Of a stretch of 64,000 bases of DNA, positions 1-64,000 are shown one piece after another. How positions within the stretch are numbered: position 1 is the stretch's first letter; every line of letters begins with the position of its first letter. Both the position numbers and the translations under genes were made by a program. The notes beneath the pieces are model-generated. The model saw only the letters and a list, made by a program, of their open reading frames with translations. It ran no database searches and was not told the origin of the DNA. The DNA comes from Maribacter algarum (ex Zhang et al. 2020) (lineage in GTDB: Bacteria; Bacteroidota; Bacteroidia; Flavobacteriales; Flavobacteriaceae): positions 62,001 through 126,000 of the forward strand of contig NZ_VATY01000002.1 of NCBI RefSeq assembly GCF_005885635.1, given 5' to 3'.

Positions 1-298
1 GGATGTGTTTTGGGCACATCACGGCGGTGGAGATCCTTTGGCTTTGATGAAAAAATATCCAAAGAAGATGACCTTGATGCATTTGAAAGATATGAAGCAT
101 GGGGTCGAAGGAAACAATACAGGACATGAGGATGTTGAGACTAATGTCGTACTGGGTACAGGGCAAGTCGATATGGTCGGAGTAGTTGCGGAAGCTAAAA
201 AATTAGGCATCGAATATATGTTTATTGAAGATGAATCTTCAAGGGTCGTTGAGCAAGTACCACAAAGTCTAGACTGGTTGAAAAGTCTGGATAAATAA
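1..298 (+). CDS. Sugar phosphate isomerase/epimerase-like protein, 5' partial
   Basis: This is the C-terminal third of a TIM-barrel protein of the xylose isomerase/AP endonuclease 2 family; its start lies left of the window. The reading frame is open from base 2 (D-V-F-W-A-H-H). It aligns closely with the end of the next gene: both carry LMHLKD, then NVVLGTGQ, then FIEDESS, the barrel segments that normally carry metal and substrate ligands. The two are tandem paralogues 29 bp apart. The exact substrate is unknown; sulfatase neighbours suggest breakdown of an algal or animal sulfated sugar. An internal GTG at base 5 could be mistaken for a start, but homology continues across it. Confidence 0.8.
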   Translation, partial: DVFWAHHGGGDPLALMKKYPKKMTLMHLKDMKHGVEGNNTGHEDVETNVVLGTGQVDMVGVVAEAKKLGIEYMFIEDESSRVVEQVPQSLDWLKSLDK

Positions 299-327
299 AA
301 AACTACTTTTTCTTCAAAAATTTAGGT

Positions 328-1170
328 ATGAATAAATCAATATTGATTTTAATAGCGTATGCAGTAATATCACAATTTGCTGCAAGCGAGGTTAACGCCC
401 AAGAAATAGGGTTACAGTTGTATAGCTTGAGAAATGAATTCCCAAAAGATGTTCCGGGAACGTTCGCTAAAATCAAAGCATGGGGAATCCATAATTTGGA
501 GGATGGTAACGATGGTACTTATGGATATACGCAAGAAGAGTACAACGCCATGCTAGCCGAAAACGAATTGAAAATAGTTAGTGTAAGTGCTCCTTTTGAA
601 GAATTGCGTGATTCCCCGGAAACAGTTTTGACACGAGCAAAAAACTATAACGCCGAATATATCGTTTGTTTCTGGATTCCTCATGATGGAAATAAATTTA
701 CCCTCACAGACACTCAAAATGCCTTGGCCGTATTTAACAAAGCGGGTGAACTTTATGAGAAAGAGGGCGTCACTTTGGTCTATCATCCACATGGTTATGA
801 ATTCAGATCCTATGGGGATGAGCTATTAATTGATCATTTAATTAAAAACTCCAAATACTTTGATTTTGAGATGGATGTATATTGGTTCGCCCACCCCGGG
901 GAAGATCCTGTAGCTTGGTTACGGAAATATCCGAAAGAATTCAAACTTATGCATTTGAAAGATTGTCAAAAGGGCACCAAAGGCAATCAAAATGGTCAAT
1001 CAGATGTTGAAACAAATGTAGTTCTCGGTACTGGTCAAATAGATATCGCTGGTGTAGTAGCCGAAGCAAAAAAGATGGGAATTGAATATCTTTTTATTGA
1101 AGACGAATCCTCAAAAGTTATCGATCAAACGCCTAAGAGTCTTGCCTTTTTAAAAAGCTTAGAAGAATAA
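328..1170 (+). CDS. Secreted sugar phosphate isomerase/epimerase-like TIM-barrel protein
   Basis: This 280-residue protein has an N-terminal signal peptide of about 24 residues ending in NAQ, so it is exported, unusual for a true cytoplasmic sugar-phosphate isomerase. The mature part starts IGLQLYSLRNEF, the typical first strand of the xylose-isomerase-like TIM barrel. It continues with a VYHPHGYEF segment, a DVYWFAHPGEDP segment and the LMHLKD segment, the positions where this family places His, Glu and Asp ligands. It is a tandem paralogue of the partial gene before it and lies 15 bp before a sulfatase, so the three probably form one operon. An epimerase or 3-keto-glycoside role is possible but not shown. 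Confidence 0.82.
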   Translation: MNKSILILIAYAVISQFAASEVNAQEIGLQLYSLRNEFPKDVPGTFAKIKAWGIHNLEDGNDGTYGYTQEEYNAMLAENELKIVSVSAPFEELRDSPETVLTRAKNYNAEYIVCFWIPHDGNKFTLTDTQNALAVFNKAGELYEKEGVTLVYHPHGYEFRSYGDELLIDHLIKNSKYFDFEMDVYWFAHPGEDPVAWLRKYPKEFKLMHLKDCQKGTKGNQNGQSDVETNVVLGTGQIDIAGVVAEAKKMGIEYLFIEDESSKVIDQTPKSLAFLKSLEE

Positions 1171-1185
1171 TACCATTTTATAAGA

Positions 1186-2814
1186 ATGAAGAAATTTAGA
1201 TTCCCAGTATTCATCCTTTTAATCCTTTGTGTAATTGGTTGCAATGAGAAAGAGAAATCTGGGGAAACCGCCCAAGAGTCACAACCCAACATTATTTGGT
1301 TAGTTGCCGAAGACCAATCTCCAGATTGGTTTCCTATGTATGGCGATAGTACAATGCGTTTGCCCTATATAGAAATGCTTGCTCGAGATGGTGTTACCTT
1401 TGAAAATGCCTATTCGCCTGCCCCTGTTTGTTCTCCAGCACGGAGTGCGATTATTACGGGAATGTATCCAACGACTTTAGGAACACATAATATGCGTACT
1501 TATAATGCATATCGAAAAGATAACCAGCCCCAAGTAGGTATCCCCAGTTATTCACCGATTGTTCCTGATGGTGTTAAAATGTTTACTCAATATTTACGGG
1601 AAAAGGGCTATTACACTTCAAACGGACCTAAAGAAGATTATAATTTTGAAAAAATGGAAGCCGCTTGGGATGACAGTAGTAAAGAGCATCATTGGAGCAA
1701 ACGAAGGGTAGGTCAACCCTTTTTCTCGGTATTTAATTTTTCCGTTTGTCACGAATCACAAATTTGGGCTAGGGGCAAGGATCAACTTTTTATATCGCCA
1801 TCTAAGGTGACCATTCCACCTTATTTTCCTGATAATGATACTATTCGACATGATTTGGCAGTGAATTACAGCAATTTAAAACGCTTGGACAATCAGATTG
1901 GGCAAATCATCAACGGACTTAAGACAGACGGACTATATGAGAACAGTATCATTTTCTTTTATGGTGATCACGGAGGTCCTTTCCCAAGACATAAAAGAGC
2001 CTTATATGAAACAGGCACCAAAGTTCCGATGGTTATAAAATTTCCTAAGAATAAAAAAGCTGGAAGTACAGATGACCGATTCATAAGTTTTATAGATTTA
2101 GCCCCTACCGTTCTTTCCCTTGCGGGGATAAAGCCTCCAAAGGTCATGCAGGGTGTTGCCCAATTTGGAAAATTCGAAGTTGAAAGGAAGCCAAAGTATA
2201 CCTTTCATTCTTCGGACCGTTTTGATGCCTTATACGATAGGTTAAGGGCAGTTCGTTCAGAACGTTATAAGTATATTAAAAGTTTCGATACTTCAATAAG
2301 TCATGCTATTTCTAATAAGTATAGACAACAAATGCCTATGATGCGGGAGCTAAGAAGACTCTATAATGAAGGGAAGCTTAATGAGGAGCAATCAAGCTGG
2401 TTGCATCCAACAAAACCTGAAGAAGAACTATATGATTTACAAAAGGACCCCTACGAATTAAATAATTTAGCAGATTTGCCAGAAATGCAAGATACCTTGA
2501 CCCATTTACGACAAGTGTTGGAAAAATGGATATTTGAGACCAACGATTTGGGGCGTATTCCAGAGGACGAATTAATGGCAAAATGGTTGCCTGATGGCAA
2601 ACAGGAACAACTACCTGCTTTGGAAATGGAAGTTAAGAATGGAGAAATCCGATTGATTTCTAAAAAACCGGACGCCACGATCTTGTGGAGACAAGGGAAA
2701 GATTCACTTTGGAATATTTACACAAAACCATTGCCCAAAGATGTTTCATTTGAAGCGAAATCTGAACGAATTGGGTATTTAGATAGTGAGGTGCTAAAGG
2801 TTGATTCTGATTAA
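1186..2814 (+). CDS. Sulfatase lipoprotein, N-sulfoglucosamine sulfohydrolase-like
   Basis: A 542-residue type I sulfatase. The N terminus is a lipoprotein signal with the lipobox VIGC, so the enzyme is probably anchored facing the periplasm or surface. The core starts PNIIWLVAEDQSPDW, where the D-Q pair replaces the usual DD metal ligands. It contains CSPAR, the CxPxR motif whose Cys becomes formylglycine, near residue 80. FYGDHGGPFPRHK carries later metal ligands, and a C-terminal domain follows. The N-terminal pattern resembles heparan N-sulfatase-like enzymes, but substrate cannot be told from sequence. The stop codon overlaps the stop of the convergent sulfatase by 4 bp. Confidence 0.88.
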   Translation: MKKFRFPVFILLILCVIGCNEKEKSGETAQESQPNIIWLVAEDQSPDWFPMYGDSTMRLPYIEMLARDGVTFENAYSPAPVCSPARSAIITGMYPTTLGTHNMRTYNAYRKDNQPQVGIPSYSPIVPDGVKMFTQYLREKGYYTSNGPKEDYNFEKMEAAWDDSSKEHHWSKRRVGQPFFSVFNFSVCHESQIWARGKDQLFISPSKVTIPPYFPDNDTIRHDLAVNYSNLKRLDNQIGQIINGLKTDGLYENSIIFFYGDHGGPFPRHKRALYETGTKVPMVIKFPKNKKAGSTDDRFISFIDLAPTVLSLAGIKPPKVMQGVAQFGKFEVERKPKYTFHSSDRFDALYDRLRAVRSERYKYIKSFDTSISHAISNKYRQQMPMMRELRRLYNEGKLNEEQSSWLHPTKPEEELYDLQKDPYELNNLADLPEMQDTLTHLRQVLEKWIFETNDLGRIPEDELMAKWLPDGKQEQLPALEMEVKNGEIRLISKKPDATILWRQGKDSLWNIYTKPLPKDVSFEAKSERIGYLDSEVLKVDSD

Positions 2815-4604
2815 TCCAATCTTCTAAACATTAAAAGCCGAACATCCGGACCCTCTTTTCCATCCATATGAGGTACTTTTAAGGTCATAGTTCTTCTTCC
2901 TTTCCTCAGAAAAATTTCACCCAAACGTTTGGGTTTAAAATCTTTTACATAAGATTCCATACGAGGGTCACGGTCGTTTTCCATACCGGTGAGGGGAGGG
3001 TCATGTACTTCAGCAATTCGGGTAACGAGCATACTTGTTCCGTTTGTCAATTGGACCGCAACTCCTGCATTTTCTTGTGCAAGGGTATAGTAAATTTCTA
3101 CTTCAAATTTTCCATCTTCAAGTACGTCGATATCCCAAGTGATTGAGTCTTTTACACTTTTCCAATTGGTAAAAAAGGTATTATTAGGATAACGGTTACT
3201 ACGTTTAATGTTTCCATGAGGTATTCCATCTCGAGCCGGAATCTGTGTATACGGAAAATCGGGATGCCCCAGTGTAATGGGGCGGTCATCTGTTTCCGAG
3301 GTCATAGGTTTTGTTTTATCAAGCCAGTCGATTTTAGTTTTTCTAAGGGAATCAACAATTATTGGAAACTGCTCCGAAAGGTCAATCTTTTGTCCACGGT
3401 CATGGTCTATATCATAAAGTCTGTTCTCATTATCCAAACGATACTTTTGTGTACGAATACTTGTTTTTCCATTCCAATGATTAAAAATCAATCTATCCTC
3501 CCATTTGGGTTTCGAATCTACCAGCAAAGGAACTAGGCTTTTTCCATCCAAAGGTTTTTCAGTATTTACAGCTACACCAGCAAGACTCACCAAGGTTGGA
3601 AATATATCTATTGCACTTCCGATTTGAGCTATAGTTTTATTCTTGGCAATTTTACCTTTCCATTGCATCAGAAACGGAGTTCTCACACCTCCCTCATCCG
3701 TAGAACCTTTCCTACCACGCATATTTCCGTTCCATCTCCAACCATTTGGGCCATTATCGGATAGATAAATAACAATGGTATTTTCCTCTAATTCCAACTC
3801 CGTTAATTTGTCAATTACCCGCCCCACATTGAAGTCTATATTTTCTACCATTGCTAAAGCAGCCTTTGTATGATTAATCGTAGTCGATTCTTCACCCAAG
3901 TATTTCAAATCTAGATCCCTGTCATTGAATCTATCCCAAAATCCATCAGGCACTTGCATGGGGCTGTGCGGAGTATTCAAAGGCAAGTATAAAAAAAATG
4001 GATTCTCTTTATTTTTGGTCATAAATTCCATTCCGTGATTAACTAAATCATCTACTAGAAAACCATTTCCTTTTACAATCTTCCCGTTGTGTTCCAACAT
4101 CGGACTAAAATAGTTTCCCCAATGGCCTGAAGTAAATCCGTAGTAATCATCAAATCCCCGTGCATTTGGGTGATAGGGAGCTTGCATCCCATTGTGCCAT
4201 TTACCGTAGGCTGCAGTTTGATATCCCGCTTGTTTTAGAACTTCGGCGAGCGTAGTTTCATTCAAATTCATTCGTTCGCCACCAGCGGAGGTCTTGTGAA
4301 CACCTAATCTTGTAAAATGTCTTCCCGTCAGTAGTTCGGCTCGGGTAGGAGAGCAGACGGGTTGCACGTAGAAGTTTTCAAATGAAACCCCGTTGTTTGC
4401 TAGCGCATCAATATGGGGTGTGTCGATATCAGTATTGCCATTCATGCTTAAATCACCCCATCCTTGATCGTCGGCCATGATGAGAATGATATTCGGTTTT
4501 CTCTGCGCTTCTTTATTTTCGGAATCATTGGTTTTGGAGTCTTCTTTACAAGAGCTTAGTAGCAATAGAAGGCCGATGACAATAATTGGAAGGTTCTTTG
4601 TCAT
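2811..4604 (-). CDS. Arylsulfatase lipoprotein
   Basis: A 597-residue type I sulfatase on the reverse strand. The signal peptide ends in the lipobox LSSC. PNIILIMADDQGWGD gives the paired Asp metal ligands, VCSPTR is the formylglycine motif near residue 85, and GKWHNG carries the conserved Lys and His. The catalytic domain is followed by a C-terminal beta-rich extension of about 130 residues, longer than in minimal arylsulfatases. It is convergent with the preceding sulfatase and divergent from the next gene, so it probably has its own promoter between 4605 and 4751. Maturation needs a formylglycine-generating enzyme, not seen in this window. Confidence 0.88.
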   Translation of the reverse strand: MTKNLPIIVIGLLLLLSSCKEDSKTNDSENKEAQRKPNIILIMADDQGWGDLSMNGNTDIDTPHIDALANNGVSFENFYVQPVCSPTRAELLTGRHFTRLGVHKTSAGGERMNLNETTLAEVLKQAGYQTAAYGKWHNGMQAPYHPNARGFDDYYGFTSGHWGNYFSPMLEHNGKIVKGNGFLVDDLVNHGMEFMTKNKENPFFLYLPLNTPHSPMQVPDGFWDRFNDRDLDLKYLGEESTTINHTKAALAMVENIDFNVGRVIDKLTELELEENTIVIYLSDNGPNGWRWNGNMRGRKGSTDEGGVRTPFLMQWKGKIAKNKTIAQIGSAIDIFPTLVSLAGVAVNTEKPLDGKSLVPLLVDSKPKWEDRLIFNHWNGKTSIRTQKYRLDNENRLYDIDHDRGQKIDLSEQFPIIVDSLRKTKIDWLDKTKPMTSETDDRPITLGHPDFPYTQIPARDGIPHGNIKRSNRYPNNTFFTNWKSVKDSITWDIDVLEDGKFEVEIYYTLAQENAGVAVQLTNGTSMLVTRIAEVHDPPLTGMENDRDPRMESYVKDFKPKRLGEIFLRKGRRTMTLKVPHMDGKEGPDVRLLMFRRLD

Positions 4605-4751
4605 AAAAACTTGATTGGGTTTTGAATTAGGAAAAGATACTCACTAAAAGTCTAAAAAAATTGATACATACCCAAATTTGAGGGGTGACGGCCATTTTGT
4701 CTGGAATTATAATCTGATTATCTTCAAGGTTTAATATCCTATTAAAAACAA

Positions 4752-5861
4752 ATGCATAGTTTAAAGTCAATTATCCTAGTAGTAGTTCTCTTTGCACTTA
4801 CAGTTACAAGTTGCGGTAGCGAGGAGCCTTTGGAGATGGTCTTTCCGATGGATACGTGGCAGGAAATGACACCCGAAGAACTGGGAATCAATAGTGCGAA
4901 AATGCGAGAAGCCTTGGATTATCTGGCTTCAGAATCTGGTGAGGATGGTTTAGAAGAAGTTTTTATTGTCAGGAACGGATACGTAATATATAAAGGGGAT
5001 TCTATCTATAAAAAACACAATATCTATTCTTCAAGTAAATCTTTTACAAGTACGGTTTTAGGAATTTTATCAGATCAAGGAAGTCTTTCAGAAGAGACCT
5101 ATGCCAAGGAAATTGATACTTCAATGGCGTTGTTGTATCCTGATGTTCAACTAAAGCACTTTTCCAGTATGACTTCTGGATATAGCGGTAAAGGTTCGAC
5201 CCGTTGGGATGAGATAAGTGAAGATTGGTCCTGGACACCCTATGCCATTGATTCCGCACTTTTTACGCCTGGAAAGGAATACGCCTATTGGGATGAAGCG
5301 CAAATGATGTTCGGACGTTTATTGACCATGCACACAGGTAAAACCCTAAAATCTATTTTTGATGATAACATCGGGAAAGCAATTGGAATAGGCGATTACA
5401 AATGGAATCCCGAGCAGGAAGTTAACGGAATTGAAATCAACAACGGTTGTACCAATGTGATGATTAATGCAGAGCAACTAGCCCGTTTTGGACATTTTTA
5501 TTTGAATGAAGGCAATTGGAACGGCCAACAATTGCTTTCCGAAGAATGGATTGCTAAGGCAACCCAAAATCAGGTTTTCGCAGATAAAGTAGCAGATACA
5601 GATAGGAATAACGTAGATGGACGTGGCTGTTATGGATATAATTGGTGGGTCAATGGTGTGACGCCTACAGGAAAATACCATATGCCAGATGCGCCCAAAT
5701 CCCTTTACTATGCTAGCGGCTTACATAACAATATGTGTTTTGTAATTCCAGAATGGAATATGGTTTTTGTGCGAAGAGGAGAAGATGGGAATCCAGAAAA
5801 AGGGAAACCATTTGTGTATAATGAATTCTTCAAGAGAATGGTTCTTGCAATCGAAAAATGA
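4752..5861 (+). CDS. Serine hydrolase of the beta-lactamase/class C family, lipoprotein
   Basis: This 369-residue protein begins with a lipoprotein signal (lipobox VTSC). YSSSKSFTS contains the SxxK catalytic Ser and Lys of class C beta-lactamases and D-alanyl-D-alanine carboxypeptidases. YGYNWWVNG resembles the second conserved motif around the general-base Tyr. The family includes esterases, amidases and penicillin-binding enzymes; in polysaccharide clusters such proteins are often esterases. The stop lies 4 bp before the likely start of the next gene, so the two are transcribed together. Confidence 0.82.
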   Translation: MHSLKSIILVVVLFALTVTSCGSEEPLEMVFPMDTWQEMTPEELGINSAKMREALDYLASESGEDGLEEVFIVRNGYVIYKGDSIYKKHNIYSSSKSFTSTVLGILSDQGSLSEETYAKEIDTSMALLYPDVQLKHFSSMTSGYSGKGSTRWDEISEDWSWTPYAIDSALFTPGKEYAYWDEAQMMFGRLLTMHTGKTLKSIFDDNIGKAIGIGDYKWNPEQEVNGIEINNGCTNVMINAEQLARFGHFYLNEGNWNGQQLLSEEWIAKATQNQVFADKVADTDRNNVDGRGCYGYNWWVNGVTPTGKYHMPDAPKSLYYASGLHNNMCFVIPEWNMVFVRRGEDGNPEKGKPFVYNEFFKRMVLAIEK

Positions 5862-5865
5862 CTTT

Positions 5866-6594
5866 ATGAATTATATGAGAATTGTTGCTGTTTTTGTACT
5901 CCTTTTGATAATCAGTTGTAAAGAAAAGTCTTCAAAAAGTGTAGAAATTAAAATTTCCGACGAAAATGGTATTGAAATATTAGATGAGACACATAAAGCA
6001 GAAAGAATCCACAAGAAAGCTTTTAAATCTTTGGAAGGTTTAGCAGATTCCACCTTTGTTCGATTAGCGGATTTTAGTGATGGTTTTGCCTATGATATGC
6101 GCTATGCAACCGATAATAATTTTCTAAAAGCTCAGGTTTACGATTGTGCAGAATGTTACACCCGTGTGAAAACAGTCAAAGCTTTACTGGCGGCTAATAA
6201 AACATTTCAATCTAAAGGTGTAAAGATTAAATTCTACGATTGTTATCGCCCCAATTCGGTACAATATAAAATGTGGAAGATTGTTCCGAATCCGCAGTAT
6301 GTGGCGAATCCGGTAAAGGGCTCGATACACAACAAGGGAGGAGCCGTAGACATCACTTTGGTTACCTTGGAAGGGGAAGAATTGGATATGGGAACAGATT
6401 TCGATTTCTTCGGAAAACGAGCCTATCATGATAATTTTGATTTACCTCAAGAAATCTTAGATAACCGGAAACTCCTTAAAGAAACCATGGAAAAGCATGG
6501 GTTTTGGTCTACAAGAACGGAGTGGTGGCATTACAATTTGCAGGGTGCCCACAAAGACCCGATTGCTAATTTTAAATGGGATTGCCATGAATAA
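5866..6594 (+). CDS. M15 family D-alanyl-D-alanine dipeptidase, VanX/DdpX-like
   Basis: I place the start at 5866 rather than the longer open frame from 5767, because the upstream part overlaps the previous gene and the protein then begins with a lipoprotein-type leader ending ISC. This gives 242 residues. SIHNKGGAVD matches the SxHxxGxAxD zinc-ligand signature of VanX-type dipeptidases, and TEWWHYN carries the catalytic Glu and the third zinc ligand. These enzymes cleave D-Ala-D-Ala and feed cell-wall amino acid recycling. The start is 4 bp after the previous stop, and the next sulfatase overlaps the end by 8 bp. Why a cell-wall peptidase sits in a sulfatase operon is unclear. Confidence 0.85.
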   Translation: MNYMRIVAVFVLLLIISCKEKSSKSVEIKISDENGIEILDETHKAERIHKKAFKSLEGLADSTFVRLADFSDGFAYDMRYATDNNFLKAQVYDCAECYTRVKTVKALLAANKTFQSKGVKIKFYDCYRPNSVQYKMWKIVPNPQYVANPVKGSIHNKGGAVDITLVTLEGEELDMGTDFDFFGKRAYHDNFDLPQEILDNRKLLKETMEKHGFWSTRTEWWHYNLQGAHKDPIANFKWDCHE

Positions 6595-8086
6595 GTTCGG
6601 TTTTTCACGGTTGGTTTTACTAATCGGTTGTATTATTTGTTCATCTTGTACAGAAACCAAAACCAACTCAACCTACGAAAAACCTAATGTATTGTTTATT
6701 GCAATAGACGATTTGAATGACTGGGTGGGTTGTCTAAAAGGGCACCCCCAGGTCAAGACTCCGTATATAGATAGGCTTGCTTCTATGGGCACCTTATTCA
6801 CTAATGCCCATACGCAATCTCCAATCTGTAATCCATCAAGAACTAGTGTGTTAACAGGCTATCGGCCTTCTACTACAGGTATTTATGGATTATCCCCATG
6901 GATTCGGGAAGTACCTGAATTAAAGGGCTTGGTCACGATTCCGCAGTATTTCACGAAAAATGGGTATAAGACTTATTCTGCTGGAAAGATATTTCATGGT
7001 GGATACGGGCGAAGAGGTACGGATTCCGAATTTGATAGCTTAGGTCCCGGTTCAGGAGTGAAAAAACAGCCGCGTACTAAATTAGCTGAAGAGACCCCAA
7101 GAGGTAATAATCCTTGGGTGGACTGGGGGAGCTTTCCTCTGCAAGAAAATGAAATACAAGATTACGACGTGGCAACCTGGGCAGTGGATGTATTACGTAA
7201 CAAACCAGAAGCGCCATATTTTTTGTCTGTTGGATTTTTTCTTCCGCATGTTCCGTTATATGCGCCAGAATCCTTTTTTGACTTATATCCGAAGGAAACC
7301 CTTCAAATGTCACCAATGCTCGAGAATGATAGAAAAGATACACCCAAAGCTTCGTGGTATAATCATTGGGATGTGCCAGAACCCCGATGGAAATGGTTTC
7401 AAGAGCAAAACCAAGATTCAGTTTTCGTGCAGTCGTATTTAGCTTCCATTAGTTTTATGGATAAGCAAGTTGGGCGGGTTCTCGATGCTTTGAATGAAAG
7501 CGGGCAAGCAGAAAATACAATTATAGTTCTCTGGTCCGATCATGGTTTTCATTTGGGAGAAAAAGAAATTTCGGGTAAGAATACCCTATGGGAAAGGTCC
7601 ACCCGAGTTCCTCTCATTTTTGCAGGCAAAAGAATCGGTCGTGGTAAAACGGTCAGTGCACCGGTTGAACTTCTTGATATTTATCCAACATTAAATGAGT
7701 TGTGCAATTTCCCCGAGAAGAAGGATTTGGAGGGGCACAGTCTTGTTCCACAATTAACAAACGCCAAGAGTAAAAGAAATTGGCCGGCAATAACCACAAA
7801 CAATTATCAGAACCATGCTGTCCGTACTGAAAATTGGCGTTACATTCAATATGCCAATGGTTCGGAAGAGCTATATGACATGAAAAACGACCCCAATGAA
7901 TGGCATAATTTAATCGGTGTCGATGTTCATAAAAAATGGACTGATAGTCTCAAAAAATGGATTCCAAGAGAAAGTAAACCACCTTTTGTGGGCAACTATC
8001 AACGCATATTAGAAAACAGAACCGGAAAAGTATTTTGGCAAGGCAAAGAGATTTTGCCTCAGGACTCAATTCCGGGTTTTAACTAA
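6587..8086 (+). CDS. Sulfatase lipoprotein, iduronate-2-sulfatase-like
   Basis: The start is set at 6587, where MNKFGFSRLVLLIGCIICSSC forms a lipoprotein signal; the open frame runs further upstream but inside the previous gene. The 499-residue enzyme has PNVLFIAIDDLNDW with the Asp pair, CNPSR as the formylglycine motif, and SAGKIFHGG, typical of iduronate-2-sulfatase-like and choline-sulfatase-like members. WSDHGFHLGEKEISGKNTLWE holds the second half of the metal and sulfate site. With the two other sulfatases this points to a polysaccharide with more than one sulfate position. Confidence 0.88.
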   Translation: MNKFGFSRLVLLIGCIICSSCTETKTNSTYEKPNVLFIAIDDLNDWVGCLKGHPQVKTPYIDRLASMGTLFTNAHTQSPICNPSRTSVLTGYRPSTTGIYGLSPWIREVPELKGLVTIPQYFTKNGYKTYSAGKIFHGGYGRRGTDSEFDSLGPGSGVKKQPRTKLAEETPRGNNPWVDWGSFPLQENEIQDYDVATWAVDVLRNKPEAPYFLSVGFFLPHVPLYAPESFFDLYPKETLQMSPMLENDRKDTPKASWYNHWDVPEPRWKWFQEQNQDSVFVQSYLASISFMDKQVGRVLDALNESGQAENTIIVLWSDHGFHLGEKEISGKNTLWERSTRVPLIFAGKRIGRGKTVSAPVELLDIYPTLNELCNFPEKKDLEGHSLVPQLTNAKSKRNWPAITTNNYQNHAVRTENWRYIQYANGSEELYDMKNDPNEWHNLIGVDVHKKWTDSLKKWIPRESKPPFVGNYQRILENRTGKVFWQGKEILPQDSIPGFN

Positions 8087-8097
8087 AAATTTAAATT

Positions 8098-9018
8098 ATG
8101 AATAAAAAATATGTATTAATCCTAGCACTTTCTTTTTTCATGGTATTTAAAGGAATGACCCAAGACATAATCATTCCTATATGGCCTGAAAAGAAAATTC
8201 CAAATCGAATAGAGAGCAACGAAAAAGAAGAGCATAAGCGAAACGGAATACTACGGATTAGCAAGGTTCAAGAACCAACTATTGAAGTCTATTTACCGGC
8301 GAAATCGAATGCAACCAAAGATGCAGTTTTGATTTTTCCAGGTGGCGGATATGGCATTTTAGCCTATGATTGGGAAGGTACCGATATTGCAAAATTTCTG
8401 AATGGAAAAGGTATTGCAGGTATTGTAGTGAAGTATCGTCTGCCTTCATCTAAATCGCAGAAAGACAAACACAATGTCCCACTTATCGATGCGCAACGTG
8501 CTTTGCGTTTAGTTAGGAGTAAGGCAGAAAGTTTTCATATTGATGCGAACAAAATAGGAATTTTAGGTTTCTCGGCCGGTGGACATTTGGCCTCGACTTT
8601 GGGTACTCATTTTGACGAAAAGGTTTATGAACCAATTGATGAAGTAGACAAGGAAAGCGCACGCCCAGATTTTATGGCTTTAGGATATCCAGTAATTTCT
8701 TTTGGCAATATGACTCACGGAGGCTCCAAGAAAAATCTTATAGGGGAAAATCCTAAACCTGAGATGGTCGATTATTTCTCTAATGAAAAGCAGGTAACCG
8801 AAAATACGCCGCCCACGTTTTTATTTCACGCCACTGATGATACGGCTGTTCCCGTTGAGAATAGTTTGCTCTTCTATCAAGCACTTAAGGATAAGGGAGT
8901 TTTGGCAACAATGCACATTTATCCAAAAGGCGGTCACGGATTTTCTTTGGCAAGAAATGATGACCATTTACGAGGCTGGACCGAACGTATGTTCGAATGG
9001 ATTCAAAGCCTTAATTAA
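8098..9018 (+). CDS. Secreted alpha/beta-hydrolase, acetyl-xylan/carbohydrate esterase-like
   Basis: A 306-residue protein with a signal peptide ending near GMTQ. FPGGGYGIL is the oxyanion-hole motif, GFSAGGHLA is the GxSxG nucleophile elbow, and GGHGFSLAR carries the catalytic His. The layout matches the carbohydrate-esterase and BD-FAE group that removes acetyl or feruloyl groups from polysaccharides. It starts 11 bp after the sulfatase and closes the cluster before the tRNA gene. Deacylation of the same sulfated glycan is a reasonable inference. Confidence 0.83.
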   Translation: MNKKYVLILALSFFMVFKGMTQDIIIPIWPEKKIPNRIESNEKEEHKRNGILRISKVQEPTIEVYLPAKSNATKDAVLIFPGGGYGILAYDWEGTDIAKFLNGKGIAGIVVKYRLPSSKSQKDKHNVPLIDAQRALRLVRSKAESFHIDANKIGILGFSAGGHLASTLGTHFDEKVYEPIDEVDKESARPDFMALGYPVISFGNMTHGGSKKNLIGENPKPEMVDYFSNEKQVTENTPPTFLFHATDDTAVPVENSLLFYQALKDKGVLATMHIYPKGGHGFSLARNDDHLRGWTERMFEWIQSLN

Positions 9019-9065
9019 GCCAACTATTTTTTTGAAAAGATAGAACTAAATCTATTCTACTTTTA

Positions 9066-9073
9066 TATTTTTG
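9066..9073 (+). promoter_or_regulatory. Bacteroidota -7 promoter element for tRNA-Pro
   Basis: TATTTTTG matches the TAnnTTTG element recognised by the Bacteroidota primary sigma factor. It lies 12 bp before the first base of the tRNA, the right distance for transcription to start just ahead of it. No well-placed TTG -33 element was found. Confidence 0.5.
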
Positions 9074-9084
9074 CAATCCGAATT

Positions 9085-9158
9085 CGGGATGTAGCGCAGT
9101 CCGGTAGCGCACTCGGCTGGGGGTCGAGTGGTCGCAGGTTCAAATCCTGTCATCCCGA
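9085..9158 (+). tRNA. tRNA-Pro, anticodon GGG
   Basis: The 7-bp acceptor stem CGGGATG pairs with CATCCCG at 9151-9157, followed by discriminator A. The anticodon stem CTCGG/TCGAG encloses the loop CTGGGGG, which places GGG at positions 34-36 and reads CCC and CCU proline codons. The T arm has GGTTCAAATCC. CCA is not encoded. The last bases of this gene are repeated at two distant sites, so it is the probable integration target for the neighbouring elements. Confidence 0.95.
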
Positions 9159-9162
9159 CGAA
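9147..9162 (+). repeat. Putative attachment site att1 (3' end of tRNA-Pro)
   Basis: CTGTCATCCCGACGAA covers the 3' end of the tRNA plus four bases. The same 16 bases occur exactly at 46239-46254, and the first 13 occur at 26832-26844. The 3' end of a tRNA next to a tyrosine recombinase gene is the classic target for such integrases, because the incoming copy restores the tRNA. Confidence 0.7.
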
Positions 9163-9181
9163 CCGCCATTTTGGCAATATC

Positions 9182-9217
9182 AAAACCCTGCTAATCGTAT
9201 GATTATCAGGGTTTTTC
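9182..9217 (+). terminator. Rho-independent terminator after tRNA-Pro
   Basis: AAACCCTG and TAATC pair with GATTA and CAGGGTTT around a four-base loop, followed by a T-rich tail. It lies 24 bp past the tRNA end. Confidence 0.75.
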
Positions 9218-9374
9218 ATTTTCCTTGCATTCATATGATATCATCTGAAACCACCCTTTTGGTGTGCAATTCGGTGTGCAAAGCGGTACGCATTTTGTGC
9301 TAAATTTATGTAGCATTTAAGACATTTAGATGTAGTCTTTAAACAAAAGATGTTTAATTAAAAAGACTTGCAAC

Positions 9375-10634
9375 ATGCGTACAGACAGCACTTTAGGAGT
9401 GATTTTCTTTACTAGAAGAAAACGGAGTAACCCCGAAAAATTGGATATTTATGTCCGAATTACGGTCAACAAACAGCGGGCTGAATTCAGTATAAAACGT
9501 GACATAGCGGTGTGCAATTGGGATATTTTCAGATGTCGGGCTAAAGAAATCGACCATAACCACATTCTACTCAATTCGTATTTGGATGACGTTCATGCCG
9601 AAGTTCTCAATGCCCAGAAGCAGTTACACTCAGAAAGAAAGGTAATTACAGCTAAAGGAATTAAGCTAAGGTACTTCGGGGAGGACGAAGAGCGAATGAC
9701 CTTGATGAAAGCCGTTGAATACCACAGTAAGAATATCAACAATGAACTTAAGGCTGGAACTTTGAAAAACTATTTCTCAACAGAAAACTATCTAAGGGAG
9801 TTTCTCCAAGAAAAACACAAAACGAATGATATCTATTTGGTACAACTCAACTATAGGTTCATTGTCAATTTCGAGAACTTCATCAGAACCTATGTACCGA
9901 AAAAGGAAAGAAGGACATGTACGAATAATGGCGTAATGAAACATATGTCCAGATTGATGAAAATAGTTAACATGTCCATTCGTATGGAATGGTTGGTGAA
10001 GGATCCTTTCAAGAATTACAAACTAAGGTTTGTTAAAAACGAACGTGACTATCTTACCGAAAGAGAACTAGAACTAATGGAAGAAACCTCTTTCATGCCA
10101 ATAGGTTTAAAGCGGGTCAAGGATATCTTTTTATTCAGTTGCTATACAGGTCTTTCGTATATCGATATTAAGGAACTAAACCCGAATCAAATTCTAGTTG
10201 GAATCGATGGAAATAAGTGGATACATACAAAGCGAACCAAAACGAACGAGCTACTTAAGATTCCACTGCTTCCCAAAGCAAGGGAGATTTTGGATAAATA
10301 TGAAAATGAAATCGTACCCACAGGCAAACTACTTCCAGTTTATAGTAATCAAAAGACTAATAAAATTTTAAAGGAGATTGCCAAGGCATGTGGTATCCAT
10401 AAAAACATAACCTTCCATGTGGCCAGACATACTTTTGCCACCACGGTAACTCTGTCTAATGGAGTACCTATTGAAACCGTATCAAAACTATTGGGCCATA
10501 CCAAACTTACGACGACACAGATCTACGCAAGGGTACTACAAAAGAAAGTAGGGGAGGATATGCAAAACCTAATGGATGTATTCGAATCAAAAAAGAAACA
10601 AAGAAGCGAACCCCCCAAATCTTACCATAACTAA
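9375..10634 (+). CDS. int: Tyrosine recombinase (integrase), IntDOT-like
   Basis: A 419-residue Bacteroidota integrase with an N-terminal arm-binding region, a SAM-like core-binding domain and a C-terminal catalytic domain. HVARHTFAT gives HxxR, GHTKLTTTQIYARV gives the second His and the nucleophile Tyr, and a Lys lies in HTKRTKTNELLKI. At the place of the first catalytic Arg the sequence reads CYTGLSYIDI, with Ser, the substitution known in the CTnDOT integrase. The gene starts 216 bp after tRNA-Pro and points away from it, so it probably catalyses insertion at that tRNA. No excisionase was recognised nearby. Confidence 0.92.
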   Translation: MRTDSTLGVIFFTRRKRSNPEKLDIYVRITVNKQRAEFSIKRDIAVCNWDIFRCRAKEIDHNHILLNSYLDDVHAEVLNAQKQLHSERKVITAKGIKLRYFGEDEERMTLMKAVEYHSKNINNELKAGTLKNYFSTENYLREFLQEKHKTNDIYLVQLNYRFIVNFENFIRTYVPKKERRTCTNNGVMKHMSRLMKIVNMSIRMEWLVKDPFKNYKLRFVKNERDYLTERELELMEETSFMPIGLKRVKDIFLFSCYTGLSYIDIKELNPNQILVGIDGNKWIHTKRTKTNELLKIPLLPKAREILDKYENEIVPTGKLLPVYSNQKTNKILKEIAKACGIHKNITFHVARHTFATTVTLSNGVPIETVSKLLGHTKLTTTQIYARVLQKKVGEDMQNLMDVFESKKKQRSEPPKSYHN

Positions 10635-10962
10635 AACGCGCTCGGTTCCTGTTGGATTTTTGTAGCGTCCCGATAGGTAAGCGTTAAACAAAAATAGAAT
10701 AGGGCGCGTCCTACTTTTTGGTTATGAAAAGCCCTTTCAAGGGTATTCAAAACTTAGGAGTGAAACGAAGAAGATTTGAATAGCAAGAGGACAACGCGCT
10801 AAAGCGACGTTGTGTATTCAATTATTGATTTAAATAACTAAAAATCAATACATTAAAATGCATTCTAAAAAGATTGAAATTGTCAAAATTGTAACAATAT
10901 ATACCACAGCCCCAATGAGAAGGGAAAGAAATTGTAACAATCGTATGGATAAGAGGTGAAAA
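10635..10962. other. Intergenic region upstream of the mobilisation gene
   Basis: No convincing gene is present. The left half is modestly G+C richer, with short CGCGCT-type words; the right half is A/T rich. The only clear structure is the pair of ATTGTAACAAT boxes annotated separately. Confidence 0.5.
10888..10941. promoter_or_regulatory. Pair of ATTGTNACAAT palindromes
   Basis: The palindrome ATTGTAACAAT occurs at 10888-10898 and 10931-10941, embedded in identical AAATTGTAACAAT 13-mers, 43 bp apart (about four helical turns). They end 21 bp before the start of the mobilisation-like gene. Two identical palindromes in a promoter region suggest an operator, or binding sites for a recombination or mobilisation protein. 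Confidence 0.45.
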
Positions 10963-11514
10963 ATGGACGGATTCGGAACCATAAGGCTACATCATAGAAC
11001 TATTAAAAGGTTCAAGGGGTTTTCTAGGAAATTCAAAAGTTCCTATTCGGAAACCCTTGAAGCGGTTATGGACTTTTTCGAGTGGCATGGAATCTTACCA
11101 TCGAAACGTTTTGCTGACCAAATCAACAAAGAAGAAGCGAAAACGAGGAAGAGGGTAGAAGCGGCTATTGCGATAATCCGCAACATTGAAAAGACCCAGA
11201 CCCTGCCTACTAATATTATGCTTGAAGCCCTGTTCGGAAAACATGAAATCGTCCGAGAAAGAAAAGAACCAAAATTGATAGAAACGAAGTTCGAAAAGCT
11301 AACAAGGGAAGAATGGAACAAAAAGGAAAACAAGGTCTCAAGGATTAAATATGATCGACTAAAGGAAAAACACATTTCCAGTTTAGAGCGAATGATGACT
11401 ATGTTAAATAAGGTTGAGAAAATCAAGCCAAGGTTTGGAAAACCCTATCTAAAATTGGAAATCAGCCCAATGGAATTGGCTAAAATCAAAAGACAACTTA
11501 AAAACCAATTATAA
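10963..11514 (+). CDS. BfmA/BtgA-like mobilisation protein
   Basis: A 183-residue basic protein rich in Lys, Arg and Glu, with no signal peptide. The start (GTIRLHHRTIKRFKGFSRKF, then SYSETLEAVMDFFEWHGILP) resembles the conserved N-terminal region of Bacteroidota BfmA/BtgA mobilisation proteins, DNA-binding accessory factors encoded next to relaxases. The rest is predicted helical, with a Lys/Glu-rich middle. It follows the integrase in the same direction. The relaxase normally found downstream is missing, so the element can no longer mobilise itself or depends on another element. The family call is from memory of the pattern. Confidence 0.6.
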   Translation: MDGFGTIRLHHRTIKRFKGFSRKFKSSYSETLEAVMDFFEWHGILPSKRFADQINKEEAKTRKRVEAAIAIIRNIEKTQTLPTNIMLEALFGKHEIVRERKEPKLIETKFEKLTREEWNKKENKVSRIKYDRLKEKHISSLERMMTMLNKVEKIKPRFGKPYLKLEISPMELAKIKRQLKNQL

Positions 11515-12008
11515 AATACCTCGCAAGCAGATTAGTTTGGTAAGGATTTGGGACTTGCAGCACGAAACTTCGTTTCGCTCGCATACCTATGTTAATCCAT
11601 TCTGTTGTCTAGAATTCAAAATTGCTAAATGAAAACAAATCAATAAAAAGTTGATTAACGAAGAAACTAAAAGAGATAATGAATGGGACACTTATTAAAA
11701 TAATCATGCTTTTGAAAGACTGTCACTTAAAAATGGCTTTTTTACGAGTGGGTTTTAAATAGAAAATTCTAAATAAAAACCCTCGTATTTTTCTTTACTA
11801 AACCTCTTAAAAAGCTAATATAATGCTTTTTATGGGAGCCAAAATGGATTTCTATAAGATGTGTTTGAACATAAATCATCAAGAATATAGGTAGTTCATC
11901 GAATAACCAAAATTTTGAGTAGGGTAGGTTCGTTTGCTATTGTTTATAAGCACCAAGTCTTTAAATTTTGAAGTATGGTCTTATTTAATAATCCTAAATC
12001 TTAAACCT
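11515..12008. other. Intergenic region after the mobilisation gene
   Basis: No gene is supported. It holds a small hairpin, CGAAAC-TTC-GTTTCG, near 11563-11577 and the longer inverted repeat at 11744-11790. This is where a relaxase gene would be expected in a complete mobilisable element. Confidence 0.45.
11744..11794 (+). terminator. Inverted repeat, possible terminator
   Basis: ACGAGTGGGTTTT at 11744-11756 pairs with AAAACCCTCGT ending at 11786, with one or two unpaired bases and a loop of about 19 bases, followed by ATTTTTCTTT. The T tract suggests termination on the plus strand, but the loop is long. Confidence 0.4.
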
Positions 12009-12875
12009 ATGAAACTTAGCATTTATTCAATTGTGTTCATTGTGATTGGTACATTTTTCATTAGTTGTTCCGACAACAATGACCCAAGTAATTTTGGTAG
12101 ACTTTCGGTTCAATTAACCGACGCACCTTTTCCACATGATCTTGTTGCAGAAGCCAATGTAACTATTTTCAAAGTCGATGCACGCTACAAGGGGGATGTT
12201 GAACTTGACATGCAGGCTATTGATAGTACAAATGCTGTTATTGAAACCGATAAAGGAAAACCTTTCGTTGTGCTGATGGAAAATGAAGTTGATGTAAACC
12301 TTTTGGAGCTTACGAACGGGGTAACCAAAACTTTAGTAGATACTGATGTACCTGTTGGGTCGTATGATTTGATTAGGGTTTATGTAAGAGGAATCAATGT
12401 GGTTCTGACTGATGGAACAACCTATAATTTAGATGTCCCTAGTGGTTCACAATCGGGAATCAAGGTTTTTATCAAACCCGAACTTATGGTTAATGGCGGA
12501 CTTTCTTCTGATCTTCTGCTCGATTTTGACGTGAGTAAATCATTCGTTCAAAAATCAGGCGGTTTTAATTTTAAACCTGTAATCAAGGCAAGTAATTTAT
12601 CCACCGCAGGTACCTTAATGGGTACCATTACAGCGGTAGAACAAGATACCATTGTTGGCGTCGAAGGGGCTCAAGTAGCCGTCTTCATTGCCGATACTTT
12701 GAATACAACTACTTTTTCAGATATTGATGGCGGGTATATGCTCATGGGCTTGGAAGCTGGTTCATACAAGGTCGAAGTCGAAAAAGATGGGTATCTTACG
12801 CAAACAGCTGAAGAAGTCCAGATAAATGCCGCTAATAAGACGATTCAAGATTTTGAGCTAGTTTTAGAAGAATGA
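12009..12875 (+). CDS. DUF4382-type lipoprotein with carboxypeptidase-regulatory-like domain
   Basis: The start is placed at 12009, because MKLSIYSIVFIVIGTFFISC forms a lipoprotein signal; the frame is open earlier without coding character. The 288-residue protein has an N-terminal domain beginning GRLSVQLTDAPFP, typical of DUF4382 proteins. A C-terminal domain of about 85 residues (GTLMGTITAVEQDTIVGVEGAQVAV, then GGYMLMGLEAGSYKVEVEKDGY) has the Ig-like fold seen in carboxypeptidase regulatory domains. It is probably anchored in the outer membrane. The molecular role is unknown. Confidence 0.75.
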   Translation: MKLSIYSIVFIVIGTFFISCSDNNDPSNFGRLSVQLTDAPFPHDLVAEANVTIFKVDARYKGDVELDMQAIDSTNAVIETDKGKPFVVLMENEVDVNLLELTNGVTKTLVDTDVPVGSYDLIRVYVRGINVVLTDGTTYNLDVPSGSQSGIKVFIKPELMVNGGLSSDLLLDFDVSKSFVQKSGGFNFKPVIKASNLSTAGTLMGTITAVEQDTIVGVEGAQVAVFIADTLNTTTFSDIDGGYMLMGLEAGSYKVEVEKDGYLTQTAEEVQINAANKTIQDFELVLEE

Positions 12876-12898
12876 TAAGCATGTTAACATAATAACTT

Positions 12899-12926
12899 AG
12901 CGGGGTATATACTCCGCTTTTTTTTA
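12899..12926 (+). terminator. Rho-independent terminator
   Basis: AGCGG pairs with CCGCT, and GTATATAC in the middle is self-complementary; eight T residues follow. It lies 24 bp after the DUF4382-type gene. Confidence 0.75.
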
Positions 12927-13037
12927 TTTCAATAATTAAAGAATATTAGTTCAGGTAATTCTCCTAAATAACTGAACACCATACAATTTAGATTTCGTTT
13001 CCTCGTTATGGCACTACTAATCATTTAAAAAATAATC

Positions 13038-13241
13038 ATGAAGAAATTAAGTACGTTGGTGTTTTCTATTCTTTTTATGGGAATCATCTCCTGCGGTGAT
13101 ACCAAGAAAGAGGAGAAAGAACTAGAAGCAGCCCTTGACAAAATAGAGGCGGTAGAGCAAGAAATTGACCAGACCACCGAAGCGTTAGATCAGAAAGCGG
13201 AAGAAGTAGAATCTGCTCTTAGTGAATTAGATAATTTATAA
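13038..13241 (+). CDS. Small coiled-coil lipoprotein
   Basis: This 67-residue protein has the lipobox GIISC, then about 48 residues of Glu/Lys/Ala-rich sequence with hydrophobic heptad spacing (LEAALDKIEAVEQEIDQ, then ALDQKAEEVESALSEL). It resembles small outer-membrane coiled-coil lipoproteins of the Lpp kind in general character, but no family is recognised. The next gene starts 18 bp downstream, so the two are probably co-transcribed. Confidence 0.7.
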   Translation: MKKLSTLVFSILFMGIISCGDTKKEEKELEAALDKIEAVEQEIDQTTEALDQKAEEVESALSELDNL

Positions 13242-13259
13242 AACTAAAGTCAAGGAGAT

Positions 13260-13946
13260 ATGAAAAATATAGTAAGAATAATAGGATTGATGCTTTTTGC
13301 CTTTGTTTTAACAACAACTTCTGGGTATGCCCAGGGAAAATCTCAAGAGAAAGGAAAAGCGAAAAAAGAGAAAGTCGAAAAGGTTAAAAAAGATGTTGCC
13401 GAAGAGGTTGATGAGAAGGTTGAGGAACGAAAAGGTAAAGCCAATGAAATGAAGGAGAAGGCCAAAAAGAAGGTTAAGGACAAGAAGGATAAAATGAAAG
13501 GAGATGATGAGGTTGAAGACGCGGTGGAATATGATGATGATTCAGAAGAGGATAAAGAAGAGAAAGCTGAAAAGAAGGCGAAAAAAGAGAAATCGAATAA
13601 GGGTAAGGCCTATGGACGCGACAAGGGTGATATGAGTGGTAAGGAGTTTGGTGAGTATAGAGCGTCCATGGCCAAAGAAAAGATTAATGAATCGGAAGCT
13701 ACCCTAAGCGAAAAAAAAGAAACTCTAAATCGAGGTCGTAAAAAAGTAAAAGAGGCTAAAGATAAAGTTGCGAAGGAACGTGAAGAGAAAAGTGCTGATG
13801 AAGAAGTTTTAAAGGAGAAAGAAGAGAAAATATCAAAAGCAGAGGAAAAGTTGAACGAACTAGAGGGTATTATCAAAAAAGGAAAGGAAAAGATTAAAAA
13901 ACAACGTGAAGAAATTGAAGAAGTAGGTAACAAGTCTATTGAATAA
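13260..13946 (+). CDS. Secreted Lys/Glu-rich coiled-coil protein
   Basis: A 228-residue protein with a signal peptide ending GYAQ, then almost entirely charged sequence: alternating Lys- and Glu-rich stretches, an acidic block (DAVEYDDDSEEDKEE) and a long predicted coiled coil (about residues 135-225). No enzyme motif is visible. Low sequence complexity makes homology uncertain. With the preceding lipoprotein it could form a cell-envelope complex; this is inference only. Confidence 0.7.
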   Translation: MKNIVRIIGLMLFAFVLTTTSGYAQGKSQEKGKAKKEKVEKVKKDVAEEVDEKVEERKGKANEMKEKAKKKVKDKKDKMKGDDEVEDAVEYDDDSEEDKEEKAEKKAKKEKSNKGKAYGRDKGDMSGKEFGEYRASMAKEKINESEATLSEKKETLNRGRKKVKEAKDKVAKEREEKSADEEVLKEKEEKISKAEEKLNELEGIIKKGKEKIKKQREEIEEVGNKSIE

Positions 13947-14395
13947 ATTGGTAGGAATAGGTTTTTATAAAAGACTCTTGTTTTTCGAAATGAGGGTTTT
14001 TTTTATGGACTTAGGATATTAATACGTTGCTTGATTCAAGCACTATAACTTCATATACTCCTCAAAATAACTCACCTGAGATATTGAATAGTAATAAACG
14101 AATATCTTTTGTTACTAATGTTAGTAGACCCCTTTCCTTGCTCAGTAAAAGTGAATTTGGCCCAGTTAAATTAGCCATGGTGAGAATAAGGTCATTTTTC
14201 CTACAAATCTCTAAAAATCAGTCATTAACAACAAAATTCAGGCGGGTCACAACAATAAATTTTATTCTTTGCTTTTTTACTTGATTTTTGTTAATACCGT
14301 TCAATTTTAGCTTAATCTGTAATTGACAATTAGCTATTTGTAGAATGTTATAACCTTACTAAGCTAAAATTGCTTATTAAAAAATTAGCCCCCAA
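13947..14395. other. Leader and intergenic region before the giant adhesin gene
   Basis: No gene is supported; an open frame at 14027-14284 has no recognisable protein character. The right part holds a 13-bp perfect inverted repeat annotated separately. No clear TAnnTTTG element was found close to the start of the adhesin gene. Confidence 0.5.
14302..14372. repeat. 13-bp perfect inverted repeat in the leader of the giant adhesin gene
   Basis: CAATTTTAGCTTA at 14302-14314 is the exact reverse complement of TAAGCTAAAATTG at 14360-14372, with 45 bases between. The right arm ends 23 bp before the start codon at 14396. In RNA it could form a stem-loop near the ribosome-binding region; in DNA it could be a regulator site. 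Confidence 0.55.
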
Positions 14396-17300
14396 ATGCT
14401 AGCCAAACCTACCAAAAATATACTACTAGTCCTATTGTGCTTTCTAGCCAATCAGGCAATCATTGCTCAGAGCAACCCGATAATTGATTTGGTTAACAAT
14501 CCCAATAATAATGTTGATGGAAATATTTCCACCTGTGCTAATGATGGGAGCCTATTGCCCAAAATATTTCTCTGCGGGGATAATGATGTGGCCGACCTTA
14601 CGGTTAGCTATCCAGGTGCGCAAAGTATCGCCTGGCAAAAATTAGATGTAAACAGCTGCACAAATTTTGGCGATGACTGTACCAACAGAAGTCCGTCGTG
14701 TAGCTATAGCACATTATCCTCAGGAAATGCTTTTGTTGTGAATGACGAAGGTAAATATCGTCTTAGGGTTGATCAAGGTAATGGGGTTTTCGAAAACCAC
14801 TATTTTCATGTGTATCAGAATTCTTTGGAGGTATTATACCAAACAGCTGATATTGGGTGTGAACCTACGGGTAATATAACCGTTACCAATCTCGGTAGCA
14901 ACTACGGCTTTCAATTGGTCAATGCTGATTCTAATCAGATATTGGTTCCTTTTAGCGCAGACAATGGCCCTGCCTTCATTATTACGGCTGACGGTAATTA
15001 TCGAATAGAGACCATGCAACTCAACCCCAATACGGGTGAACCAATAGAAAATGGATGTCTTTTTAGTACCCCGGATATAGCCATTGGCACGAGTAATTTT
15101 CAAGTACAAGCAACATCCACAGAGGCCGATTGTGATGGTGTAGGCACGGTTACGGTAACAGCATCCAACGGTACTCCGAACTATGCCTATGAATTGCGTT
15201 TAGATGATGGGCTCGATGGTGGCCGTGGAACATTGATAGACGTAGTAACCAACCAAACAGCGAATACCTACACCTTCACAGGTGTGGGGCAAGGCGATTA
15301 TCTTTTGGTAGGTCGTAATAGTGACGGTTGCGAACAATCAGCTCCTACAACTGTTGTTGTGGACCCCGATAACACCTTGACTTTTGACGCAAGGGTTTCA
15401 CAACATATAACCTGTAAAGAAGGTAATATTCTGGTAGACCCTGATGGAGGCAAACCGCCTTACAGATATGCTGTTTGGAAATATGTTGATGAGTCAGACA
15501 ACGTAATTACTACCTATGATTCCCCTTCTGATATTCCTAACTCGGAGTTTCAAACTAGGGAAATCATGGACGTTCTTGATCCAGGCAACTATAGCTTTGT
15601 AGTTATCGACCGTTTTGGTTGTTTTACCATTTCAAATTCGGTAGATATCGAATTCGTTCCGCCCGCGGAATTTGATATCGCTACGGTCACTAACATAGCC
15701 TGTTTTGGTGACGCTAGTGGAGAAATTCAAATGAATCTCATTGATAGCAATGGGTATCAAATACAGTATTACCTGTTCGATGATACCATAACTACACCGG
15801 AAGCTAACGCAGATGGCTTCTCTTTTGCTGGGGCCATCGCTTTCAATTCTTCGGGCTATTTTCCTGGGTTAATTGCGGGTGAATATACCGTGGTAGCCAA
15901 TATGCGCAAAGGAAGTGCTGAATGTAATTTTGCCGAAAACATGCTTGTGACAGCGCCGAGTAATGGATTGGCGGGAGAGGCCATAGTAATACTGCCCTAT
16001 ACGTGTACACAAACTGGTACCATTCGCGCCGATAATTATGGAGGGGGCACCCCTTTTCCTTATGGCGTTGGTGTTCCAGGGTATGACTTTAGTTTAAACG
16101 GCTCGCAATGGCAATCGGGTAATGATACATTTATAGGCCTTCAGCCCGGTATTTATACGATATTTATCAGGGATTCTCAAGGCTGTAGTATAGAAACAAA
16201 TTCTGTTGAGATACTTGCGGTTGATAGCCCTGATGATTTAGTTTTTTCATCCACTCAGATCACATGCAACGACCCTACATCTGATGTAACTGTGACCATT
16301 GTTGGTGGCACAGCTGACTACACTATTCAAATAACGTCACCTTCAGTGCAAAGCTCCAACAGCATTGTTGATAATGTTGCGGTTTTTGAAAATCTTACCC
16401 CTGGCACCTATACTTTTGAGGTGACCGATGTTAACGATTGTACTTATGAGGAAAGTTTTACCATCCTACCTATTACAGAAATCGGAGTTGTAGGAGAATT
16501 ACTTGAAAATGTAAGTTGTAGCGGACTTAGCGATGGTGCTTTAAGGTATACCGTAAATGGTTTTGAAACCACGTACTCCTATACTGTTATCGATGGTTTA
16601 GGAACTACGATTGCCTCGGCGAGTTCAGTTACCAACAGCGTAATCCCTTTAAATAATCAACCGGGAGAAACTTATACGATCACAGTTACAGACGATATTA
16701 CTACCTGTTCTGCAACCACCACGATAACAATTGAAGTACCCGATACCCCTCTTACGGCTACCTTAGAAGTAACAGATCTTAGCTGTACCGCCACGGGCAC
16801 CAATCCAGGTTCAGTAATGGTTACTGCTATCGGTGGATGGGGTGGCTACCAATATGAACTGGAAGACCCATCTGGTACAGTTGTGGGACCACAACCCACA
16901 AGTTCTTTTACTGGTTTAACGGATACTTCAGGCAACTACACGGTGACGGTTACAGATACTGGTGGCTGTGAGGTAACACAAACTTTCGTGCTTACGCCTG
17001 TAGTTGTTCCTGTTTTGGAGGTAATGGCAAATAGCCTATGTTACGATAGTGCAAATGGCCTAACATTAACGGCTAATGTAACCTCAGGTGGTGAAGCTCC
17101 TTTTCAGTACCGCCTTGCAGGTGGTGCATACCAATCCAATCCTGTTTTTTCCGGATTAGCCCCAGGCAACTATACCGTTGAGGTAATCGATAGCAAAAAT
17201 TGTACGGCAAGCGAAAGTATTGAAATCTTTCCCACCTTGACTGCGGCTGCAAATTTGGTTAAGGACCTTGATTGTTCCGCAACTCCAGATGCGGAAATAA

Positions 17301-20300
17301 GCATAAGTATCTCTGGTGGCAATCCAACATTTACCTATGAAGTAATTAGGGATGGTAACTCGGTTCAAGCAACTACTCCAGTACCAAGTATACCTTTTTC
17401 CTACTTTACTACAACTGCTGGTATTTATGAATTTATAATTACGGATATCGAAAGTTGTACAGTTACAACAAATCAGATATCAGTTACGGCGAATACAGCC
17501 CCTACCTCAATTGAGGTAATTACCGAACCTTCATGTAACACGAGTTCAGACGGTATTGCAGAACTACAAATTTCAGGAGGAACGCCACCATACCAAATCG
17601 TTTTTGATGGAAGTGCGCCCTCTGCACAAACAACTTATCCGGGACTAGTTGCAGGTACCTACAATTATACGGTAACCGATCAAAAAGGTTGCGTACTTAC
17701 GGATCAAGTTACACTTACAGCACCAGATGCATTGATTCCTGGAACCATTGATGTCCTGCAAGACTACAGATGTGATAACAGTTCAGCAATCCTTCAAGTA
17801 ATCAATTATTCTGGGGGAACACCTGGGTATACCTTTAGCATTGACGGGGTTAATTTCCAGCCTTCGGATACATTTAGTACGGGAATTACCGCTGGACAAT
17901 ATACTATTACAGTAAGGGATGCAAATGGTTGTACGGAACAAACTCCGGCAACCATAATAGACCCATTGAATCCGCCTAGCGAGTTGACATTTACGGCAAC
18001 AGCATCGACCTGTCCTGCAATAGTTTCAGATGTTACCGTCACGGTAGTAGACGGCACTGGTCCTTTTACTTATGAAATTACCGCTCCAGCATCGGCAACT
18101 TCGAATACAACCGGTGCATCTACCGGTGTATTCACAGGTCTTACGGCAGGTACCTATACGTTTCATGTTATCGATTCAAGAGCTTGTGAAATTGAACAAA
18201 ATTATACTGTTGTTGACATTCCAGAAGTTTCTGTCTTATCACAATTAACGAGTAACGTAAGTTGTGTTGGTACGGGGGATGGTGAATTCTCATTCACCGT
18301 AAGTGATTTTGCCTCTACTTACAGTTACATCGTGGAAAACAGTGGTGCATCTGTGGTACAAAGTCAAAATAATATCAATGTAACAACAGCAATCGCCGTA
18401 GGAAGTCTGCCTGCCGATACCTATACGGTTACCATTACCGATGACACTACCAATTGTACGGCGACGACTGTAACTACTATTAACGAACCGGCTACTGCGT
18501 TAGACTTTACCTTTACCAATACACCTGTTACTTGTATTGAGAATGCAACAATCACGGTCACTCCAATTGGTGGGTGGGGTGGTTATGAATACCAACTTGA
18601 AAATACGGTTGGTCCTGCCTTGGTTTATGCTTATCAAAGTAACAACGTATTTACCAATGTACCTGCTGGCTCTTACACTATCTATGTGCGTGATTCAGGC
18701 GGATGTGTCGTTGATAAACCTATAACCATTGACCCTGCCGATGCACCAACTATCGCCTTGGACCCAACATCTGATTTTTGTTATGATGGCACGGATCAGG
18801 CTTCATTGGTAATTAACGTTACAGATGGCATAGCTCCATATTCATATCGGATAGATGGTGGTAATCCCATAACGGCGATTGGTAATCCGTTTACAATTTC
18901 AAACTTGATACCAAAAACCTATACTATTCAAGTTATAGACGCGTATGGATGTGTATCGAATATACTTACGGAAACTATAAACCCGCATTTAACAGCTTCG
19001 GCGGTTGTCACAAAAGCTTTGGACTGTTCTGCTTCGCCCGATGCTATAATAGATGTAACCATTTCAAATGGGTATACGCCATATGCGACTTACGAAGTCA
19101 GTTCAGATGGAGGTGGCAGTTGGGGAGCGCCTGTTGCAATTGTTGGTAGTAACTTTAGCTATAGTACAGCGGTCGATGGAACGTATGACTTCAGAATTAC
19201 CGATAATAGTGGATGTGCCGTAATAACCCAAGCTACTGTTGCACCGATTCTTAACCCGGTGATTACCTCTTTGGTTCAAACCACCGATATATTATGTAAC
19301 GGCGATGCTGGGGCAACGATCCAAGTCAACTTAGATCCCTCACAAGGTGTTGCTCCTTTTACCATTGCAGTAGTTAATACAACAACAGCTACCAATTATG
19401 GTACACAAACTTCTGGTCTTCCGGCCGGAACTTACGAAGTAACTATTACCGATTCGAACGCATGTACAGATATGGACGTAATTGTAATTACGGAACCAGA
19501 TGTAATTACATACGCAATTGCCTTAACAGATATTCAATGCGATGCAGCTGGCACAGATCCTACAAATAACACCATTCCCGGTTCAATATCGGTTACCAAT
19601 GTCGCAGGTGGAACAGTTGAATATACCTATTATCTAACGGCAAATAATGGTATGCCGACACAGACCTATACTACTTCTCCTGGCAGTCGTGACCATACTT
19701 TTACTATTTTAAATTTTGGTATCTATCATGTTGAAATTATTGATGCCAACGGTTGTACGGTAACCAGTAATGAAATTATTGCCTCTCCACCAGACGATCT
19801 GGATATTGATGTGAGTACGGTGACGACAGACTGTTCCGTAGGCGGGACAGCAATTGTATCGGTATCCTCGGCATTTTCAAGCAATGATTATGAGTTTGCC
19901 ATTCTAGAGTATTTTTCACCGCCGTATTCGAATAACTACCAAGGCCCCGACGTGGTCAATGGTGATACGGCAACTTTTACGGGATTAGTACCGGGAACGA
20001 CCTATACATTTGTAGTTTTTGATAATGCTACTAGGTGCTATTATTTTGAAACTGCGGACGCCCCTATCGATTCTCCATCAAACTTAACTTCAACTTTAGA
20101 TGCCGTAAATAATGTTAGTTGTAAAGGTAGTGCCGATGGCTCGGTTAGTTTCACGTTTGACAATTATGATTCCGGAGCTACGGGTGTTTCTTATGAAATA
20201 TTCAATGCGCAATCCAATATTTCTACAGGTCTGGGAAATCCAAATATTTCGGTAAACCCTCCCGCCCCGGGAACGGGGGTTCAAATCTCAAACGCGGGTC

Positions 20301-23300
20301 CTTTACTTCCGGGCGTATATTACATCTTATTTACCGAACTAAATGGTGCATTCCCAGGTTGCTCCGTAGCTTCTGAACAATTTACGATAGAGGAGGCTTC
20401 AGTACAGCTAGTTGCCAATGCCAATTTGGTAAAAAACGATAATTGTAATCTTAATGCCGGTGAGGTATCTGCAAGCGGCCAATTTGGTCGGGCACCTTAT
20501 GAATTTCAAATTGCCCTGAGTACTGATACGGCACCTACCCAACTTACTTGGGCCGGATCTTCTACTAATGTTTTCAATGTTGAAGGAGGGAACTATATCG
20601 TTTATGTAAAAGATGCTTTTGGTTGTATTCAACCAGCTCCAGTACTCGTGCCAACAGATCCAGAACCTGAAATTTCAGTAGTAGTTCCCAACGAGTGTAC
20701 AGCAGATGAAGGAGCCTTTAGTTCGGTTATTACTTTGGATGTTGCTGGTATTGTGCCACATGCCATTCGTGTTGATGGCGGCGCTCCCCAAGCAGCACCT
20801 GCTTTGGTTAATGCAGGAGATACCATGACGATTTCTAATTTAAGCTCAGGTCCTCATTCTATTGAAATTTTGGATTTGAATGGGTGTGGTGAAATAGAAA
20901 ACTTCACGATTTATCCTCCGCTAACTATTTATGCAAACATAACAGCAGGTGAGAATTGTGACCCTGCCAATTCGGGTGAGGTTTCCGTTTTTGCAAATGG
21001 TGGTTCAGGCAACTATTCTTTTAGTCAGATTACTCCAGCCGGCGCAACAAACACAACTGGAATTTTTACTGGGCTGACACATTCCATCGCCTATACTTTC
21101 GAAGCGAGAGATACGACAACAAACTGTTCGGAACAAGTTACCATAACCATACCTACACCAGCTATTCCAACCTTTACTTTAACACCAACACCGGTCAGTT
21201 GTTTTGGGGGTAGTGATGGTACCATAACAGTAAACCTTTTAGCGGGTAATATCGATACACCATATTCATATAGCCGTGATGGCGGTACTACAACACAAAC
21301 ATCAAATGTTTTCAATGGCTTAGCAGCCGGTACCTATACTATTACCGTAATTTCCGATAAGGGATGTCAAGATACCGATACAATTGACATTGCAGAACCA
21401 ACTCAGTTAGATATAAGCGCAAATCGTTCGGACTTCAGTTGTGATGATGATGCTAGTACAATTACGGTAACAATCAATGAAACTACTCCAGGAAACCCTT
21501 CTGGTACTGCGCCTTACGCGTATAGTTTTGACAATGGCGTAAATTTTCAGCCAACAAATACCTATCAAGTACCTTTTGGCTCTCCTGATATCAACGTGGT
21601 AGTGCGTGACGCTAACGGATGTCTAGATACTGAAGTGGTATCGATTCCAATCCGTCAAGATGTAACGGCAACGATTACCGCCGATGCACCAATTGATTGT
21701 GCAGATAATCAACAGGTAATTTCAATTAATGCCATCGATGGTTCAGGTAACTATACCTACACCGAGTTGCCGAGTGGTGCAACTGTAGCGGATCCAAACG
21801 CTATTATTTTGAATCAACCAGGGACTTATGTCTATGAAGTTTTGGATACCACTACAAATTGCTCTGTAACAGTAGAACATATTATTGCGCCATATGATGT
21901 TATTGAGGTCACCGCAACAGTAGCCTCTGAAGCTTTGTGTAGTGATAGTACTGATGGCACAATAGAAGTAACCATCACAGGCTATACAGGAACGTTTGAT
22001 TATGAGGTACTTGATGCTTCAGGAAATGCTATTGCTGGAACCGCAGACTCCGATAATGCCACTAGCGACCCGTATGTCTTCACCGTCTCCACTACAGTAG
22101 ATGCCGGAATCTATTCAGTACAAATATCAGAGACCGCATTCCCTGAATGTGACGGCATATCAAATCAAGTTACCGTTGATGCGCCAGAACCTTTATCCTT
22201 ACAATTGGTAAGCAATGTAAATGCCAATTGTAATGAAGCCAACGCTATAGTTACCGTTCAAGCTACTGGTGGTACAGCTCCTTATTCATATGGAGTTTCT
22301 GTACGTGGAGCCGGTGACCCAGGTGCTTACCCATTTGACAATACTGTCGAATTGGATCCAACTACTGGTCTTGATTGGGACATCTATGTTCGTGATGCCA
22401 ACAATTGTGTTATTGCCCTACCGCTTGAAATTACGGTAGATACGGATACCATACCAGATATTGCCTTGGCAATCGATGATGAGTGTGCAGCAGAAGGTGC
22501 TTTTGATATTATTGTTTCTTTAGATGCCGTTAACTTCGGTATCGCACCCTACACGATGAGTATAGATGGTGGCGCTTTCGAGAGTATTGGTAGTTTTCCA
22601 CATACCTATTCCAATCAGCGTTCTGGGTCACATATCGTAGTTATCCGAGATGCCAATAATTGTGGTGAAACTGAGAATATAATCATTGATCCAGAGTTGT
22701 TAATAAGTACTTTAGTTGTGACACAACCAACTTGCACCACTAATGACGGAGTAATTGAATTTACAATTACAGGAGGCGATGCTAGTAACATGGTAACACT
22801 ATTAAACGCTGGAACATTAACGGATACAGGACTAACACCAACAGGAAACCAATTTGTAGGTGTAGGTTCTGGAGACTATATTGTTCGAGTTACAGATACT
22901 CCTTTAACGCCATCGTCATGTTTTGCAGATGCCCCGGTATCTTTAGAAATCCCTACTCCAGTTACCCTATTGCCCACAGATTGGACAGATATCAGTTGCA
23001 CCGGAGCTTCTGATGGAACAATTACCATCAATTTGGAACCTTCAAGCGTTGGAGTTAATGATAATCCTATTTATTCCTATACCATTGAAAATACTACCCT
23101 CGGTTCAGCACCCGTAAATCAAGATACTGCATTATTCACCAATTTAGCACCGGGAGTATACAACATCACCGTCACCTCTGGTCGTGATTGTATTGCTACC
23201 GACCAAGTGGAGATAGTAGAACCTAACCCTTTAACAGCGGATAATCCGGTCGTAAATCCATTTACTTGTGATGTAAATAATTTGGTAAACGTTGCCACAA

Positions 23301-26284
23301 TCGACGTTGCGAATATAAGTGGTGGAACTTCCGACTATTTCTATTCCGTTGATGGTACAAACTATTTTCCCATTTCAGGTACTTCTTTTAGCCATTCCGT
23401 AACGGTATCGGGAGATTACACATTTATTATTCGAGATGATAACGGTTGTGAACTTCCTTTGCCTACGGTTACTGTTGAACCTTTGCCAGTTATTACACTT
23501 TCTGTTACAGAAGGTTTTGCAGATTGCCCAACCGGACAGGAAATTTCGGTAACTTCTACTGGACATTCAACACCTACCGATCTTACATTTGAACTGTTGG
23601 AGAAAGGCGAGATACAAGCGAATCTGACATCAAGTACTGCAACCTTTAATTTGACGGATCCGGGGACTTACAACATTAAAGTAACGGATAATGTAACTGG
23701 GTGTTATGAGTTAATAGGATATGAGATTGATCCTAGGCCGCAATGGGATATTGCCCTAACAGCGACCACCCCAATCACATGTTTTGGTGATACCAATGGT
23801 ACATTGGAGGTTACCTTTACTGGCTACGCCGGAGCTTATGACTATGAGGTATTCAATGAGGATGGTACTACAGCAGGTGTAAGTAGTACAGGTGAAACTT
23901 TACATCCGTTATTGATTTCTAACATGCCAGCAGGTAACTATTATGTAAGCGTAACTCCTACCGATTATCCATATTGTGAAGTAAAAGAGACTTTAGTAGC
24001 TACAATACAATCACCCATAGAACCTCTTACAGCGGTAACAGAAGACTTATTGGCCTCAGGTTGTCCCAATGATATGGGCGAAATTAGTGTGGTTCCTGAA
24101 GGAGGATACGCACCTTATGATATTACATTGACGCCTTCTTCTGGTTCACCGATTGTCGTATCCGATGTTTTTGCTCATGTGTTTACTAGATTACCTGCAG
24201 GCGGGTATACCATTCTTGTTGTTGATTCGCAAGGTTGCCCTTGGAATGGAACTGGAAATGTTGCCCTTACCCCTGACATAGATGCATCGGCTACTGGCAC
24301 ACCGCCAGTTTGTTTCGATGACCCCGATGGCATCATTGTGGCGAATGCTACAGGTGGTTCAGGAGAGTTTAACTATTTTATAAATTATTATGATGAAACT
24401 GGAACCTCTATAGAGTTTACCCCCAGCGTTCCACAACAAAGCAATGAATTCAACTTCCTTGGTGAAGGATATTATAGTATTACAGTAACCGATGATATGG
24501 GATGTAGCGATACTACGGCCATTATTTTCTTGGATGGTCCTGATCAGCTTTTGGCCGAAGTTGCTCTAACAACCGCCATGACCTGTGATAGCCCAGCGAT
24601 AGTTACCGCAACTGCCGCAGGTGGTACAGCACCTTACTTATATCAGTTAGAAGATGATTCAGGAAACATTGTAACCGCGTTTCAATCAAACAATGTGTTT
24701 TCCGTAAGTGATGCAGGAACGTATAGGGTTCGTATAACAGATGCCAATAATTGTGAAACCTTAGGCCAAGTACCCGTGGTAGTTCCAGAAATTCCACCGG
24801 TGCAATTAACTATTGATTTTGCAAGTACATCCGTTAGCTGTGCTGACGATATGACGGCTTCTATTTATGCTTCGGCTATTGGAGGCATTGGCGAATATAC
24901 CTTTGATTTGATTTTAGGAGGAACCGTTGTACAAAGTCAAATAGACTTTAGGAAAGTTGTTTTTGAAGATTTAGCCCCAGGGGAATATACGGTAAGGGTA
25001 ACTAGCGAAGGTGGATGTCCCCCGGACGAAGAACTTGTAAGTATTTCAAACCCAGAACCCTTGATTTATAATAGTGAGGTTACACCAGAAACTTGTGTTG
25101 ATGAGCAAGATGGTTCAATTACGCTAATGTTATCAGGTGGCGGAGGCGGCTACCAATATTCAATTTCTCCGAACCTTGATCAATTCTTTAACGAAGACCC
25201 TGAACAAGGGCTTCCTACTGGGCAGTATCGTTTTGAAGATTTAGCCCCAGGTGTATATACTATTATAGCGCAAGACAGTAATGGTTGTTTCTTTGTTCGA
25301 GAATATCCTATTGAACCTGCTACTGAGATGATGATTAATATTGAAACGACCCCCGAGACCTGTGAAGGTGATATGGACGGTTCTATTACACTTGATATCT
25401 CCGGTGGAACAGCACCATACAGTACACGACTAAGTACAGAATCTAGTTTTATTCGAGATAGGCTTACCTTTCCTGATATGGCTGCAGGAGCTTATATCAT
25501 CTTCGTTGAAGATGCTAATGGTTGTCCAGTTGATTTAGGTGTCACTATTGAACCAGGCGTTAACTTGAATGCTATTGTAGAGCCAATTTACGAGTGTACT
25601 GGTAATATTCCTGAAAATTATATCAATATTACCTTCGAAGACCCAAATATTATAGGAGATGTTCTTTATGCTTTGGACTCAACAGATCCAAATGATTTGC
25701 AATTAACACCAGACTTTAGAAATATTGCTCCAGGTTCACATTATCTGAGAATACAGCATTCAGGGGGTTGTCCAATAGATATTCCATTTGAAATACAGGC
25801 CTTTGATCCGCTTACTTTGATGTTGGAACAAAATAATCTGAATGAAATTACGGCTATTGCCGATGGTGGTGAACCAGCTTATACGTTCTATTTTAACGAT
25901 TACAATAATGGCTCCGATAATACTTACCATATCAATAGAAGTGGTACTTATGTGGTCAGAGTTATAGATCAAAATGGTTGCGAGGCAATGGCCAATATAG
26001 AAATGGAGTTTATAGACATTGAAATACCTAACTTCTTTACCCCAGATGGCGATGGACAGAATGATCGCTGGTTGCCTGAAAATACTGAAGGCTGGCCTGA
26101 AATTGTAGTCAAAATTTACGACCGCTATGGTAGGGTAGTGGCAGATGATGTAGTCAATAGAAATGGATGGGATGGGCTCTATAAGAACAGCGAATTGCCT
26201 ACAGGTGATTATTGGTATGTCATAAAACTTCATGGTGAAAATGACGATCGCGAGTTTGTTGGGCATTTTACATTATATCGCTAA
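14396..26284 (+). CDS. Giant SprB-repeat surface protein with T9SS type-B sorting domain
   Basis: A 3962-residue protein with a signal peptide (about 24 residues, ending IIAQ). A unique N-terminal region of about 240 residues is followed by about 42 SprB-like repeats of roughly 85 residues. Each has the frame C-x-n-GG-x-(A/P)PY, then a GxYxxxVxDxxGC ending. The last 90 residues (IPNFFTPDGDGQNDRW to the terminal YR) form the gliding-motility-type C-terminal domain recognised by type IX secretion. SprB in Flavobacterium johnsoniae is a mobile adhesin moved by the gliding machinery. Every seventh repeat is most alike, so the array is built of seven-domain units. No PorP/SprF partner gene follows. 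The start ATG at 14396 is followed directly by the signal sequence. Confidence 0.93.
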   Translation: MLAKPTKNILLVLLCFLANQAIIAQSNPIIDLVNNPNNNVDGNISTCANDGSLLPKIFLCGDNDVADLTVSYPGAQSIAWQKLDVNSCTNFGDDCTNRSPSCSYSTLSSGNAFVVNDEGKYRLRVDQGNGVFENHYFHVYQNSLEVLYQTADIGCEPTGNITVTNLGSNYGFQLVNADSNQILVPFSADNGPAFIITADGNYRIETMQLNPNTGEPIENGCLFSTPDIAIGTSNFQVQATSTEADCDGVGTVTVTASNGTPNYAYELRLDDGLDGGRGTLIDVVTNQTANTYTFTGVGQGDYLLVGRNSDGCEQSAPTTVVVDPDNTLTFDARVSQHITCKEGNILVDPDGGKPPYRYAVWKYVDESDNVITTYDSPSDIPNSEFQTREIMDVLDPGNYSFVVIDRFGCFTISNSVDIEFVPPAEFDIATVTNIACFGDASGEIQMNLIDSNGYQIQYYLFDDTITTPEANADGFSFAGAIAFNSSGYFPGLIAGEYTVVANMRKGSAECNFAENMLVTAPSNGLAGEAIVILPYTCTQTGTIRADNYGGGTPFPYGVGVPGYDFSLNGSQWQSGNDTFIGLQPGIYTIFIRDSQGCSIETNSVEILAVDSPDDLVFSSTQITCNDPTSDVTVTIVGGTADYTIQITSPSVQSSNSIVDNVAVFENLTPGTYTFEVTDVNDCTYEESFTILPITEIGVVGELLENVSCSGLSDGALRYTVNGFETTYSYTVIDGLGTTIASASSVTNSVIPLNNQPGETYTITVTDDITTCSATTTITIEVPDTPLTATLEVTDLSCTATGTNPGSVMVTAIGGWGGYQYELEDPSGTVVGPQPTSSFTGLTDTSGNYTVTVTDTGGCEVTQTFVLTPVVVPVLEVMANSLCYDSANGLTLTANVTSGGEAPFQYRLAGGAYQSNPVFSGLAPGNYTVEVIDSKNCTASESIEIFPTLTAAANLVKDLDCSATPDAEISISISGGNPTFTYEVIRDGNSVQATTPVPSIPFSYFTTTAGIYEFIITDIESCTVTTNQISVTANTAPTSIEVITEPSCNTSSDGIAELQISGGTPPYQIVFDGSAPSAQTTYPGLVAGTYNYTVTDQKGCVLTDQVTLTAPDALIPGTIDVLQDYRCDNSSAILQVINYSGGTPGYTFSIDGVNFQPSDTFSTGITAGQYTITVRDANGCTEQTPATIIDPLNPPSELTFTATASTCPAIVSDVTVTVVDGTGPFTYEITAPASATSNTTGASTGVFTGLTAGTYTFHVIDSRACEIEQNYTVVDIPEVSVLSQLTSNVSCVGTGDGEFSFTVSDFASTYSYIVENSGASVVQSQNNINVTTAIAVGSLPADTYTVTITDDTTNCTATTVTTINEPATALDFTFTNTPVTCIENATITVTPIGGWGGYEYQLENTVGPALVYAYQSNNVFTNVPAGSYTIYVRDSGGCVVDKPITIDPADAPTIALDPTSDFCYDGTDQASLVINVTDGIAPYSYRIDGGNPITAIGNPFTISNLIPKTYTIQVIDAYGCVSNILTETINPHLTASAVVTKALDCSASPDAIIDVTISNGYTPYATYEVSSDGGGSWGAPVAIVGSNFSYSTAVDGTYDFRITDNSGCAVITQATVAPILNPVITSLVQTTDILCNGDAGATIQVNLDPSQGVAPFTIAVVNTTTATNYGTQTSGLPAGTYEVTITDSNACTDMDVIVITEPDVITYAIALTDIQCDAAGTDPTNNTIPGSISVTNVAGGTVEYTYYLTANNGMPTQTYTTSPGSRDHTFTILNFGIYHVEIIDANGCTVTSNEIIASPPDDLDIDVSTVTTDCSVGGTAIVSVSSAFSSNDYEFAILEYFSPPYSNNYQGPDVVNGDTATFTGLVPGTTYTFVVFDNATRCYYFETADAPIDSPSNLTSTLDAVNNVSCKGSADGSVSFTFDNYDSGATGVSYEIFNAQSNISTGLGNPNISVNPPAPGTGVQISNAGPLLPGVYYILFTELNGAFPGCSVASEQFTIEEASVQLVANANLVKNDNCNLNAGEVSASGQFGRAPYEFQIALSTDTAPTQLTWAGSSTNVFNVEGGNYIVYVKDAFGCIQPAPVLVPTDPEPEISVVVPNECTADEGAFSSVITLDVAGIVPHAIRVDGGAPQAAPALVNAGDTMTISNLSSGPHSIEILDLNGCGEIENFTIYPPLTIYANITAGENCDPANSGEVSVFANGGSGNYSFSQITPAGATNTTGIFTGLTHSIAYTFEARDTTTNCSEQVTITIPTPAIPTFTLTPTPVSCFGGSDGTITVNLLAGNIDTPYSYSRDGGTTTQTSNVFNGLAAGTYTITVISDKGCQDTDTIDIAEPTQLDISANRSDFSCDDDASTITVTINETTPGNPSGTAPYAYSFDNGVNFQPTNTYQVPFGSPDINVVVRDANGCLDTEVVSIPIRQDVTATITADAPIDCADNQQVISINAIDGSGNYTYTELPSGATVADPNAIILNQPGTYVYEVLDTTTNCSVTVEHIIAPYDVIEVTATVASEALCSDSTDGTIEVTITGYTGTFDYEVLDASGNAIAGTADSDNATSDPYVFTVSTTVDAGIYSVQISETAFPECDGISNQVTVDAPEPLSLQLVSNVNANCNEANAIVTVQATGGTAPYSYGVSVRGAGDPGAYPFDNTVELDPTTGLDWDIYVRDANNCVIALPLEITVDTDTIPDIALAIDDECAAEGAFDIIVSLDAVNFGIAPYTMSIDGGAFESIGSFPHTYSNQRSGSHIVVIRDANNCGETENIIIDPELLISTLVVTQPTCTTNDGVIEFTITGGDASNMVTLLNAGTLTDTGLTPTGNQFVGVGSGDYIVRVTDTPLTPSSCFADAPVSLEIPTPVTLLPTDWTDISCTGASDGTITINLEPSSVGVNDNPIYSYTIENTTLGSAPVNQDTALFTNLAPGVYNITVTSGRDCIATDQVEIVEPNPLTADNPVVNPFTCDVNNLVNVATIDVANISGGTSDYFYSVDGTNYFPISGTSFSHSVTVSGDYTFIIRDDNGCELPLPTVTVEPLPVITLSVTEGFADCPTGQEISVTSTGHSTPTDLTFELLEKGEIQANLTSSTATFNLTDPGTYNIKVTDNVTGCYELIGYEIDPRPQWDIALTATTPITCFGDTNGTLEVTFTGYAGAYDYEVFNEDGTTAGVSSTGETLHPLLISNMPAGNYYVSVTPTDYPYCEVKETLVATIQSPIEPLTAVTEDLLASGCPNDMGEISVVPEGGYAPYDITLTPSSGSPIVVSDVFAHVFTRLPAGGYTILVVDSQGCPWNGTGNVALTPDIDASATGTPPVCFDDPDGIIVANATGGSGEFNYFINYYDETGTSIEFTPSVPQQSNEFNFLGEGYYSITVTDDMGCSDTTAIIFLDGPDQLLAEVALTTAMTCDSPAIVTATAAGGTAPYLYQLEDDSGNIVTAFQSNNVFSVSDAGTYRVRITDANNCETLGQVPVVVPEIPPVQLTIDFASTSVSCADDMTASIYASAIGGIGEYTFDLILGGTVVQSQIDFRKVVFEDLAPGEYTVRVTSEGGCPPDEELVSISNPEPLIYNSEVTPETCVDEQDGSITLMLSGGGGGYQYSISPNLDQFFNEDPEQGLPTGQYRFEDLAPGVYTIIAQDSNGCFFVREYPIEPATEMMINIETTPETCEGDMDGSITLDISGGTAPYSTRLSTESSFIRDRLTFPDMAAGAYIIFVEDANGCPVDLGVTIEPGVNLNAIVEPIYECTGNIPENYINITFEDPNIIGDVLYALDSTDPNDLQLTPDFRNIAPGSHYLRIQHSGGCPIDIPFEIQAFDPLTLMLEQNNLNEITAIADGGEPAYTFYFNDYNNGSDNTYHINRSGTYVVRVIDQNGCEAMANIEMEFIDIEIPNFFTPDGDGQNDRWLPENTEGWPEIVVKIYDRYGRVVADDVVNRNGWDGLYKNSELPTGDYWYVIKLHGENDDREFVGHFTLYR

Positions 26285-26315
26285 TATTTGTGCAACTTAG
26301 CTAACCATTTCGTTT

Positions 26316-26468
26316 ATGTATAAAATCGAGATAAAAGGCTCCTTTGAGCACCTACAGAGAATTTCAACATTTCTCGACAACAACCATATTAAGCACAATG
26401 TAGTTGGGGATATTGATGGTGGATATTCGATTGAAGAAATTGAAGAGAGTATTAATTGGCCATTTTAA
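26316..26468 (+). CDS. Small hypothetical protein, 50 residues
   Basis: A short frame starts with ATG 32 bp after the giant gene and encodes MYKIEIKGSFEHLQRISTFL followed by 30 further residues ending SINWPF. The composition is balanced, with alternating beta-like and helix-like stretches unlike a random A/T-rich frame. No family is recognised. It may be co-transcribed with the adhesin gene. Confidence 0.45.
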   Translation: MYKIEIKGSFEHLQRISTFLDNNHIKHNVVGDIDGGYSIEEIEESINWPF

Positions 26469-26831
26469 TTAGGAGAATAACCAATTGTTAAGGTCAATTG
26501 GGATTCTTTTGTAAATGCGGTTCCTTCATCACATCTACAAAATAGAAAACACATTAACTACTGAGGTGCTACAGTCTGCAGAACTTAAAAAAACTTGAAG
26601 TATTATCGGTAATGAAGAAACAACCTAAGAAACCAGGTTGTACGAGACTAGTTGAACTCAGAAATTACTATTTGATAAGAATTGATTTTGACAATTTGTT
26701 TTATTAACTTTATTTAATAAAGAATTACATCATTTGCGTCTAATTAGTTTAAAAATGGCAATACGGTGTACAGCTTTAAACAAGCAGGGTAAAATATTGA
26801 AAGTCAATGTGATAGATTGAATGTTTTCAGT
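26469..26831. other. Intergenic region at the right end of the first island
   Basis: A/T-rich sequence without a supported gene; a 31-codon frame (MKKQPKKPGC onward) near 26611 is too short to call. It ends at the tRNA-like 13-mer at 26832. Confidence 0.45.
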
Positions 26832-26844
26832 CTGTCATCCCGAC
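26832..26844 (+). repeat. Putative attachment site att2 (tRNA-Pro 3' end copy)
   Basis: CTGTCATCCCGAC repeats the last bases of tRNA-Pro at 9147-9159. The match to the other two copies stops one base later, where T interrupts CGACGAA. It separates the adhesin region from the nitrate region and is followed by a terminator hairpin, as is the copy at 46239. Confidence 0.6.
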
Positions 26845-26852
26845 TGAATGAG

Positions 26853-26885
26853 AAAGTGAATCGTAGATACGGTTCACTTTTTTTT
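26853..26885. terminator. Terminator hairpin next to att2
   Basis: AAAGTGAATCG pairs with CGGTTCACTTT (11 bp with one G-T pair) around a six-base loop, followed by a run of T. The reverse strand also has a T-rich tail, so it can stop the nitrate-side operon that ends at 26908. Confidence 0.75.
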
Positions 26886-26907
26886 GAAAGTTTTTAAAAA
26901 GGAGAGT

Positions 26908-27273
26908 TCACCTCATTTTCGGATTCGGATAGTTATCCGATTGGTCTTCTTCGCGCTCATCCATACAGACAAAATCCTTTTCGATTAAAAGTTTGAGCTC
27001 TGAACCGTTTAGTCCTCTTACGCTACGACTAAAACCAATTTGATTGGATTCAAACCAAATTTTGCTCATTCCTGTTTCTAAAAAGAGGGTTATAGTTTGG
27101 TCCCGAAATTGAGCGGCTAGGGTATCAATTCCTTCCTTTGCTTCTAGAGCATAGGTGAATATCGTATTGCCAAAATCTGTAGTTTCTTCTAAACGACCAG
27201 TATTACAGAAGGTCTCCACTTCTGATTTGGTAAGTCTATAGCGTATGGAATTTCCTCTTATTCTAATTTTCAT
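26908..27273 (-). CDS. Conserved hypothetical protein, DUF7009-like
   Basis: A 121-residue soluble protein beginning MKIRIRGNSIRYRLTKSEVE, a pattern I associate with small flavobacterial proteins of the DUF7009 type. No catalytic motif is visible. Its start overlaps the end of the siroheme synthase gene by 11 bp, so it is translated from the same message. A role in siroheme or nitrite metabolism is suggested only by position. Confidence 0.65.
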   Translation of the reverse strand: MKIRIRGNSIRYRLTKSEVETFCNTGRLEETTDFGNTIFTYALEAKEGIDTLAAQFRDQTITLFLETGMSKIWFESNQIGFSRSVRGLNGSELKLLIEKDFVCMDEREEDQSDNYPNPKMR

Positions 27274-27856
27274 CCTTCATTTTCTTTTCAACCAAACCTT
27301 TGGTAAATTCATTTAGTGTTTCCACCTTTTCTTCAAAGTCTCCCTTGATGGTCTTCCTAAATTCGTTGAGGTTTTTTACCAAATCATCAATATTTTCAGG
27401 AATCACATCTTCAAAAAACTGTCGCAAACGTTTCGCAGTAGTGGGGGACTTCCCATTGGTGGAAATCGCGAATTTTACATTGCCCTTAGTCACGATACCA
27501 CCCATATAAAAGTCACAATAGGGAGGGTTGTCCGCTACATTTACCAAAATATTCTGAGTTCTGCAATCATGATAAACTTGTTCATTAACCGGAATGTTAT
27601 CTGTTGTTGCGATTACCATATGCATTCCCAGCAAATAATTTGAATCATATTCTGCCAGATGCATTTTGATTCCGAATTTTTCGGCAAGTGCTTTAGTTCT
27701 CTCTCGAAATGTGGGTGAGACCATTTCGACCTTTGCATTTGGACTCGATTTCAACAAGAAGGTCAGTTTTTCTTCCGCAACATTGCCACCTCCCACGATT
27801 AAAATGTTCAGCTGTGATACTTTGAGAAAAACGGGATATAGTTCGTTACGCTCCAT
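27263..27856 (-). CDS. Precorrin-2 dehydrogenase/sirohydrochlorin ferrochelatase
   Basis: A 197-residue Met8p/SirC-like or CysG N-terminal-domain protein. VGGGNVAEEKL is the NAD-binding Rossmann motif near residue 20. ATTDNIPVN, NVADNPPYCDF and FAISTNGKSPTTAKRLRQFFE are conserved parts of the active site and dimer region. It oxidises precorrin-2 with NAD and inserts iron to make siroheme, the cofactor of NirB. The methyltransferase that makes precorrin-2 is at 33389, so both siroheme steps are encoded in the module. Confidence 0.9.
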   Translation of the reverse strand: MERNELYPVFLKVSQLNILIVGGGNVAEEKLTFLLKSSPNAKVEMVSPTFRERTKALAEKFGIKMHLAEYDSNYLLGMHMVIATTDNIPVNEQVYHDCRTQNILVNVADNPPYCDFYMGGIVTKGNVKFAISTNGKSPTTAKRLRQFFEDVIPENIDDLVKNLNEFRKTIKGDFEEKVETLNEFTKGLVEKKMKDEN

Positions 27857-27882
27857 GGAATTCTTCTTTTTTATTACTTCTT

Positions 27883-29727
27883 TTAATTTTCACTCTCTAG
27901 GAGGTTAGAATCTATGGTTTTATAGTTTATCGTTACCCGTGTGCCTTTACCTTTTTCCGAATTGATAAACAGGCGTCCATTGATATAACTAATTCGTTCT
28001 TTCATAAAGAATAGCCCCATTCCACCCTCACTATTGTTTTTTGGAACTTTGTCTAGAATTGAGGCGTCAAATCCTTTGCCATCATCATCAATGACGATGC
28101 TTAGTATATCATCTTTAAAATTGATTGTCACTAAAATATAGTTGGCTTGTGCATATTTAATGGCGTTATTTACCGCTTCTTGGGTAACTCGATACATGTT
28201 GGTTTCTGCAAGAGAATCGAATCGGATATGCTCATCTGTTTTATTCTCGAAAAGAATAGTTTTACCCGTCAGTTTTGAAAGTTCTACGGTCATCTTATGA
28301 AGGGCAGGAAAGATGCCATGGTCACTCAATTCAGGTGGTGTCAAATTGAAAGTTGCTGTGCGAACACCTTTTATCAAGTCAGAAGTAAGGTCTTTTAAAT
28401 AGGAGATTTTCTCTCCTGTTTTTTCAATGTTTTCCAAATCAATGGATTCAATATTGAACTTTAAGGCCGTGAGCATCTGTCCTATACCGTCATGGATATC
28501 TTTTGCGATTCGTTTTCGCTCCTCTTCCTGTCCTTCAACAATTTGGCTCGCCTGCAATTTTTTCTGTAGCATTCGCTCCTCGAAGTTCTCTTTGGTCAGT
28601 TGTTCTACTTTTAGCGCATTTTGTTTACGTTGCGTAATATCTGAACATAAAATCAAGATACTCTGCTCTTTGCTGGCCTGGTGCATGGGTATGATAGAAA
28701 TATCTAACCAAATTTGATTGCCGGAGCCAGTGGATATCTGTATTTCCTCATTTCTAATAGTGTTCTTTCGGTTGCTTTTTAAGACTTCCTTCAGGTATTG
28801 TTGCTGTCCCTCATCCCTAGTTAAGAGTTCCGATAGAGGAGTATTTAGTTGCTCTTTTTTAAGTCCCAAAAGTTTCAAAAATTTCTTGCTAATAAAAACA
28901 ATACTTCCATCTTTACGGGCACTGGCAAATAGCGCCGCATTGTCAATTACAAAATTCAGCTCTTGTAATTCTCGTAGGGATTTCTCTTTTTCGGTTAATA
29001 GGGTCTCAATTTTTTGCGCATTGGTGTCGGATTCTAATTGGCTTTGCATCAGATTTGAAATGGTCTTTCTAATCTGTATGGATAACGGCTTAAAAATAAA
29101 GAGCATTTCTAGCAACAAAATCAAAAGGGAAAAGGCTAATAACCAGTATTCCTTCTGTTTTAAATTTTGAAGTTGGGCATTACTACGTACATCGTATTTG
29201 TTTACAATATTGTCCATCAAACTTAAAAATGAACGCTCATTTTCTAAGAGAATCGTTTCCAGTTCGAGAAAGTCAATAGTTGCTATTCCTTCATTGGATA
29301 GTATTTTTTCAGTCGCGCCTACCATAGCTGCATGATGGGGGTCTAAATCTTGAAAAAGACCAAGGATTTCGGCATCTTTTTCGGGAGGAAGATTCAAAGC
29401 TTCATCTCCCATTTGAAGTCCCTTATGAGAAGCTTTCCAAATGGACAAGGTTTTTTCAATTTCGGATATAATCTCTTGTTTTTCCTTTGGGGAAGACGCA
29501 TTATTAAGCAACAATACTTCTTTTACCAATTTTTGACTGAATGCTCTCTGACGACCAGCAACATTAATGACGCGGGAATCATTAAGTTGGGAATTTAAAT
29601 GTGTTTGGATTAATATTTGCGCCACAACAATGGTAAGTGCAATAGCTGCTAACGCCAAAAGATACCACTTCCGAATCCGTAGGAAAGTTGTGGTGTCGAG
29701 AGCCTTTTGATGTTTGCTATTTGGCAT
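27883..29727 (-). CDS. NarX-like sensor histidine kinase
   Basis: A 614-residue membrane kinase. TM1 is near residues 20-42. A periplasmic helical domain starts [19 protein letters not shown], closely like the nitrate-binding P-box region of NarX and the PilJ-type sensor domain. TM2 is near residues 195-215, then a PAS domain, and a HisKA_3 region with [17 protein letters not shown] (phosphorylated His around residue 410). The HATPase domain has DDDGKGFD and [11 protein letters not shown]. HisKA_3 kinases pair with NarL-type regulators, and one is encoded at 40264. It probably senses nitrate or nitrite and controls this module. Confidence 0.88.
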
Positions 29728-29736
29728 AAATTGTCG

Positions 29737-30324
29737 CTATGAAATTGCTTTGGTGACCAAACCAAGTGTATCTTCTGATAGGTTTAGTTTTAGTGCTGCA
29801 TCCTGACCTTTGTCTGACATTTTCCGCCATGTTTTTTGAAGAATGTCAATAGTTTTTTCTTCCGGATGTTTCGCTGCGAATGGTTCGAAATAATATTCTA
29901 AAAATACCAAGCAGATGACATCCTCCAAAGTTTGGGTTTCTGCGTTCTTTTTTAATTGTTTCTTTTCCAAAAGAAACTGGACCTTCTTGATTACCTCCTC
30001 GGAGTAGCCTACTTCTTCTAAAAGTGAGGTCGCTTTTTTTGCATGGAATTTCTTTAACTCCCGCCGCCATCGTAAATACCCCTCCCGATTCATTTCGTAG
30101 GAATCACGTGCGATTTCCCAGCGACAAATATGTTGACAACGTGCTGTTAGCTGTAAAGCTTCAGAGGCATCTGGGGCAAAGGTGTTCAACTGCTCCGTCA
30201 TTCGTTTAGCGTACAGTAATTCTTTCGGATATGGTTGCCCTTGAAAGGTTTCCGTATGCGGATCTTCTTGATTGGCTGCATCAAAAAGTTGAAATGCCCG
30301 CTGTAATTTATCTGAAGTTGCCAT
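29737..30324 (-). CDS. DUF4202 domain protein
   Basis: A 195-residue soluble protein. QLTARCQHICRWEIARDSYE and YLRWRRELKKFHA are His- and Arg-rich segments I associate with DUF4202. A later LEDVICLVFLEYYF segment is also typical. The first segment recalls HD-type metal-binding proteins, but the enzyme activity is not known. The family is often encoded near nitrate or sulfate assimilation genes, as here, between the sensor kinase and NirD. Confidence 0.78.
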   Translation of the reverse strand: MATSDKLQRAFQLFDAANQEDPHTETFQGQPYPKELLYAKRMTEQLNTFAPDASEALQLTARCQHICRWEIARDSYEMNREGYLRWRRELKKFHAKKATSLLEEVGYSEEVIKKVQFLLEKKQLKKNAETQTLEDVICLVFLEYYFEPFAAKHPEEKTIDILQKTWRKMSDKGQDAALKLNLSEDTLGLVTKAIS

Positions 30325-30345
30325 ACGATTGGAGTTTGGCCAAAG

Positions 30346-30726
30346 CTATTCAGAAAAGCCTACATACACAAAGCCATCTTTTACTTTAACGGGATATGTG
30401 GCAATCGCTTCCAAATCTCCATTTAAGTGTTTTCCTGTTTTTAGGGAGAAGTTATTTTTGTGAAGGGGACAAGCGACTTTGGCCTCCATATTTTCTTCTC
30501 CAATCATCCCCCGAGATAAAACCATTTCCATTTTGTGGGGACAAAGATTTTGACAGGCGTACCAAGTACCTTCTCGGGTAAAATTGAAAATTGCAATTTG
30601 CTTGTTTTTGTATTTGATACAGGCGCCGCCATTTGACGGAAATTTCGAAACACTAGCTGCCTTGAACCAGAACTTTACATCTTCTTCAGTAACGGTTTTA
30701 TATGTGCTTAATCCTAACGTAGTCAT
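30346..30726 (-). CDS. nirD: Nitrite reductase small subunit NirD
   Basis: A 126-residue Rieske-type protein. CPHKMEMVLSRG and CPLHKNNFSL give the CxH and CxxH ligands of a [2Fe-2S] cluster, which not all NirD proteins keep. It is the small subunit of NADH-dependent assimilatory nitrite reductase and lies 48 bp after nirB in the same direction. The gap contains one copy of a short interspersed repeat. Confidence 0.9.
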   Translation of the reverse strand: MTTLGLSTYKTVTEEDVKFWFKAASVSKFPSNGGACIKYKNKQIAIFNFTREGTWYACQNLCPHKMEMVLSRGMIGEENMEAKVACPLHKNNFSLKTGKHLNGDLEAIATYPVKVKDGFVYVGFSE

Positions 30727-30740
30727 TCTTTTGGTTTTTA

Positions 30741-30764
30741 TTTCGTACTTCGTATTTCAACCTT
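30741..30764. repeat. Short interspersed TACGAAGTACGAA-type repeat, copy 1
   Basis: The reverse complement reads AAGGTTGAAATACGAAGTAC and continues GAAA. Related copies occur at 36945-36983 and 40184-40220. All three lie between genes of the nitrate module. Confidence 0.55.
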
Positions 30765-30774
30765 TGTATTTTTA

Positions 30775-33279
30775 TTAGGCCCATTCTTTAGGCATCTTTT
30801 GCTCTCTAAGGGAAACAAACTCAATATTGTCATCCGTTTCCTCGGAGTTCACAAAGTGGGTGTAACGTTCCCGTATTTCGGGAGTTTCTACGGCTTCTTT
30901 CCATTCGCATTTGTACGAGTCTACCAAGGCTTGCATTTCGGCATCGAGTTCCTCGACAATTCCAAGGGAATCATTGATAACCACATTTTGCAAATAGGTA
31001 ATGCCTCCCTCTAATTTTTCCAACCATGGTGCGGTTCGCTGTAAGGGTAGTGCTGTTTTGATATAGAACATTATAAAACGGTCAACATATTTTATGGCGG
31101 TCTCTTTGTCAACTTTTTCAGCAAGCAGTATCGCATGCTTCGGGTTTGCTCCGCCATTTCCACCGACGTATACATTCCAACCGCCCTCTACGGCGATAAA
31201 ACCAAAATCTTTACCTCTGGCTTCGGCACATTCGCGAATACAACCGGATACGCCTCCTTTAAATTTATGCGGTGAACGAATACCTTTGTAACGGTTTTCG
31301 ATTTCGACAGCAAAGCTTACACTTTCATCCATTCCGTAGCGGCACCAAGTGGAGCCAACACAACTTTTGACGGTACGAAGGGATTTTCCATATGCCTGTC
31401 CGGTTTCAAAACCTTCTTTGATGAGTTCTTCCCAAATTAGGGGAAGCTCATGTAACTTTGCGCCGAACATATCAATACGTTGGCCACCCGTAATTTTGGT
31501 ATATAAATCATATTTCTGGGCGATTCTACCCATCGCCATAAGTTGTTTGGGTGTGATTTCTCCGCCAGCAACTCGTGGTACAACAGAATACGTTCCATTA
31601 CGCTGTATATTCGCTAGGTAGCGGTCATTGGTATCTTGAATGGTATTTTGCTTATTCGCCGTCTCATTGTAAATACTGGCAAAAATTGCTGCCACGGCAG
31701 GTTTACAAACTTCGCAACCATGTCCCGTTCCTACCGTGTCCAGCAATTCATCATAATCTTGAACACCTCTTAATTTTACAATATCAAAAAGTTCTTGGCG
31801 TGAATATTCGAAATGCTCACAAATCTGGACTTTTACCGTTTTTCCTAGAGTTTTTAAACTCTCAGTAATCAGGTCTGAAACCATAGGTTTGCAACCTCCG
31901 CATCCAGTGGCTGCTTTAGTAGCTTGGGCAACGGACTTTAAATTCTCATTGCCGTCTTCTAAAACGGAACAACAAATAGCTCCTTTGGTAACCGCTTCGC
32001 AGGAACATACGACTGCCGTATCCGGTAAATCCATGGCACTTCCGAAGGATACGCCTCCTTCGCCTCGACCTCCAATAATGAGTGCTTCTGGATTTTCAGG
32101 CAAAGGCATCTCATTCTGATACATTTGAAGCAACATATTATAATCATCGGCTTCCCCTACCAAAATACCTCCCAATAGTTTTTTGCCGTCATGAGAGACA
32201 TTAATCCGTTTGTACAGACTTTCGGTTTTGTTTTCAAATATGATGGAATGCCCTTTATCTGATGGCATAAATGGTGTTCCAAAACTAGCGACGTCAACAC
32301 CGATTAATTTTAGCTTGGTTGACATATCTATTTCAGCGGCCATTTTGGTTTCTTCCTTTCCAAGAATTTGGTCCACGGCAACCTGCGCCATTTCATATCC
32401 GGGAGCGACCAAACCATAAATCATTTGATTATATAGTGCTACCTCCCCAATGGCGACAATATTAGGGTCTGAGGTTTCCATTTTGTTGTTGACGACAATA
32501 CCACCACGTGTGCCCATATCTAGCCCCGCACTTTTCCCCAATTCGTCACGCGGACGGATTCCTGCAGAAATAACCAACATATCCACATCTAAAGTATCGT
32601 CTTCACCGAATTCCATTCCGGTGATTTTGCCATTTCCTAGAATCTGGTTGGTAGCTTTGCTCAAGTGAATATTGATACCCATCGATTCCAATTTCACTTG
32701 TAGCACTTTACTACTTCTACTATCCAATTGACGCGGCATTAGTTTTGGGGCAAACTCTACTACGTGGGGTTCGAGACCCATGTCCATGACCGCCTTAGCA
32801 GCTTCCAAGCCTAAAAGTCCGCCACCAAGAATGGCAGCTTTGCCACCTTTGACAGTGTTTGCATAGGCTAAAGTCTCTTCCAAATCTTCAATGGTACGGT
32901 ATACAAAAACGCCTTTCTTTTCTACACCACGTATGGGCGGTACAAAAGGAACGGACCCTGTAGCCAATACCAAATGGTCATACGAAAAGGTTCTGTTTTT
33001 TGAAGTGGAAATTGTTTTAGTGGCTCTATTGATTTCAGAAACGCGTTCGTTGGTATAGAGTTCAATGGTATTCTCTTGATACCAGCTTCTGGGTGCCAAA
33101 CTTAAACGCTCGGCATCACCATCTTCAAAAAATTCACTGAGGTGAACGCGGTCATAGGCGACTCGTGGTTCTTCGCCGAAAACGATGAGCTTGTATTTTT
33201 TGGTATCTGCTTGTGCTACAAATTTCTCACAGAATTTATAACCTACCATCCCGTTTCCAACGACTATAATAGTTTGCAT
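30775..33279 (-). CDS. nirB: Assimilatory nitrite reductase large subunit NirB
   Basis: The start is taken at the ATG at 33279 (MQTIIVVGNGMVGYKF); the longer frame begins with TTG inside the promoter. The 834-residue protein has an N-terminal FAD/NAD(P)H domain with GNGMVG and GGGLLGLEAA. Two BFD-like [2Fe-2S] segments follow (CSCEAV with GCGGCKP, and GHGCEVCKP). The C-terminal sulfite/nitrite reductase half-domains carry CVGSTWC and CIREC, the ligands to the [4Fe-4S]-siroheme centre. It reduces nitrite to ammonium with NAD(P)H in the cytoplasm. Confidence 0.96.
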   Translation of the reverse strand: MQTIIVVGNGMVGYKFCEKFVAQADTKKYKLIVFGEEPRVAYDRVHLSEFFEDGDAERLSLAPRSWYQENTIELYTNERVSEINRATKTISTSKNRTFSYDHLVLATGSVPFVPPIRGVEKKGVFVYRTIEDLEETLAYANTVKGGKAAILGGGLLGLEAAKAVMDMGLEPHVVEFAPKLMPRQLDSRSSKVLQVKLESMGINIHLSKATNQILGNGKITGMEFGEDDTLDVDMLVISAGIRPRDELGKSAGLDMGTRGGIVVNNKMETSDPNIVAIGEVALYNQMIYGLVAPGYEMAQVAVDQILGKEETKMAAEIDMSTKLKLIGVDVASFGTPFMPSDKGHSIIFENKTESLYKRINVSHDGKKLLGGILVGEADDYNMLLQMYQNEMPLPENPEALIIGGRGEGGVSFGSAMDLPDTAVVCSCEAVTKGAICCSVLEDGNENLKSVAQATKAATGCGGCKPMVSDLITESLKTLGKTVKVQICEHFEYSRQELFDIVKLRGVQDYDELLDTVGTGHGCEVCKPAVAAIFASIYNETANKQNTIQDTNDRYLANIQRNGTYSVVPRVAGGEITPKQLMAMGRIAQKYDLYTKITGGQRIDMFGAKLHELPLIWEELIKEGFETGQAYGKSLRTVKSCVGSTWCRYGMDESVSFAVEIENRYKGIRSPHKFKGGVSGCIRECAEARGKDFGFIAVEGGWNVYVGGNGGANPKHAILLAEKVDKETAIKYVDRFIMFYIKTALPLQRTAPWLEKLEGGITYLQNVVINDSLGIVEELDAEMQALVDSYKCEWKEAVETPEIRERYTHFVNSEETDDNIEFVSLREQKMPKEWA

Positions 33280-33297
33280 GTGCTTCGATTTAAAAAT

Positions 33298-33305
33298 CAA
33301 AATTA
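33298..33305 (-). promoter_or_regulatory. -7 promoter element of nirB
   Basis: On the reverse strand TAATTTTG matches TAnnTTTG, 18 bp before the chosen nirB start. A TACGTA box at 33314-33319 lies 8 bp upstream of it. Confidence 0.55.
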
Positions 33306-33313
33306 AGTATAAA

Positions 33314-33352
33314 TACGTATTTTTAATATAATTATATGAAAAAAAATACGTA
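33314..33352. promoter_or_regulatory. Two TACGTA boxes between nirB and cobA
   Basis: TACGTA occurs at 33314-33319 (inside AAATACGTATTT, a 12-bp palindrome) and at 33347-33352, 33 bp apart, close to three helical turns. They sit in the divergent promoter region shared by nirB and the uroporphyrinogen methyltransferase gene. The same box recurs at the other nitrate promoters. Confidence 0.55.
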
Positions 33353-33388
33353 CTCTTGTTATGGATTTGATAATCTAATTCAAAAATT

Positions 33389-34171
33389 ATGTCAAGTATG
33401 AAAGCGGATAAAAGACTAAAAGTCAGTTTGGTTGGTGCAGGGCCTGGAAGCGAAGACCTTATAACTGTTAGAGGTTTAAGATTATTAAAATCTGCCGATG
33501 TAATACTTTACGATGCTCTGGTAAGTAAGGAACTGCTTTCACAAGTTGATGATTCCATACCGAAAATATACGTAGGAAAACGTTGTACTCAGCATTCCTT
33601 TAAACAAAATGATATCAATATCTTAATTGTGGAAAATGCCTTCAAATATGGACACCTGGTTCGCCTAAAAGGAGGAGACCCTTTTGTCTTCGGAAGAGCG
33701 CATGAAGAGATTGAGTATGTAGAATCTTTTGGAATTCCTGTATCAGTAGTACCAGGAATATCCAGTGCATTATCCGTTCCGGCTAGTCAAGGAATACCGA
33801 TGACCCGTCGTGGTGTAAGCAGTAGTTTTTGGGTAATGACTGCCACGAAAAGGGATGGTTCTTTTTCCGAAGATTTGAAATATGCTTCACAGTCGTCTGC
33901 TACGATGGTTGTTTTAATGGGTGTTCGAAAATTACAAGAAATTGCTGATGAGGTAAGTAAATACAGGAGTTTTGAAACACCTATTGCTGTAATTCAAAAT
34001 GGCACTTTACAAAACGAATGTTGTGCCGTTTCTACCTTAGGTGCTATAGATATGTATAGTAATACCATTGACATTTCTAAACCGGGTATTATCGTTATCG
34101 GCAATGTTGTGGCCGAGCATCCTTCCTTTTTTGAAGAAGAAGTGCAGCGCGTACTTCATTCTAGTTTATAG
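33389..34171 (+). CDS. cobA: Uroporphyrinogen-III C-methyltransferase
   Basis: A 260-residue tetrapyrrole methylase. VGAGPGSEDLITVRG is the N-terminal SAM-binding signature, RLKGGDPFVFGRA is the second signature, and VVPGISSALSVPASQGIPMTRRG is the active-site region. It converts uroporphyrinogen III to precorrin-2 for siroheme. It is transcribed divergently from nirB, with TACGTA boxes in the shared region. Confidence 0.95.
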   Translation: MSSMKADKRLKVSLVGAGPGSEDLITVRGLRLLKSADVILYDALVSKELLSQVDDSIPKIYVGKRCTQHSFKQNDINILIVENAFKYGHLVRLKGGDPFVFGRAHEEIEYVESFGIPVSVVPGISSALSVPASQGIPMTRRGVSSSFWVMTATKRDGSFSEDLKYASQSSATMVVLMGVRKLQEIADEVSKYRSFETPIAVIQNGTLQNECCAVSTLGAIDMYSNTIDISKPGIIVIGNVVAEHPSFFEEEVQRVLHSSL

Positions 34172-34304
34172 GTATACCTTATTATATAGGACTAGGTAAC
34201 TCATCCTTTTTCCTTATTACAATTTTTTGAATTCTTCAATTTCAGTATCTCTTTTTTCACAATTCTCAATTTTCGGAGAACACTTTATTCCATCCTCATA
34301 AAAA

Positions 34305-34368
34305 TACGTATATAGGTCGATAATAAGTGTTGAGAATACGTATAAATACGTATTAGTACGTATTTTTG
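34305..34368 (+). promoter_or_regulatory. nrtA promoter with four TACGTA boxes, three phased at 10 bp
   Basis: TACGTA occurs at 34305, 34337, 34347 and 34357. The last three start exactly 10 bp apart, on one face of the helix. TATTTTTG at 34361-34368 matches the -7 element and overlaps the last box. The start codon of the nitrate-binding protein lies 41 bp after the element. A regulator bound here as an array would act directly on the promoter. Confidence 0.6.
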
Positions 34369-34409
34369 AATCGTCGAGAAGATGTATAACTAAATAAATC
34401 GTGTTGAAT

Positions 34410-35807
34410 ATGAAATCAATTTTGAAAAAATCCTTCTTTCTATCGGTAGCATTGCTAATGGTAGCCTGTGGAGGAAAGGAAGCAAAAAAAGAAACTGCTC
34501 AAGCAGCAACGGAGGCAGTTACTTCTAAAACAAAACAATTGGATATTGAAAAACCACAACTCACTTTCGGTTTTATCAAATTAACGGATATGGCGCCGTT
34601 GGCCATTGCGAAAGAAAAAGGCTTTTTTGAGGATGAAGGACTTTTTGTTTCCGTGGAAGCGCAGTCGAATTGGAAGAATGTATTGGACCGGGTGATTGAC
34701 GGACAATTGGATGGTTCGCACATGTTGGCCGGACAGCCGATAGCAGCAGGGGCAGGTTTCGGAAGACAAGCACAATTAGTTACTCCTTTCTCTATGGATT
34801 TAAACGGAAACGGCATCACAGTTTCCAACGATGTTTGGTCTAAAATGAAACCGAATGTTCCCAAAGGGGAAGATGGTAAACCAATTCATCCTATTAAAGC
34901 GGATGCTTTAAAACCTGTAATCACTGATTACAAGAATAGCGGTAAGCCTTTTAAAATGGGAATGGTATTTCCTGTTTCAACACACAACTACGAAATACGC
35001 TATTGGTTAGCTGCGGCTGGAATTCACCCTGGTATGTACACCGCTGATAATGTACAAGGACAAATCGATGCCGAGGTTTTACTTTCAGTTACACCTCCAC
35101 CTCAGATGCCAGCTACCTTGGAATCTGGAACTATCTACGGGTATTGTGTAGGTGAGCCTTGGAACCAACAAGCCGTATTTAAAGGGATTGGTGTTCCCGT
35201 AACTACGAACTATGATATCTGGAAAAATAATCCAGAGAAAGTTTTCGTGATGACTAAGAAGTTTGTTGATGACAATCCGAACACGGCGATTGCGGTTACC
35301 AAAGCTTTGATTCGTGCGGGTAAATGGTTGGATGAGCCTACGAATAGAGCAGAGGCAGTAAAGATTCTTTCTATGTCTCAATATGTTGGTGCTCCTGAAG
35401 AAGTATTGGCAAACTCCATGACAGGAACTTTTGAATTCGAAAAAGGTGATAAGCGTGAGATGCCTGATTTCAATGTTTTCTATAAGTACAATGCCACCTA
35501 TCCTTTCTACTCTGACGGTATTTGGTTTTTGACGCAGATGCGGAGATGGGGGCAAATTCCTGAGACAAAAACAGCAGCTTGGTACGGTGAAACCATTAAA
35601 GACATTTATCGCCCAGATATCTGGAAAAAAGCGGCAGACTTATTAGTGGCCGAGGGGCAGATTCCTGCAACCGATATTCCGGCGACAGATGGGTACAAGC
35701 CTGCCACAGCAGATTTTATCGACGGCACGACCTATGATGCGAAAGACCCTATTGGATATATCAATAGTTTTTCCATAGGAAATAAAGACGATAAAGACAT
35801 CCAGTAA
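34410..35807 (+). CDS. nrtA: Nitrate ABC transporter substrate-binding lipoprotein, NrtA/CmpA family
   Basis: The start is the ATG at 34410; a GTG 9 bp upstream is less likely. The 465-residue protein has a lipoprotein signal (LLMVAC). The mature domain begins [27 protein letters not shown], the classic start of NrtA/CmpA/SsuA binding proteins. [11 protein letters not shown] and [17 protein letters not shown] match the nitrate-family ligand loops. It captures nitrate, possibly nitrite or cyanate, in the periplasm for the permease encoded next. Confidence 0.92.
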
Positions 35808-35838
35808 ACAAATCGAAATCGAAGCAAAGACAAGTAGC

Positions 35839-36939
35839 ATGGATCAAGAAATCATATTAAAAAAAGAAGGGCAGGGGCTTGCATTTTTAAAGCCCTTGGT
35901 AGCAAAGTTTACCTCGAAGTTTCAGAAGGGAGATATCATCTCCTCCTTAAAGAAAACAGGAATCACCATAGTCTCTATACTATTGTTTTTAGGCTTATGG
36001 CACTTAGGCTCGAAAGCCCTTTACAATAAAGAAGCGGCGTATAAGATTGAAAAGGCACTAACCGAGCAAGGGCAGGCAGCTGCAGATGCAGAACGCGCTT
36101 GTATCGCATCAGGTGACAGTAGCTGTCAACCGAATACGCTGCCTTCTCCAGCTCAAGTATGGAGTTCATTACAATCGTTGATTGCGGACCATAAGGTAAT
36201 TACTGCGGACAAGGCGGCATTTGTTGAAAAGATGGCGGAAACGAATGCTAAACTGGTGGCCGAAGGTAAAGATGCGATTGTCTATACGGGTCGTGCCTCG
36301 TTTGTAGATATTGTTTTAACAAGTATCAAAACGGTGTTCGCTGGCTTTCTATTGGCACTTCTAATTGCCGTACCTATCGGAATTATTATCGGTTTGAGTC
36401 CGTCATTGCGGAGTGCTTTCAACTGGTTTATTCAAGTTTTTAAACCAGTATCCCCAGTAGTTTGGTACCTGTTGGTTTTTATGATTGTAAAGACCTTGTA
36501 TATCGGTGATAGTTCTGATAATGCTTTTGTTATCTCCTTTATTAGTGTAGGTCTTTGTGCTATGTGGGCGACGCTTGTCAATACAGCTATGGGTGTTTCC
36601 TCTGTTGACAAAGATTATATCAACGTGGCCAAAGTATTAAAACTGGGCACTTTTCAAAAGGTGTTTAAAGTGATTTTACCTTCTTCTCTGCCTTTGATTT
36701 TTACAGGACTGCGAATTACCCTTTCGGTAGCTTGGATGGTATTGATTGCGATTGAACTTTTGGCACAGAGTCAAGGATTAGGACTCTTTGTTTGGGAGGA
36801 ATTCCAAAACGGAGCAAATGATTCCAACGCTAAGATTATCGTGGCAATGTTCATCATTGGTATCATTGGTTTCCTGTTGGATAGACTGATGCTAACCGTG
36901 CAGAATATGGTATCCTTCAATAAAAACGAAGGAGTTTAG
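35839..36939 (+). CDS. nrtB: Nitrate ABC transporter permease
   Basis: A 366-residue inner-membrane protein. TM1 is near residues 42-62. A loop of about 100 residues, probably periplasmic and longer than usual, follows. Five or so further helices come next, with the EAA-type cytoplasmic loop around KVFKVILPSSLPLIFTGLRI. It pairs with the substrate-binding protein and the two ATPases in a single operon; the order matches cyanobacterial nrtABCD. Confidence 0.9.
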   Translation: MDQEIILKKEGQGLAFLKPLVAKFTSKFQKGDIISSLKKTGITIVSILLFLGLWHLGSKALYNKEAAYKIEKALTEQGQAAADAERACIASGDSSCQPNTLPSPAQVWSSLQSLIADHKVITADKAAFVEKMAETNAKLVAEGKDAIVYTGRASFVDIVLTSIKTVFAGFLLALLIAVPIGIIIGLSPSLRSAFNWFIQVFKPVSPVVWYLLVFMIVKTLYIGDSSDNAFVISFISVGLCAMWATLVNTAMGVSSVDKDYINVAKVLKLGTFQKVFKVILPSSLPLIFTGLRITLSVAWMVLIAIELLAQSQGLGLFVWEEFQNGANDSNAKIIVAMFIIGIIGFLLDRLMLTVQNMVSFNKNEGV

Positions 36940-36944
36940 GAAAG

Positions 36945-36983
36945 AAGTACGAGGTACGAATTACGAAGTAAGAGGTTGAAATA
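36945..36983. repeat. Short interspersed TACGAAGTACGAA-type repeat, copy 2
   Basis: Here the repeat begins AAGTACGAGGTACGAATTAC and ends GAGGTTGAAATAC. The end matches copy 1 over GGTTGAAATAC. It separates the permease and ATPase genes inside the operon. Confidence 0.55.
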
Positions 36984-37020
36984 CTTAAAATTCAGCACTT
37001 ATAACTTATAACTAAAAAAG

Positions 37021-37860
37021 ATGGCATACTTAGAACTAAATAACATCTATAAAACCTATGGAGAAGGAGAAAATGCAACTGAGGTACTTTCAGACATCAA
37101 TCTCTCCATAGAAGAAGGAGAATTCGTTGCCATCGTCGGCTTTACCGGAAGTGGAAAAACAACTTTGGTAAACCTAATTAACGGACTCTTAAAACCAACC
37201 AGCGGGAAGGTTTTGTTCAAAGGAGAACCTGTGGTGGATACGAGTCATGAAAGAGGTGTGATTTTTCAAAACTACTCTTTGTTGCCTTGGTTAAACGTTG
37301 GACAGAACGTCTATATGGCGGTCAAAGAAGCCTTTCCAAAAGAAAGTAAAGCGGTATTGAAGCAGCGGGTGAATGAGTATGTCGATATGGTAAGCTTAAC
37401 ACCAGCGATTAACAAAAGACCAAAAGAATTGTCCGGAGGGATGCGTCAGCGTGTAGCTGTAGCCAGAGCCTTAGCGATGAATCCTGAGATGATAATTATG
37501 GATGAACCTTTGGGAGCTTTGGATGCCTTAACTAGGGGGAATCTTCAAGACGAGATCTTGAATATCTGGAGTAAAGACAAGCGTACCGCTTTGTTGATTA
37601 CCAATGATGTAGATGAGGCTATTTATATGGCGGATAGAGTAATTCCTTTAAAGCCAGGGCCAAATGCAACTTTGGGTCCTGAGTTTAAAATTGACATTGA
37701 CCGTCCAAGAGATAAGACGGCTTTGAATGACAATCCGAATTACAAGAAAACTAGAAATGCAATAATCGAATATCTGATGGATATCGGAGCTGAACGGAAA
37801 TCTGTTTCTACTGAGGAATATGAACTTCCAGAGATTGCACCGAAAAGCTTTGTAGCCTAA
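37021..37860 (+). CDS. nrtC: Nitrate ABC transporter ATPase 1
   Basis: A 279-residue ABC ATPase. Walker A is [10 protein letters not shown], the signature is LSGGMRQR and Walker B is MIIMDEP. The H-loop position reads [10 protein letters not shown], with Asn instead of the usual His. It lacks the solute-binding domain fused to cyanobacterial NrtC. The second ATPase starts 11 bp downstream, so the pump probably uses a heterodimer. Confidence 0.88.
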
Positions 37861-37871
37861 AAAAGGAAATC

Positions 37872-38693
37872 ATGAGTACAGCAACCATAGCACAATCAAC
37901 AACTGAAAACGGAATCGTATTTCCATCAAAAGTAATGTTGGATTTGTCAAAATTGAAAAAGGTCTACCCAACACCAAAAGGAGATTATGTGGTGTTGGAA
38001 GATTTGAACCTTCAAATTATGAAAGAGGAATTCGTAACCATTATTGGTCATTCTGGTTGCGGCAAAACCACGATGCTTTCTATGATTGCGGGATTGAATC
38101 CGATTTCGGGTGGAAATATTGCGGTTTTGGGAAATCCTGTAAAAGGTCCCGGCCCGGATAGGGGAGTGATTTTTCAATCCCCCAGTTTAATGCCTTGGAT
38201 GACCGCTTTGGAAAATGTTTTGTTAGGCGTTAACCAAGTATTTCCACATGCTACAAAATCCCAACGGAAAGATATCGCCAAATACTATTTACACAAAGTA
38301 GGCCTTGATGGCGCCTTTAATAAAAAAGCTATGGAACTATCGCAGGGCATGCAACAACGTGTTGGTATTGCCAGAGCCTTTGCGATTAAACCAAAAGTAT
38401 TGTTACTCGATGAACCTTTCGGAATGTTGGATTCGCTGACCCGTGGAGAGCTACAAGATATTCTGATTGAAATCTGGAACAAAGAAAAAATTACCGCCGT
38501 AATGATTACCCACGATGTTGATGAAGCTATTTTCTTAGCTGACCGTGTTGTAATGATGACTAGTGGACCAAGAGCGAAAATCGGAGATATTCTAGACATC
38601 GAATTTGAACGCCCTCGGACCCGAAAATCAGTATTGGAACATGACGATTATTACACCTACAGAAAACACTTGATTGACTTTTTAGAACATTAA
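37872..38693 (+). CDS. nrtD: Nitrate ABC transporter ATPase 2
   Basis: A 273-residue ABC ATPase. Walker A is [10 protein letters not shown], the signature is LSQGMQQR, Walker B is VLLLDEP and the H-loop is [10 protein letters not shown]. The catalytic His is kept here but not in the partner ATPase, so the two ATP sites are probably unequal. Confidence 0.88.
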
Positions 38694-38729
38694 ACCTTAA
38701 AACAAACTCATTTTATTAAAAACTGGATT

Positions 38730-40031
38730 ATGAAAAAACAACACTTTATAGTTGTCATGGCATTGCTATGCTCGACATTAAGCTTCGCACAATTTATCCT
38801 TGATGGAGAATTCAAACCTCGAACTGAATATCGAAATGGTTTTGGGAGTATCATTCCCGATGAGGCAGACCCTGGTTTTGCTATTGCTACGCGTTTGCGA
38901 TTGAATGCGAGTTACCAATTTGATTCCTTCAAATTTTACATGAGTCTACAGGATGTGATGGTTTGGGGGGAGAACAGGCAAATCAAGCCTGAGGATAGTA
39001 ACAATTCCTTTTCCGTATTTCAAGCTTGGGCAGATATCAAATTAGGGGAAGGTTTTTCTACCAAGTTGGGGCGTCAACAGTTAGCGTATGATGACCAGCG
39101 TATTTTAGGAGGATTAGATTGGGCCATGCAAGCACGTAACCATGATGCAGGATTGTTGAAGTATAAAAAGGGAGGTTTTATGATGGATGCAGCCTTTGCT
39201 TTCAACCAAGATTTTAGCGGAACCACTGGAAACCCAAGCGGATTCCAATCGGTAGGAACAGCGTATAACACCGCAGGTTTCTTTTCGTATAAAACAATGC
39301 AAATGTTATATCTAAAGCAAAAATGGGAAACCTTCTCAGTAAGTGCTTTGTTGATGAACAACGGCTTTCAGAATTTTACAGGTGACCCAGCGGTTGCTGA
39401 CGGATTAAGCAATCTATTGACCGTAGGAACACATTTGAATTATAAAAAGGGAAGCTTCGGAGCCGCTTTTAACGGCTATCTCCAAAGTGGCGAACGTCAA
39501 AATAGTCTTGATGTGAGTGGTGCTTATTTATTAGGATTAGACTTTAGTTACAAAGTTTCCAAAGGAGTTACGCTTGGTCTTGGCGCAGAAATCATAAGTG
39601 GTAACGATGCCAGTACAGCGGACCAAACGGAGGCCTTTTTTCCACTCTACGGCACTAACCACAAGTTCAACGGATTTATGGATTACTTCTACGTAGGCAA
39701 CCACGCGAATTCTGTGGGACTAACGGACATTCACGCCAGTGCAAAATTTGCCTTAGGAAAAACTTCAAGCCTGTTGGTTAAAGTCCTGAATTTTAGTGGA
39801 GAACAAGAATTGGCCAGCGGAGAAAAGTCCTTAGGAACAGAGGTAGACGTAGTATTCGCCAAAAAATTTAAAGGCTACGGTTTAGCCATCGGCTATTCCC
39901 AAATGTTCGCTAGCGAAGGTATGTATGAATTAAAAGGCGTGACAGAAGCCGATGCCGCAGGAAGCCAAAACTGGGCTTGGGTGCAACTCACTATGAAGCC
40001 AAAATTTCTAAACACCGCTCCAAAAGACTAA
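38730..40031 (+). CDS. Outer-membrane beta-barrel porin, alginate-export-like family
   Basis: A 433-residue protein with a signal peptide ending LSFAQ and many alternating amphipathic strands (for example FSTKLGRQQLAYDDQRILGGLDWAMQ and a final aromatic strand). FKPRTEYRNGFG and the RQQLAYDDQR stretch are typical of the alginate_exp family. Its place in the nitrate transporter operon suggests an outer-membrane channel for nitrate or nitrite. That function is inferred. Confidence 0.78.
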   Translation: MKKQHFIVVMALLCSTLSFAQFILDGEFKPRTEYRNGFGSIIPDEADPGFAIATRLRLNASYQFDSFKFYMSLQDVMVWGENRQIKPEDSNNSFSVFQAWADIKLGEGFSTKLGRQQLAYDDQRILGGLDWAMQARNHDAGLLKYKKGGFMMDAAFAFNQDFSGTTGNPSGFQSVGTAYNTAGFFSYKTMQMLYLKQKWETFSVSALLMNNGFQNFTGDPAVADGLSNLLTVGTHLNYKKGSFGAAFNGYLQSGERQNSLDVSGAYLLGLDFSYKVSKGVTLGLGAEIISGNDASTADQTEAFFPLYGTNHKFNGFMDYFYVGNHANSVGLTDIHASAKFALGKTSSLLVKVLNFSGEQELASGEKSLGTEVDVVFAKKFKGYGLAIGYSQMFASEGMYELKGVTEADAAGSQNWAWVQLTMKPKFLNTAPKD

Positions 40032-40102
40032 GATAATATTAGTGCTTTGCTTCGATTGGCTATCATGACCCGTGGGGGTTGTGGTAGCTTTTTTATTCAT
40101 GG

Positions 40103-40166
40103 TGTCATCCTGAGCGGAGTCAAAGGGCCAGGAACACAAATGGCCTTCGACAGCGCTCAGACTGAC
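40103..40166. repeat. REP-like palindromic repeat
   Basis: GTCATCCTGAGCGGAGTC and the following AAGGGCCA pair imperfectly with TGGCCTTCGACAGCGCTCAG and TGAC on the other arm. This is the common intergenic palindrome of Bacteroidota. It lies between the porin gene and the regulator gene and may limit read-through. Confidence 0.65.
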
Positions 40167-40183
40167 ATAAGTACAGATAACAC

Positions 40184-40220
40184 CCAACTTCCTACTTCGT
40201 ATTTCGTACTTCGAACCTTC
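40184..40220. repeat. Short interspersed TACGAAGTACGAA-type repeat, copy 3
   Basis: The tract contains CTACTTCGTATTTCGTACTT and ends CGAACCTTC; it is inverted relative to copy 2. It directly follows the REP-like palindrome, so the two may form one compound repeat here. Confidence 0.55.
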
Positions 40221-40225
40221 TAGAG

Positions 40226-40239
40226 TATCTTTGTACGTA
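40226..40239 (+). promoter_or_regulatory. Promoter of the response-regulator gene with TACGTA box
   Basis: TATCTTTG (40226-40233) matches TAnnTTTG, and TACGTA starts one base later at 40234. The box would cover the transcription start, a position more suited to repression or autoregulation. The coding start is at 40264. Confidence 0.5.
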
Positions 40240-40263
40240 TAACTACTTATATTTCTATCCATT

Positions 40264-40932
40264 TTGAACAAAACCACCATAGTTTTAGTAGATGACCACG
40301 TTTTAGTAAGGGATGGTATTCGTGCCCTTTTAGAAAGTGAAGACGATTTGGTTGTGATTGGCGAAGGTGCCGATGGTAACGAGGCGATAGCACTTGTTGA
40401 ATCGAAAAAACCAGATGTATTGATTATCGATATTCGAATGCCGAAAATGACAGGTATTGAAGCGGTAGAAAAATTAAGTGCGGCAAATACCGAAGTCAAG
40501 TGCATTATTCTCTCCATGCATGATTCAGAAGAGTATATTCTACAATCCGTTGCTGCCGGAGCTAAAGGTTATTTATTGAAGGACACCGGAAAAGCTGAAT
40601 TCATCAAAGCAATTCATACCGTTCAAGAAGGAGGTAAGTACTATAGTGGTGATATATCCAATGTCTTGGTCAATAACTTATTGAACCCAACAAAGAAGCC
40701 TTCAGAAAGCCCAAAAAGTGATTCGAGAACGAGTAAACCTTTTGACCTAACGAACAAAGAAATTCAGGTCTTAGAATTGGTCTTATCAGGCCTCACCAAC
40801 AAACAAATCTCTGAAAAACTACAAAACAGCAAACGCACCGTAGAAACCCACCGTTTTAATTTGATGCGAAAAATGGAAGTTAAAAATTTGATTGACCTTT
40901 CCAAAAAAGCTCAAGAGGCTGGATTGATGTAG
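40264..40932 (+). CDS. NarL/LuxR-type response regulator
   Basis: A 222-residue regulator starting with TTG at 40264. The receiver domain has VDDHVLVRDG, phospho-acceptor Asp in IIDIRMPK and switch Ser/Lys in KGYLLKDTGK. The C-terminal LuxR helix-turn-helix reads LTNKEIQVLELVLSGLTNKQ and then SKRTVETHRFNLMRKM. It is the natural partner of the NarX-like kinase at 27883-29727. NarL proteins bind short TAC-type heptamers in pairs, so this is a good candidate for the TACGTA-binding protein; that link is inferred. Confidence 0.9.
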   Translation: MNKTTIVLVDDHVLVRDGIRALLESEDDLVVIGEGADGNEAIALVESKKPDVLIIDIRMPKMTGIEAVEKLSAANTEVKCIILSMHDSEEYILQSVAAGAKGYLLKDTGKAEFIKAIHTVQEGGKYYSGDISNVLVNNLLNPTKKPSESPKSDSRTSKPFDLTNKEIQVLELVLSGLTNKQISEKLQNSKRTVETHRFNLMRKMEVKNLIDLSKKAQEAGLM

Positions 40933-41027
40933 TTAAAATCTTCAAAATCAATTTAGAGAATCACATAATGGCCCTTTGGTTTTTAGTAATCCCTTAAACT
41001 AAAGGCCTATTATTGTGATATTATCAC

Positions 41028-41043
41028 TACGTATTAGTACGTA
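41028..41043 (+). promoter_or_regulatory. Paired TACGTA boxes upstream of the nitrate reductase gene
   Basis: TACGTATTAGTACGTA is identical over 16 bases to 34347-34362 in the nrtA promoter. The two boxes are 10 bp apart. They lie 39 bp before the nitrate reductase start codon. Confidence 0.6.
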
Positions 41044-41082
41044 AATTTCTAATTTGCATATTGCTATTTCGAAGCAGTGGCT

Positions 41083-44000
41083 ATGCAGAAAAAGAAAACG
41101 GAAAAGACGATTTGTTCCTATTGTGGTGTGGGTTGCGGTATTGAAGTATCTATTGATACCAAGGGTACGATAACGGTTGAGGGTGATGCTGATTACCCGA
41201 CGAACAAAGGAATGCTTTGCTCGAAAGGGCGCAACCTCAATTATGTCGCACAAGATACCAGTGACCGTATTTTACACCCTGAAATGCGCTGGAGTAGAAA
41301 CCACCCCCTTCAAAAAGTGCCGTGGGATACGGCTTTCGAGCGCGCTGCCGCCGTTTTTAAAAGCATTATTGCCAAACATGGCCCTGATAGTGTAGGTTTC
41401 TATGTGTCCGGTCAATGTTTGACGGAGGAATATTACCTCGCGAATAAGATTATCAAAGGTTTTATCGGAGCGAATAATATTGATACCAACTCCCGTTTGT
41501 GTATGAGTTCGGCGGTAGTAGGTTATAAAAAGACGCTGGGAGAGGATTCCGTACCGATTTCTTATGCCGATATTGAATTGGCGGATACTTTTTTAATAGC
41601 AGGTGCCAACCCTGCATGGTGTCATCCGATATTATATCGTCGTTTGGAGCAACGCAAAGCAGATAATCCCGAAGTAAAGGTTATTGTAGTTGACCCACGA
41701 AAAACGCAAACAGCCGCAGCGGCTGATTTGCATTTGCAAATACTACCGGGTACTGATGTGATTCTGTTCAATGCTATTGCCCGTTGGTTGATAGAGAGAC
41801 GAAAAATCGATAAAAATTTTATAAAGAAACATACGGTGAATTTTGAAGCGGTCAAAGAAATGGCCTTTTCGCTTTCTATTCGGAAAGCGGCTGAAAAGTG
41901 TGGTATTCCTGCTTCTGAAATCCGTAAAGCAGCGCAGTATATTGGTGAAGCTAGTAAGCTTTTGAGTATGTGGACGATGGGACTCAATCAGAGTGTGATT
42001 GGGGTTTCCAAAAATGTATCCCTATTAAACATTTCCCTGTTAACAGGTCAAATCGGAAAGCCCGGTTGCGGTCCCTTTTCCCTTACAGGACAACCTAATG
42101 CGATGGGAGGTCGTGAAGTAGGAGGGATGGCGAATCTATTGGCAGCACATAAAGATTTGGGCAATCCCATCCATAGAAAAGAAGTATCCGATTTTTGGGG
42201 TGGTAAAGAAATCCAAGCAGAACCCGGTTACACCGCCACTGAAATGTTCGATGCCTTAGAAAAAGGAAAACTAAAAGCCATTTGGATTATCTGTACCAAC
42301 CCTGCCGTAAGTATGCCCAACGTACACAAAGTGGAACGAGCATTAAAAAATGCGGCTTTTGTAGTAGTACAAGATATTTCCCATAACTCAGAAACAACAA
42401 AATTTGCAGATTTACTGCTGCCGGCAGCCGGCTGGTTGGAGAAAGAGGGAACGATGACCAACTCCGAAAGGCGTATCAGTTATTTGCCCAAAGTAATTGA
42501 CCCACCTGGAGAGGCTTTACCCGATGTAGAAATTTTGTGGCGCTTTGCGCAAGCAATGGGTTTTAAAGGTTTTGACTATAAGAATGCCAGCGAAGTCTAT
42601 GACGAACATTGTCTGTTGACCAAAGGCACCAACATTGACATCTCTGGTCTCAATTATGAACGTTTGAAAAGCGAAGGTAGCTTTCAGTGGCCGGTGCCGC
42701 ATGCTACGCATCCGGGTACGCCAAGATTATTTACTGATTTTAATTTTCACACGAATGATAAAAAGGCGCATTTCAATGTTCCGCAAAGTTTATATAATTC
42801 ATCCGAAGAAACCGATGTCAACTTTCCTTTAATCCTAAATACAGGAAGGGTGCGTGACCAATGGCATACCCGAACCAAAACGGGTAAAGTAAAACGTCTT
42901 TCGACCCATATACCGCAGCCCTATCTTGAGATGAACAAGGTGGACGCCTATCTAAGAAAATTGAAAGATGGTGATATTGCCGTTATCAAAAGTCGTAGGG
43001 GTGAGGTGCAGGTGAAGGTAAACGTGACCAGCGATATTCGTGATGGTGTTGTTTTTCTACCTATGCATTGGGGCAAAGTATTGAACAATGATTTTGGCCG
43101 CGCCAATAACATTACGAATGATATCGTCGACCCTGTTTCCAAAGAACCCGATTTTAAATACTGTGCGGTTCAGGTCGAAAAGTTTGTGAAGCCAGAACAG
43201 AAAATAATAGTGATTGGCGCTGGCGCTGCATCGTATCGTTTTATACAATCCTATCGGGAGAAAAATCAGAAAGATGAACTACATGTATTTTCCAAAGAGA
43301 AAGACCCTTTTTACAATCGGGTTTTACTTCCGGAATATGTGAGTGATGAATTGTCATGGGAATCCCTAGAAAAACTTAAGCAAGGTGAACTGCAAAAGTT
43401 GCATGTAAATCTACATCCCGACATCGGAATAACAAACATTGATGAAACTGCAAAAAAGGTTACCGATACGAATGGCGATGAACATTCCTATGACCTATTG
43501 GTTATGGCTACAGGTAGCCGCGCATTCGTGCCCAGTGAAGTGAATATGGCTGTACCCGGTCGGTTTACCATGCGAGAACGCAGAGATGCCGATAAACTAA
43601 AGCACTACTTACAAGAAACCGGCTTAGTAGCTGAAGAGCAGCACGTTGTCATTGTAGGCGGTGGTCTATTGGGATTGGAACTCGCAGCCGCCTTAAAGAA
43701 AATAAACATCAACATCAGTATCGTACAACGGGCTCCCCGATTGATGGAGCGACAGTTAGATAATATAGCGAGCCGCCTATTGGCAGAGGATGTTGTTGAA
43801 CGTGGCATCAATATCTATTTTGATAACGAGGTGAGTACCGTTTTTGAAGAAAAAGAGAATCCGAATTCCCTGCTGGTTAATCTGAAAACGGGGCGGACCA
43901 TACAATGCAACGCTATTGTATATGCGATTGGTACGCGGCCCAATATCGAATTGGCAAAACGAGCGAATTTGAAAACGCGACGAGGAGTGGTGGTCAATTC

Positions 44001-44610
44001 GTATCTGCAGACAAGTATCCCTTCGATATATGCCCTAGGTGAAATTGCAGAGTTTGAAAACGCACTATTCGGCATCACATCTGCTGCGGAACAGCAGGCA
44101 GATATTGCCGCCAATTATATACTGGGAGATTTTAGCAGTATTTATAAGGGCTCTGTATTGATGAATATTCTAAAGTTCGAGAATCTGGATTTGTGTAGTA
44201 TCGGTATGGTGAACGCCCCAAAGGACGATAGTACTTATGAGGAAATTATTTTGATGGATGTCAGTAAGCGTTTCTATAAAAAATGTATTGTCAAAGATGA
44301 TACTTTGAAAGGAGCGATTCTGATGGGTGATAAAAATGAATTTGCGGAGTTCAAACGCCTTATCGAAGAAGAAATCGAACTTTCTGAAAAACGAAATGAA
44401 CTGTTGCGGGGAGCATTAAATACAGTTCCCCTAAAAGGAAAATTGCTTTGTTCGTGCAGTCAAGTAGGAGAGGGTAATGTATTGGATGCAATTACTGCTG
44501 GCTGTGATGATTTTATTAAACTCTGTTCAGAAACCGGAGCAGGTTTGGGCTGTGGTAGTTGCAAACCTGAAGTGAAGGCTTTGTTGGACGGTCAATTGGT
44601 TAACGCATAA
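41083..44610 (+). CDS. nasA: Assimilatory nitrate reductase fused to flavoprotein and BFD domain
   Basis: The start is the ATG at 41083; a GTG 6 bp upstream is possible. The 1175-residue protein begins with a [4Fe-4S] motif (CSYCGVGC, then CSKG). A molybdopterin oxidoreductase body runs to about residue 700 with NSRLCMSSAV, and its molybdopterin-binding C-terminal domain has NTGRVRDQWHTRTKTG. A second part (about 710-1090) is an FAD/NAD(P)H reductase with GAGAASYRF and GGGLLGLEL. The end is a BFD-like [2Fe-2S] domain (CSCSQVG and GCGSCKP). The fusion places the NAD(P)H-oxidising module of NasB on the catalytic subunit. It probably reduces nitrate to nitrite in the cytoplasm. Confidence 0.93.
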   Translation: MQKKKTEKTICSYCGVGCGIEVSIDTKGTITVEGDADYPTNKGMLCSKGRNLNYVAQDTSDRILHPEMRWSRNHPLQKVPWDTAFERAAAVFKSIIAKHGPDSVGFYVSGQCLTEEYYLANKIIKGFIGANNIDTNSRLCMSSAVVGYKKTLGEDSVPISYADIELADTFLIAGANPAWCHPILYRRLEQRKADNPEVKVIVVDPRKTQTAAAADLHLQILPGTDVILFNAIARWLIERRKIDKNFIKKHTVNFEAVKEMAFSLSIRKAAEKCGIPASEIRKAAQYIGEASKLLSMWTMGLNQSVIGVSKNVSLLNISLLTGQIGKPGCGPFSLTGQPNAMGGREVGGMANLLAAHKDLGNPIHRKEVSDFWGGKEIQAEPGYTATEMFDALEKGKLKAIWIICTNPAVSMPNVHKVERALKNAAFVVVQDISHNSETTKFADLLLPAAGWLEKEGTMTNSERRISYLPKVIDPPGEALPDVEILWRFAQAMGFKGFDYKNASEVYDEHCLLTKGTNIDISGLNYERLKSEGSFQWPVPHATHPGTPRLFTDFNFHTNDKKAHFNVPQSLYNSSEETDVNFPLILNTGRVRDQWHTRTKTGKVKRLSTHIPQPYLEMNKVDAYLRKLKDGDIAVIKSRRGEVQVKVNVTSDIRDGVVFLPMHWGKVLNNDFGRANNITNDIVDPVSKEPDFKYCAVQVEKFVKPEQKIIVIGAGAASYRFIQSYREKNQKDELHVFSKEKDPFYNRVLLPEYVSDELSWESLEKLKQGELQKLHVNLHPDIGITNIDETAKKVTDTNGDEHSYDLLVMATGSRAFVPSEVNMAVPGRFTMRERRDADKLKHYLQETGLVAEEQHVVIVGGGLLGLELAAALKKININISIVQRAPRLMERQLDNIASRLLAEDVVERGINIYFDNEVSTVFEEKENPNSLLVNLKTGRTIQCNAIVYAIGTRPNIELAKRANLKTRRGVVVNSYLQTSIPSIYALGEIAEFENALFGITSAAEQQADIAANYILGDFSSIYKGSVLMNILKFENLDLCSIGMVNAPKDDSTYEEIILMDVSKRFYKKCIVKDDTLKGAILMGDKNEFAEFKRLIEEEIELSEKRNELLRGALNTVPLKGKLLCSCSQVGEGNVLDAITAGCDDFIKLCSETGAGLGCGSCKPEVKALLDGQLVNA

Positions 44611-44613
44611 AAA

Positions 44614-46056
44614 ATGAACGACGATTTACATCGCATACTCATACGCGGAGGAGTAACCTCTCCAGGGGAATTGAAAGATGTTATTTCAATGCTGGAAACT
44701 GCAGGGTTGAAAGAAGTCAATTTTGGTTCGCGCCAAGATTTGCTTTTTCCCATTAACGCAGCTGATGAGGAACAATTGGAAAGTATTTCGCAATTCAATA
44801 CAGATATTATCGGAGAACGCAAGTATCAGAATATCGTTTGCAGTTATGTTTCGGCAGATATATTTGATATGACCTATTGGTTGAAAGGGTCCACCTATCT
44901 CTATATTCTTGAGGGGTTTGATTACAACCCCAAACTTAAAATCAATATCACGGACCCGAAACAACGCTTGGTACCTATTTTTAGTGGGGACCTGAATTTT
45001 GTGGCTTCAGAAAGTGAAGACTATTGGTATTTGAATGTCAAACTTCCCCATTGGGAGCGGTCAGGGTATTATCCCGTATTGATTTACACGTGGGATATCG
45101 CTAACATTTCCCAAGCTATTGAAACCATTTATGAGGATATTCAAGATGTAGAAGAGCTCTTTTTTGTACTCAGTAAAAAGTTGGATACGAATAACAAAGC
45201 CATTGAAAAAGAATTGAAAATAGAGTACATAACTTTCCCCTATTACGAGGGAATGAACCGCATGGGGATTGACCAATATTGGTTGGGCTTGTATTGGCGT
45301 AACAACAAATATGACCTCGCTTTTTTAAAGGAATTCTGTGGTTTCTGTTTGGACAACAGTATCGGTAAAATATGTATTACCCCATGGAAGTCCTTCATTG
45401 TAAAAGGAATAAAAAAAGACAGTCGCTTAGAATTAGAACGCTTTTTAGGTCAATGGGGAATCAATGTGCGCCACTCCCAATTGGAGATGAATTGGCATGT
45501 ACCTGTAGATGATGCTGAGGCACTGGAGCTGAAAAAATTCTTAGTCCGTAGTTTTGACCAAAATGATATTAGCACATACGGATTAACTTTCGGAATTAGT
45601 AACGATGTCGGTAAACGTTCTCATTTTGCTTCTGTGATTATTGAAAAGAATGCGCCCCCAGCGATTGTAAAAGACTTCGAAGTTCGACCAACCTATAATG
45701 TGCTCCACTTTGAAAACTTTGACCCCAATACTCAAAAATACATCGCCTATGCTCAAGATGTGGATAAAATAGAACTCCCGGGACTGTTGATGGAACTCAG
45801 TAAAAAGTACTTTGCCCAATTGGGTAAATCGACAACCAAAGAAGAACCTGTCAAGAACAAAAACGAAAAACAAACCCAGAAGGTCTATCAATGTAAATCT
45901 TGTTTCACTATATATGACAAATTGTATGGCGATGCTAAAGCGGGAGTATCCGCGGGAACCATTTTTAAAGATTTAAGCGAATCGTATCAATGTCCGGTTT
46001 GTAATTCTCCAAAGGATAATTTTGAGAAAGTAGAGTTAGAAGTCAATAGTTTTTAG
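44614..46056 (+). CDS. Sulfite/nitrite reductase-like protein with C-terminal rubredoxin
   Basis: This 480-residue protein starts 3 bp after the nitrate reductase stop. Residues 1-70 (LIRGGVTSPGELKDVISMLE, then VNFGSRQDLLFP) match the ferredoxin-like half-domain of nitrite and sulfite reductases; more such regions follow. The four-Cys siroheme/[4Fe-4S] signature is absent, so it is unlikely to be a reductase. The last 55 residues form a rubredoxin with CKSC and CPVC iron ligands. It may shuttle electrons to the nitrate reductase or assist cofactor delivery; this is inferred. Confidence 0.82.
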   Translation: MNDDLHRILIRGGVTSPGELKDVISMLETAGLKEVNFGSRQDLLFPINAADEEQLESISQFNTDIIGERKYQNIVCSYVSADIFDMTYWLKGSTYLYILEGFDYNPKLKINITDPKQRLVPIFSGDLNFVASESEDYWYLNVKLPHWERSGYYPVLIYTWDIANISQAIETIYEDIQDVEELFFVLSKKLDTNNKAIEKELKIEYITFPYYEGMNRMGIDQYWLGLYWRNNKYDLAFLKEFCGFCLDNSIGKICITPWKSFIVKGIKKDSRLELERFLGQWGINVRHSQLEMNWHVPVDDAEALELKKFLVRSFDQNDISTYGLTFGISNDVGKRSHFASVIIEKNAPPAIVKDFEVRPTYNVLHFENFDPNTQKYIAYAQDVDKIELPGLLMELSKKYFAQLGKSTTKEEPVKNKNEKQTQKVYQCKSCFTIYDKLYGDAKAGVSAGTIFKDLSESYQCPVCNSPKDNFEKVELEVNSF

Positions 46057-46089
46057 TTCAAGAAGTTTTTTTGCTATATAAATTTTATT

Positions 46090-46180
46090 GATTTATTTCC
46101 TAATTTAGTAGAGCAAAAGACGCATAAAATTTGCATCGATTTGTACTATTTTGAACCGAGTTTAGAGTTCGGTTAATCAT
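46090..46180. repeat. Island right-end repeat, copy 1
   Basis: This stretch aligns with 63911-64000. The first 50 bases align without gaps at 40 of 50 positions, including a perfect 19-mer CGCATAAAATTTGCATCGA. The rest aligns with one gap and includes AACCGA and TTCGGTTAATC. It ends 58 bp before att3. Confidence 0.7.
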
Positions 46181-46238
46181 TTAAAATAAGAGTTGTAAAA
46201 ACCCTGACAGTTAATATATTATGATGATAGAATTAGTT

Positions 46239-46254
46239 CTGTCATCCCGACGAA
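46239..46254 (+). repeat. Putative attachment site att3 (tRNA-Pro 3' end copy)
   Basis: CTGTCATCCCGACGAA is identical over 16 bases to the end of tRNA-Pro plus four bases (9147-9162). It lies exactly between the nitrate and hydrogenase modules and is directly followed by a terminator hairpin. Confidence 0.7.
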
Positions 46255-46255
46255 G

Positions 46256-46289
46256 AAAAAGTGATTTGCATTGGCAAATCACTTTTTTT
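46256..46289. terminator. Strong bidirectional terminator
   Basis: AAAAAGTGATTTGC pairs perfectly with GCAAATCACTTTTT (14 bp) around an ATTG loop. A-rich and T-rich flanks allow termination in both directions, for the nitrate side and for the reverse-strand lipoprotein gene ending at 46348. Confidence 0.85.
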
Positions 46290-46347
46290 GTTTTTGGAAA
46301 TAGGTCGAATTAAGTTCTTAGTACTTTAGAACCCTATTTTATTTATA

Positions 46348-46989
46348 TCAAGGCAAGTTGTCAAGTGAGCATCCCCGCCCGCGATCATAATTAATGGCCG
46401 CAAATACCGCCTCGATAGTTGCTTGGTAATGGTTGAGCCCTCCTTGTATTGCCGCTGAATAGGTTCTGCAACCGCAATCTTTGGCTGCTGGACTAAAATC
46501 ACTATTCTTTAAAACCTCGCATACTGATGGTGCATCTCTAGGTTCTTCGGGAAGATCAGGATATAAGGATGGTAATTCAGGAAAAATGGGTCGTATCGGA
46601 CCAAATGCGGGATTTTTATAATAATGGACTTTAAAAGCTTCCTGAAATGAGTTTAGGGGGAAATCAGTTTTAGCATAACTCTTTTCAAAGGTTTTAAAAA
46701 GAAAAGTATCAAAAAAGCGTATTTTCTTTTCAAAGTCATAAATATCTTTAATAGGATATTCCATTTGAGAAAGTACCTCGATACTACGTTGTATTTTTTC
46801 TAGATTCTCCTTGGACATTATTGGCTCTTCCTTCTTTTGTTTCAACCTACTTTTGGCCAAAACCTGTTCTATTTTGTTGGAACCCTGGTCGTCTTCAAAT
46901 GAAGTATCTCCACGTTCTTTAGAACATGAAGCTAAAACCAATGCAGCTATCATTAAGGCTGCGCTAAAAAATTTGATAAACATTCTCAT
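46348..46989 (-). CDS. Hypothetical lipoprotein
   Basis: The start is set at 46989 (MRMFIKFFSAALMIAALVLASC), giving a lipoprotein signal; the frame is open to 47046. The 213-residue protein has a helical middle region and a proline-rich stretch (PIRPIFPELPSLYPDLPEEP). Its C-terminal part has four cysteines (SVCEVL, KDCGCRTY, GCSLDN) near the sequence GGLNHYQATIEAVFAAINYDR. No family is recognised. It is the first gene after att3 and divergent from the hydrogenase operon. Confidence 0.7.
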   Translation of the reverse strand: MRMFIKFFSAALMIAALVLASCSKERGDTSFEDDQGSNKIEQVLAKSRLKQKKEEPIMSKENLEKIQRSIEVLSQMEYPIKDIYDFEKKIRFFDTFLFKTFEKSYAKTDFPLNSFQEAFKVHYYKNPAFGPIRPIFPELPSLYPDLPEEPRDAPSVCEVLKNSDFSPAAKDCGCRTYSAAIQGGLNHYQATIEAVFAAINYDRGRGCSLDNLP

Positions 46990-47161
46990 AATCGTATAGT
47001 TTATAATTACACCATCTTTATGGTAGGACTCAGAAAAGGTTAACATCTGTATCTATTTTTCTTCAAGAAGTATGTGAAACCTAACTTTAGAAAATGTTTT
47101 CTAGAGGCAAAAGGGGTGTTTCTTGTCAATTACTCAACTTTTCTCTTAACTTTATGAGAAT

Positions 47162-48313
47162 ATGACACAATCTTTAGCCAATCATTTTCAAGGTCCCATT
47201 CCTAATGTTTTTGACGAGGTACATGCCTTTTGGATTGCAGGAGGCAGCTGCGATGGATGTTCTATTGCTACCGTAGGGGCTACAAGTCCATCTGTGGAAA
47301 ATCTCTTAAATGGAACGATTCCAGGAGCGGCAAAAGTAATTTTACACCACCCGGTTTTAGCGGTCAATGCAGGCGAAGCATTTATAGAACCGTTTAGGCT
47401 AGCCGCCAAAGGAGAGCTTGGTGCTCCATTTGTAGTACTGTGCGAAGGCTCAATTATGGATGAAAGTTTGGCAGCCGAAACAGGCGGTTATTGGTCAGGA
47501 CTTGGAGCTGATGAGGACGAAAATGGAGATCCACAGCCCATTCCTTCCTCCAGTTGGGTTACCCGAATGTCAGTACATGCCGCGGCAGTAATAGCAGTAG
47601 GTACTTGTGCAACTTGGGGAGGTGTTCCAGCCGCAGCGAATAATCCCACCAACGCGGCAAGCGTGATGGATCTATTAGGAGAGGATTATCGAAGTATTCT
47701 AGGATTACCAGTTGTAAATATACCAGGATGTGCACCACAAGGAGATAATATTACAGAGACAATTGCCGCCGTACTTTTATTCTTAAACGGATTGGCTCCC
47801 CTCCCTGAATTTGATGAGCTCGGAAGACCTCAATGGTTATTTGATGAAACGGTACATAGAGGTTGTACGAGGGCAGGCTTTTACGAGGAAGGCACTTTTG
47901 CCGAAGAACATGGCGATAAAGAATGTCTTGTTGAAATTGGTTGTTGGGGTCCTGTTGTACAATGTAACATAAATAAAAGAGGAGCTATCAATAATGCTGG
48001 CGGATGTATGAATGTTGGTGCACCATGTATCGGTTGTACAATGCCAGGTTTTCCGGATAGCTTCGCGCCATTTTATAAAACACCTCCAGGAACCATGGTT
48101 TCTTCAAATATTTCTAGAGTAACCGGAACGGTTATTCGTAATTTGAGGGAAATGTCAATGGGTAATCTAAACCGAACCACAAAATGGGACAAAGATGGTC
48201 ATGTACCTTCAGGGTGGGGTCATGTTAAAGAACCTAATCTAGTAAAGAAGGTGGTAAAGTATGCGTATCAAAAAATGCAGTTTAGTGATAGCCCAAAACC
48301 AGGTTCCAAATAA
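47162..48313 (+). CDS. [NiFe]-hydrogenase small subunit
   Basis: A 383-residue electron-transfer subunit with three iron-sulfur clusters. Proximal ligands are Cys30 and Cys33 (SCDGCS), Cys149 (GTCATWGG) and Cys190 (PGCAPQ). Distal ligands are probably His232, Cys235, Cys255 and Cys261, with Cys268, Cys289 and Cys292 (CIGC) near the medial cluster. The pattern GCWGPVVQCN and CIGCTMPGFPD resembles the high-affinity group 1h/1l and 2a lineage. The actinobacterial 1h type has Asp at one proximal ligand, while all four are Cys here. There is no twin-arginine signal and no C-terminal helix, so the enzyme should stay in the cytoplasm. Confidence 0.93.
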   Translation: MTQSLANHFQGPIPNVFDEVHAFWIAGGSCDGCSIATVGATSPSVENLLNGTIPGAAKVILHHPVLAVNAGEAFIEPFRLAAKGELGAPFVVLCEGSIMDESLAAETGGYWSGLGADEDENGDPQPIPSSSWVTRMSVHAAAVIAVGTCATWGGVPAAANNPTNAASVMDLLGEDYRSILGLPVVNIPGCAPQGDNITETIAAVLLFLNGLAPLPEFDELGRPQWLFDETVHRGCTRAGFYEEGTFAEEHGDKECLVEIGCWGPVVQCNINKRGAINNAGGCMNVGAPCIGCTMPGFPDSFAPFYKTPPGTMVSSNISRVTGTVIRNLREMSMGNLNRTTKWDKDGHVPSGWGHVKEPNLVKKVVKYAYQKMQFSDSPKPGSK

Positions 48314-48324
48314 TAAGCATAGCA

Positions 48325-48600
48325 ATGGAAAACGAAACACTTTTTAACGAATGGTTAATCGGACTTGGATTGGTCTCATTAATTGTAGTGATTGCCGCAG
48401 TACTTTTGATATTGGTATTCCTAGCGGCAAAGCGAATCTTAAGATTGGCTGGATCTGCTTTGGAAATTGTTACTCAAATAAAAAATAATACGCTACCCAT
48501 TTGGGAATTGGAAACTACTAACAAGGTTGCAGTTGATATTCAAAATGAAGCGGAAGCAATTCAAGCACATGCTACCTTGGTAGCTGAAGCCTTGGAATAA
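48325..48600 (+). CDS. Small membrane protein 1 of the hydrogenase operon
   Basis: A 91-residue protein with one hydrophobic helix (about residues 10-34), positively charged residues just after it (KRILR), then an amphipathic region. Charge placement predicts the C-terminal part on the cytoplasmic side. The stretch NNTLP, then ELETTNKVAVDI, also appears in the next protein (NNTIHIP, then TKTNQVAGKI), so the two are related. It lies 11 bp after the small-subunit gene. Confidence 0.8.
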   Translation: MENETLFNEWLIGLGLVSLIVVIAAVLLILVFLAAKRILRLAGSALEIVTQIKNNTLPIWELETTNKVAVDIQNEAEAIQAHATLVAEALE

Positions 48601-48616
48601 TTAAGAGAATAAAATT

Positions 48617-48943
48617 ATGAGTACAGGAATACAGTTATGGATAATCTCTTTGATCATCGGCCTAGTAGTCATTGGCGTAGTGGCTTTTCTTCTCAGTTTG
48701 GTTAAGAAAACTGCCATTAAGATTGATAATACTGCTGCAGACATTTGGACGCAGGGAAAACTAACGGCAAACAATACGATTCATATCCCTTTGTTCTTGA
48801 CCAAAACGAACCAGGTGGCGGGTAAAATCCTAAAAGCCGCAGTGGCTATTGTTGGTGGTTCAAAAGCGATAAACCAGCATATTGAAGGTTGCCCGGGCTG
48901 TCCTCATTGTATCCTACAATCCTCTGAAAATAATGTCTTATGA
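48617..48943 (+). CDS. Small membrane protein 2 with C-terminal CxxCxxC motif
   Basis: This 108-residue protein repeats the plan of small membrane protein 1: an N-terminal helix (about residues 7-30), then KKTAIKID and an amphipathic part. Unlike the other four it ends with EGCPGCPHCIL, three cysteines in CxxCxxC spacing, which could bind a metal or iron-sulfur centre on the cytoplasmic side. Its end overlaps the next gene by 4 bp, so translation is coupled. Confidence 0.8.
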   Translation: MSTGIQLWIISLIIGLVVIGVVAFLLSLVKKTAIKIDNTAADIWTQGKLTANNTIHIPLFLTKTNQVAGKILKAAVAIVGGSKAINQHIEGCPGCPHCILQSSENNVL

Positions 48944-49230
48944 GCTTATTATTAATGGTTATTACAATTCTGGCGGTACTCCTTTTGGTTTATGTTTTGG
49001 TGCATTATCTGCGAGGAATCATCAAACTCTTAACCAGCATTGGTGGTAGTGGCTCTAGTTATTTGGCTAAATTAAGACTTGGTCTTAGAGCGATTGAAAC
49101 TGAAACCGGACACCTTCCTGTGCAAGTAACAAAATTGAATGGTGCCTTGACGGAAGTAGCAGGTGGACTTAAGGTGGTTGACGAGCAATTGGAGGAATCT
49201 ATAAACGCTGCAGTAAAACAAAAAGTTTAG
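48940..49230 (+). CDS. Small membrane protein 3 of the hydrogenase operon
   Basis: A 96-residue protein with a hydrophobic helix at about residues 2-25, followed by a Gly/Ser linker and a long amphipathic helix (LRLGLRAIETETGHLP, then LNGALTEVAGGLKVVDEQLEESI). The pattern NGAL-x5-GL-x2-VD-x2-L is shared with small membrane protein 5. It starts inside the end of gene 2 and ends one base before gene 4. Confidence 0.8.
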   Translation: MSLLLMVITILAVLLLVYVLVHYLRGIIKLLTSIGGSGSSYLAKLRLGLRAIETETGHLPVQVTKLNGALTEVAGGLKVVDEQLEESINAAVKQKV

Positions 49231-49231
49231 T

Positions 49232-49522
49232 ATGGAAGCTGTAAACATTTTATGGTTGATATTATTAGTAGTTACGGTACTTGTACTACCGTATCTAATA
49301 TACTTGTTACATAAAACTTGGCAGGCATCCAGATCCATAGAGCGATATTTTAAGGAAATGAAAGAAGCAGGTATTGGAATTGCAAACAATACAGAACATG
49401 TCAAAGCTTTAGATGATACTATAGGTGTCGCTTCAGGTATTTTAGGAGTTGCTGGATCTATAAATGAACATTCGGATACCTTAAAAACAACCTTAGCTGC
49501 CAGGGCTGAACAAATAAATTAG
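49232..49522 (+). CDS. Small membrane protein 4 of the hydrogenase operon
   Basis: A 96-residue protein with an N-terminal helix (about residues 5-26), a basic patch (HKTWQASRSIER) and an amphipathic helical end. ANNTEHVKALDDTIGVASGIL recalls both the NNT motif of proteins 1 and 2 and the GL/VD pattern of proteins 3 and 5. It begins 1 bp after gene 3 and ends 7 bp before gene 5. Confidence 0.8.
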   Translation: MEAVNILWLILLVVTVLVLPYLIYLLHKTWQASRSIERYFKEMKEAGIGIANNTEHVKALDDTIGVASGILGVAGSINEHSDTLKTTLAARAEQIN

Positions 49523-49529
49523 AAATTCA

Positions 49530-49805
49530 ATGGATTCGACGACACTATTTATAGCTACCTTAATTATCGTTACCTTGTTGGTTTTGGTATTGGTCATATA
49601 TCTGATATTGATTATCGTTGCCCTTAGAAGGGCTGGTACCCATTTGGAGGGTCTGGCAGGAGGGCTTCAAAAAATACAAGATGATACTGGACCCTTAGGG
49701 GAAAAAGTAGGTGTCATTAATGGTGCATTAGGACAACTCCACGGTGGATTATCTTCTGTAGATTCTCATTTAGTGGCCATTGCAAAAGTTTTAAAACTAG
49801 CCTGA
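49530..49805 (+). CDS. Small membrane protein 5 of the hydrogenase operon
   Basis: A 91-residue protein with a very hydrophobic N-terminal helix (about residues 5-31), then ALRRAG and an amphipathic region (LQKIQDDTGPLGEKVGVING, then ALGQLHGGLSSVDSHL) clearly related to protein 3. It lies 31 bp before the large-subunit gene, completing a run of five such genes between the two catalytic subunits. Confidence 0.8.
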   Translation: MDSTTLFIATLIIVTLLVLVLVIYLILIIVALRRAGTHLEGLAGGLQKIQDDTGPLGEKVGVINGALGQLHGGLSSVDSHLVAIAKVLKLA

Positions 49806-49836
49806 TTAAAAAATAATTGAAATAACAAGAACGCCT

Positions 49837-51711
49837 ATGTGCTTTAAAAATTTACCGATTGCATTTGATGATGAGGGAAACGCCTATTTAAAGGAAGGTC
49901 TTAAAGACCCATATGAGCACAAAGTGGTCGATTTAGGTGAAGAGCAAGAAGTCTTAAAAGGCTTGTTGGAACGCAACGGATTTATCAGAAATATCGACTA
50001 TGATCCGGTAACCCGGGTTGCCGGGGCGCTTGCTTTTCACAGCGTTGTTGACTTGGAAAAAAAGAAAGTATTGTCTACGAATTCCATGGCTACCCTATTT
50101 CGTGGTTATGAAGTAATTTTAAAAGGTAGAGACCCAAGAGATGCCGCTTATATAAGTAGTAGAGCCTGTGGAGTATGTGGTGGCGTGCACGCTACAACGG
50201 CAGCTTTGGCTATTGAAATGGCTTTGGATATCAAGCCACCACCTTTGGGCATTGTTATGCGTAATATTTTATTGGCAATTGAATACCTATACGATCATCC
50301 GCTACACCTTTTCTTGTTGGCCGGTCCTGATTATTCAGAAGAATTGGTTCGCGAGACTAATCCTGAACTAATAGATAAGGCAGCAGAAACTAAAGCTAAG
50401 AATAAGGATGTTCATGGTTATGATACCGTTTTGGATATCATGAAAGATTTGAACCCGCTTAAAGGCAAATTGTACCTAGAGGCATTGAGTATGACCCGTG
50501 TCGCAAGAGAAGCATACGTTTTAATCGGAGGTAAATATCCCCATCCCCAGTCGGTTGTGCCAGGCGGACTTTCGGTTACAGTTACTGCTTCAGTTCTTAA
50601 TGAAGTTTACAGTAGGTTGATTAAGTTTTTCGATTATAGCCAAAAGGTTACGGGGATTTGGGATGATGTATTTGATTTCTTCCTAGAAAGTAATCCCGAA
50701 TATGCGAAGTGTGGCATTCGACCCGCTACCATGATGGATACCGGAGTTTGGGACAGACCGGACCATTACGATGCCTCATTTGCGAATTGTGATAAATGGG
50801 GAGAAGCAAGATGGTCTACGCCAGGCGTTTTAGTTGATGGCGAGGTGGTGACAACAAAACTTACCGAATTGAACGCTGGTATAGAAGAATTTGTAGAACA
50901 TTCTTACTATGAAAAATGGGATGGACATCGTTTTAAGGAGGATGCTAATGGAATGCCTTTGAGTCCAAACCATCCTTGGAACAAGGAGACTATTCCGAAA
51001 CCAGGAAAGCAGAGTTGGAAAGATAGATACAGTTGGGATACTGCGCCTACTTGGGACAGAATGCCAATGGAAGCGGGTGCCTATACCAGAATGTATATGA
51101 CTGCAAAAGCACAAAAAGCGCCTGCTAGCAAATTTTTGGAAAATACAGGTACGAGTATGAAAATTAAAGTACCGAAGCATTTTTTACCTGAAAAAACCTT
51201 GGAATGGAAAATTCCAGAACACTGGAACGCTTTTGAGCGCAACAGAGCAAGGGCTTATTGTATACCTTATTCAGCGATGGTCGCCATGGAAAATTGGTTG
51301 CTTGCCATGGATCTCATCAAGAACGGAGAAACAAAGGTTAGTGTACCTTATGAAATTCCTAAAAAAGGAACACATATTGGATTTGGTGCATGGGGTGCCG
51401 GTAGAGGTTTCCTAACCCACCACCTTATAGTTGAAAATGGTGTCATCGAAAATTATCAAATTATCACTCCTTCTACATTGAATGCTGCGCCAAGAACCCC
51501 TTGGGGTGAAATGGGTCCGTATGAAGAAGCTGTACTTAATACACCCATTCTTGAAAAATTCGATAAACCTGAGGATTATAAGGGCATCGATATTCTAAGG
51601 GCTATCCGCAGTTTTGATCCGTGTATGCCTTGCACAACTCATATCATGGCCAAGGATTCAGATCATATGGTAACAAGAGAGGTAACGACCTGTGCCTGTG
51701 GTGTCGAATAA
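49837..51711 (+). CDS. [NiFe]-hydrogenase large subunit
   Basis: A 624-residue catalytic subunit. The N-terminal nickel ligands are Cys111 and Cys114 in RACGVCGGVH; the C-terminal ligands are Cys596 and Cys599 in DPCMPCTTH. After His602 there is a 22-residue extension ending CACGVE that a maturation protease would remove after nickel insertion. Overall similarity is to the O2-tolerant high-affinity 1h/1l and 2a groups. It oxidises H2 and passes electrons to the small subunit. The next gene overlaps its 3' end by 20 bp. Confidence 0.95.
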   Translation: MCFKNLPIAFDDEGNAYLKEGLKDPYEHKVVDLGEEQEVLKGLLERNGFIRNIDYDPVTRVAGALAFHSVVDLEKKKVLSTNSMATLFRGYEVILKGRDPRDAAYISSRACGVCGGVHATTAALAIEMALDIKPPPLGIVMRNILLAIEYLYDHPLHLFLLAGPDYSEELVRETNPELIDKAAETKAKNKDVHGYDTVLDIMKDLNPLKGKLYLEALSMTRVAREAYVLIGGKYPHPQSVVPGGLSVTVTASVLNEVYSRLIKFFDYSQKVTGIWDDVFDFFLESNPEYAKCGIRPATMMDTGVWDRPDHYDASFANCDKWGEARWSTPGVLVDGEVVTTKLTELNAGIEEFVEHSYYEKWDGHRFKEDANGMPLSPNHPWNKETIPKPGKQSWKDRYSWDTAPTWDRMPMEAGAYTRMYMTAKAQKAPASKFLENTGTSMKIKVPKHFLPEKTLEWKIPEHWNAFERNRARAYCIPYSAMVAMENWLLAMDLIKNGETKVSVPYEIPKKGTHIGFGAWGAGRGFLTHHLIVENGVIENYQIITPSTLNAAPRTPWGEMGPYEEAVLNTPILEKFDKPEDYKGIDILRAIRSFDPCMPCTTHIMAKDSDHMVTREVTTCACGVE

Positions 51712-52243
51712 TGTTCTAATTGGTACAGTTGGTTATCATCTATTGCGTAATCATTCTGTCGGCCCTATCTTGCTTCCGCAACTAAACGCAAAAGCTTGGA
51801 ATGAGCAAGTGAGCATTGAAGAAATGAACTGGGGCCCAATTGCCATTGTTCAATATTTTCAAACACTTGAGATTCCGTTTGATAGAGTTATCTTTTTAGT
51901 GGCATTGGAGAGACAAGAGCGAAAAATTGGTGATATCTCCGTTTATCAATGGTTGGGAAAACTACCTGATGAACAGCAAATTCAAGCTTGTGTAGGTGAT
52001 GCAGCGACGGGTGTAATTTCAGTTGAAAATCTACTTGTGATAGGTGAATTCTTCAAAATTTGGCCCAAAGAGGTGTTTTTAGTCGATGTTGAGCCCGGCC
52101 CGGAGCAGGCAGGTGAGCATCTAACTGATGAAGTAAAAGATAAGATTCCTGAAATTTTACGTATTTTAGAAGAGCTAACGCTGGATGGAGAAGTTTTGAT
52201 GGAAACTGAAAAGTTGCAAGGCGATACGCTATTCGAAGAGTAA
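51692..52243 (+). CDS. Hydrogenase maturation protease-like protein lacking nickel ligands
   Basis: This 183-residue protein has the fold pattern of HybD/HyaD proteases: NVLIGTVGYHLLRNHSVGPI at the start, a central FLVALERQERK strand, and VFLVDVEPGP near the end. The conserved acidic residue after GNxL is replaced by an N-H-S stretch, the central Asp of LVDA is Ala, and the usual SPH His region reads GDAATGVISVENLL. It therefore probably does not cut, and may act as a chaperone or scaffold. A GTG start is used; 51692, 51698 and 51701 are all possible. A normal protease is encoded at 53757. Confidence 0.7.
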   Translation: MPVVSNNVLIGTVGYHLLRNHSVGPILLPQLNAKAWNEQVSIEEMNWGPIAIVQYFQTLEIPFDRVIFLVALERQERKIGDISVYQWLGKLPDEQQIQACVGDAATGVISVENLLVIGEFFKIWPKEVFLVDVEPGPEQAGEHLTDEVKDKIPEILRILEELTLDGEVLMETEKLQGDTLFEE

Positions 52244-52247
52244 GAAT

Positions 52248-52649
52248 ATGAATGATAAAATAGAAGACAGCCCATTACGTTCCCTTTTTTGGAAAGATGA
52301 AATTCTTCAGGTGCTTTACTGGATGCGTGGTGAAGGTATTGGGTCAGAAGTTAGTTTACTCCAAATACTTCCCTTTTTAAATACTTCCTATCAAAATTTA
52401 GAGTACCACCTCAACAAAATCAAGGATGAGGGTTTACTTATTGGTGAAAAGAAAGATGGTACCATCCATTATCAATTATCGGAAACTGGCAAAAAACTAG
52501 GAGGACGTCAGTTTGCTGAGGCATTTCAAGGCATGCAAAAAGCGGGTCATGGTGAATGTGGTCCTGATTGCGAATTTTGTTATGGTACCGATGGTGTAAA
52601 GCTAGAAAATTGTGTTCATAATTGTGCTAGCAGTCCCCAATCAATATGA
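52248..52649 (+). CDS. Winged-helix protein with C-terminal Cys cluster
   Basis: A 133-residue protein. Residues 10-80 form a PadR/ArsR-like winged helix (FLNTSYQNLEYHLNKIKDEG, then KKDGTIHYQLSETGKKLGG). The C-terminal 30 residues carry GHGECGPDCEFCYGTDG and ENCVHNC: five Cys and two His that could hold a metal ion or iron-sulfur cluster. It may be a redox- or metal-responsive regulator of the operon, or a maturation factor. It overlaps the next gene by 4 bp. Confidence 0.7.
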   Translation: MNDKIEDSPLRSLFWKDEILQVLYWMRGEGIGSEVSLLQILPFLNTSYQNLEYHLNKIKDEGLLIGEKKDGTIHYQLSETGKKLGGRQFAEAFQGMQKAGHGECGPDCEFCYGTDGVKLENCVHNCASSPQSI

Positions 52650-52939
52650 GACCAATCCTATTCAATAATGTAGAGTTCAAAGAAATCATGGAGTATGTGC
52701 AAGAATTGGTGAAGCAAGCAGACACTATCCCTGACGAGGAAACTAAGGAACTTACAAAGGAAATATTGAAGTATTTTGATTTAATGCATCGTGAGCCACT
52801 ATCCCGAATGCTACAGGCAATAGAGAGCAGCTATCCTGACTTAAAAGACACTCTAAAACAAGACTATACCATAAATACTTTGTTGGAATTATATGATTTT
52901 GAGAATACAAACCTCCCGAATATTGAAAAAGAGACCTAA
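52646..52939 (+). CDS. Small helical protein, hydrogenase-associated NifU-like N-terminal domain
   Basis: A 97-residue helical protein. ILKYFDLMHREPLSRMLQAI and LLELYDFENTN recall the helical domain that precedes the NifU-like domain in proteins encoded with group 1h hydrogenases. The iron-sulfur NifU domain itself is absent. The similarity is from pattern memory and is modest. It is translationally coupled to the gene before it. Confidence 0.5.
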   Translation: MRPILFNNVEFKEIMEYVQELVKQADTIPDEETKELTKEILKYFDLMHREPLSRMLQAIESSYPDLKDTLKQDYTINTLLELYDFENTNLPNIEKET

Positions 52940-53744
52940 CGTATTTTTTATTTTAATAGTAAGCTTTCTCATATTGAGTTGTAAAAGAGAAGTCAAAGAA
53001 GAAGCTATAAAACCCAAACAGGTAAATCGTGAATTGAACCAAGCTGAAAAACTGGTCAATGAAGCCATAAATCATGCTGGGGGTATGGACAAATGGGCCT
53101 CCAAAAAAACGTTGACTTATACGAAAAATATTCAAAGCTATGATTCCATAGGCAACTTGATTCGGACTGTGGCGCAGGTACATAAGTACCAATTAAAACC
53201 TTCGTTTAAAGCGAATATGAGCTGGGAACAAGATGGGAACAAACATGAAATAGTCAATAATGGCAAGCAGTCATGGAAATTACTGAACGGGAAAATTCAA
53301 GATGACAAGGCTTCAGTAAATATTGCCTGGAATTCTTCATTCGGTTCTCAGTATATGGTAAGCATGCCATTTAAATTAAAAGCTCCCGGGACTATATTAA
53401 ACTATGAAGGGATTGATACATTATCAAATAATCGAATAGTACATAAGCTCAAGGTTACCTATGAAAAGGGAGCTGGAAGCGCAGGAGGAATGCACACTTG
53501 GTATTACTTTTTAAATAAGGATAATTATCAATTTGAGGCAAATTTTTTAGACCACGGAAAGGGATTCTCATATACTGATTATGAGACCTTTATAAAAGTT
53601 GACGGCATAGAAATTACCAAGGAAAGAAAAAGCTATGCTTCTAATGCAATTATGGAAACTACTTACCTAAAAACAATTTACAGTAATACCAATATTAAGT
53701 TTGATAAGGAATTCCCCGAAAACCTGTTTCAGGTCGATAATTAG
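52893..53744 (+). CDS. Lipoprotein with LolA-like beta fold, paralogue of the membrane protein at 54333
   Basis: A 283-residue protein whose signal (RPNVFFILIVSFLILSC) ends in a lipobox. It overlaps the previous gene by 47 bp; a TTG at 52923 is a possible shorter start. The domain begins with AGGMDKW and contains SMPFKLK and VDGIEITKERK. The same pattern (AGGLDTW, SMPFKLK, VDGITFSHRW) occurs in the protein at 54333, so they are paralogues. The alternating strands suggest a half-barrel of the LolA/LppX type that binds lipid or another hydrophobic ligand. The function is unknown. Confidence 0.7.
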   Translation: MILRIQTSRILKKRPNVFFILIVSFLILSCKREVKEEAIKPKQVNRELNQAEKLVNEAINHAGGMDKWASKKTLTYTKNIQSYDSIGNLIRTVAQVHKYQLKPSFKANMSWEQDGNKHEIVNNGKQSWKLLNGKIQDDKASVNIAWNSSFGSQYMVSMPFKLKAPGTILNYEGIDTLSNNRIVHKLKVTYEKGAGSAGGMHTWYYFLNKDNYQFEANFLDHGKGFSYTDYETFIKVDGIEITKERKSYASNAIMETTYLKTIYSNTNIKFDKEFPENLFQVDN

Positions 53745-53756
53745 AACTTTTGAAAA

Positions 53757-54251
53757 GTGCAGAAAAAAATCCTCATTGCGGGTGTTGGAAATGAATTAAA
53801 GCAAGATGATGCTTTTGGGATTGAATTTGCTAAAATATTTAGACCCAAGGTCGCTCACTTAGATAACATCATGGTCATGGAAGTGGGTATTGGAGGTATT
53901 CATTTGGTGCAAGAGTTGCACGCAAGTTATGATATTTTGGTTCTAGTAGATGCTGTGGCTTGGGGGGAAGAAGCCGGACATATCTATTTTCGGGAAATGG
54001 AAAAGGTGTCTGATATTGAGGAGATGCCTGTTTTTGAAAAACGGGTTTTTTTGGCGGACATGCATTACACGAACCCCATTAGGGCTTTAATGCTGGCGAA
54101 AGCGTTGAAGGTATTGCCTGCTGAAGTTTATATTCTGGGTTGCGAAGCGGCAGAACATGATGATTTCGCAATAGGAATGACAACCGTGGTCACCGAAGCA
54201 ATTCCAAAAGCTATAGATAAATTGCTAAGCTGGTTGTCCATAAAAATTTAG
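53757..54251 (+). CDS. Hydrogenase maturation protease
   Basis: A 164-residue HupD/HybD-type endopeptidase starting with GTG. GVGNELKQDDAFGIEF carries the first acidic nickel ligand, LVDAV the second, and DMHYTNP the His region. It should remove the 22-residue tail of the large subunit after nickel insertion. It lies between the two LolA-like genes in the hydrogenase operon. Confidence 0.88.
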   Translation: MQKKILIAGVGNELKQDDAFGIEFAKIFRPKVAHLDNIMVMEVGIGGIHLVQELHASYDILVLVDAVAWGEEAGHIYFREMEKVSDIEEMPVFEKRVFLADMHYTNPIRALMLAKALKVLPAEVYILGCEAAEHDDFAIGMTTVVTEAIPKAIDKLLSWLSIKI

Positions 54252-54306
54252 AACATTTAAAATTATTGAGCGCATCGTAATCTTTTAGTATTAAACACAA
54301 ATTTTG

Positions 54307-54314
54307 TAACTTTA
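54307..54314 (+). promoter_or_regulatory. Possible internal promoter element
   Basis: TAACTTTA matches TAnnTTTG in seven of eight bases, 18 bp before the start codon at 54333. An 81-bp gap, the largest in this operon, precedes that gene. No clear -33 element was seen. Confidence 0.3.
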
Positions 54315-54332
54315 GAGTATAAATAGAATATT

Positions 54333-55316
54333 ATGAATCAGGAAGTTAAGTCACCCCAGGGCCCTAATAAAGTTGAGAAGAAATCCGAAGAAAAAATTCC
54401 TTGGTGGTTTAATCTGCAGGTAAAAGATTTGGTAAAACCCATTACCATAAAACGAATGCAATTATTATCTGCAGGGGCACTGCTACTTGCTTTAATTGCT
54501 GGTGGATTTTATGCCTGGGAAAACTTCTTGAGGGAGCCTACAGGAGCTGAATTTGTTGATGAAATTGTGGATGCTGCAGGTGGTCTTGATACATGGAAAG
54601 GTATTGAACATGGACAGTTTACACGCACGCATAATTTGTATGACGATTCGGGAGAATTGTTAAAGTCTACTGAGGAGACTTTTTATTTTAAAAGAGGAAA
54701 AGAAGGCTTAAAGCTACAAGTAAAATCTGTTGGCTCTGACGATAGCGAAGTAGTTGTAGGTAAAGATGACGAAGGATTTTGGGCAACAAAAGACAACCAA
54801 ACGGTGGACCCAATGATTGCAGCTAAGGATGAAGGAATGATGTGCGATTCTAAATTTTGCGACCCGCAATGTGCTTCTTCGATGGCATTTTTTAGATTTT
54901 CAATGCCATTCAAGCTAAAAGATAGTGGCGTGAATGCTAGTTTGGCATCAACGGGATTCAATATTGCCGAGTTGAATTTGTTAGGTGGTTCGGGAAAAGA
55001 ACCGACTTTGCTTGATATTTCGTATGACCGTACGGTAGGGAAGGATAGCTGGCGATTTTATGTTGACCCTCAGGATAAATTGATTCACAAAGTTGAATAT
55101 TACAATAAGTCAGATAAAGGCGAAATTCGTCCAGAAGAAATTTATTGGACAGATCATAAAACCGTTGACGGAATAACATTTAGCCACCGGTGGACAAGGT
55201 ATTGGCCTAACGGCAAGGTTATGGATGAATATGTTTATTCAGATGTAAATTTAGATAGTGAATTGCCAGACGAATTTTTCAATAGAAGAAATTCTTTGGG
55301 AATTGCAGACCGATAA
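54333..55316 (+). CDS. Membrane-anchored LolA-like protein of the hydrogenase operon
   Basis: A 327-residue protein with a charged N-terminal tail of about 45 residues, one transmembrane helix (LLSAGALLLALIAGGFYAW, about residues 44-62) and a C-terminal beta-rich domain paralogous to the lipoprotein at 52893. Charge placement predicts the domain in the periplasm. It has an extra cysteine cluster, CDSKFCDPQC, around residue 172. It is the last gene of the forward operon; its stop is 7 bp from the convergent ATPase gene, with no terminator hairpin between. Confidence 0.72.
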   Translation: MNQEVKSPQGPNKVEKKSEEKIPWWFNLQVKDLVKPITIKRMQLLSAGALLLALIAGGFYAWENFLREPTGAEFVDEIVDAAGGLDTWKGIEHGQFTRTHNLYDDSGELLKSTEETFYFKRGKEGLKLQVKSVGSDDSEVVVGKDDEGFWATKDNQTVDPMIAAKDEGMMCDSKFCDPQCASSMAFFRFSMPFKLKDSGVNASLASTGFNIAELNLLGGSGKEPTLLDISYDRTVGKDSWRFYVDPQDKLIHKVEYYNKSDKGEIRPEEIYWTDHKTVDGITFSHRWTRYWPNGKVMDEYVYSDVNLDSELPDEFFNRRNSLGIADR

Positions 55317-55323
55317 AATAGGG

Positions 55324-56094
55324 TTATCCAGCGAGGATAGAATCACGTAATTTTTCTAAAGCTTTTACTACTTTAGCCTCAGGGTCGAAATCCATAACAG
55401 ACTTTCCTTTTAGATCGGCTGCGGTTACCTGTTCGTCAAACGGCACAAACACCGCGATTGGGAGATTGATTTTAGCACAGTACTCGCGTATGGCCATTTC
55501 ATCTTCCTTGGTGCGTACCTTATTGGCAATGGCCTCTACTTGACCAATACCCAGTTGTTCTGCCATTTCAGCAAATCGTGAGGCTGCTTCCAAAGACCTA
55601 TAGTAAGGCTCAACAACGGTATAGATTTTATCTACGTGCTTTGAAGTACCCCTTGTCATATGCTCTAGAGATGCCTCTGTATCCAAAACCATAACCTGAC
55701 CTTCTTCAGAGGTCATTGCAGCATTGACCAATTCACGAACTACGGTATTAGGACCGCACAAGCAACCGGTACCTGCTTGTTCGGGTTTACCTACCATAAG
55801 CAAGGTTACATTATCCGTTACCTTTTGCCCATAGGTTTCCAAAACTTCTTGAAAAGGAATCTTCACCTGAAATTTCCATTTACCATCTTCGGTCTCGACT
55901 CTCTCAATAATGTCAGTACTCAAATTTGGAGGACCAGCGTCCGATTTGTCAATACCTAACACAATCGAAAGGTTCGGGTTTGGGTCACCATCAATAGCGA
56001 GTACTTGGTCGCCTTTGGCTCCAAAAATCCTACAAAGTGTTCCACTTATTGTGGTTTTACCAACTCCGCCCTTGCCAGCTATTGCTATCTTCAT
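55324..56094 (-). CDS. CooC-like nickel-insertion ATPase
   Basis: A 256-residue P-loop ATPase of the MinD/ArsA group. GKGGVGKTT is the deviant Walker A, AIDGDPNPN follows strand 2, and VLDTEASLEH is the Walker B region. TGCLCGPNTVVREL has the CxC motif that binds nickel in CooC, the maturation ATPase of CO dehydrogenase. No CO dehydrogenase gene is present, and HypA and HypB were not found in the window. It probably supplies nickel to this hydrogenase, a role inferred from the operon. Confidence 0.82.
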   Translation of the reverse strand: MKIAIAGKGGVGKTTISGTLCRIFGAKGDQVLAIDGDPNPNLSIVLGIDKSDAGPPNLSTDIIERVETEDGKWKFQVKIPFQEVLETYGQKVTDNVTLLMVGKPEQAGTGCLCGPNTVVRELVNAAMTSEEGQVMVLDTEASLEHMTRGTSKHVDKIYTVVEPYYRSLEAASRFAEMAEQLGIGQVEAIANKVRTKEDEMAIREYCAKINLPIAVFVPFDEQVTAADLKGKSVMDFDPEAKVVKALEKLRDSILAG

Positions 56095-56114
56095 ACAATT
56101 TGAATTAGGTATTA

Positions 56115-56372
56115 TTATTCGTCGTCGGGCCGAATATCATCTAAATCATCCGTTCCTAACAGAAAATCCATGGTGCGCTTAGCTTCTTCTTCATCGACCA
56201 CACTCATAGCTACACCCACATGAACCAGTACATAATCGCCTTCCTTGGCTTCGGGTACCAGACCAAGGTTAATTTTTTTTACAATACCATCAAAAGAGAC
56301 TTTTCCTATCTTGAAAACACTTTCGATATTATCTACAAAGCCTATAATTTTTCCGGGAACTGCTAAACACAT
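56115..56372 (-). CDS. hypC: Hydrogenase maturation factor HypC
   Basis: An 85-residue HypC/HupF protein. MCLAVPGKI at the N terminus holds the essential Cys2, and EGDYVLVHVGVAM is the conserved beta-barrel segment. It binds the Fe(CN)2CO intermediate with HypD and brings it to the large subunit. It lies 17 bp after the TetR-type gene and 21 bp before the CooC-like gene. Confidence 0.93.
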   Translation of the reverse strand: MCLAVPGKIIGFVDNIESVFKIGKVSFDGIVKKINLGLVPEAKEGDYVLVHVGVAMSVVDEEEAKRTMDFLLGTDDLDDIRPDDE

Positions 56373-56388
56373 GAATATGGTTTTAATG

Positions 56389-57054
56389 CTAGGTTAATTT
56401 ACGGAAATCCAACGATATTGACTCATCTAAATGAAATTTTAATTGTGGCAGTATCACTGCTTCGAATTCTATCCATCCTGCTTCCGTAAGTAATGGAATC
56501 AATTGATTCCAAATAAATTCCTTGAAATGACCTTCTCCAATTTCAGTCTTCCCACGGACTTGTCTTTGCGTTAGCCAAAATGTAATAATCATCCAAATCG
56601 ATTCCGCAGTATGTAAATAATGGTGTTCCCCTTTTTCCGGCTTCAAAATATCTTTTTCCATATTGAGCAATAGCCATGCATGGATTTGAGCAATCATTTT
56701 CTCCATATACTCCAACCGTTTCGAATGCATTTTAGGGTACGCTCTCTCCATTTCAAGCAGATCTAAGAAATAAAACGAATATTGATTGAGTAGAAAAAAA
56801 TAGCGGCCTAAATGATTGTCAAAATCGATAAGCGAAGGAAAATTTTGATCAATTGATAACAATGGTTCTAATTCATTACCCAACTCTGCGTCTATTGCTT
56901 GAATAATAGCTTTTTTACTGTAATAATGATACGCAAGATTTCCTACACTGATGCCCGCATCATCGGCAATTTGTTGAAGTCGAACGTTGATGAGTCCCTT
57001 TTCATTAAAAAGCGCAATAGCCGATTTTAATATTTTTTGCTTCGTATTGCTCAT
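56389..57054 (-). CDS. TetR-family transcriptional regulator
   Basis: A 221-residue regulator. The N-terminal helix-turn-helix reads KILKSAIALFNEKGLINVRL, then QQIADDAGISVGNLAYHYYSKK. The C-terminal ligand-binding domain is helical. It lies 8 bp after the TonB-dependent receptor gene inside the hyp operon. It could control this operon or the receptor in response to a metal or other ligand; this is inferred from position. Confidence 0.88.
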   Translation of the reverse strand: MSNTKQKILKSAIALFNEKGLINVRLQQIADDAGISVGNLAYHYYSKKAIIQAIDAELGNELEPLLSIDQNFPSLIDFDNHLGRYFFLLNQYSFYFLDLLEMERAYPKMHSKRLEYMEKMIAQIHAWLLLNMEKDILKPEKGEHHYLHTAESIWMIITFWLTQRQVRGKTEIGEGHFKEFIWNQLIPLLTEAGWIEFEAVILPQLKFHLDESISLDFRKLT

Positions 57055-57061
57055 TCCTTAT

Positions 57062-59182
57062 TTAATGCTTTCCTGCCACGCCCAAACGAATGATTAGTTG
57101 CGCATTTATACTGCGGCCCGGAGCAAGGAAACGGGTTTGATTTCCAGGGGTACCCCTAAAAACATGACTCTGATACTCTTCATTGACAAGATTATCCACA
57201 GAAAGCACAAACTTCGAATAGGGAAAATTTGAAAATAAATTATGAAGATTAAACCCGGCACTTAGGTTAAAAAGATTATAACTGTCCGTCTCGCGTTCAG
57301 TAGGAGCAGGCTTATCTTGTTCACCAACAATAACGGTCTCAAATCGACCGAAAAAAGTATCGCTATTATTTCGAATTTGAAAACCAAGTATATTTTGATT
57401 GGCTGGCATAAAGGCCAAATCATCATTTGTAATCTCATTTTTACCCCTGATATAGGAACCGGTCAAGAAAACACTAGACAATTTCCCTATAGTGTGACTC
57501 AGTTGATACTCAAGGCCGGTGAGTTTGGCTTTACCTATCGCCTGATTTTGAATATTAGGTGTGCCTTGAAAATCCACACTTACGGGCACATAAAGATCAT
57601 TGACAAAGTTTTGGTAAAAATTTAGATTGAAGTCAAAATTGTCACTATCATAGGCATAACCCAATTCATAAAAAATTCCTTTTTCTGGACCGAGATCTGG
57701 GTTGGGAATTACACCATCTGCAAAATTGTATTTGGAAAATAAATCAGGTCCTCTAAAAGAATTCGCCAAATTGACAGAGAAATCTGATTTCTCTGAAGCG
57801 TGAAATTTTGCTCCTATGTTACCTGTTAAAGCACTATTATTATCCGAACTATTATCGGCATTATATAAACTAGCTATAGCAGGAATAAAAAATGGTTCGC
57901 TTTCAATTTCGTTCTTTACGTTGTCATAACGAAGTGCGATTAGTAAATCAACGGCATCACTGACCTTCCACTCTTCCACTGCAAAAATACCTATTGATGT
58001 AGCGTAGCTATCTGGCTGTATTTGCCCTGGTGGTGGCGCGACCTGATTTACCTGTACCCCCATAGGGTTAAAAATATCGACGACTAGTTCTCTTTTGGTT
58101 CCGAAACGATGCTCCCTGAGATAATCTGCGCCTACCGTCAACTTAGAGTTTTCTGCTAAGCGAAGTGCAGTGAAGGCTTTGATGCCTCCAAAATCCACAT
58201 CAACATCCAGATTAACATCAATTCTTCGATTAACGTTCATTGTATTCGGAAAACGCACGTTGGTTACCTGATCTATATGCAACCGTTGTTGTTTGAAGTA
58301 TGCACTAAATCCTACTTCTTCAATTACACTTGATAGCTTTTTACCGGTATAATTAAAGTTGTAACCCGTCTGCTCATCTGGCGAAAATAATCGGACGCGA
58401 ATTGGTGGCCCAGGTGCCCCAAGTCCTCCTGGAAAACCAACATCCTCATTTTTGAAAATTTTACCGCTGAATTCAAAACGATGATTTTCTGCTGGAGAAT
58501 ATCCAATGTTCCAATCAAAGTAATTGGATTTAAATTGACTGTTTGGAATTTCGCCACCGGGAGTATCAGTATTACTAGCATCGCGAATACCGCCACCTAT
58601 CAAAAAATCAAAACCATTACCTCTTCCTTCAACTTCAAGTCGCCCTCTGGAATAGGAATTCACAGATTGATAACCCCCATACAGACTGGCACCTACCTTA
58701 AAGTCTTTTCCATACCCATTTTCCGCCTTTCTGGTAATGACATTAACAAGTCCGCTTACGGCATCACTTCCCCAGAATGCTGAAGCTGGACCCTTAATAA
58801 CCTCAACCCTTTCTACTTGCCAAGGATCTATTAAAGCATAACTTCTTATACGACCTCCTACAAATGAATTCCCATCAATAAGTATGGGAGCCCTTTCTCT
58901 TGATAAACCTCTAATAATGGGAGTACTTGTAATACCACCATCGTTTTGAACAACAACACCGGGTATGTATTTTAAAATTTCCGTAGCCGACGGCGGTTGC
59001 GTTTCTAGGATAGCTCGTTGATTGACAACAACTACGTTAACGGGTAAATTCTTAAGCGGAGAAGAGGATCTTAGTGCGGTAACTTCGACTGGAGCTATTT
59101 TTATAGTGTCTTGAGTCTGCTCTTGTCCATAAAAAAAGGTGTGTACGAGCACAAATAGTGCGAGAATAGTGTAGTTTTTCAT
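57062..59182 (-). CDS. TonB-dependent outer-membrane receptor, candidate nickel transporter
   Basis: A 706-residue receptor with a signal peptide ending YGQ, a plug domain (NVVVVNQRAILETQPPSATE, then IRGLSRERAPILIDG and VERVEVIKGPASAFWGSDAV) and a beta barrel. The barrel ends with an aromatic-containing strand. The CarboxypepD-like N-terminal domain of SusC proteins is absent, so it is more like metal or cofactor receptors. Being inside the hyp operon between hypE and hypC, it most likely imports nickel or a nickel chelate; this is inference. Confidence 0.85.
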   Translation of the reverse strand: MKNYTILALFVLVHTFFYGQEQTQDTIKIAPVEVTALRSSSPLKNLPVNVVVVNQRAILETQPPSATEILKYIPGVVVQNDGGITSTPIIRGLSRERAPILIDGNSFVGGRIRSYALIDPWQVERVEVIKGPASAFWGSDAVSGLVNVITRKAENGYGKDFKVGASLYGGYQSVNSYSRGRLEVEGRGNGFDFLIGGGIRDASNTDTPGGEIPNSQFKSNYFDWNIGYSPAENHRFEFSGKIFKNEDVGFPGGLGAPGPPIRVRLFSPDEQTGYNFNYTGKKLSSVIEEVGFSAYFKQQRLHIDQVTNVRFPNTMNVNRRIDVNLDVDVDFGGIKAFTALRLAENSKLTVGADYLREHRFGTKRELVVDIFNPMGVQVNQVAPPPGQIQPDSYATSIGIFAVEEWKVSDAVDLLIALRYDNVKNEIESEPFFIPAIASLYNADNSSDNNSALTGNIGAKFHASEKSDFSVNLANSFRGPDLFSKYNFADGVIPNPDLGPEKGIFYELGYAYDSDNFDFNLNFYQNFVNDLYVPVSVDFQGTPNIQNQAIGKAKLTGLEYQLSHTIGKLSSVFLTGSYIRGKNEITNDDLAFMPANQNILGFQIRNNSDTFFGRFETVIVGEQDKPAPTERETDSYNLFNLSAGFNLHNLFSNFPYSKFVLSVDNLVNEEYQSHVFRGTPGNQTRFLAPGRSINAQLIIRLGVAGKH

Positions 59183-59241
59183 TTGGTTTGTTATTTAGAG
59201 CCTATCAATATATAAAAAATAAACAAACCTGAGAGAACAGC

Positions 59242-60300
59242 TTAGCAAATGCGTGGCAGCTGTTCTCCAATCAACATACTTACCACTCGTTTGCCGCCAA
59301 TAGCGCTTGTTATCACTACCTGATTTATATGATTCTCTACAACCTCACCTATAATTGCTGCATTTGAACAATGCTCTATCTTTCGTAGTTTATCCACAAC
59401 TTTTTCTGCTATCTCAGCTTTGACTACTGCCATAAAAATACCTTCATTGGCCACATAGAGCGGGTCTAGACCAAGTAATTCACATAAGGCACTTACTTCT
59501 TTTTGTATGGGCAGGTGTTTTTGATTTAGGTCTACTCCTAGATTTCCATCTCTTGCGATTTCATTAAGAACAGTTGCCAACCCGCCCCGTGTCGGATCTT
59601 TTAGCAGGTGTATGTCCTCCCCAAAATTATCTAACAGCGCAGTTACCGTATGATTTAAACATCTAGTGTCACTTTTGATGGTGGTTTCAAACTCAAGACC
59701 TTCCCGGACGGACATGATGGCCACCCCATGAGTCGCTATAGAATCACTAACAATGATTTTATCACCGGGTCTAACATGCTCTAATGAAATTTTTGCATTG
59801 TCATGCACTTGACCTACGCCGCTGGTATTTATAAATATTTTATCTCCCTTTCCCTTTTCAACAACTTTTGTATCTCCGGTCACGATTTGTACACCAGCCT
59901 GTTCAGCAGCCCACTTTATCGAGACCAGAATTTCCCAAAAATCAGTCATTTCTAAGCCTTCTTCCAGTATAAAGCTTAGCGAAAGATACTTTGGCACTGC
60001 ACCGCACATGGCCAAGTCGTTTACCGTTCCATTTACAGCCAACTCACCAATATTACTATCAGGAAAAAAAATGGGGGAGATTACAAAACTATCTGTTGAA
60101 AAAGCAGTCTTGCCTTTTAATTCCAGGATTGCCCCATCATGTCGTTGTTGCAACTGTTCATTATCAAAGAGATGAAAAACCCCAGAATCTAGCAGTTTGT
60201 TGGTCAAAAGTCCGCCACTACCATGACCGAGTGTAATAATATCGAAGTCCAATTTGGGCATCGGACATTGTAATTGCATTTTTAAATGAGTTTTGGACAT
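59242..60300 (-). CDS. hypE: Hydrogenase maturation protein HypE
   Basis: A 352-residue HypE. LGHGSGGLLTNKLL is the N-terminal motif, AFSTDSFVISP carries metal and phosphate ligands, KDPTRGGLATVLNEIA is the ATP-binding region, and the C terminus is PRIC, the Cys that carries the thiocarboxamide turned into cyanide. It dehydrates carbamoylated Cys delivered by HypF. Start is at 60300; a shorter start at MQLQCPMPK is possible. Confidence 0.95.
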   Translation of the reverse strand: MSKTHLKMQLQCPMPKLDFDIITLGHGSGGLLTNKLLDSGVFHLFDNEQLQQRHDGAILELKGKTAFSTDSFVISPIFFPDSNIGELAVNGTVNDLAMCGAVPKYLSLSFILEEGLEMTDFWEILVSIKWAAEQAGVQIVTGDTKVVEKGKGDKIFINTSGVGQVHDNAKISLEHVRPGDKIIVSDSIATHGVAIMSVREGLEFETTIKSDTRCLNHTVTALLDNFGEDIHLLKDPTRGGLATVLNEIARDGNLGVDLNQKHLPIQKEVSALCELLGLDPLYVANEGIFMAVVKAEIAEKVVDKLRKIEHCSNAAIIGEVVENHINQVVITSAIGGKRVVSMLIGEQLPRIC

Positions 60301-60318
60301 TCTTTTAAATAGGGAAGG

Positions 60319-61419
60319 TTACGAAATAGTTTCTATTGCCCCGCTAAAGTGATAGTATGCAGCGCAAGCCCCTTCGGAACTTACCATCGGTGCGCCCATT
60401 GGGTTTTGGGGCGTACATTTTTTTCCGAACTGCGAACATTCCATTGGTTTTTTAATTCCTTTAAGCACAAGGCCAGCGATACATTCTTTTGGTTCTTCAA
60501 CCTTTGGAATATCAATACTAAATTTAAGATTTGCGTCGAACGAGGCATATTTCGAACGCAATTCAAAACCACTCTTCGGAATGTTTCCGATACCCCGCCA
60601 TTCTCTGTCGGTTACTTCGAAAATTTTATGAAGAAGTTCTTGAGCTTTACGATTACCTTCGGGCTTTACCACCCGACTATATTGATTTTGCAGTAAAGCC
60701 TCACCTTTTTCTAATTGCTGAACGGTAAGTAAAATGCCTTGTAAAAGGTCAACAGGTTCAAAACCCGTTACTACCATTGGTATCTTATAGTGGGCTACCA
60801 AAGGATAGTATTCCTCCATTCCCATAATGGTACATACGTGGCCAGCAGCCAGGAAGGCATCTATTTTGCTTTCCTCATCTTCAATAACCGCTTCCATTGC
60901 AGGCGGCACCAAAACTTGGGAAGCTAAGATGGAATAATTTGTCAAGCCTAGGTCGTCAGCCTTATCAATCGAAAGCGCGTTAGCCGGAGCTGTTGTTTCA
61001 AAACCAACCGCAAAAAAGACAACTTCCCTATCTGGGTTTTCACTTGCCAATTGTACAGCTTCTAAAGGAGAGTATAAAATACGAATATCAGCACCTGCAG
61101 CCTTAGTTTGGAGCAAACTCTTTTTTGAACCAGGCACACGAAGCATATCACCAAAAGAACAAAGAATAACATCTTTTTCTTCCGCTAGGTATATGGCTTT
61201 ATCAATTAAATTTAATGGAGTAACACAGACCGGGCAACCTGGTCCGTGGATCATTTGCACTTCGTCGGGCAATAAGGTCATAATGCCATTTTTCACCAAA
61301 CTATGGGTTTGGCCCCCACAAACTTCCATGATATTCCATGGCTGCGTAACAGTAGCACGAATTTCATCTAAATATTTTTTTGCCAAATCGGCATCTCGGT
61401 ATTCACTTAGAAATTTCAT
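60319..61419 (-). CDS. hypD: Hydrogenase maturation protein HypD
   Basis: The start is set at 61419 (MKFLSEYRD); the longer frame lies inside hypF. The 366-residue scaffold protein has MEVCGGQTHS, HGPGCPVCVTP, and a C-terminal [4Fe-4S] region with cysteines around ECSQFGKKCTP and EGACAAYY. It holds the iron while CN and CO ligands are added. The start overlaps the hypF end by 17 bp. Confidence 0.95.
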   Translation of the reverse strand: MKFLSEYRDADLAKKYLDEIRATVTQPWNIMEVCGGQTHSLVKNGIMTLLPDEVQMIHGPGCPVCVTPLNLIDKAIYLAEEKDVILCSFGDMLRVPGSKKSLLQTKAAGADIRILYSPLEAVQLASENPDREVVFFAVGFETTAPANALSIDKADDLGLTNYSILASQVLVPPAMEAVIEDEESKIDAFLAAGHVCTIMGMEEYYPLVAHYKIPMVVTGFEPVDLLQGILLTVQQLEKGEALLQNQYSRVVKPEGNRKAQELLHKIFEVTDREWRGIGNIPKSGFELRSKYASFDANLKFSIDIPKVEEPKECIAGLVLKGIKKPMECSQFGKKCTPQNPMGAPMVSSEGACAAYYHFSGAIETIS

Positions 61420-63706
61420 CTCTTTTTGTAGTTTGATAATAGGCCAATTGCCCCAATGCAATGTTTTCGTCGTTAGGCGATACTTCTCTATGAAAATATA
61501 GCTCGAACTTGTCACCTAAAAACTGTTGTACTAAATCAACCAGTAGGGCATTTTGAAAAACACCGCCACTAAAAGCTATTTTTTCATTATTTGTTGTTAA
61601 CGCTACATTTTCAATCATCTTCACCAAAGAGTAATGAAATTGATAAGCAATCTGATTGATACCTACGCCATATTTGAGGTCTTTCACAACACCTTCTATA
61701 ATTTCATTGACAGGCACTTCTTCAATATACGATATTTGGGAAACATAACTCGTCTCCTCAACCTTATTACTTTGTTCGAAATACCGTTGCGCTAATGTTT
61801 CGAGTTGTAAAGCAGCTTCTCCTTCATAGGTTTGGGTATCCATAATTCCCAATAAACATGCAACGGCGTCGAAAAGGCGCCCCATACTTGATGTTTTTGT
61901 AGATTGACCCTTAGCTAGTATTTTTCGGTAAATCTTCCATTCTTGTTCGCTAAATTTTTCTTTCAAAATATCCATAGCCTTTGTATTTTCCCAAGAATGG
62001 GCCAAGGCCGAAATCCTAGGTTCTAAGGCCATTTTATCACCCAGAATTACAGGTACATAAGACAGGTGGGCCAAGCGATTAATCATACCACTTTCAAAAG
62101 TTAAGAATTCACCGCCCCAAATATTACCATCATCACCGTAACCGGTTCCATCCCAAATGACTCCTAGGACTTCTTCCGGTTTAGTTTGTAGTTCATGTTC
62201 CGATAAAATTGCTGCGAAATGTGCATAATGATGTTGTATGGATACGAGTTTTGCTCCATGGGTAGTCGCCAACTGTTTCCCATATTCAGTGGAATAATAA
62301 TTTGGGTGCATATCAACGAGGATTACCTCAGGCTGACAATTCAGCAAGTTCATGAAATGCCTAAGCGTTCTTTTATAACTCTCAGTACTTTCGAAAAAGG
62401 CTAAATCCCCCAAATACTGACTTAAATAAAACAAGCTTTGGAAAAGCAATCCAAAAACACTTTTTTGAGAAGCACCCATTGCCAAGATTGTATTGCTTTC
62501 ACAATTTGATATCGGACCAAAATAGTTTGGTGCCAAACCTCGGGATCTTCGGATAAGTATCGGTTGCTTTTTTATTGAGCTAAAACGCAGTACGCTATCA
62601 TCTTGAGATGTTACGATTTCACGATCATTGCTAAGCACATAATCCCAAATACCAGCTAGTTCGGAAAACACTTTTATATCTTCAAAGACAATGGAAGCAT
62701 TGCTGAGGTTTGCACTGGTTGCAATTATTGGTTTTCCATATGCTTGTAATAGAAGTTCATATAAAGGAGTGTAGGGCAACATTACACCTATTTGGTCCAG
62801 ACCGGGTGCTACATCATTTAGCGCAATGCTGGCTTGTTTCTTTTTCAATCGTAATAGGACAATTGGAGCTACTTCGCCGGTGAGCGATTTACTTTCAGTA
62901 GCGGAAATTATAAGCTCTTGTTCGGCGTAGGATGCATTGGGATACATGCATGCAAATGGCTTTGAAGGCCTGTGTTTCCGTTTTCTTAAGATTTTGATGG
63001 TTTCCGCATTAGAAGCATCACAGGTTAGGAGGTAGCCTCCAATCCCCTTGATTGCTACAATTTTTCCTTCCTTCCATAAAGCAACAACTTTCTTAATTAC
63101 CAATTTCGAATCGGGTTCAATTTCCTCCCTTAAGTTGTTCATCAGGCTTAATCGAACCCCACAATCACTACAGGAATTGGTCTGGGAATGATATCGTCTA
63201 TCCTTTGGATTTGAATACTCCTCACCACAAGTCGGACACATTTTAAAATCATCCATTGCAATACACTCTCTTTCAAAAGGGAGTTTTTTGATTAAGGAAT
63301 AGCGCGGGCCACATTCCGTACAAGTAATAAATGAATAATATCCCCTTCGATTAGAGTTATTCAAGACTTCTTTTCGACAGTTTTTGCAGATGGCAAAATC
63401 TGGCGGAAGCATCATTGCCGCAGTTTTTGCTTCTTTTTTTTGTAAAATTTGGAAGCCTTCAAAACTTCGGTCATCCATTTCATAAAGCTCATGTCCAGTA
63501 ATTTTCGCCAAAGTGGGCGCAGCTTCAATTAGTTTTTTGTAAAACGGAATTGCCACTTCTTTGCTAGCCAAAAATTCAATATGCACTCCATTAAGATCAT
63601 TGTATACTATTCCGTTCAGTTTCTGTTTGGCAGCTAATCGGTATACATACGGCCGAAACCCTACTCCTTGTACTCTTCCAGTAATATGTATGTGCCAATT
63701 ATTCAT
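61403..63706 (-). CDS. hypF: Carbamoyltransferase HypF
   Basis: The start is set at 63706 (MNNWHIHITGRVQGVGFRPY), giving 767 residues. The acylphosphatase domain is at residues 1-90. Zinc-finger pairs follow (CKNCRKEV, CTECGPR, CPTCGEEY, CSDCG), then a YrdC-like domain near residues 200-380, and a Kae1-like domain with the metal motif HHYAHFAA. It makes carbamoyl-AMP and transfers the carbamoyl group to HypE. It is the first gene of the reverse operon, so the operon promoter should lie right of 63706. Confidence 0.95.
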   Translation of the reverse strand: MNNWHIHITGRVQGVGFRPYVYRLAAKQKLNGIVYNDLNGVHIEFLASKEVAIPFYKKLIEAAPTLAKITGHELYEMDDRSFEGFQILQKKEAKTAAMMLPPDFAICKNCRKEVLNNSNRRGYYSFITCTECGPRYSLIKKLPFERECIAMDDFKMCPTCGEEYSNPKDRRYHSQTNSCSDCGVRLSLMNNLREEIEPDSKLVIKKVVALWKEGKIVAIKGIGGYLLTCDASNAETIKILRKRKHRPSKPFACMYPNASYAEQELIISATESKSLTGEVAPIVLLRLKKKQASIALNDVAPGLDQIGVMLPYTPLYELLLQAYGKPIIATSANLSNASIVFEDIKVFSELAGIWDYVLSNDREIVTSQDDSVLRFSSIKKQPILIRRSRGLAPNYFGPISNCESNTILAMGASQKSVFGLLFQSLFYLSQYLGDLAFFESTESYKRTLRHFMNLLNCQPEVILVDMHPNYYSTEYGKQLATTHGAKLVSIQHHYAHFAAILSEHELQTKPEEVLGVIWDGTGYGDDGNIWGGEFLTFESGMINRLAHLSYVPVILGDKMALEPRISALAHSWENTKAMDILKEKFSEQEWKIYRKILAKGQSTKTSSMGRLFDAVACLLGIMDTQTYEGEAALQLETLAQRYFEQSNKVEETSYVSQISYIEEVPVNEIIEGVVKDLKYGVGINQIAYQFHYSLVKMIENVALTTNNEKIAFSGGVFQNALLVDLVQQFLGDKFELYFHREVSPNDENIALGQLAYYQTTKRDEISK

Positions 63707-64000
63707 TAGCCACCAATATAGGAAATTATCATACGGATACAGTTCGTATAACAAGATGAAAAAAAGAAGTTAACAGGAAGTGAGAAGGAAAATTGCTTTA
63801 CTACATTTCAGTAAAATTTGAAAGTATTTAGTTTCAAATAATTCTATTTTACGATATTTATAAAATCAATAAAGTACCAATAGAAATAATATAAGATGAT
63901 TATTTATATCGATTTATTATGCAATTCAGTATAGTAATAGTCGCATAAAATTTGCATCGAATAGTGCCATTTTAAACCGAATTTGAGTTCGGTTAATCTT
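63707..64000. other. Intergenic region at the right edge
   Basis: It should contain the promoter of the hyp operon; no clear TAnnTTTG element could be assigned with confidence. The last 90 bases are the second copy of the island right-end repeat. Confidence 0.5.
63911..64000. repeat. Island right-end repeat, copy 2, cut by the window
   Basis: This stretch aligns with 46090-46180, including the perfect 19-mer CGCATAAAATTTGCATCGA and the dyad AACCGAATTTGAGTTCGGTT, which pairs AACCGAA with TTCGGTT. In the first copy the attachment site follows 58 bp after the repeat. Confidence 0.7.

Follow-up and report, generated by a model that had tools for sequence, protein, structure and literature searches.

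Introduction

Periplasmic uptake hydrogenases of the HyaC/HupC type carry a Tat signal and a C-terminal anchor helix and are accompanied by a cytochrome b gene. The group 2a enzyme Huc is, like the group 1l enzyme Hyl, cytoplasmic, has neither Tat signal nor cytochrome b, and works with a dedicated helical membrane-associated partner, as described in passages of PMC10017518. This partner, HucM, is a single protein of 188 aa whose gene immediately precedes hucS; it is present in four copies, with its N-terminal part in the enzyme core and its C-terminal tube peripheral on the membrane (PMC10017518). In the group 1m cluster, two single-helix proteins of 82–92 aa occur with a HybD peptidase and a CooC-type ATPase; its subunit genes are adjacent, unlike those of group 1l, to which we liken it by description only (passages of PMC9561532).

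H2 oxidation by group 1l enzymes is reported to be widespread (passages of PMC7677003 and PMC10305171). The enzymes were predicted for almost all community members of a Gobi desert soil (PMC7677003), and among the hydrogenase subgroups of subantarctic sea-water samples theirs was the dominant one (PMC10305171). The published Hyl locus has five short predicted membrane proteins encoded between the small- and large-subunit genes, which PMC9561532 names HylTM1–5, citing Ortiz et al. 2021. Among the matches listed in our literature search, from which bioRxiv and most subscription papers fell outside, HylTM appeared in PMC9561532 only; the searched literature offered no function for HylTM1–5 and no account of electron transfer from group 1l to respiration. 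None of the group 1l papers listed is a HylTM study, judged by title and the start of the abstract. The five-gene arrangement and the HylTM1–5 names are thus already known.

Results

A group 1l hydrogenase locus in Maribacter algarum

The window analysed here is a 64 kb stretch of the Maribacter algarum genome. Its hydrogenase locus contains the following genes, where A and B denote two protein classes described below.

47162..48313, + strand: HylS, hydrogenase small subunit (Pfam PF14720 and PF01058)
48325..48600, + strand: HylTM1, class A, 91 aa (gene order, profile comparison, tree)
48617..48943, + strand: HylTM2, class A, 108 aa, C-terminal CxxCxxC (gene order, profile comparison)
48940..49230, + strand: HylTM3, class B, 96 aa, with the near-invariant stretch SYLAKLRLGLRAIExET (SYLAKLRLGLRAIE)
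49232..49522, + strand: HylTM4, class A, 96 aa (gene order, profile comparison, tree)
49530..49805, + strand: HylTM5, class B, 91 aa (gene order, profile comparison, tree)
49837..51711, + strand: HylL, hydrogenase large subunit (Pfam PF00374)
51692..52243, + strand: maturation-protease-like gene, 183 aa (TIGR00072 below cut-off, 31.8 of 47.45 bits)
52248..52649, + strand: winged-helix-like protein, 133 aa, Cys-rich C-terminus (weak HTH matches only)
53757..54251, + strand: HycI-type hydrogenase maturation protease (PF01750, E 6.1e-15)
55324..56094, − strand: P-loop ATPase, presumably of the CooC type (PF01656, E 6.2e-18; Pfam name CbiA)

The HylTM2 and HylTM3 genes overlap by 4 bases, and the remaining gaps from HylS to HylL measure 1–31 bases. 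These coordinates and lengths agree with the initial annotation of the window, which had described five tightly spaced or overlapping genes of 91–108 codons between the subunit genes; as the layout is in print (PMC9561532), that annotation had rediscovered a published arrangement. HylL is the only PF00374 place in its own 5.1 Mb genome, and hydrogenase maturation genes lie downstream of it. The 183-aa maturation-protease-like gene was matched at most 1l-type loci having downstream sequence, and tblastn matched the 133-aa winged-helix-like protein at the majority of 1l-type loci, including loci of Chloroflexota.

For both subunits, the nearest solved relatives come from the group 1h enzyme of Cupriavidus necator: chain 5aa5_A for HylS (E 1.4e-103) and chain 5aa5_C for HylL (E 8.7e-136), 5aa5 being identified as the Cupriavidus group 1h enzyme in PMC9561532. 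Both NiFe-site CxxC motifs of HylL are intact (RACGVCGG and DPCMPC). In the HylL tree, the window sequence falls into one clade with Marinovum algicola FF3, apart from the 1h-type rows, and the FF3 enzyme is named group 1l in PMC10305171. Judged by large-subunit clade, TM genes and CxxC motifs, the window enzyme is a group 1l (Hyl) [NiFe]-hydrogenase. The HydDB classifier is unable to separate 1h from 1l, according to passages of PMC11519504.

Two features of HylS mark 1l-type enzymes. At the proximal-cluster motif, CxGC was found in 42/42 1l-type rows and in 0/31 1h-type rows, which have CxGD there; we take this position to ligate the proximal cluster. Likewise, 42/42 and 0/31 rows, respectively, are extended at the C-terminus by a tail carrying P-[SNT]-[GP]-W (both counts omit L029 and L038 as incomplete). 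The 1h-type loci thus differ from 1l at all 31 in having CxGD for CxGC, no HylS tail and no TM genes. In a HylS model of mean pLDDT 59 and pTM 0.63, the tail is a low-confidence helix at residues 360–373. Because the extension always occurs alongside TM genes here, it is the best candidate for a docking site.

Hyl also differs from HyaC/HupC-type uptake hydrogenases, having no Tat signal, C-terminal anchor helix or cytochrome b gene, as the initial annotation had proposed. The first 40 residues of HylS contain no RR motif, its C-terminus is not hydrophobic, and neither HylS nor HylL contains a membrane helix. The 64 kb window holds a single ORF of at least 100 aa with at least three hydrophobic helices; since it lies about 10 kb off (35839–36939), there is no cytochrome b gene nearby.

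Further genes surround the locus. A TonB-dependent-receptor-like gene, named by eye (57062–59182), lies between hyp genes; its homologues occur near the hyl locus in several Bacteroidota, and it perhaps serves nickel uptake. Two DUF6503 proteins are encoded beside the hydrogenase (52893–53744 and 54333–55316), the second with a sub-threshold LolA_like match, and perhaps bind a lipid or quinone. We rejected this pair as a core part, as among surveyed 1l-type loci it was matched in Bacteroidota only. Upstream, the region 41077–46056 encodes a fusion of a molybdopterin oxidoreductase with an NAD(P)-linked flavoprotein and a BFD-like domain, and after it a protein in which a sub-threshold NIR_SIR_ferr match is fused to rubredoxin; these genes probably serve assimilatory nitrate reduction, in unusual fusions.

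HylTM1–5 have one membrane helix each and form two classes

A single hydrophobic helix lies near the N-terminus of each HylTM protein (2.7–3.6 as the best mean over 19 residues). Comparing the 15 residues on either side of the helix core, K+R were commoner on the C-terminal side in 35/35, 32/34, 29/35, 35/35 and 34/35 distinct orthologues of TM1–5, respectively, and nearly all rows have few positive residues ahead of the helix. According to the positive-inside rule, this excess indicates an N-out/C-in topology, which would place the tails on the same cytoplasmic side as the hydrogenase. Alpha-periodic hydrophobicity at p≤0.05 was detected in 13/38, 27/60, 26/54, 21/50 and 19/42 tail windows of TM1–5 (5% expected), a rough test as the windows overlap. 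The N-terminal helix, the positive residues following it and the amphipathic cytoplasmic tail of the initial annotation are all borne out by these data.

HylTM2 carries CxxCxxC in 35/37 rows from several phyla; it is missing from TM2 of L033 and L035, two Roseomonas loci, and in Chloroflexota loci with four genes the first encodes no Cys at all (7/7). No Pfam family could be assigned to the HylTM proteins. DUF948 (PF06103) scored 17.4 of 37.2 bits with the window TM5 and HemY_N (PF07219) 21.9 of 31 bits with the window TM4, both below the gathering cut-off; matches at E≤0.01 were obtained with DUF948 in 5/13 class B members and with HemY_N in 2/15 class A members. We also rejected kinship as an explanation of the class B matches to designed and viral fusion-protein coiled coils, which we interpret as heptad likeness.

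When HMM searches were iterated at loosening thresholds, the class A paralogues all merged, as did those of class B. We therefore assigned orthology by gene order and trees, and kinship by profile–profile comparison. By this comparison, TM1, TM2 and TM4 form class A, and TM3 and TM5 form class B. Full-length HHalign probabilities were 98.2% for TM1–TM2, 97.9% for TM1–TM4 and TM2–TM4, and 98.6% for TM3–TM5. With the membrane helix removed, they remained 94–96% within classes (A 94–96%, TM3/TM5 96%) and were at most 6% between them. Between-class full-length values of 93% (TM1–TM5), 73% (TM2–TM5) and 3–46% (the remaining four pairs) can be inflated by the shared membrane helix. The initial annotation had ascribed the set to duplication, pairing TM1 with TM2 and TM3 with TM5. 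Both pairs stand, with the correction that the omitted TM4 belongs with TM1 and TM2 (tails 94–96%).

An [N/D/E]-T pair was aligned in all three between-class alignments inspected, with the following Asn in two of them. Among distinct rows, T occupies this turn column in 35/35, 34/34, 35/35, 32/35 and 24/35 sequences of TM1–5 (otherwise S). Since the turn lines up between the classes, both likely derive from a single ancestral protomer consisting of a membrane helix, 20–30 residues, [N/D/E]-T and a second helix. In trees, TM1–5 formed one clade of 34 rows apiece (SH-aLRT 97, 99, 95, 96 and 94), with few columns and many inner forks unresolved; L012, L029, L032 and L041 were omitted as near-copies or broken, and L090 was added. 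Five distinct proteins have thus been maintained separately across the sampled phyla, which fits five separate roles better than spare copies.

TM genes accompany every complete 1l-type locus sampled

HylTM genes were found in 45/45 complete 1l-type intervals from the small- to the large-subunit gene, 39 with five genes and 6 with four. The collection scan and related genome searches gave 37 AABAB intervals, including the window and L007, and 2 ABAB intervals; the Chloroflexota set added 1 AABAB and 4 ABAB intervals, and L127 one further AABAB. The 37 AABAB intervals hold 36 distinct TM sets, as L031 equals L032. The initial annotation had asked whether TM genes occur with other group 1l-like hydrogenases and had named as a refuting case hydrogenases of the same clade that work without them. 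For two-subunit enzymes the outcome favours the initial annotation: 45/45 complete intervals had TM genes, and 0/45 lacked them. Conversely, TM models matched at E 0.01 in 0/31 1h-type loci (stretches of 3.9–18 kb; 31 of the 32 places fetched have both subunits), where '1h-type' is a label by similarity and not a database call.

The four-gene form occurred in Chloroflexota only, and Chloroflexota L052 and L090 have five genes. The tree places its first gene with TM2 at a support of 91, although this gene carries motifs of both TM1 and TM2. By model scores, the second gene is nearer TM5 in L091–L093, not in L089, and the last is nearer TM3 in L089 and L091–L093, which would suggest an altered order of the B genes; the B tree puts both on the TM3 side and did not confirm this order.

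TM proteins were also confined to these loci: in 14/14 genomes with 1l loci, all class A and B profile matches (E≤0.01) lay at a hyl locus. One genome (G1198) has two complete, diverged hyl loci, each AABAB, L127 on contig C9 and L031 on contig C39; its second TM set, on the other contig, is accompanied by its own S, L and maturation genes. Taken across phyla, the comparison suggests that the HylTM genes are one duplicated protein family tied to the 1l-type enzyme.

Scanning the genome collection with the HylL alignment gave 50 loci, of which we class 41 as 1l-type, 6 as lone large subunits and 3 as archaeal and more distant. HylL searches at E≤1e-100 found 4/397 genomes of the host family, its own included, and 1/395 of the phylum, its own; at E≤1e-20, 1/14 genomes of the genus was found, again its own. 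In 400 Chloroflexota genomes, there were 41 HylL places in 40 genomes, 8 of them 1l-type and 33 1h-type by score and identity; 38/41 were fetched, L052 and L043 came from the earlier set, and G856 (1h-type) was omitted. Counted although damaged or cut were L029 (HylS in two frames, short TM2), L038 (HylS at a contig end) and L053 (HylL cut by a contig end), whereas L008, L010, L019, L043 and L094, which start or end inside the cluster, were uncounted. As the loci were sampled by similarity to the window HylL, the set contains neither group 1m nor 1l enzymes of Actinobacteria, of which the collection scan returned none.

Lone large subunits nested in group 1l have no TM genes

Six proteobacterial relatives of the large subunit stand alone, at the following places (locus:positions).

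L046:8296-10146, lone large subunit
L047:8743-10707, lone large subunit
L048:1998-3968, lone large subunit
L049:9037-10887, lone large subunit
L050:8896-10737, lone large subunit
L055:8938-10698, lone large subunit

They fall inside 1l, beside alphaproteobacterial enzymes (SH-aLRT 100), a placement to be read with caution because of long branches. A constraint grouping all TM-bearing rows without the lone large subunits was rejected (AU p 0.0044; 66/82 rows). These proteins have S-G-I-C in place of the C-G-V-C of HylL and keep the C-terminal CMxC. TM genes were absent near them on both strands and from 6/6 genomes, with the window's own genome as the positive control. A small subunit was found in 0/6 of these genomes, in a search that has no built-in positive control and whose query finds the small subunits of 1l loci. 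Their contigs carry hyp genes; the short L048 gave a HypF match only. Since small subunit, TM genes and an active-site Cys are jointly missing, the TM proteins appear tied to the electron-transferring form of the enzyme. The lone large subunits are possibly a new use of the hydrogenase large subunit.

Discussion

HylTM1–5 probably hold the hydrogenase on the cell membrane, letting its electrons enter respiration. The membrane stalk posed in the initial annotation was a fair inference, and the explanation that we favour, and consider rather likely, is that HylTM1–5 are integral membrane subunits of the enzyme and together make up a hetero-oligomeric stalk, by which cytoplasmic HylSL is docked to the membrane to reduce quinone. 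The five helices would assemble into a parallel hetero-oligomer of three A and two B protomers (two A and two B in some Chloroflexota), with the cytoplasmic helical tails building the stalk. Together with the extra C-terminal tail of HylS, the stalk would dock soluble HylSL on the inner face of the membrane, and this docking would replace three elements that periplasmic uptake hydrogenases rely on, namely Tat signal, anchor helix and cytochrome b. Electrons would then pass from the last FeS cluster of HylS to a quinone in or near the helix bundle; the quinone might either ascend through a hydrophobic tube, the route proposed for Huc, or be reduced close to the membrane surface.

Supporting the stalk, 45/45 complete 1l-type intervals from S to L contain HylTM genes, versus 0/31 1h-type loci. 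The N-out/C-in topology, the lack of an alternative membrane anchor nearby, co-occurrence with the HylS tail, separate clades for TM1–5 and the restriction of all TM matches to hyl loci (14/14 genomes) point the same way, as do lone large subunits that have neither a small subunit nor a TM homologue. Structure prediction gave no support for or against the bundle: a natural-order read-through model of four L025 proteins reached a mean pLDDT of 39 and a pTM of 0.29 (5 alignment rows), and a parallel bundle would be disfavoured by the short linkers of this construct. Also counting against the stalk, two 1l-bearing isolates, including Marinovum algicola FF3, showed no substantial H2 uptake in culture according to passages of PMC10305171; the TM set of the FF3 locus (L030) is intact.

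A special case of the stalk would be a Huc-like quinone conduit, in which the tails form a hollow tube with a hydrophobic lining that leads menaquinone from the membrane to the electron exit of HylS. We regard this as possible but doubtful. The tails are amphipathic, a single protomer containing the common turn probably gave rise to all five, class B shows a heptad pattern like that of designed coiled-coil bundles, and Huc itself provides a precedent (passages of PMC10017518). However, the four-protein model was of very low confidence (pLDDT 39), and a membrane-embedded stalk could reduce quinone without a tube. HucM also differs from HylTM, whose five genes of 91–108 aa lie downstream of HylS and each encode an N-terminal membrane helix, and no HucM chain appeared in the 18 class A PDB matches or the best 60 of the 110 class B matches, its inclusion being assumed. 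It is an equally tentative idea that Hyl embodies an independent second answer to the problem solved by Huc, namely an integral-membrane hetero-oligomeric quinone conduit of five (or four) copies docked through the HylS tail; here, just as speculatively, the protomers would have diverged from one single-helix ancestor, with [N/D/E]-T at a common point of the tail.

The co-occurrence that supports the stalk fits maturation factors too, and the TM proteins might instead be assembly or membrane-targeting factors that stay outside the finished enzyme. Maturation genes are abundant at the locus, the TM2 Cys cluster resembles that of some metal chaperones, and lone large subunits without a small subunit likewise have no TM genes. 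Against this, 1h-type enzymes with similar subunits have no TM genes, five distinct conserved orthologues sit between the subunit genes, and the membrane enzyme would be left with no other anchor, making this account unlikely. Still less likely is a supercomplex scaffold linking the hydrogenase to a respiratory complex such as a terminal oxidase: conserved surfaces, including the near-invariant TM3 stretch, could touch further partners, but the identified genes of the operon include no oxidase, and similar motifs recur across hosts from several phyla, whose oxidases probably differ. The CxxCxxC of TM2, conserved across several phyla (35/37 rows), could bind an FeS cluster or other metal and relay electrons from HylS to the membrane, which we consider highly improbable. 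Its absence from L033, L035 and 7/7 first genes of four-gene loci indicates that CxxCxxC is dispensable there and not obligatory, and on this ground we rejected an obligatory FeS relay through TM2.

Four points are added here to the published arrangement and do not feature in the passages of PMC9561532: the division into classes A and B, the form with four genes, the tail of HylS and the lineage of joint loss. In our sample, 1l-type and 1h-type loci are told apart in every case by the HylTM genes, CxGC and the HylS tail, which are useful as markers because HydDB cannot make this distinction (passages of PMC11519504). The two classes, the tail, the four-gene form and the joint loss in turn lead to testable predictions of which parts of the enzyme touch and which are needed.
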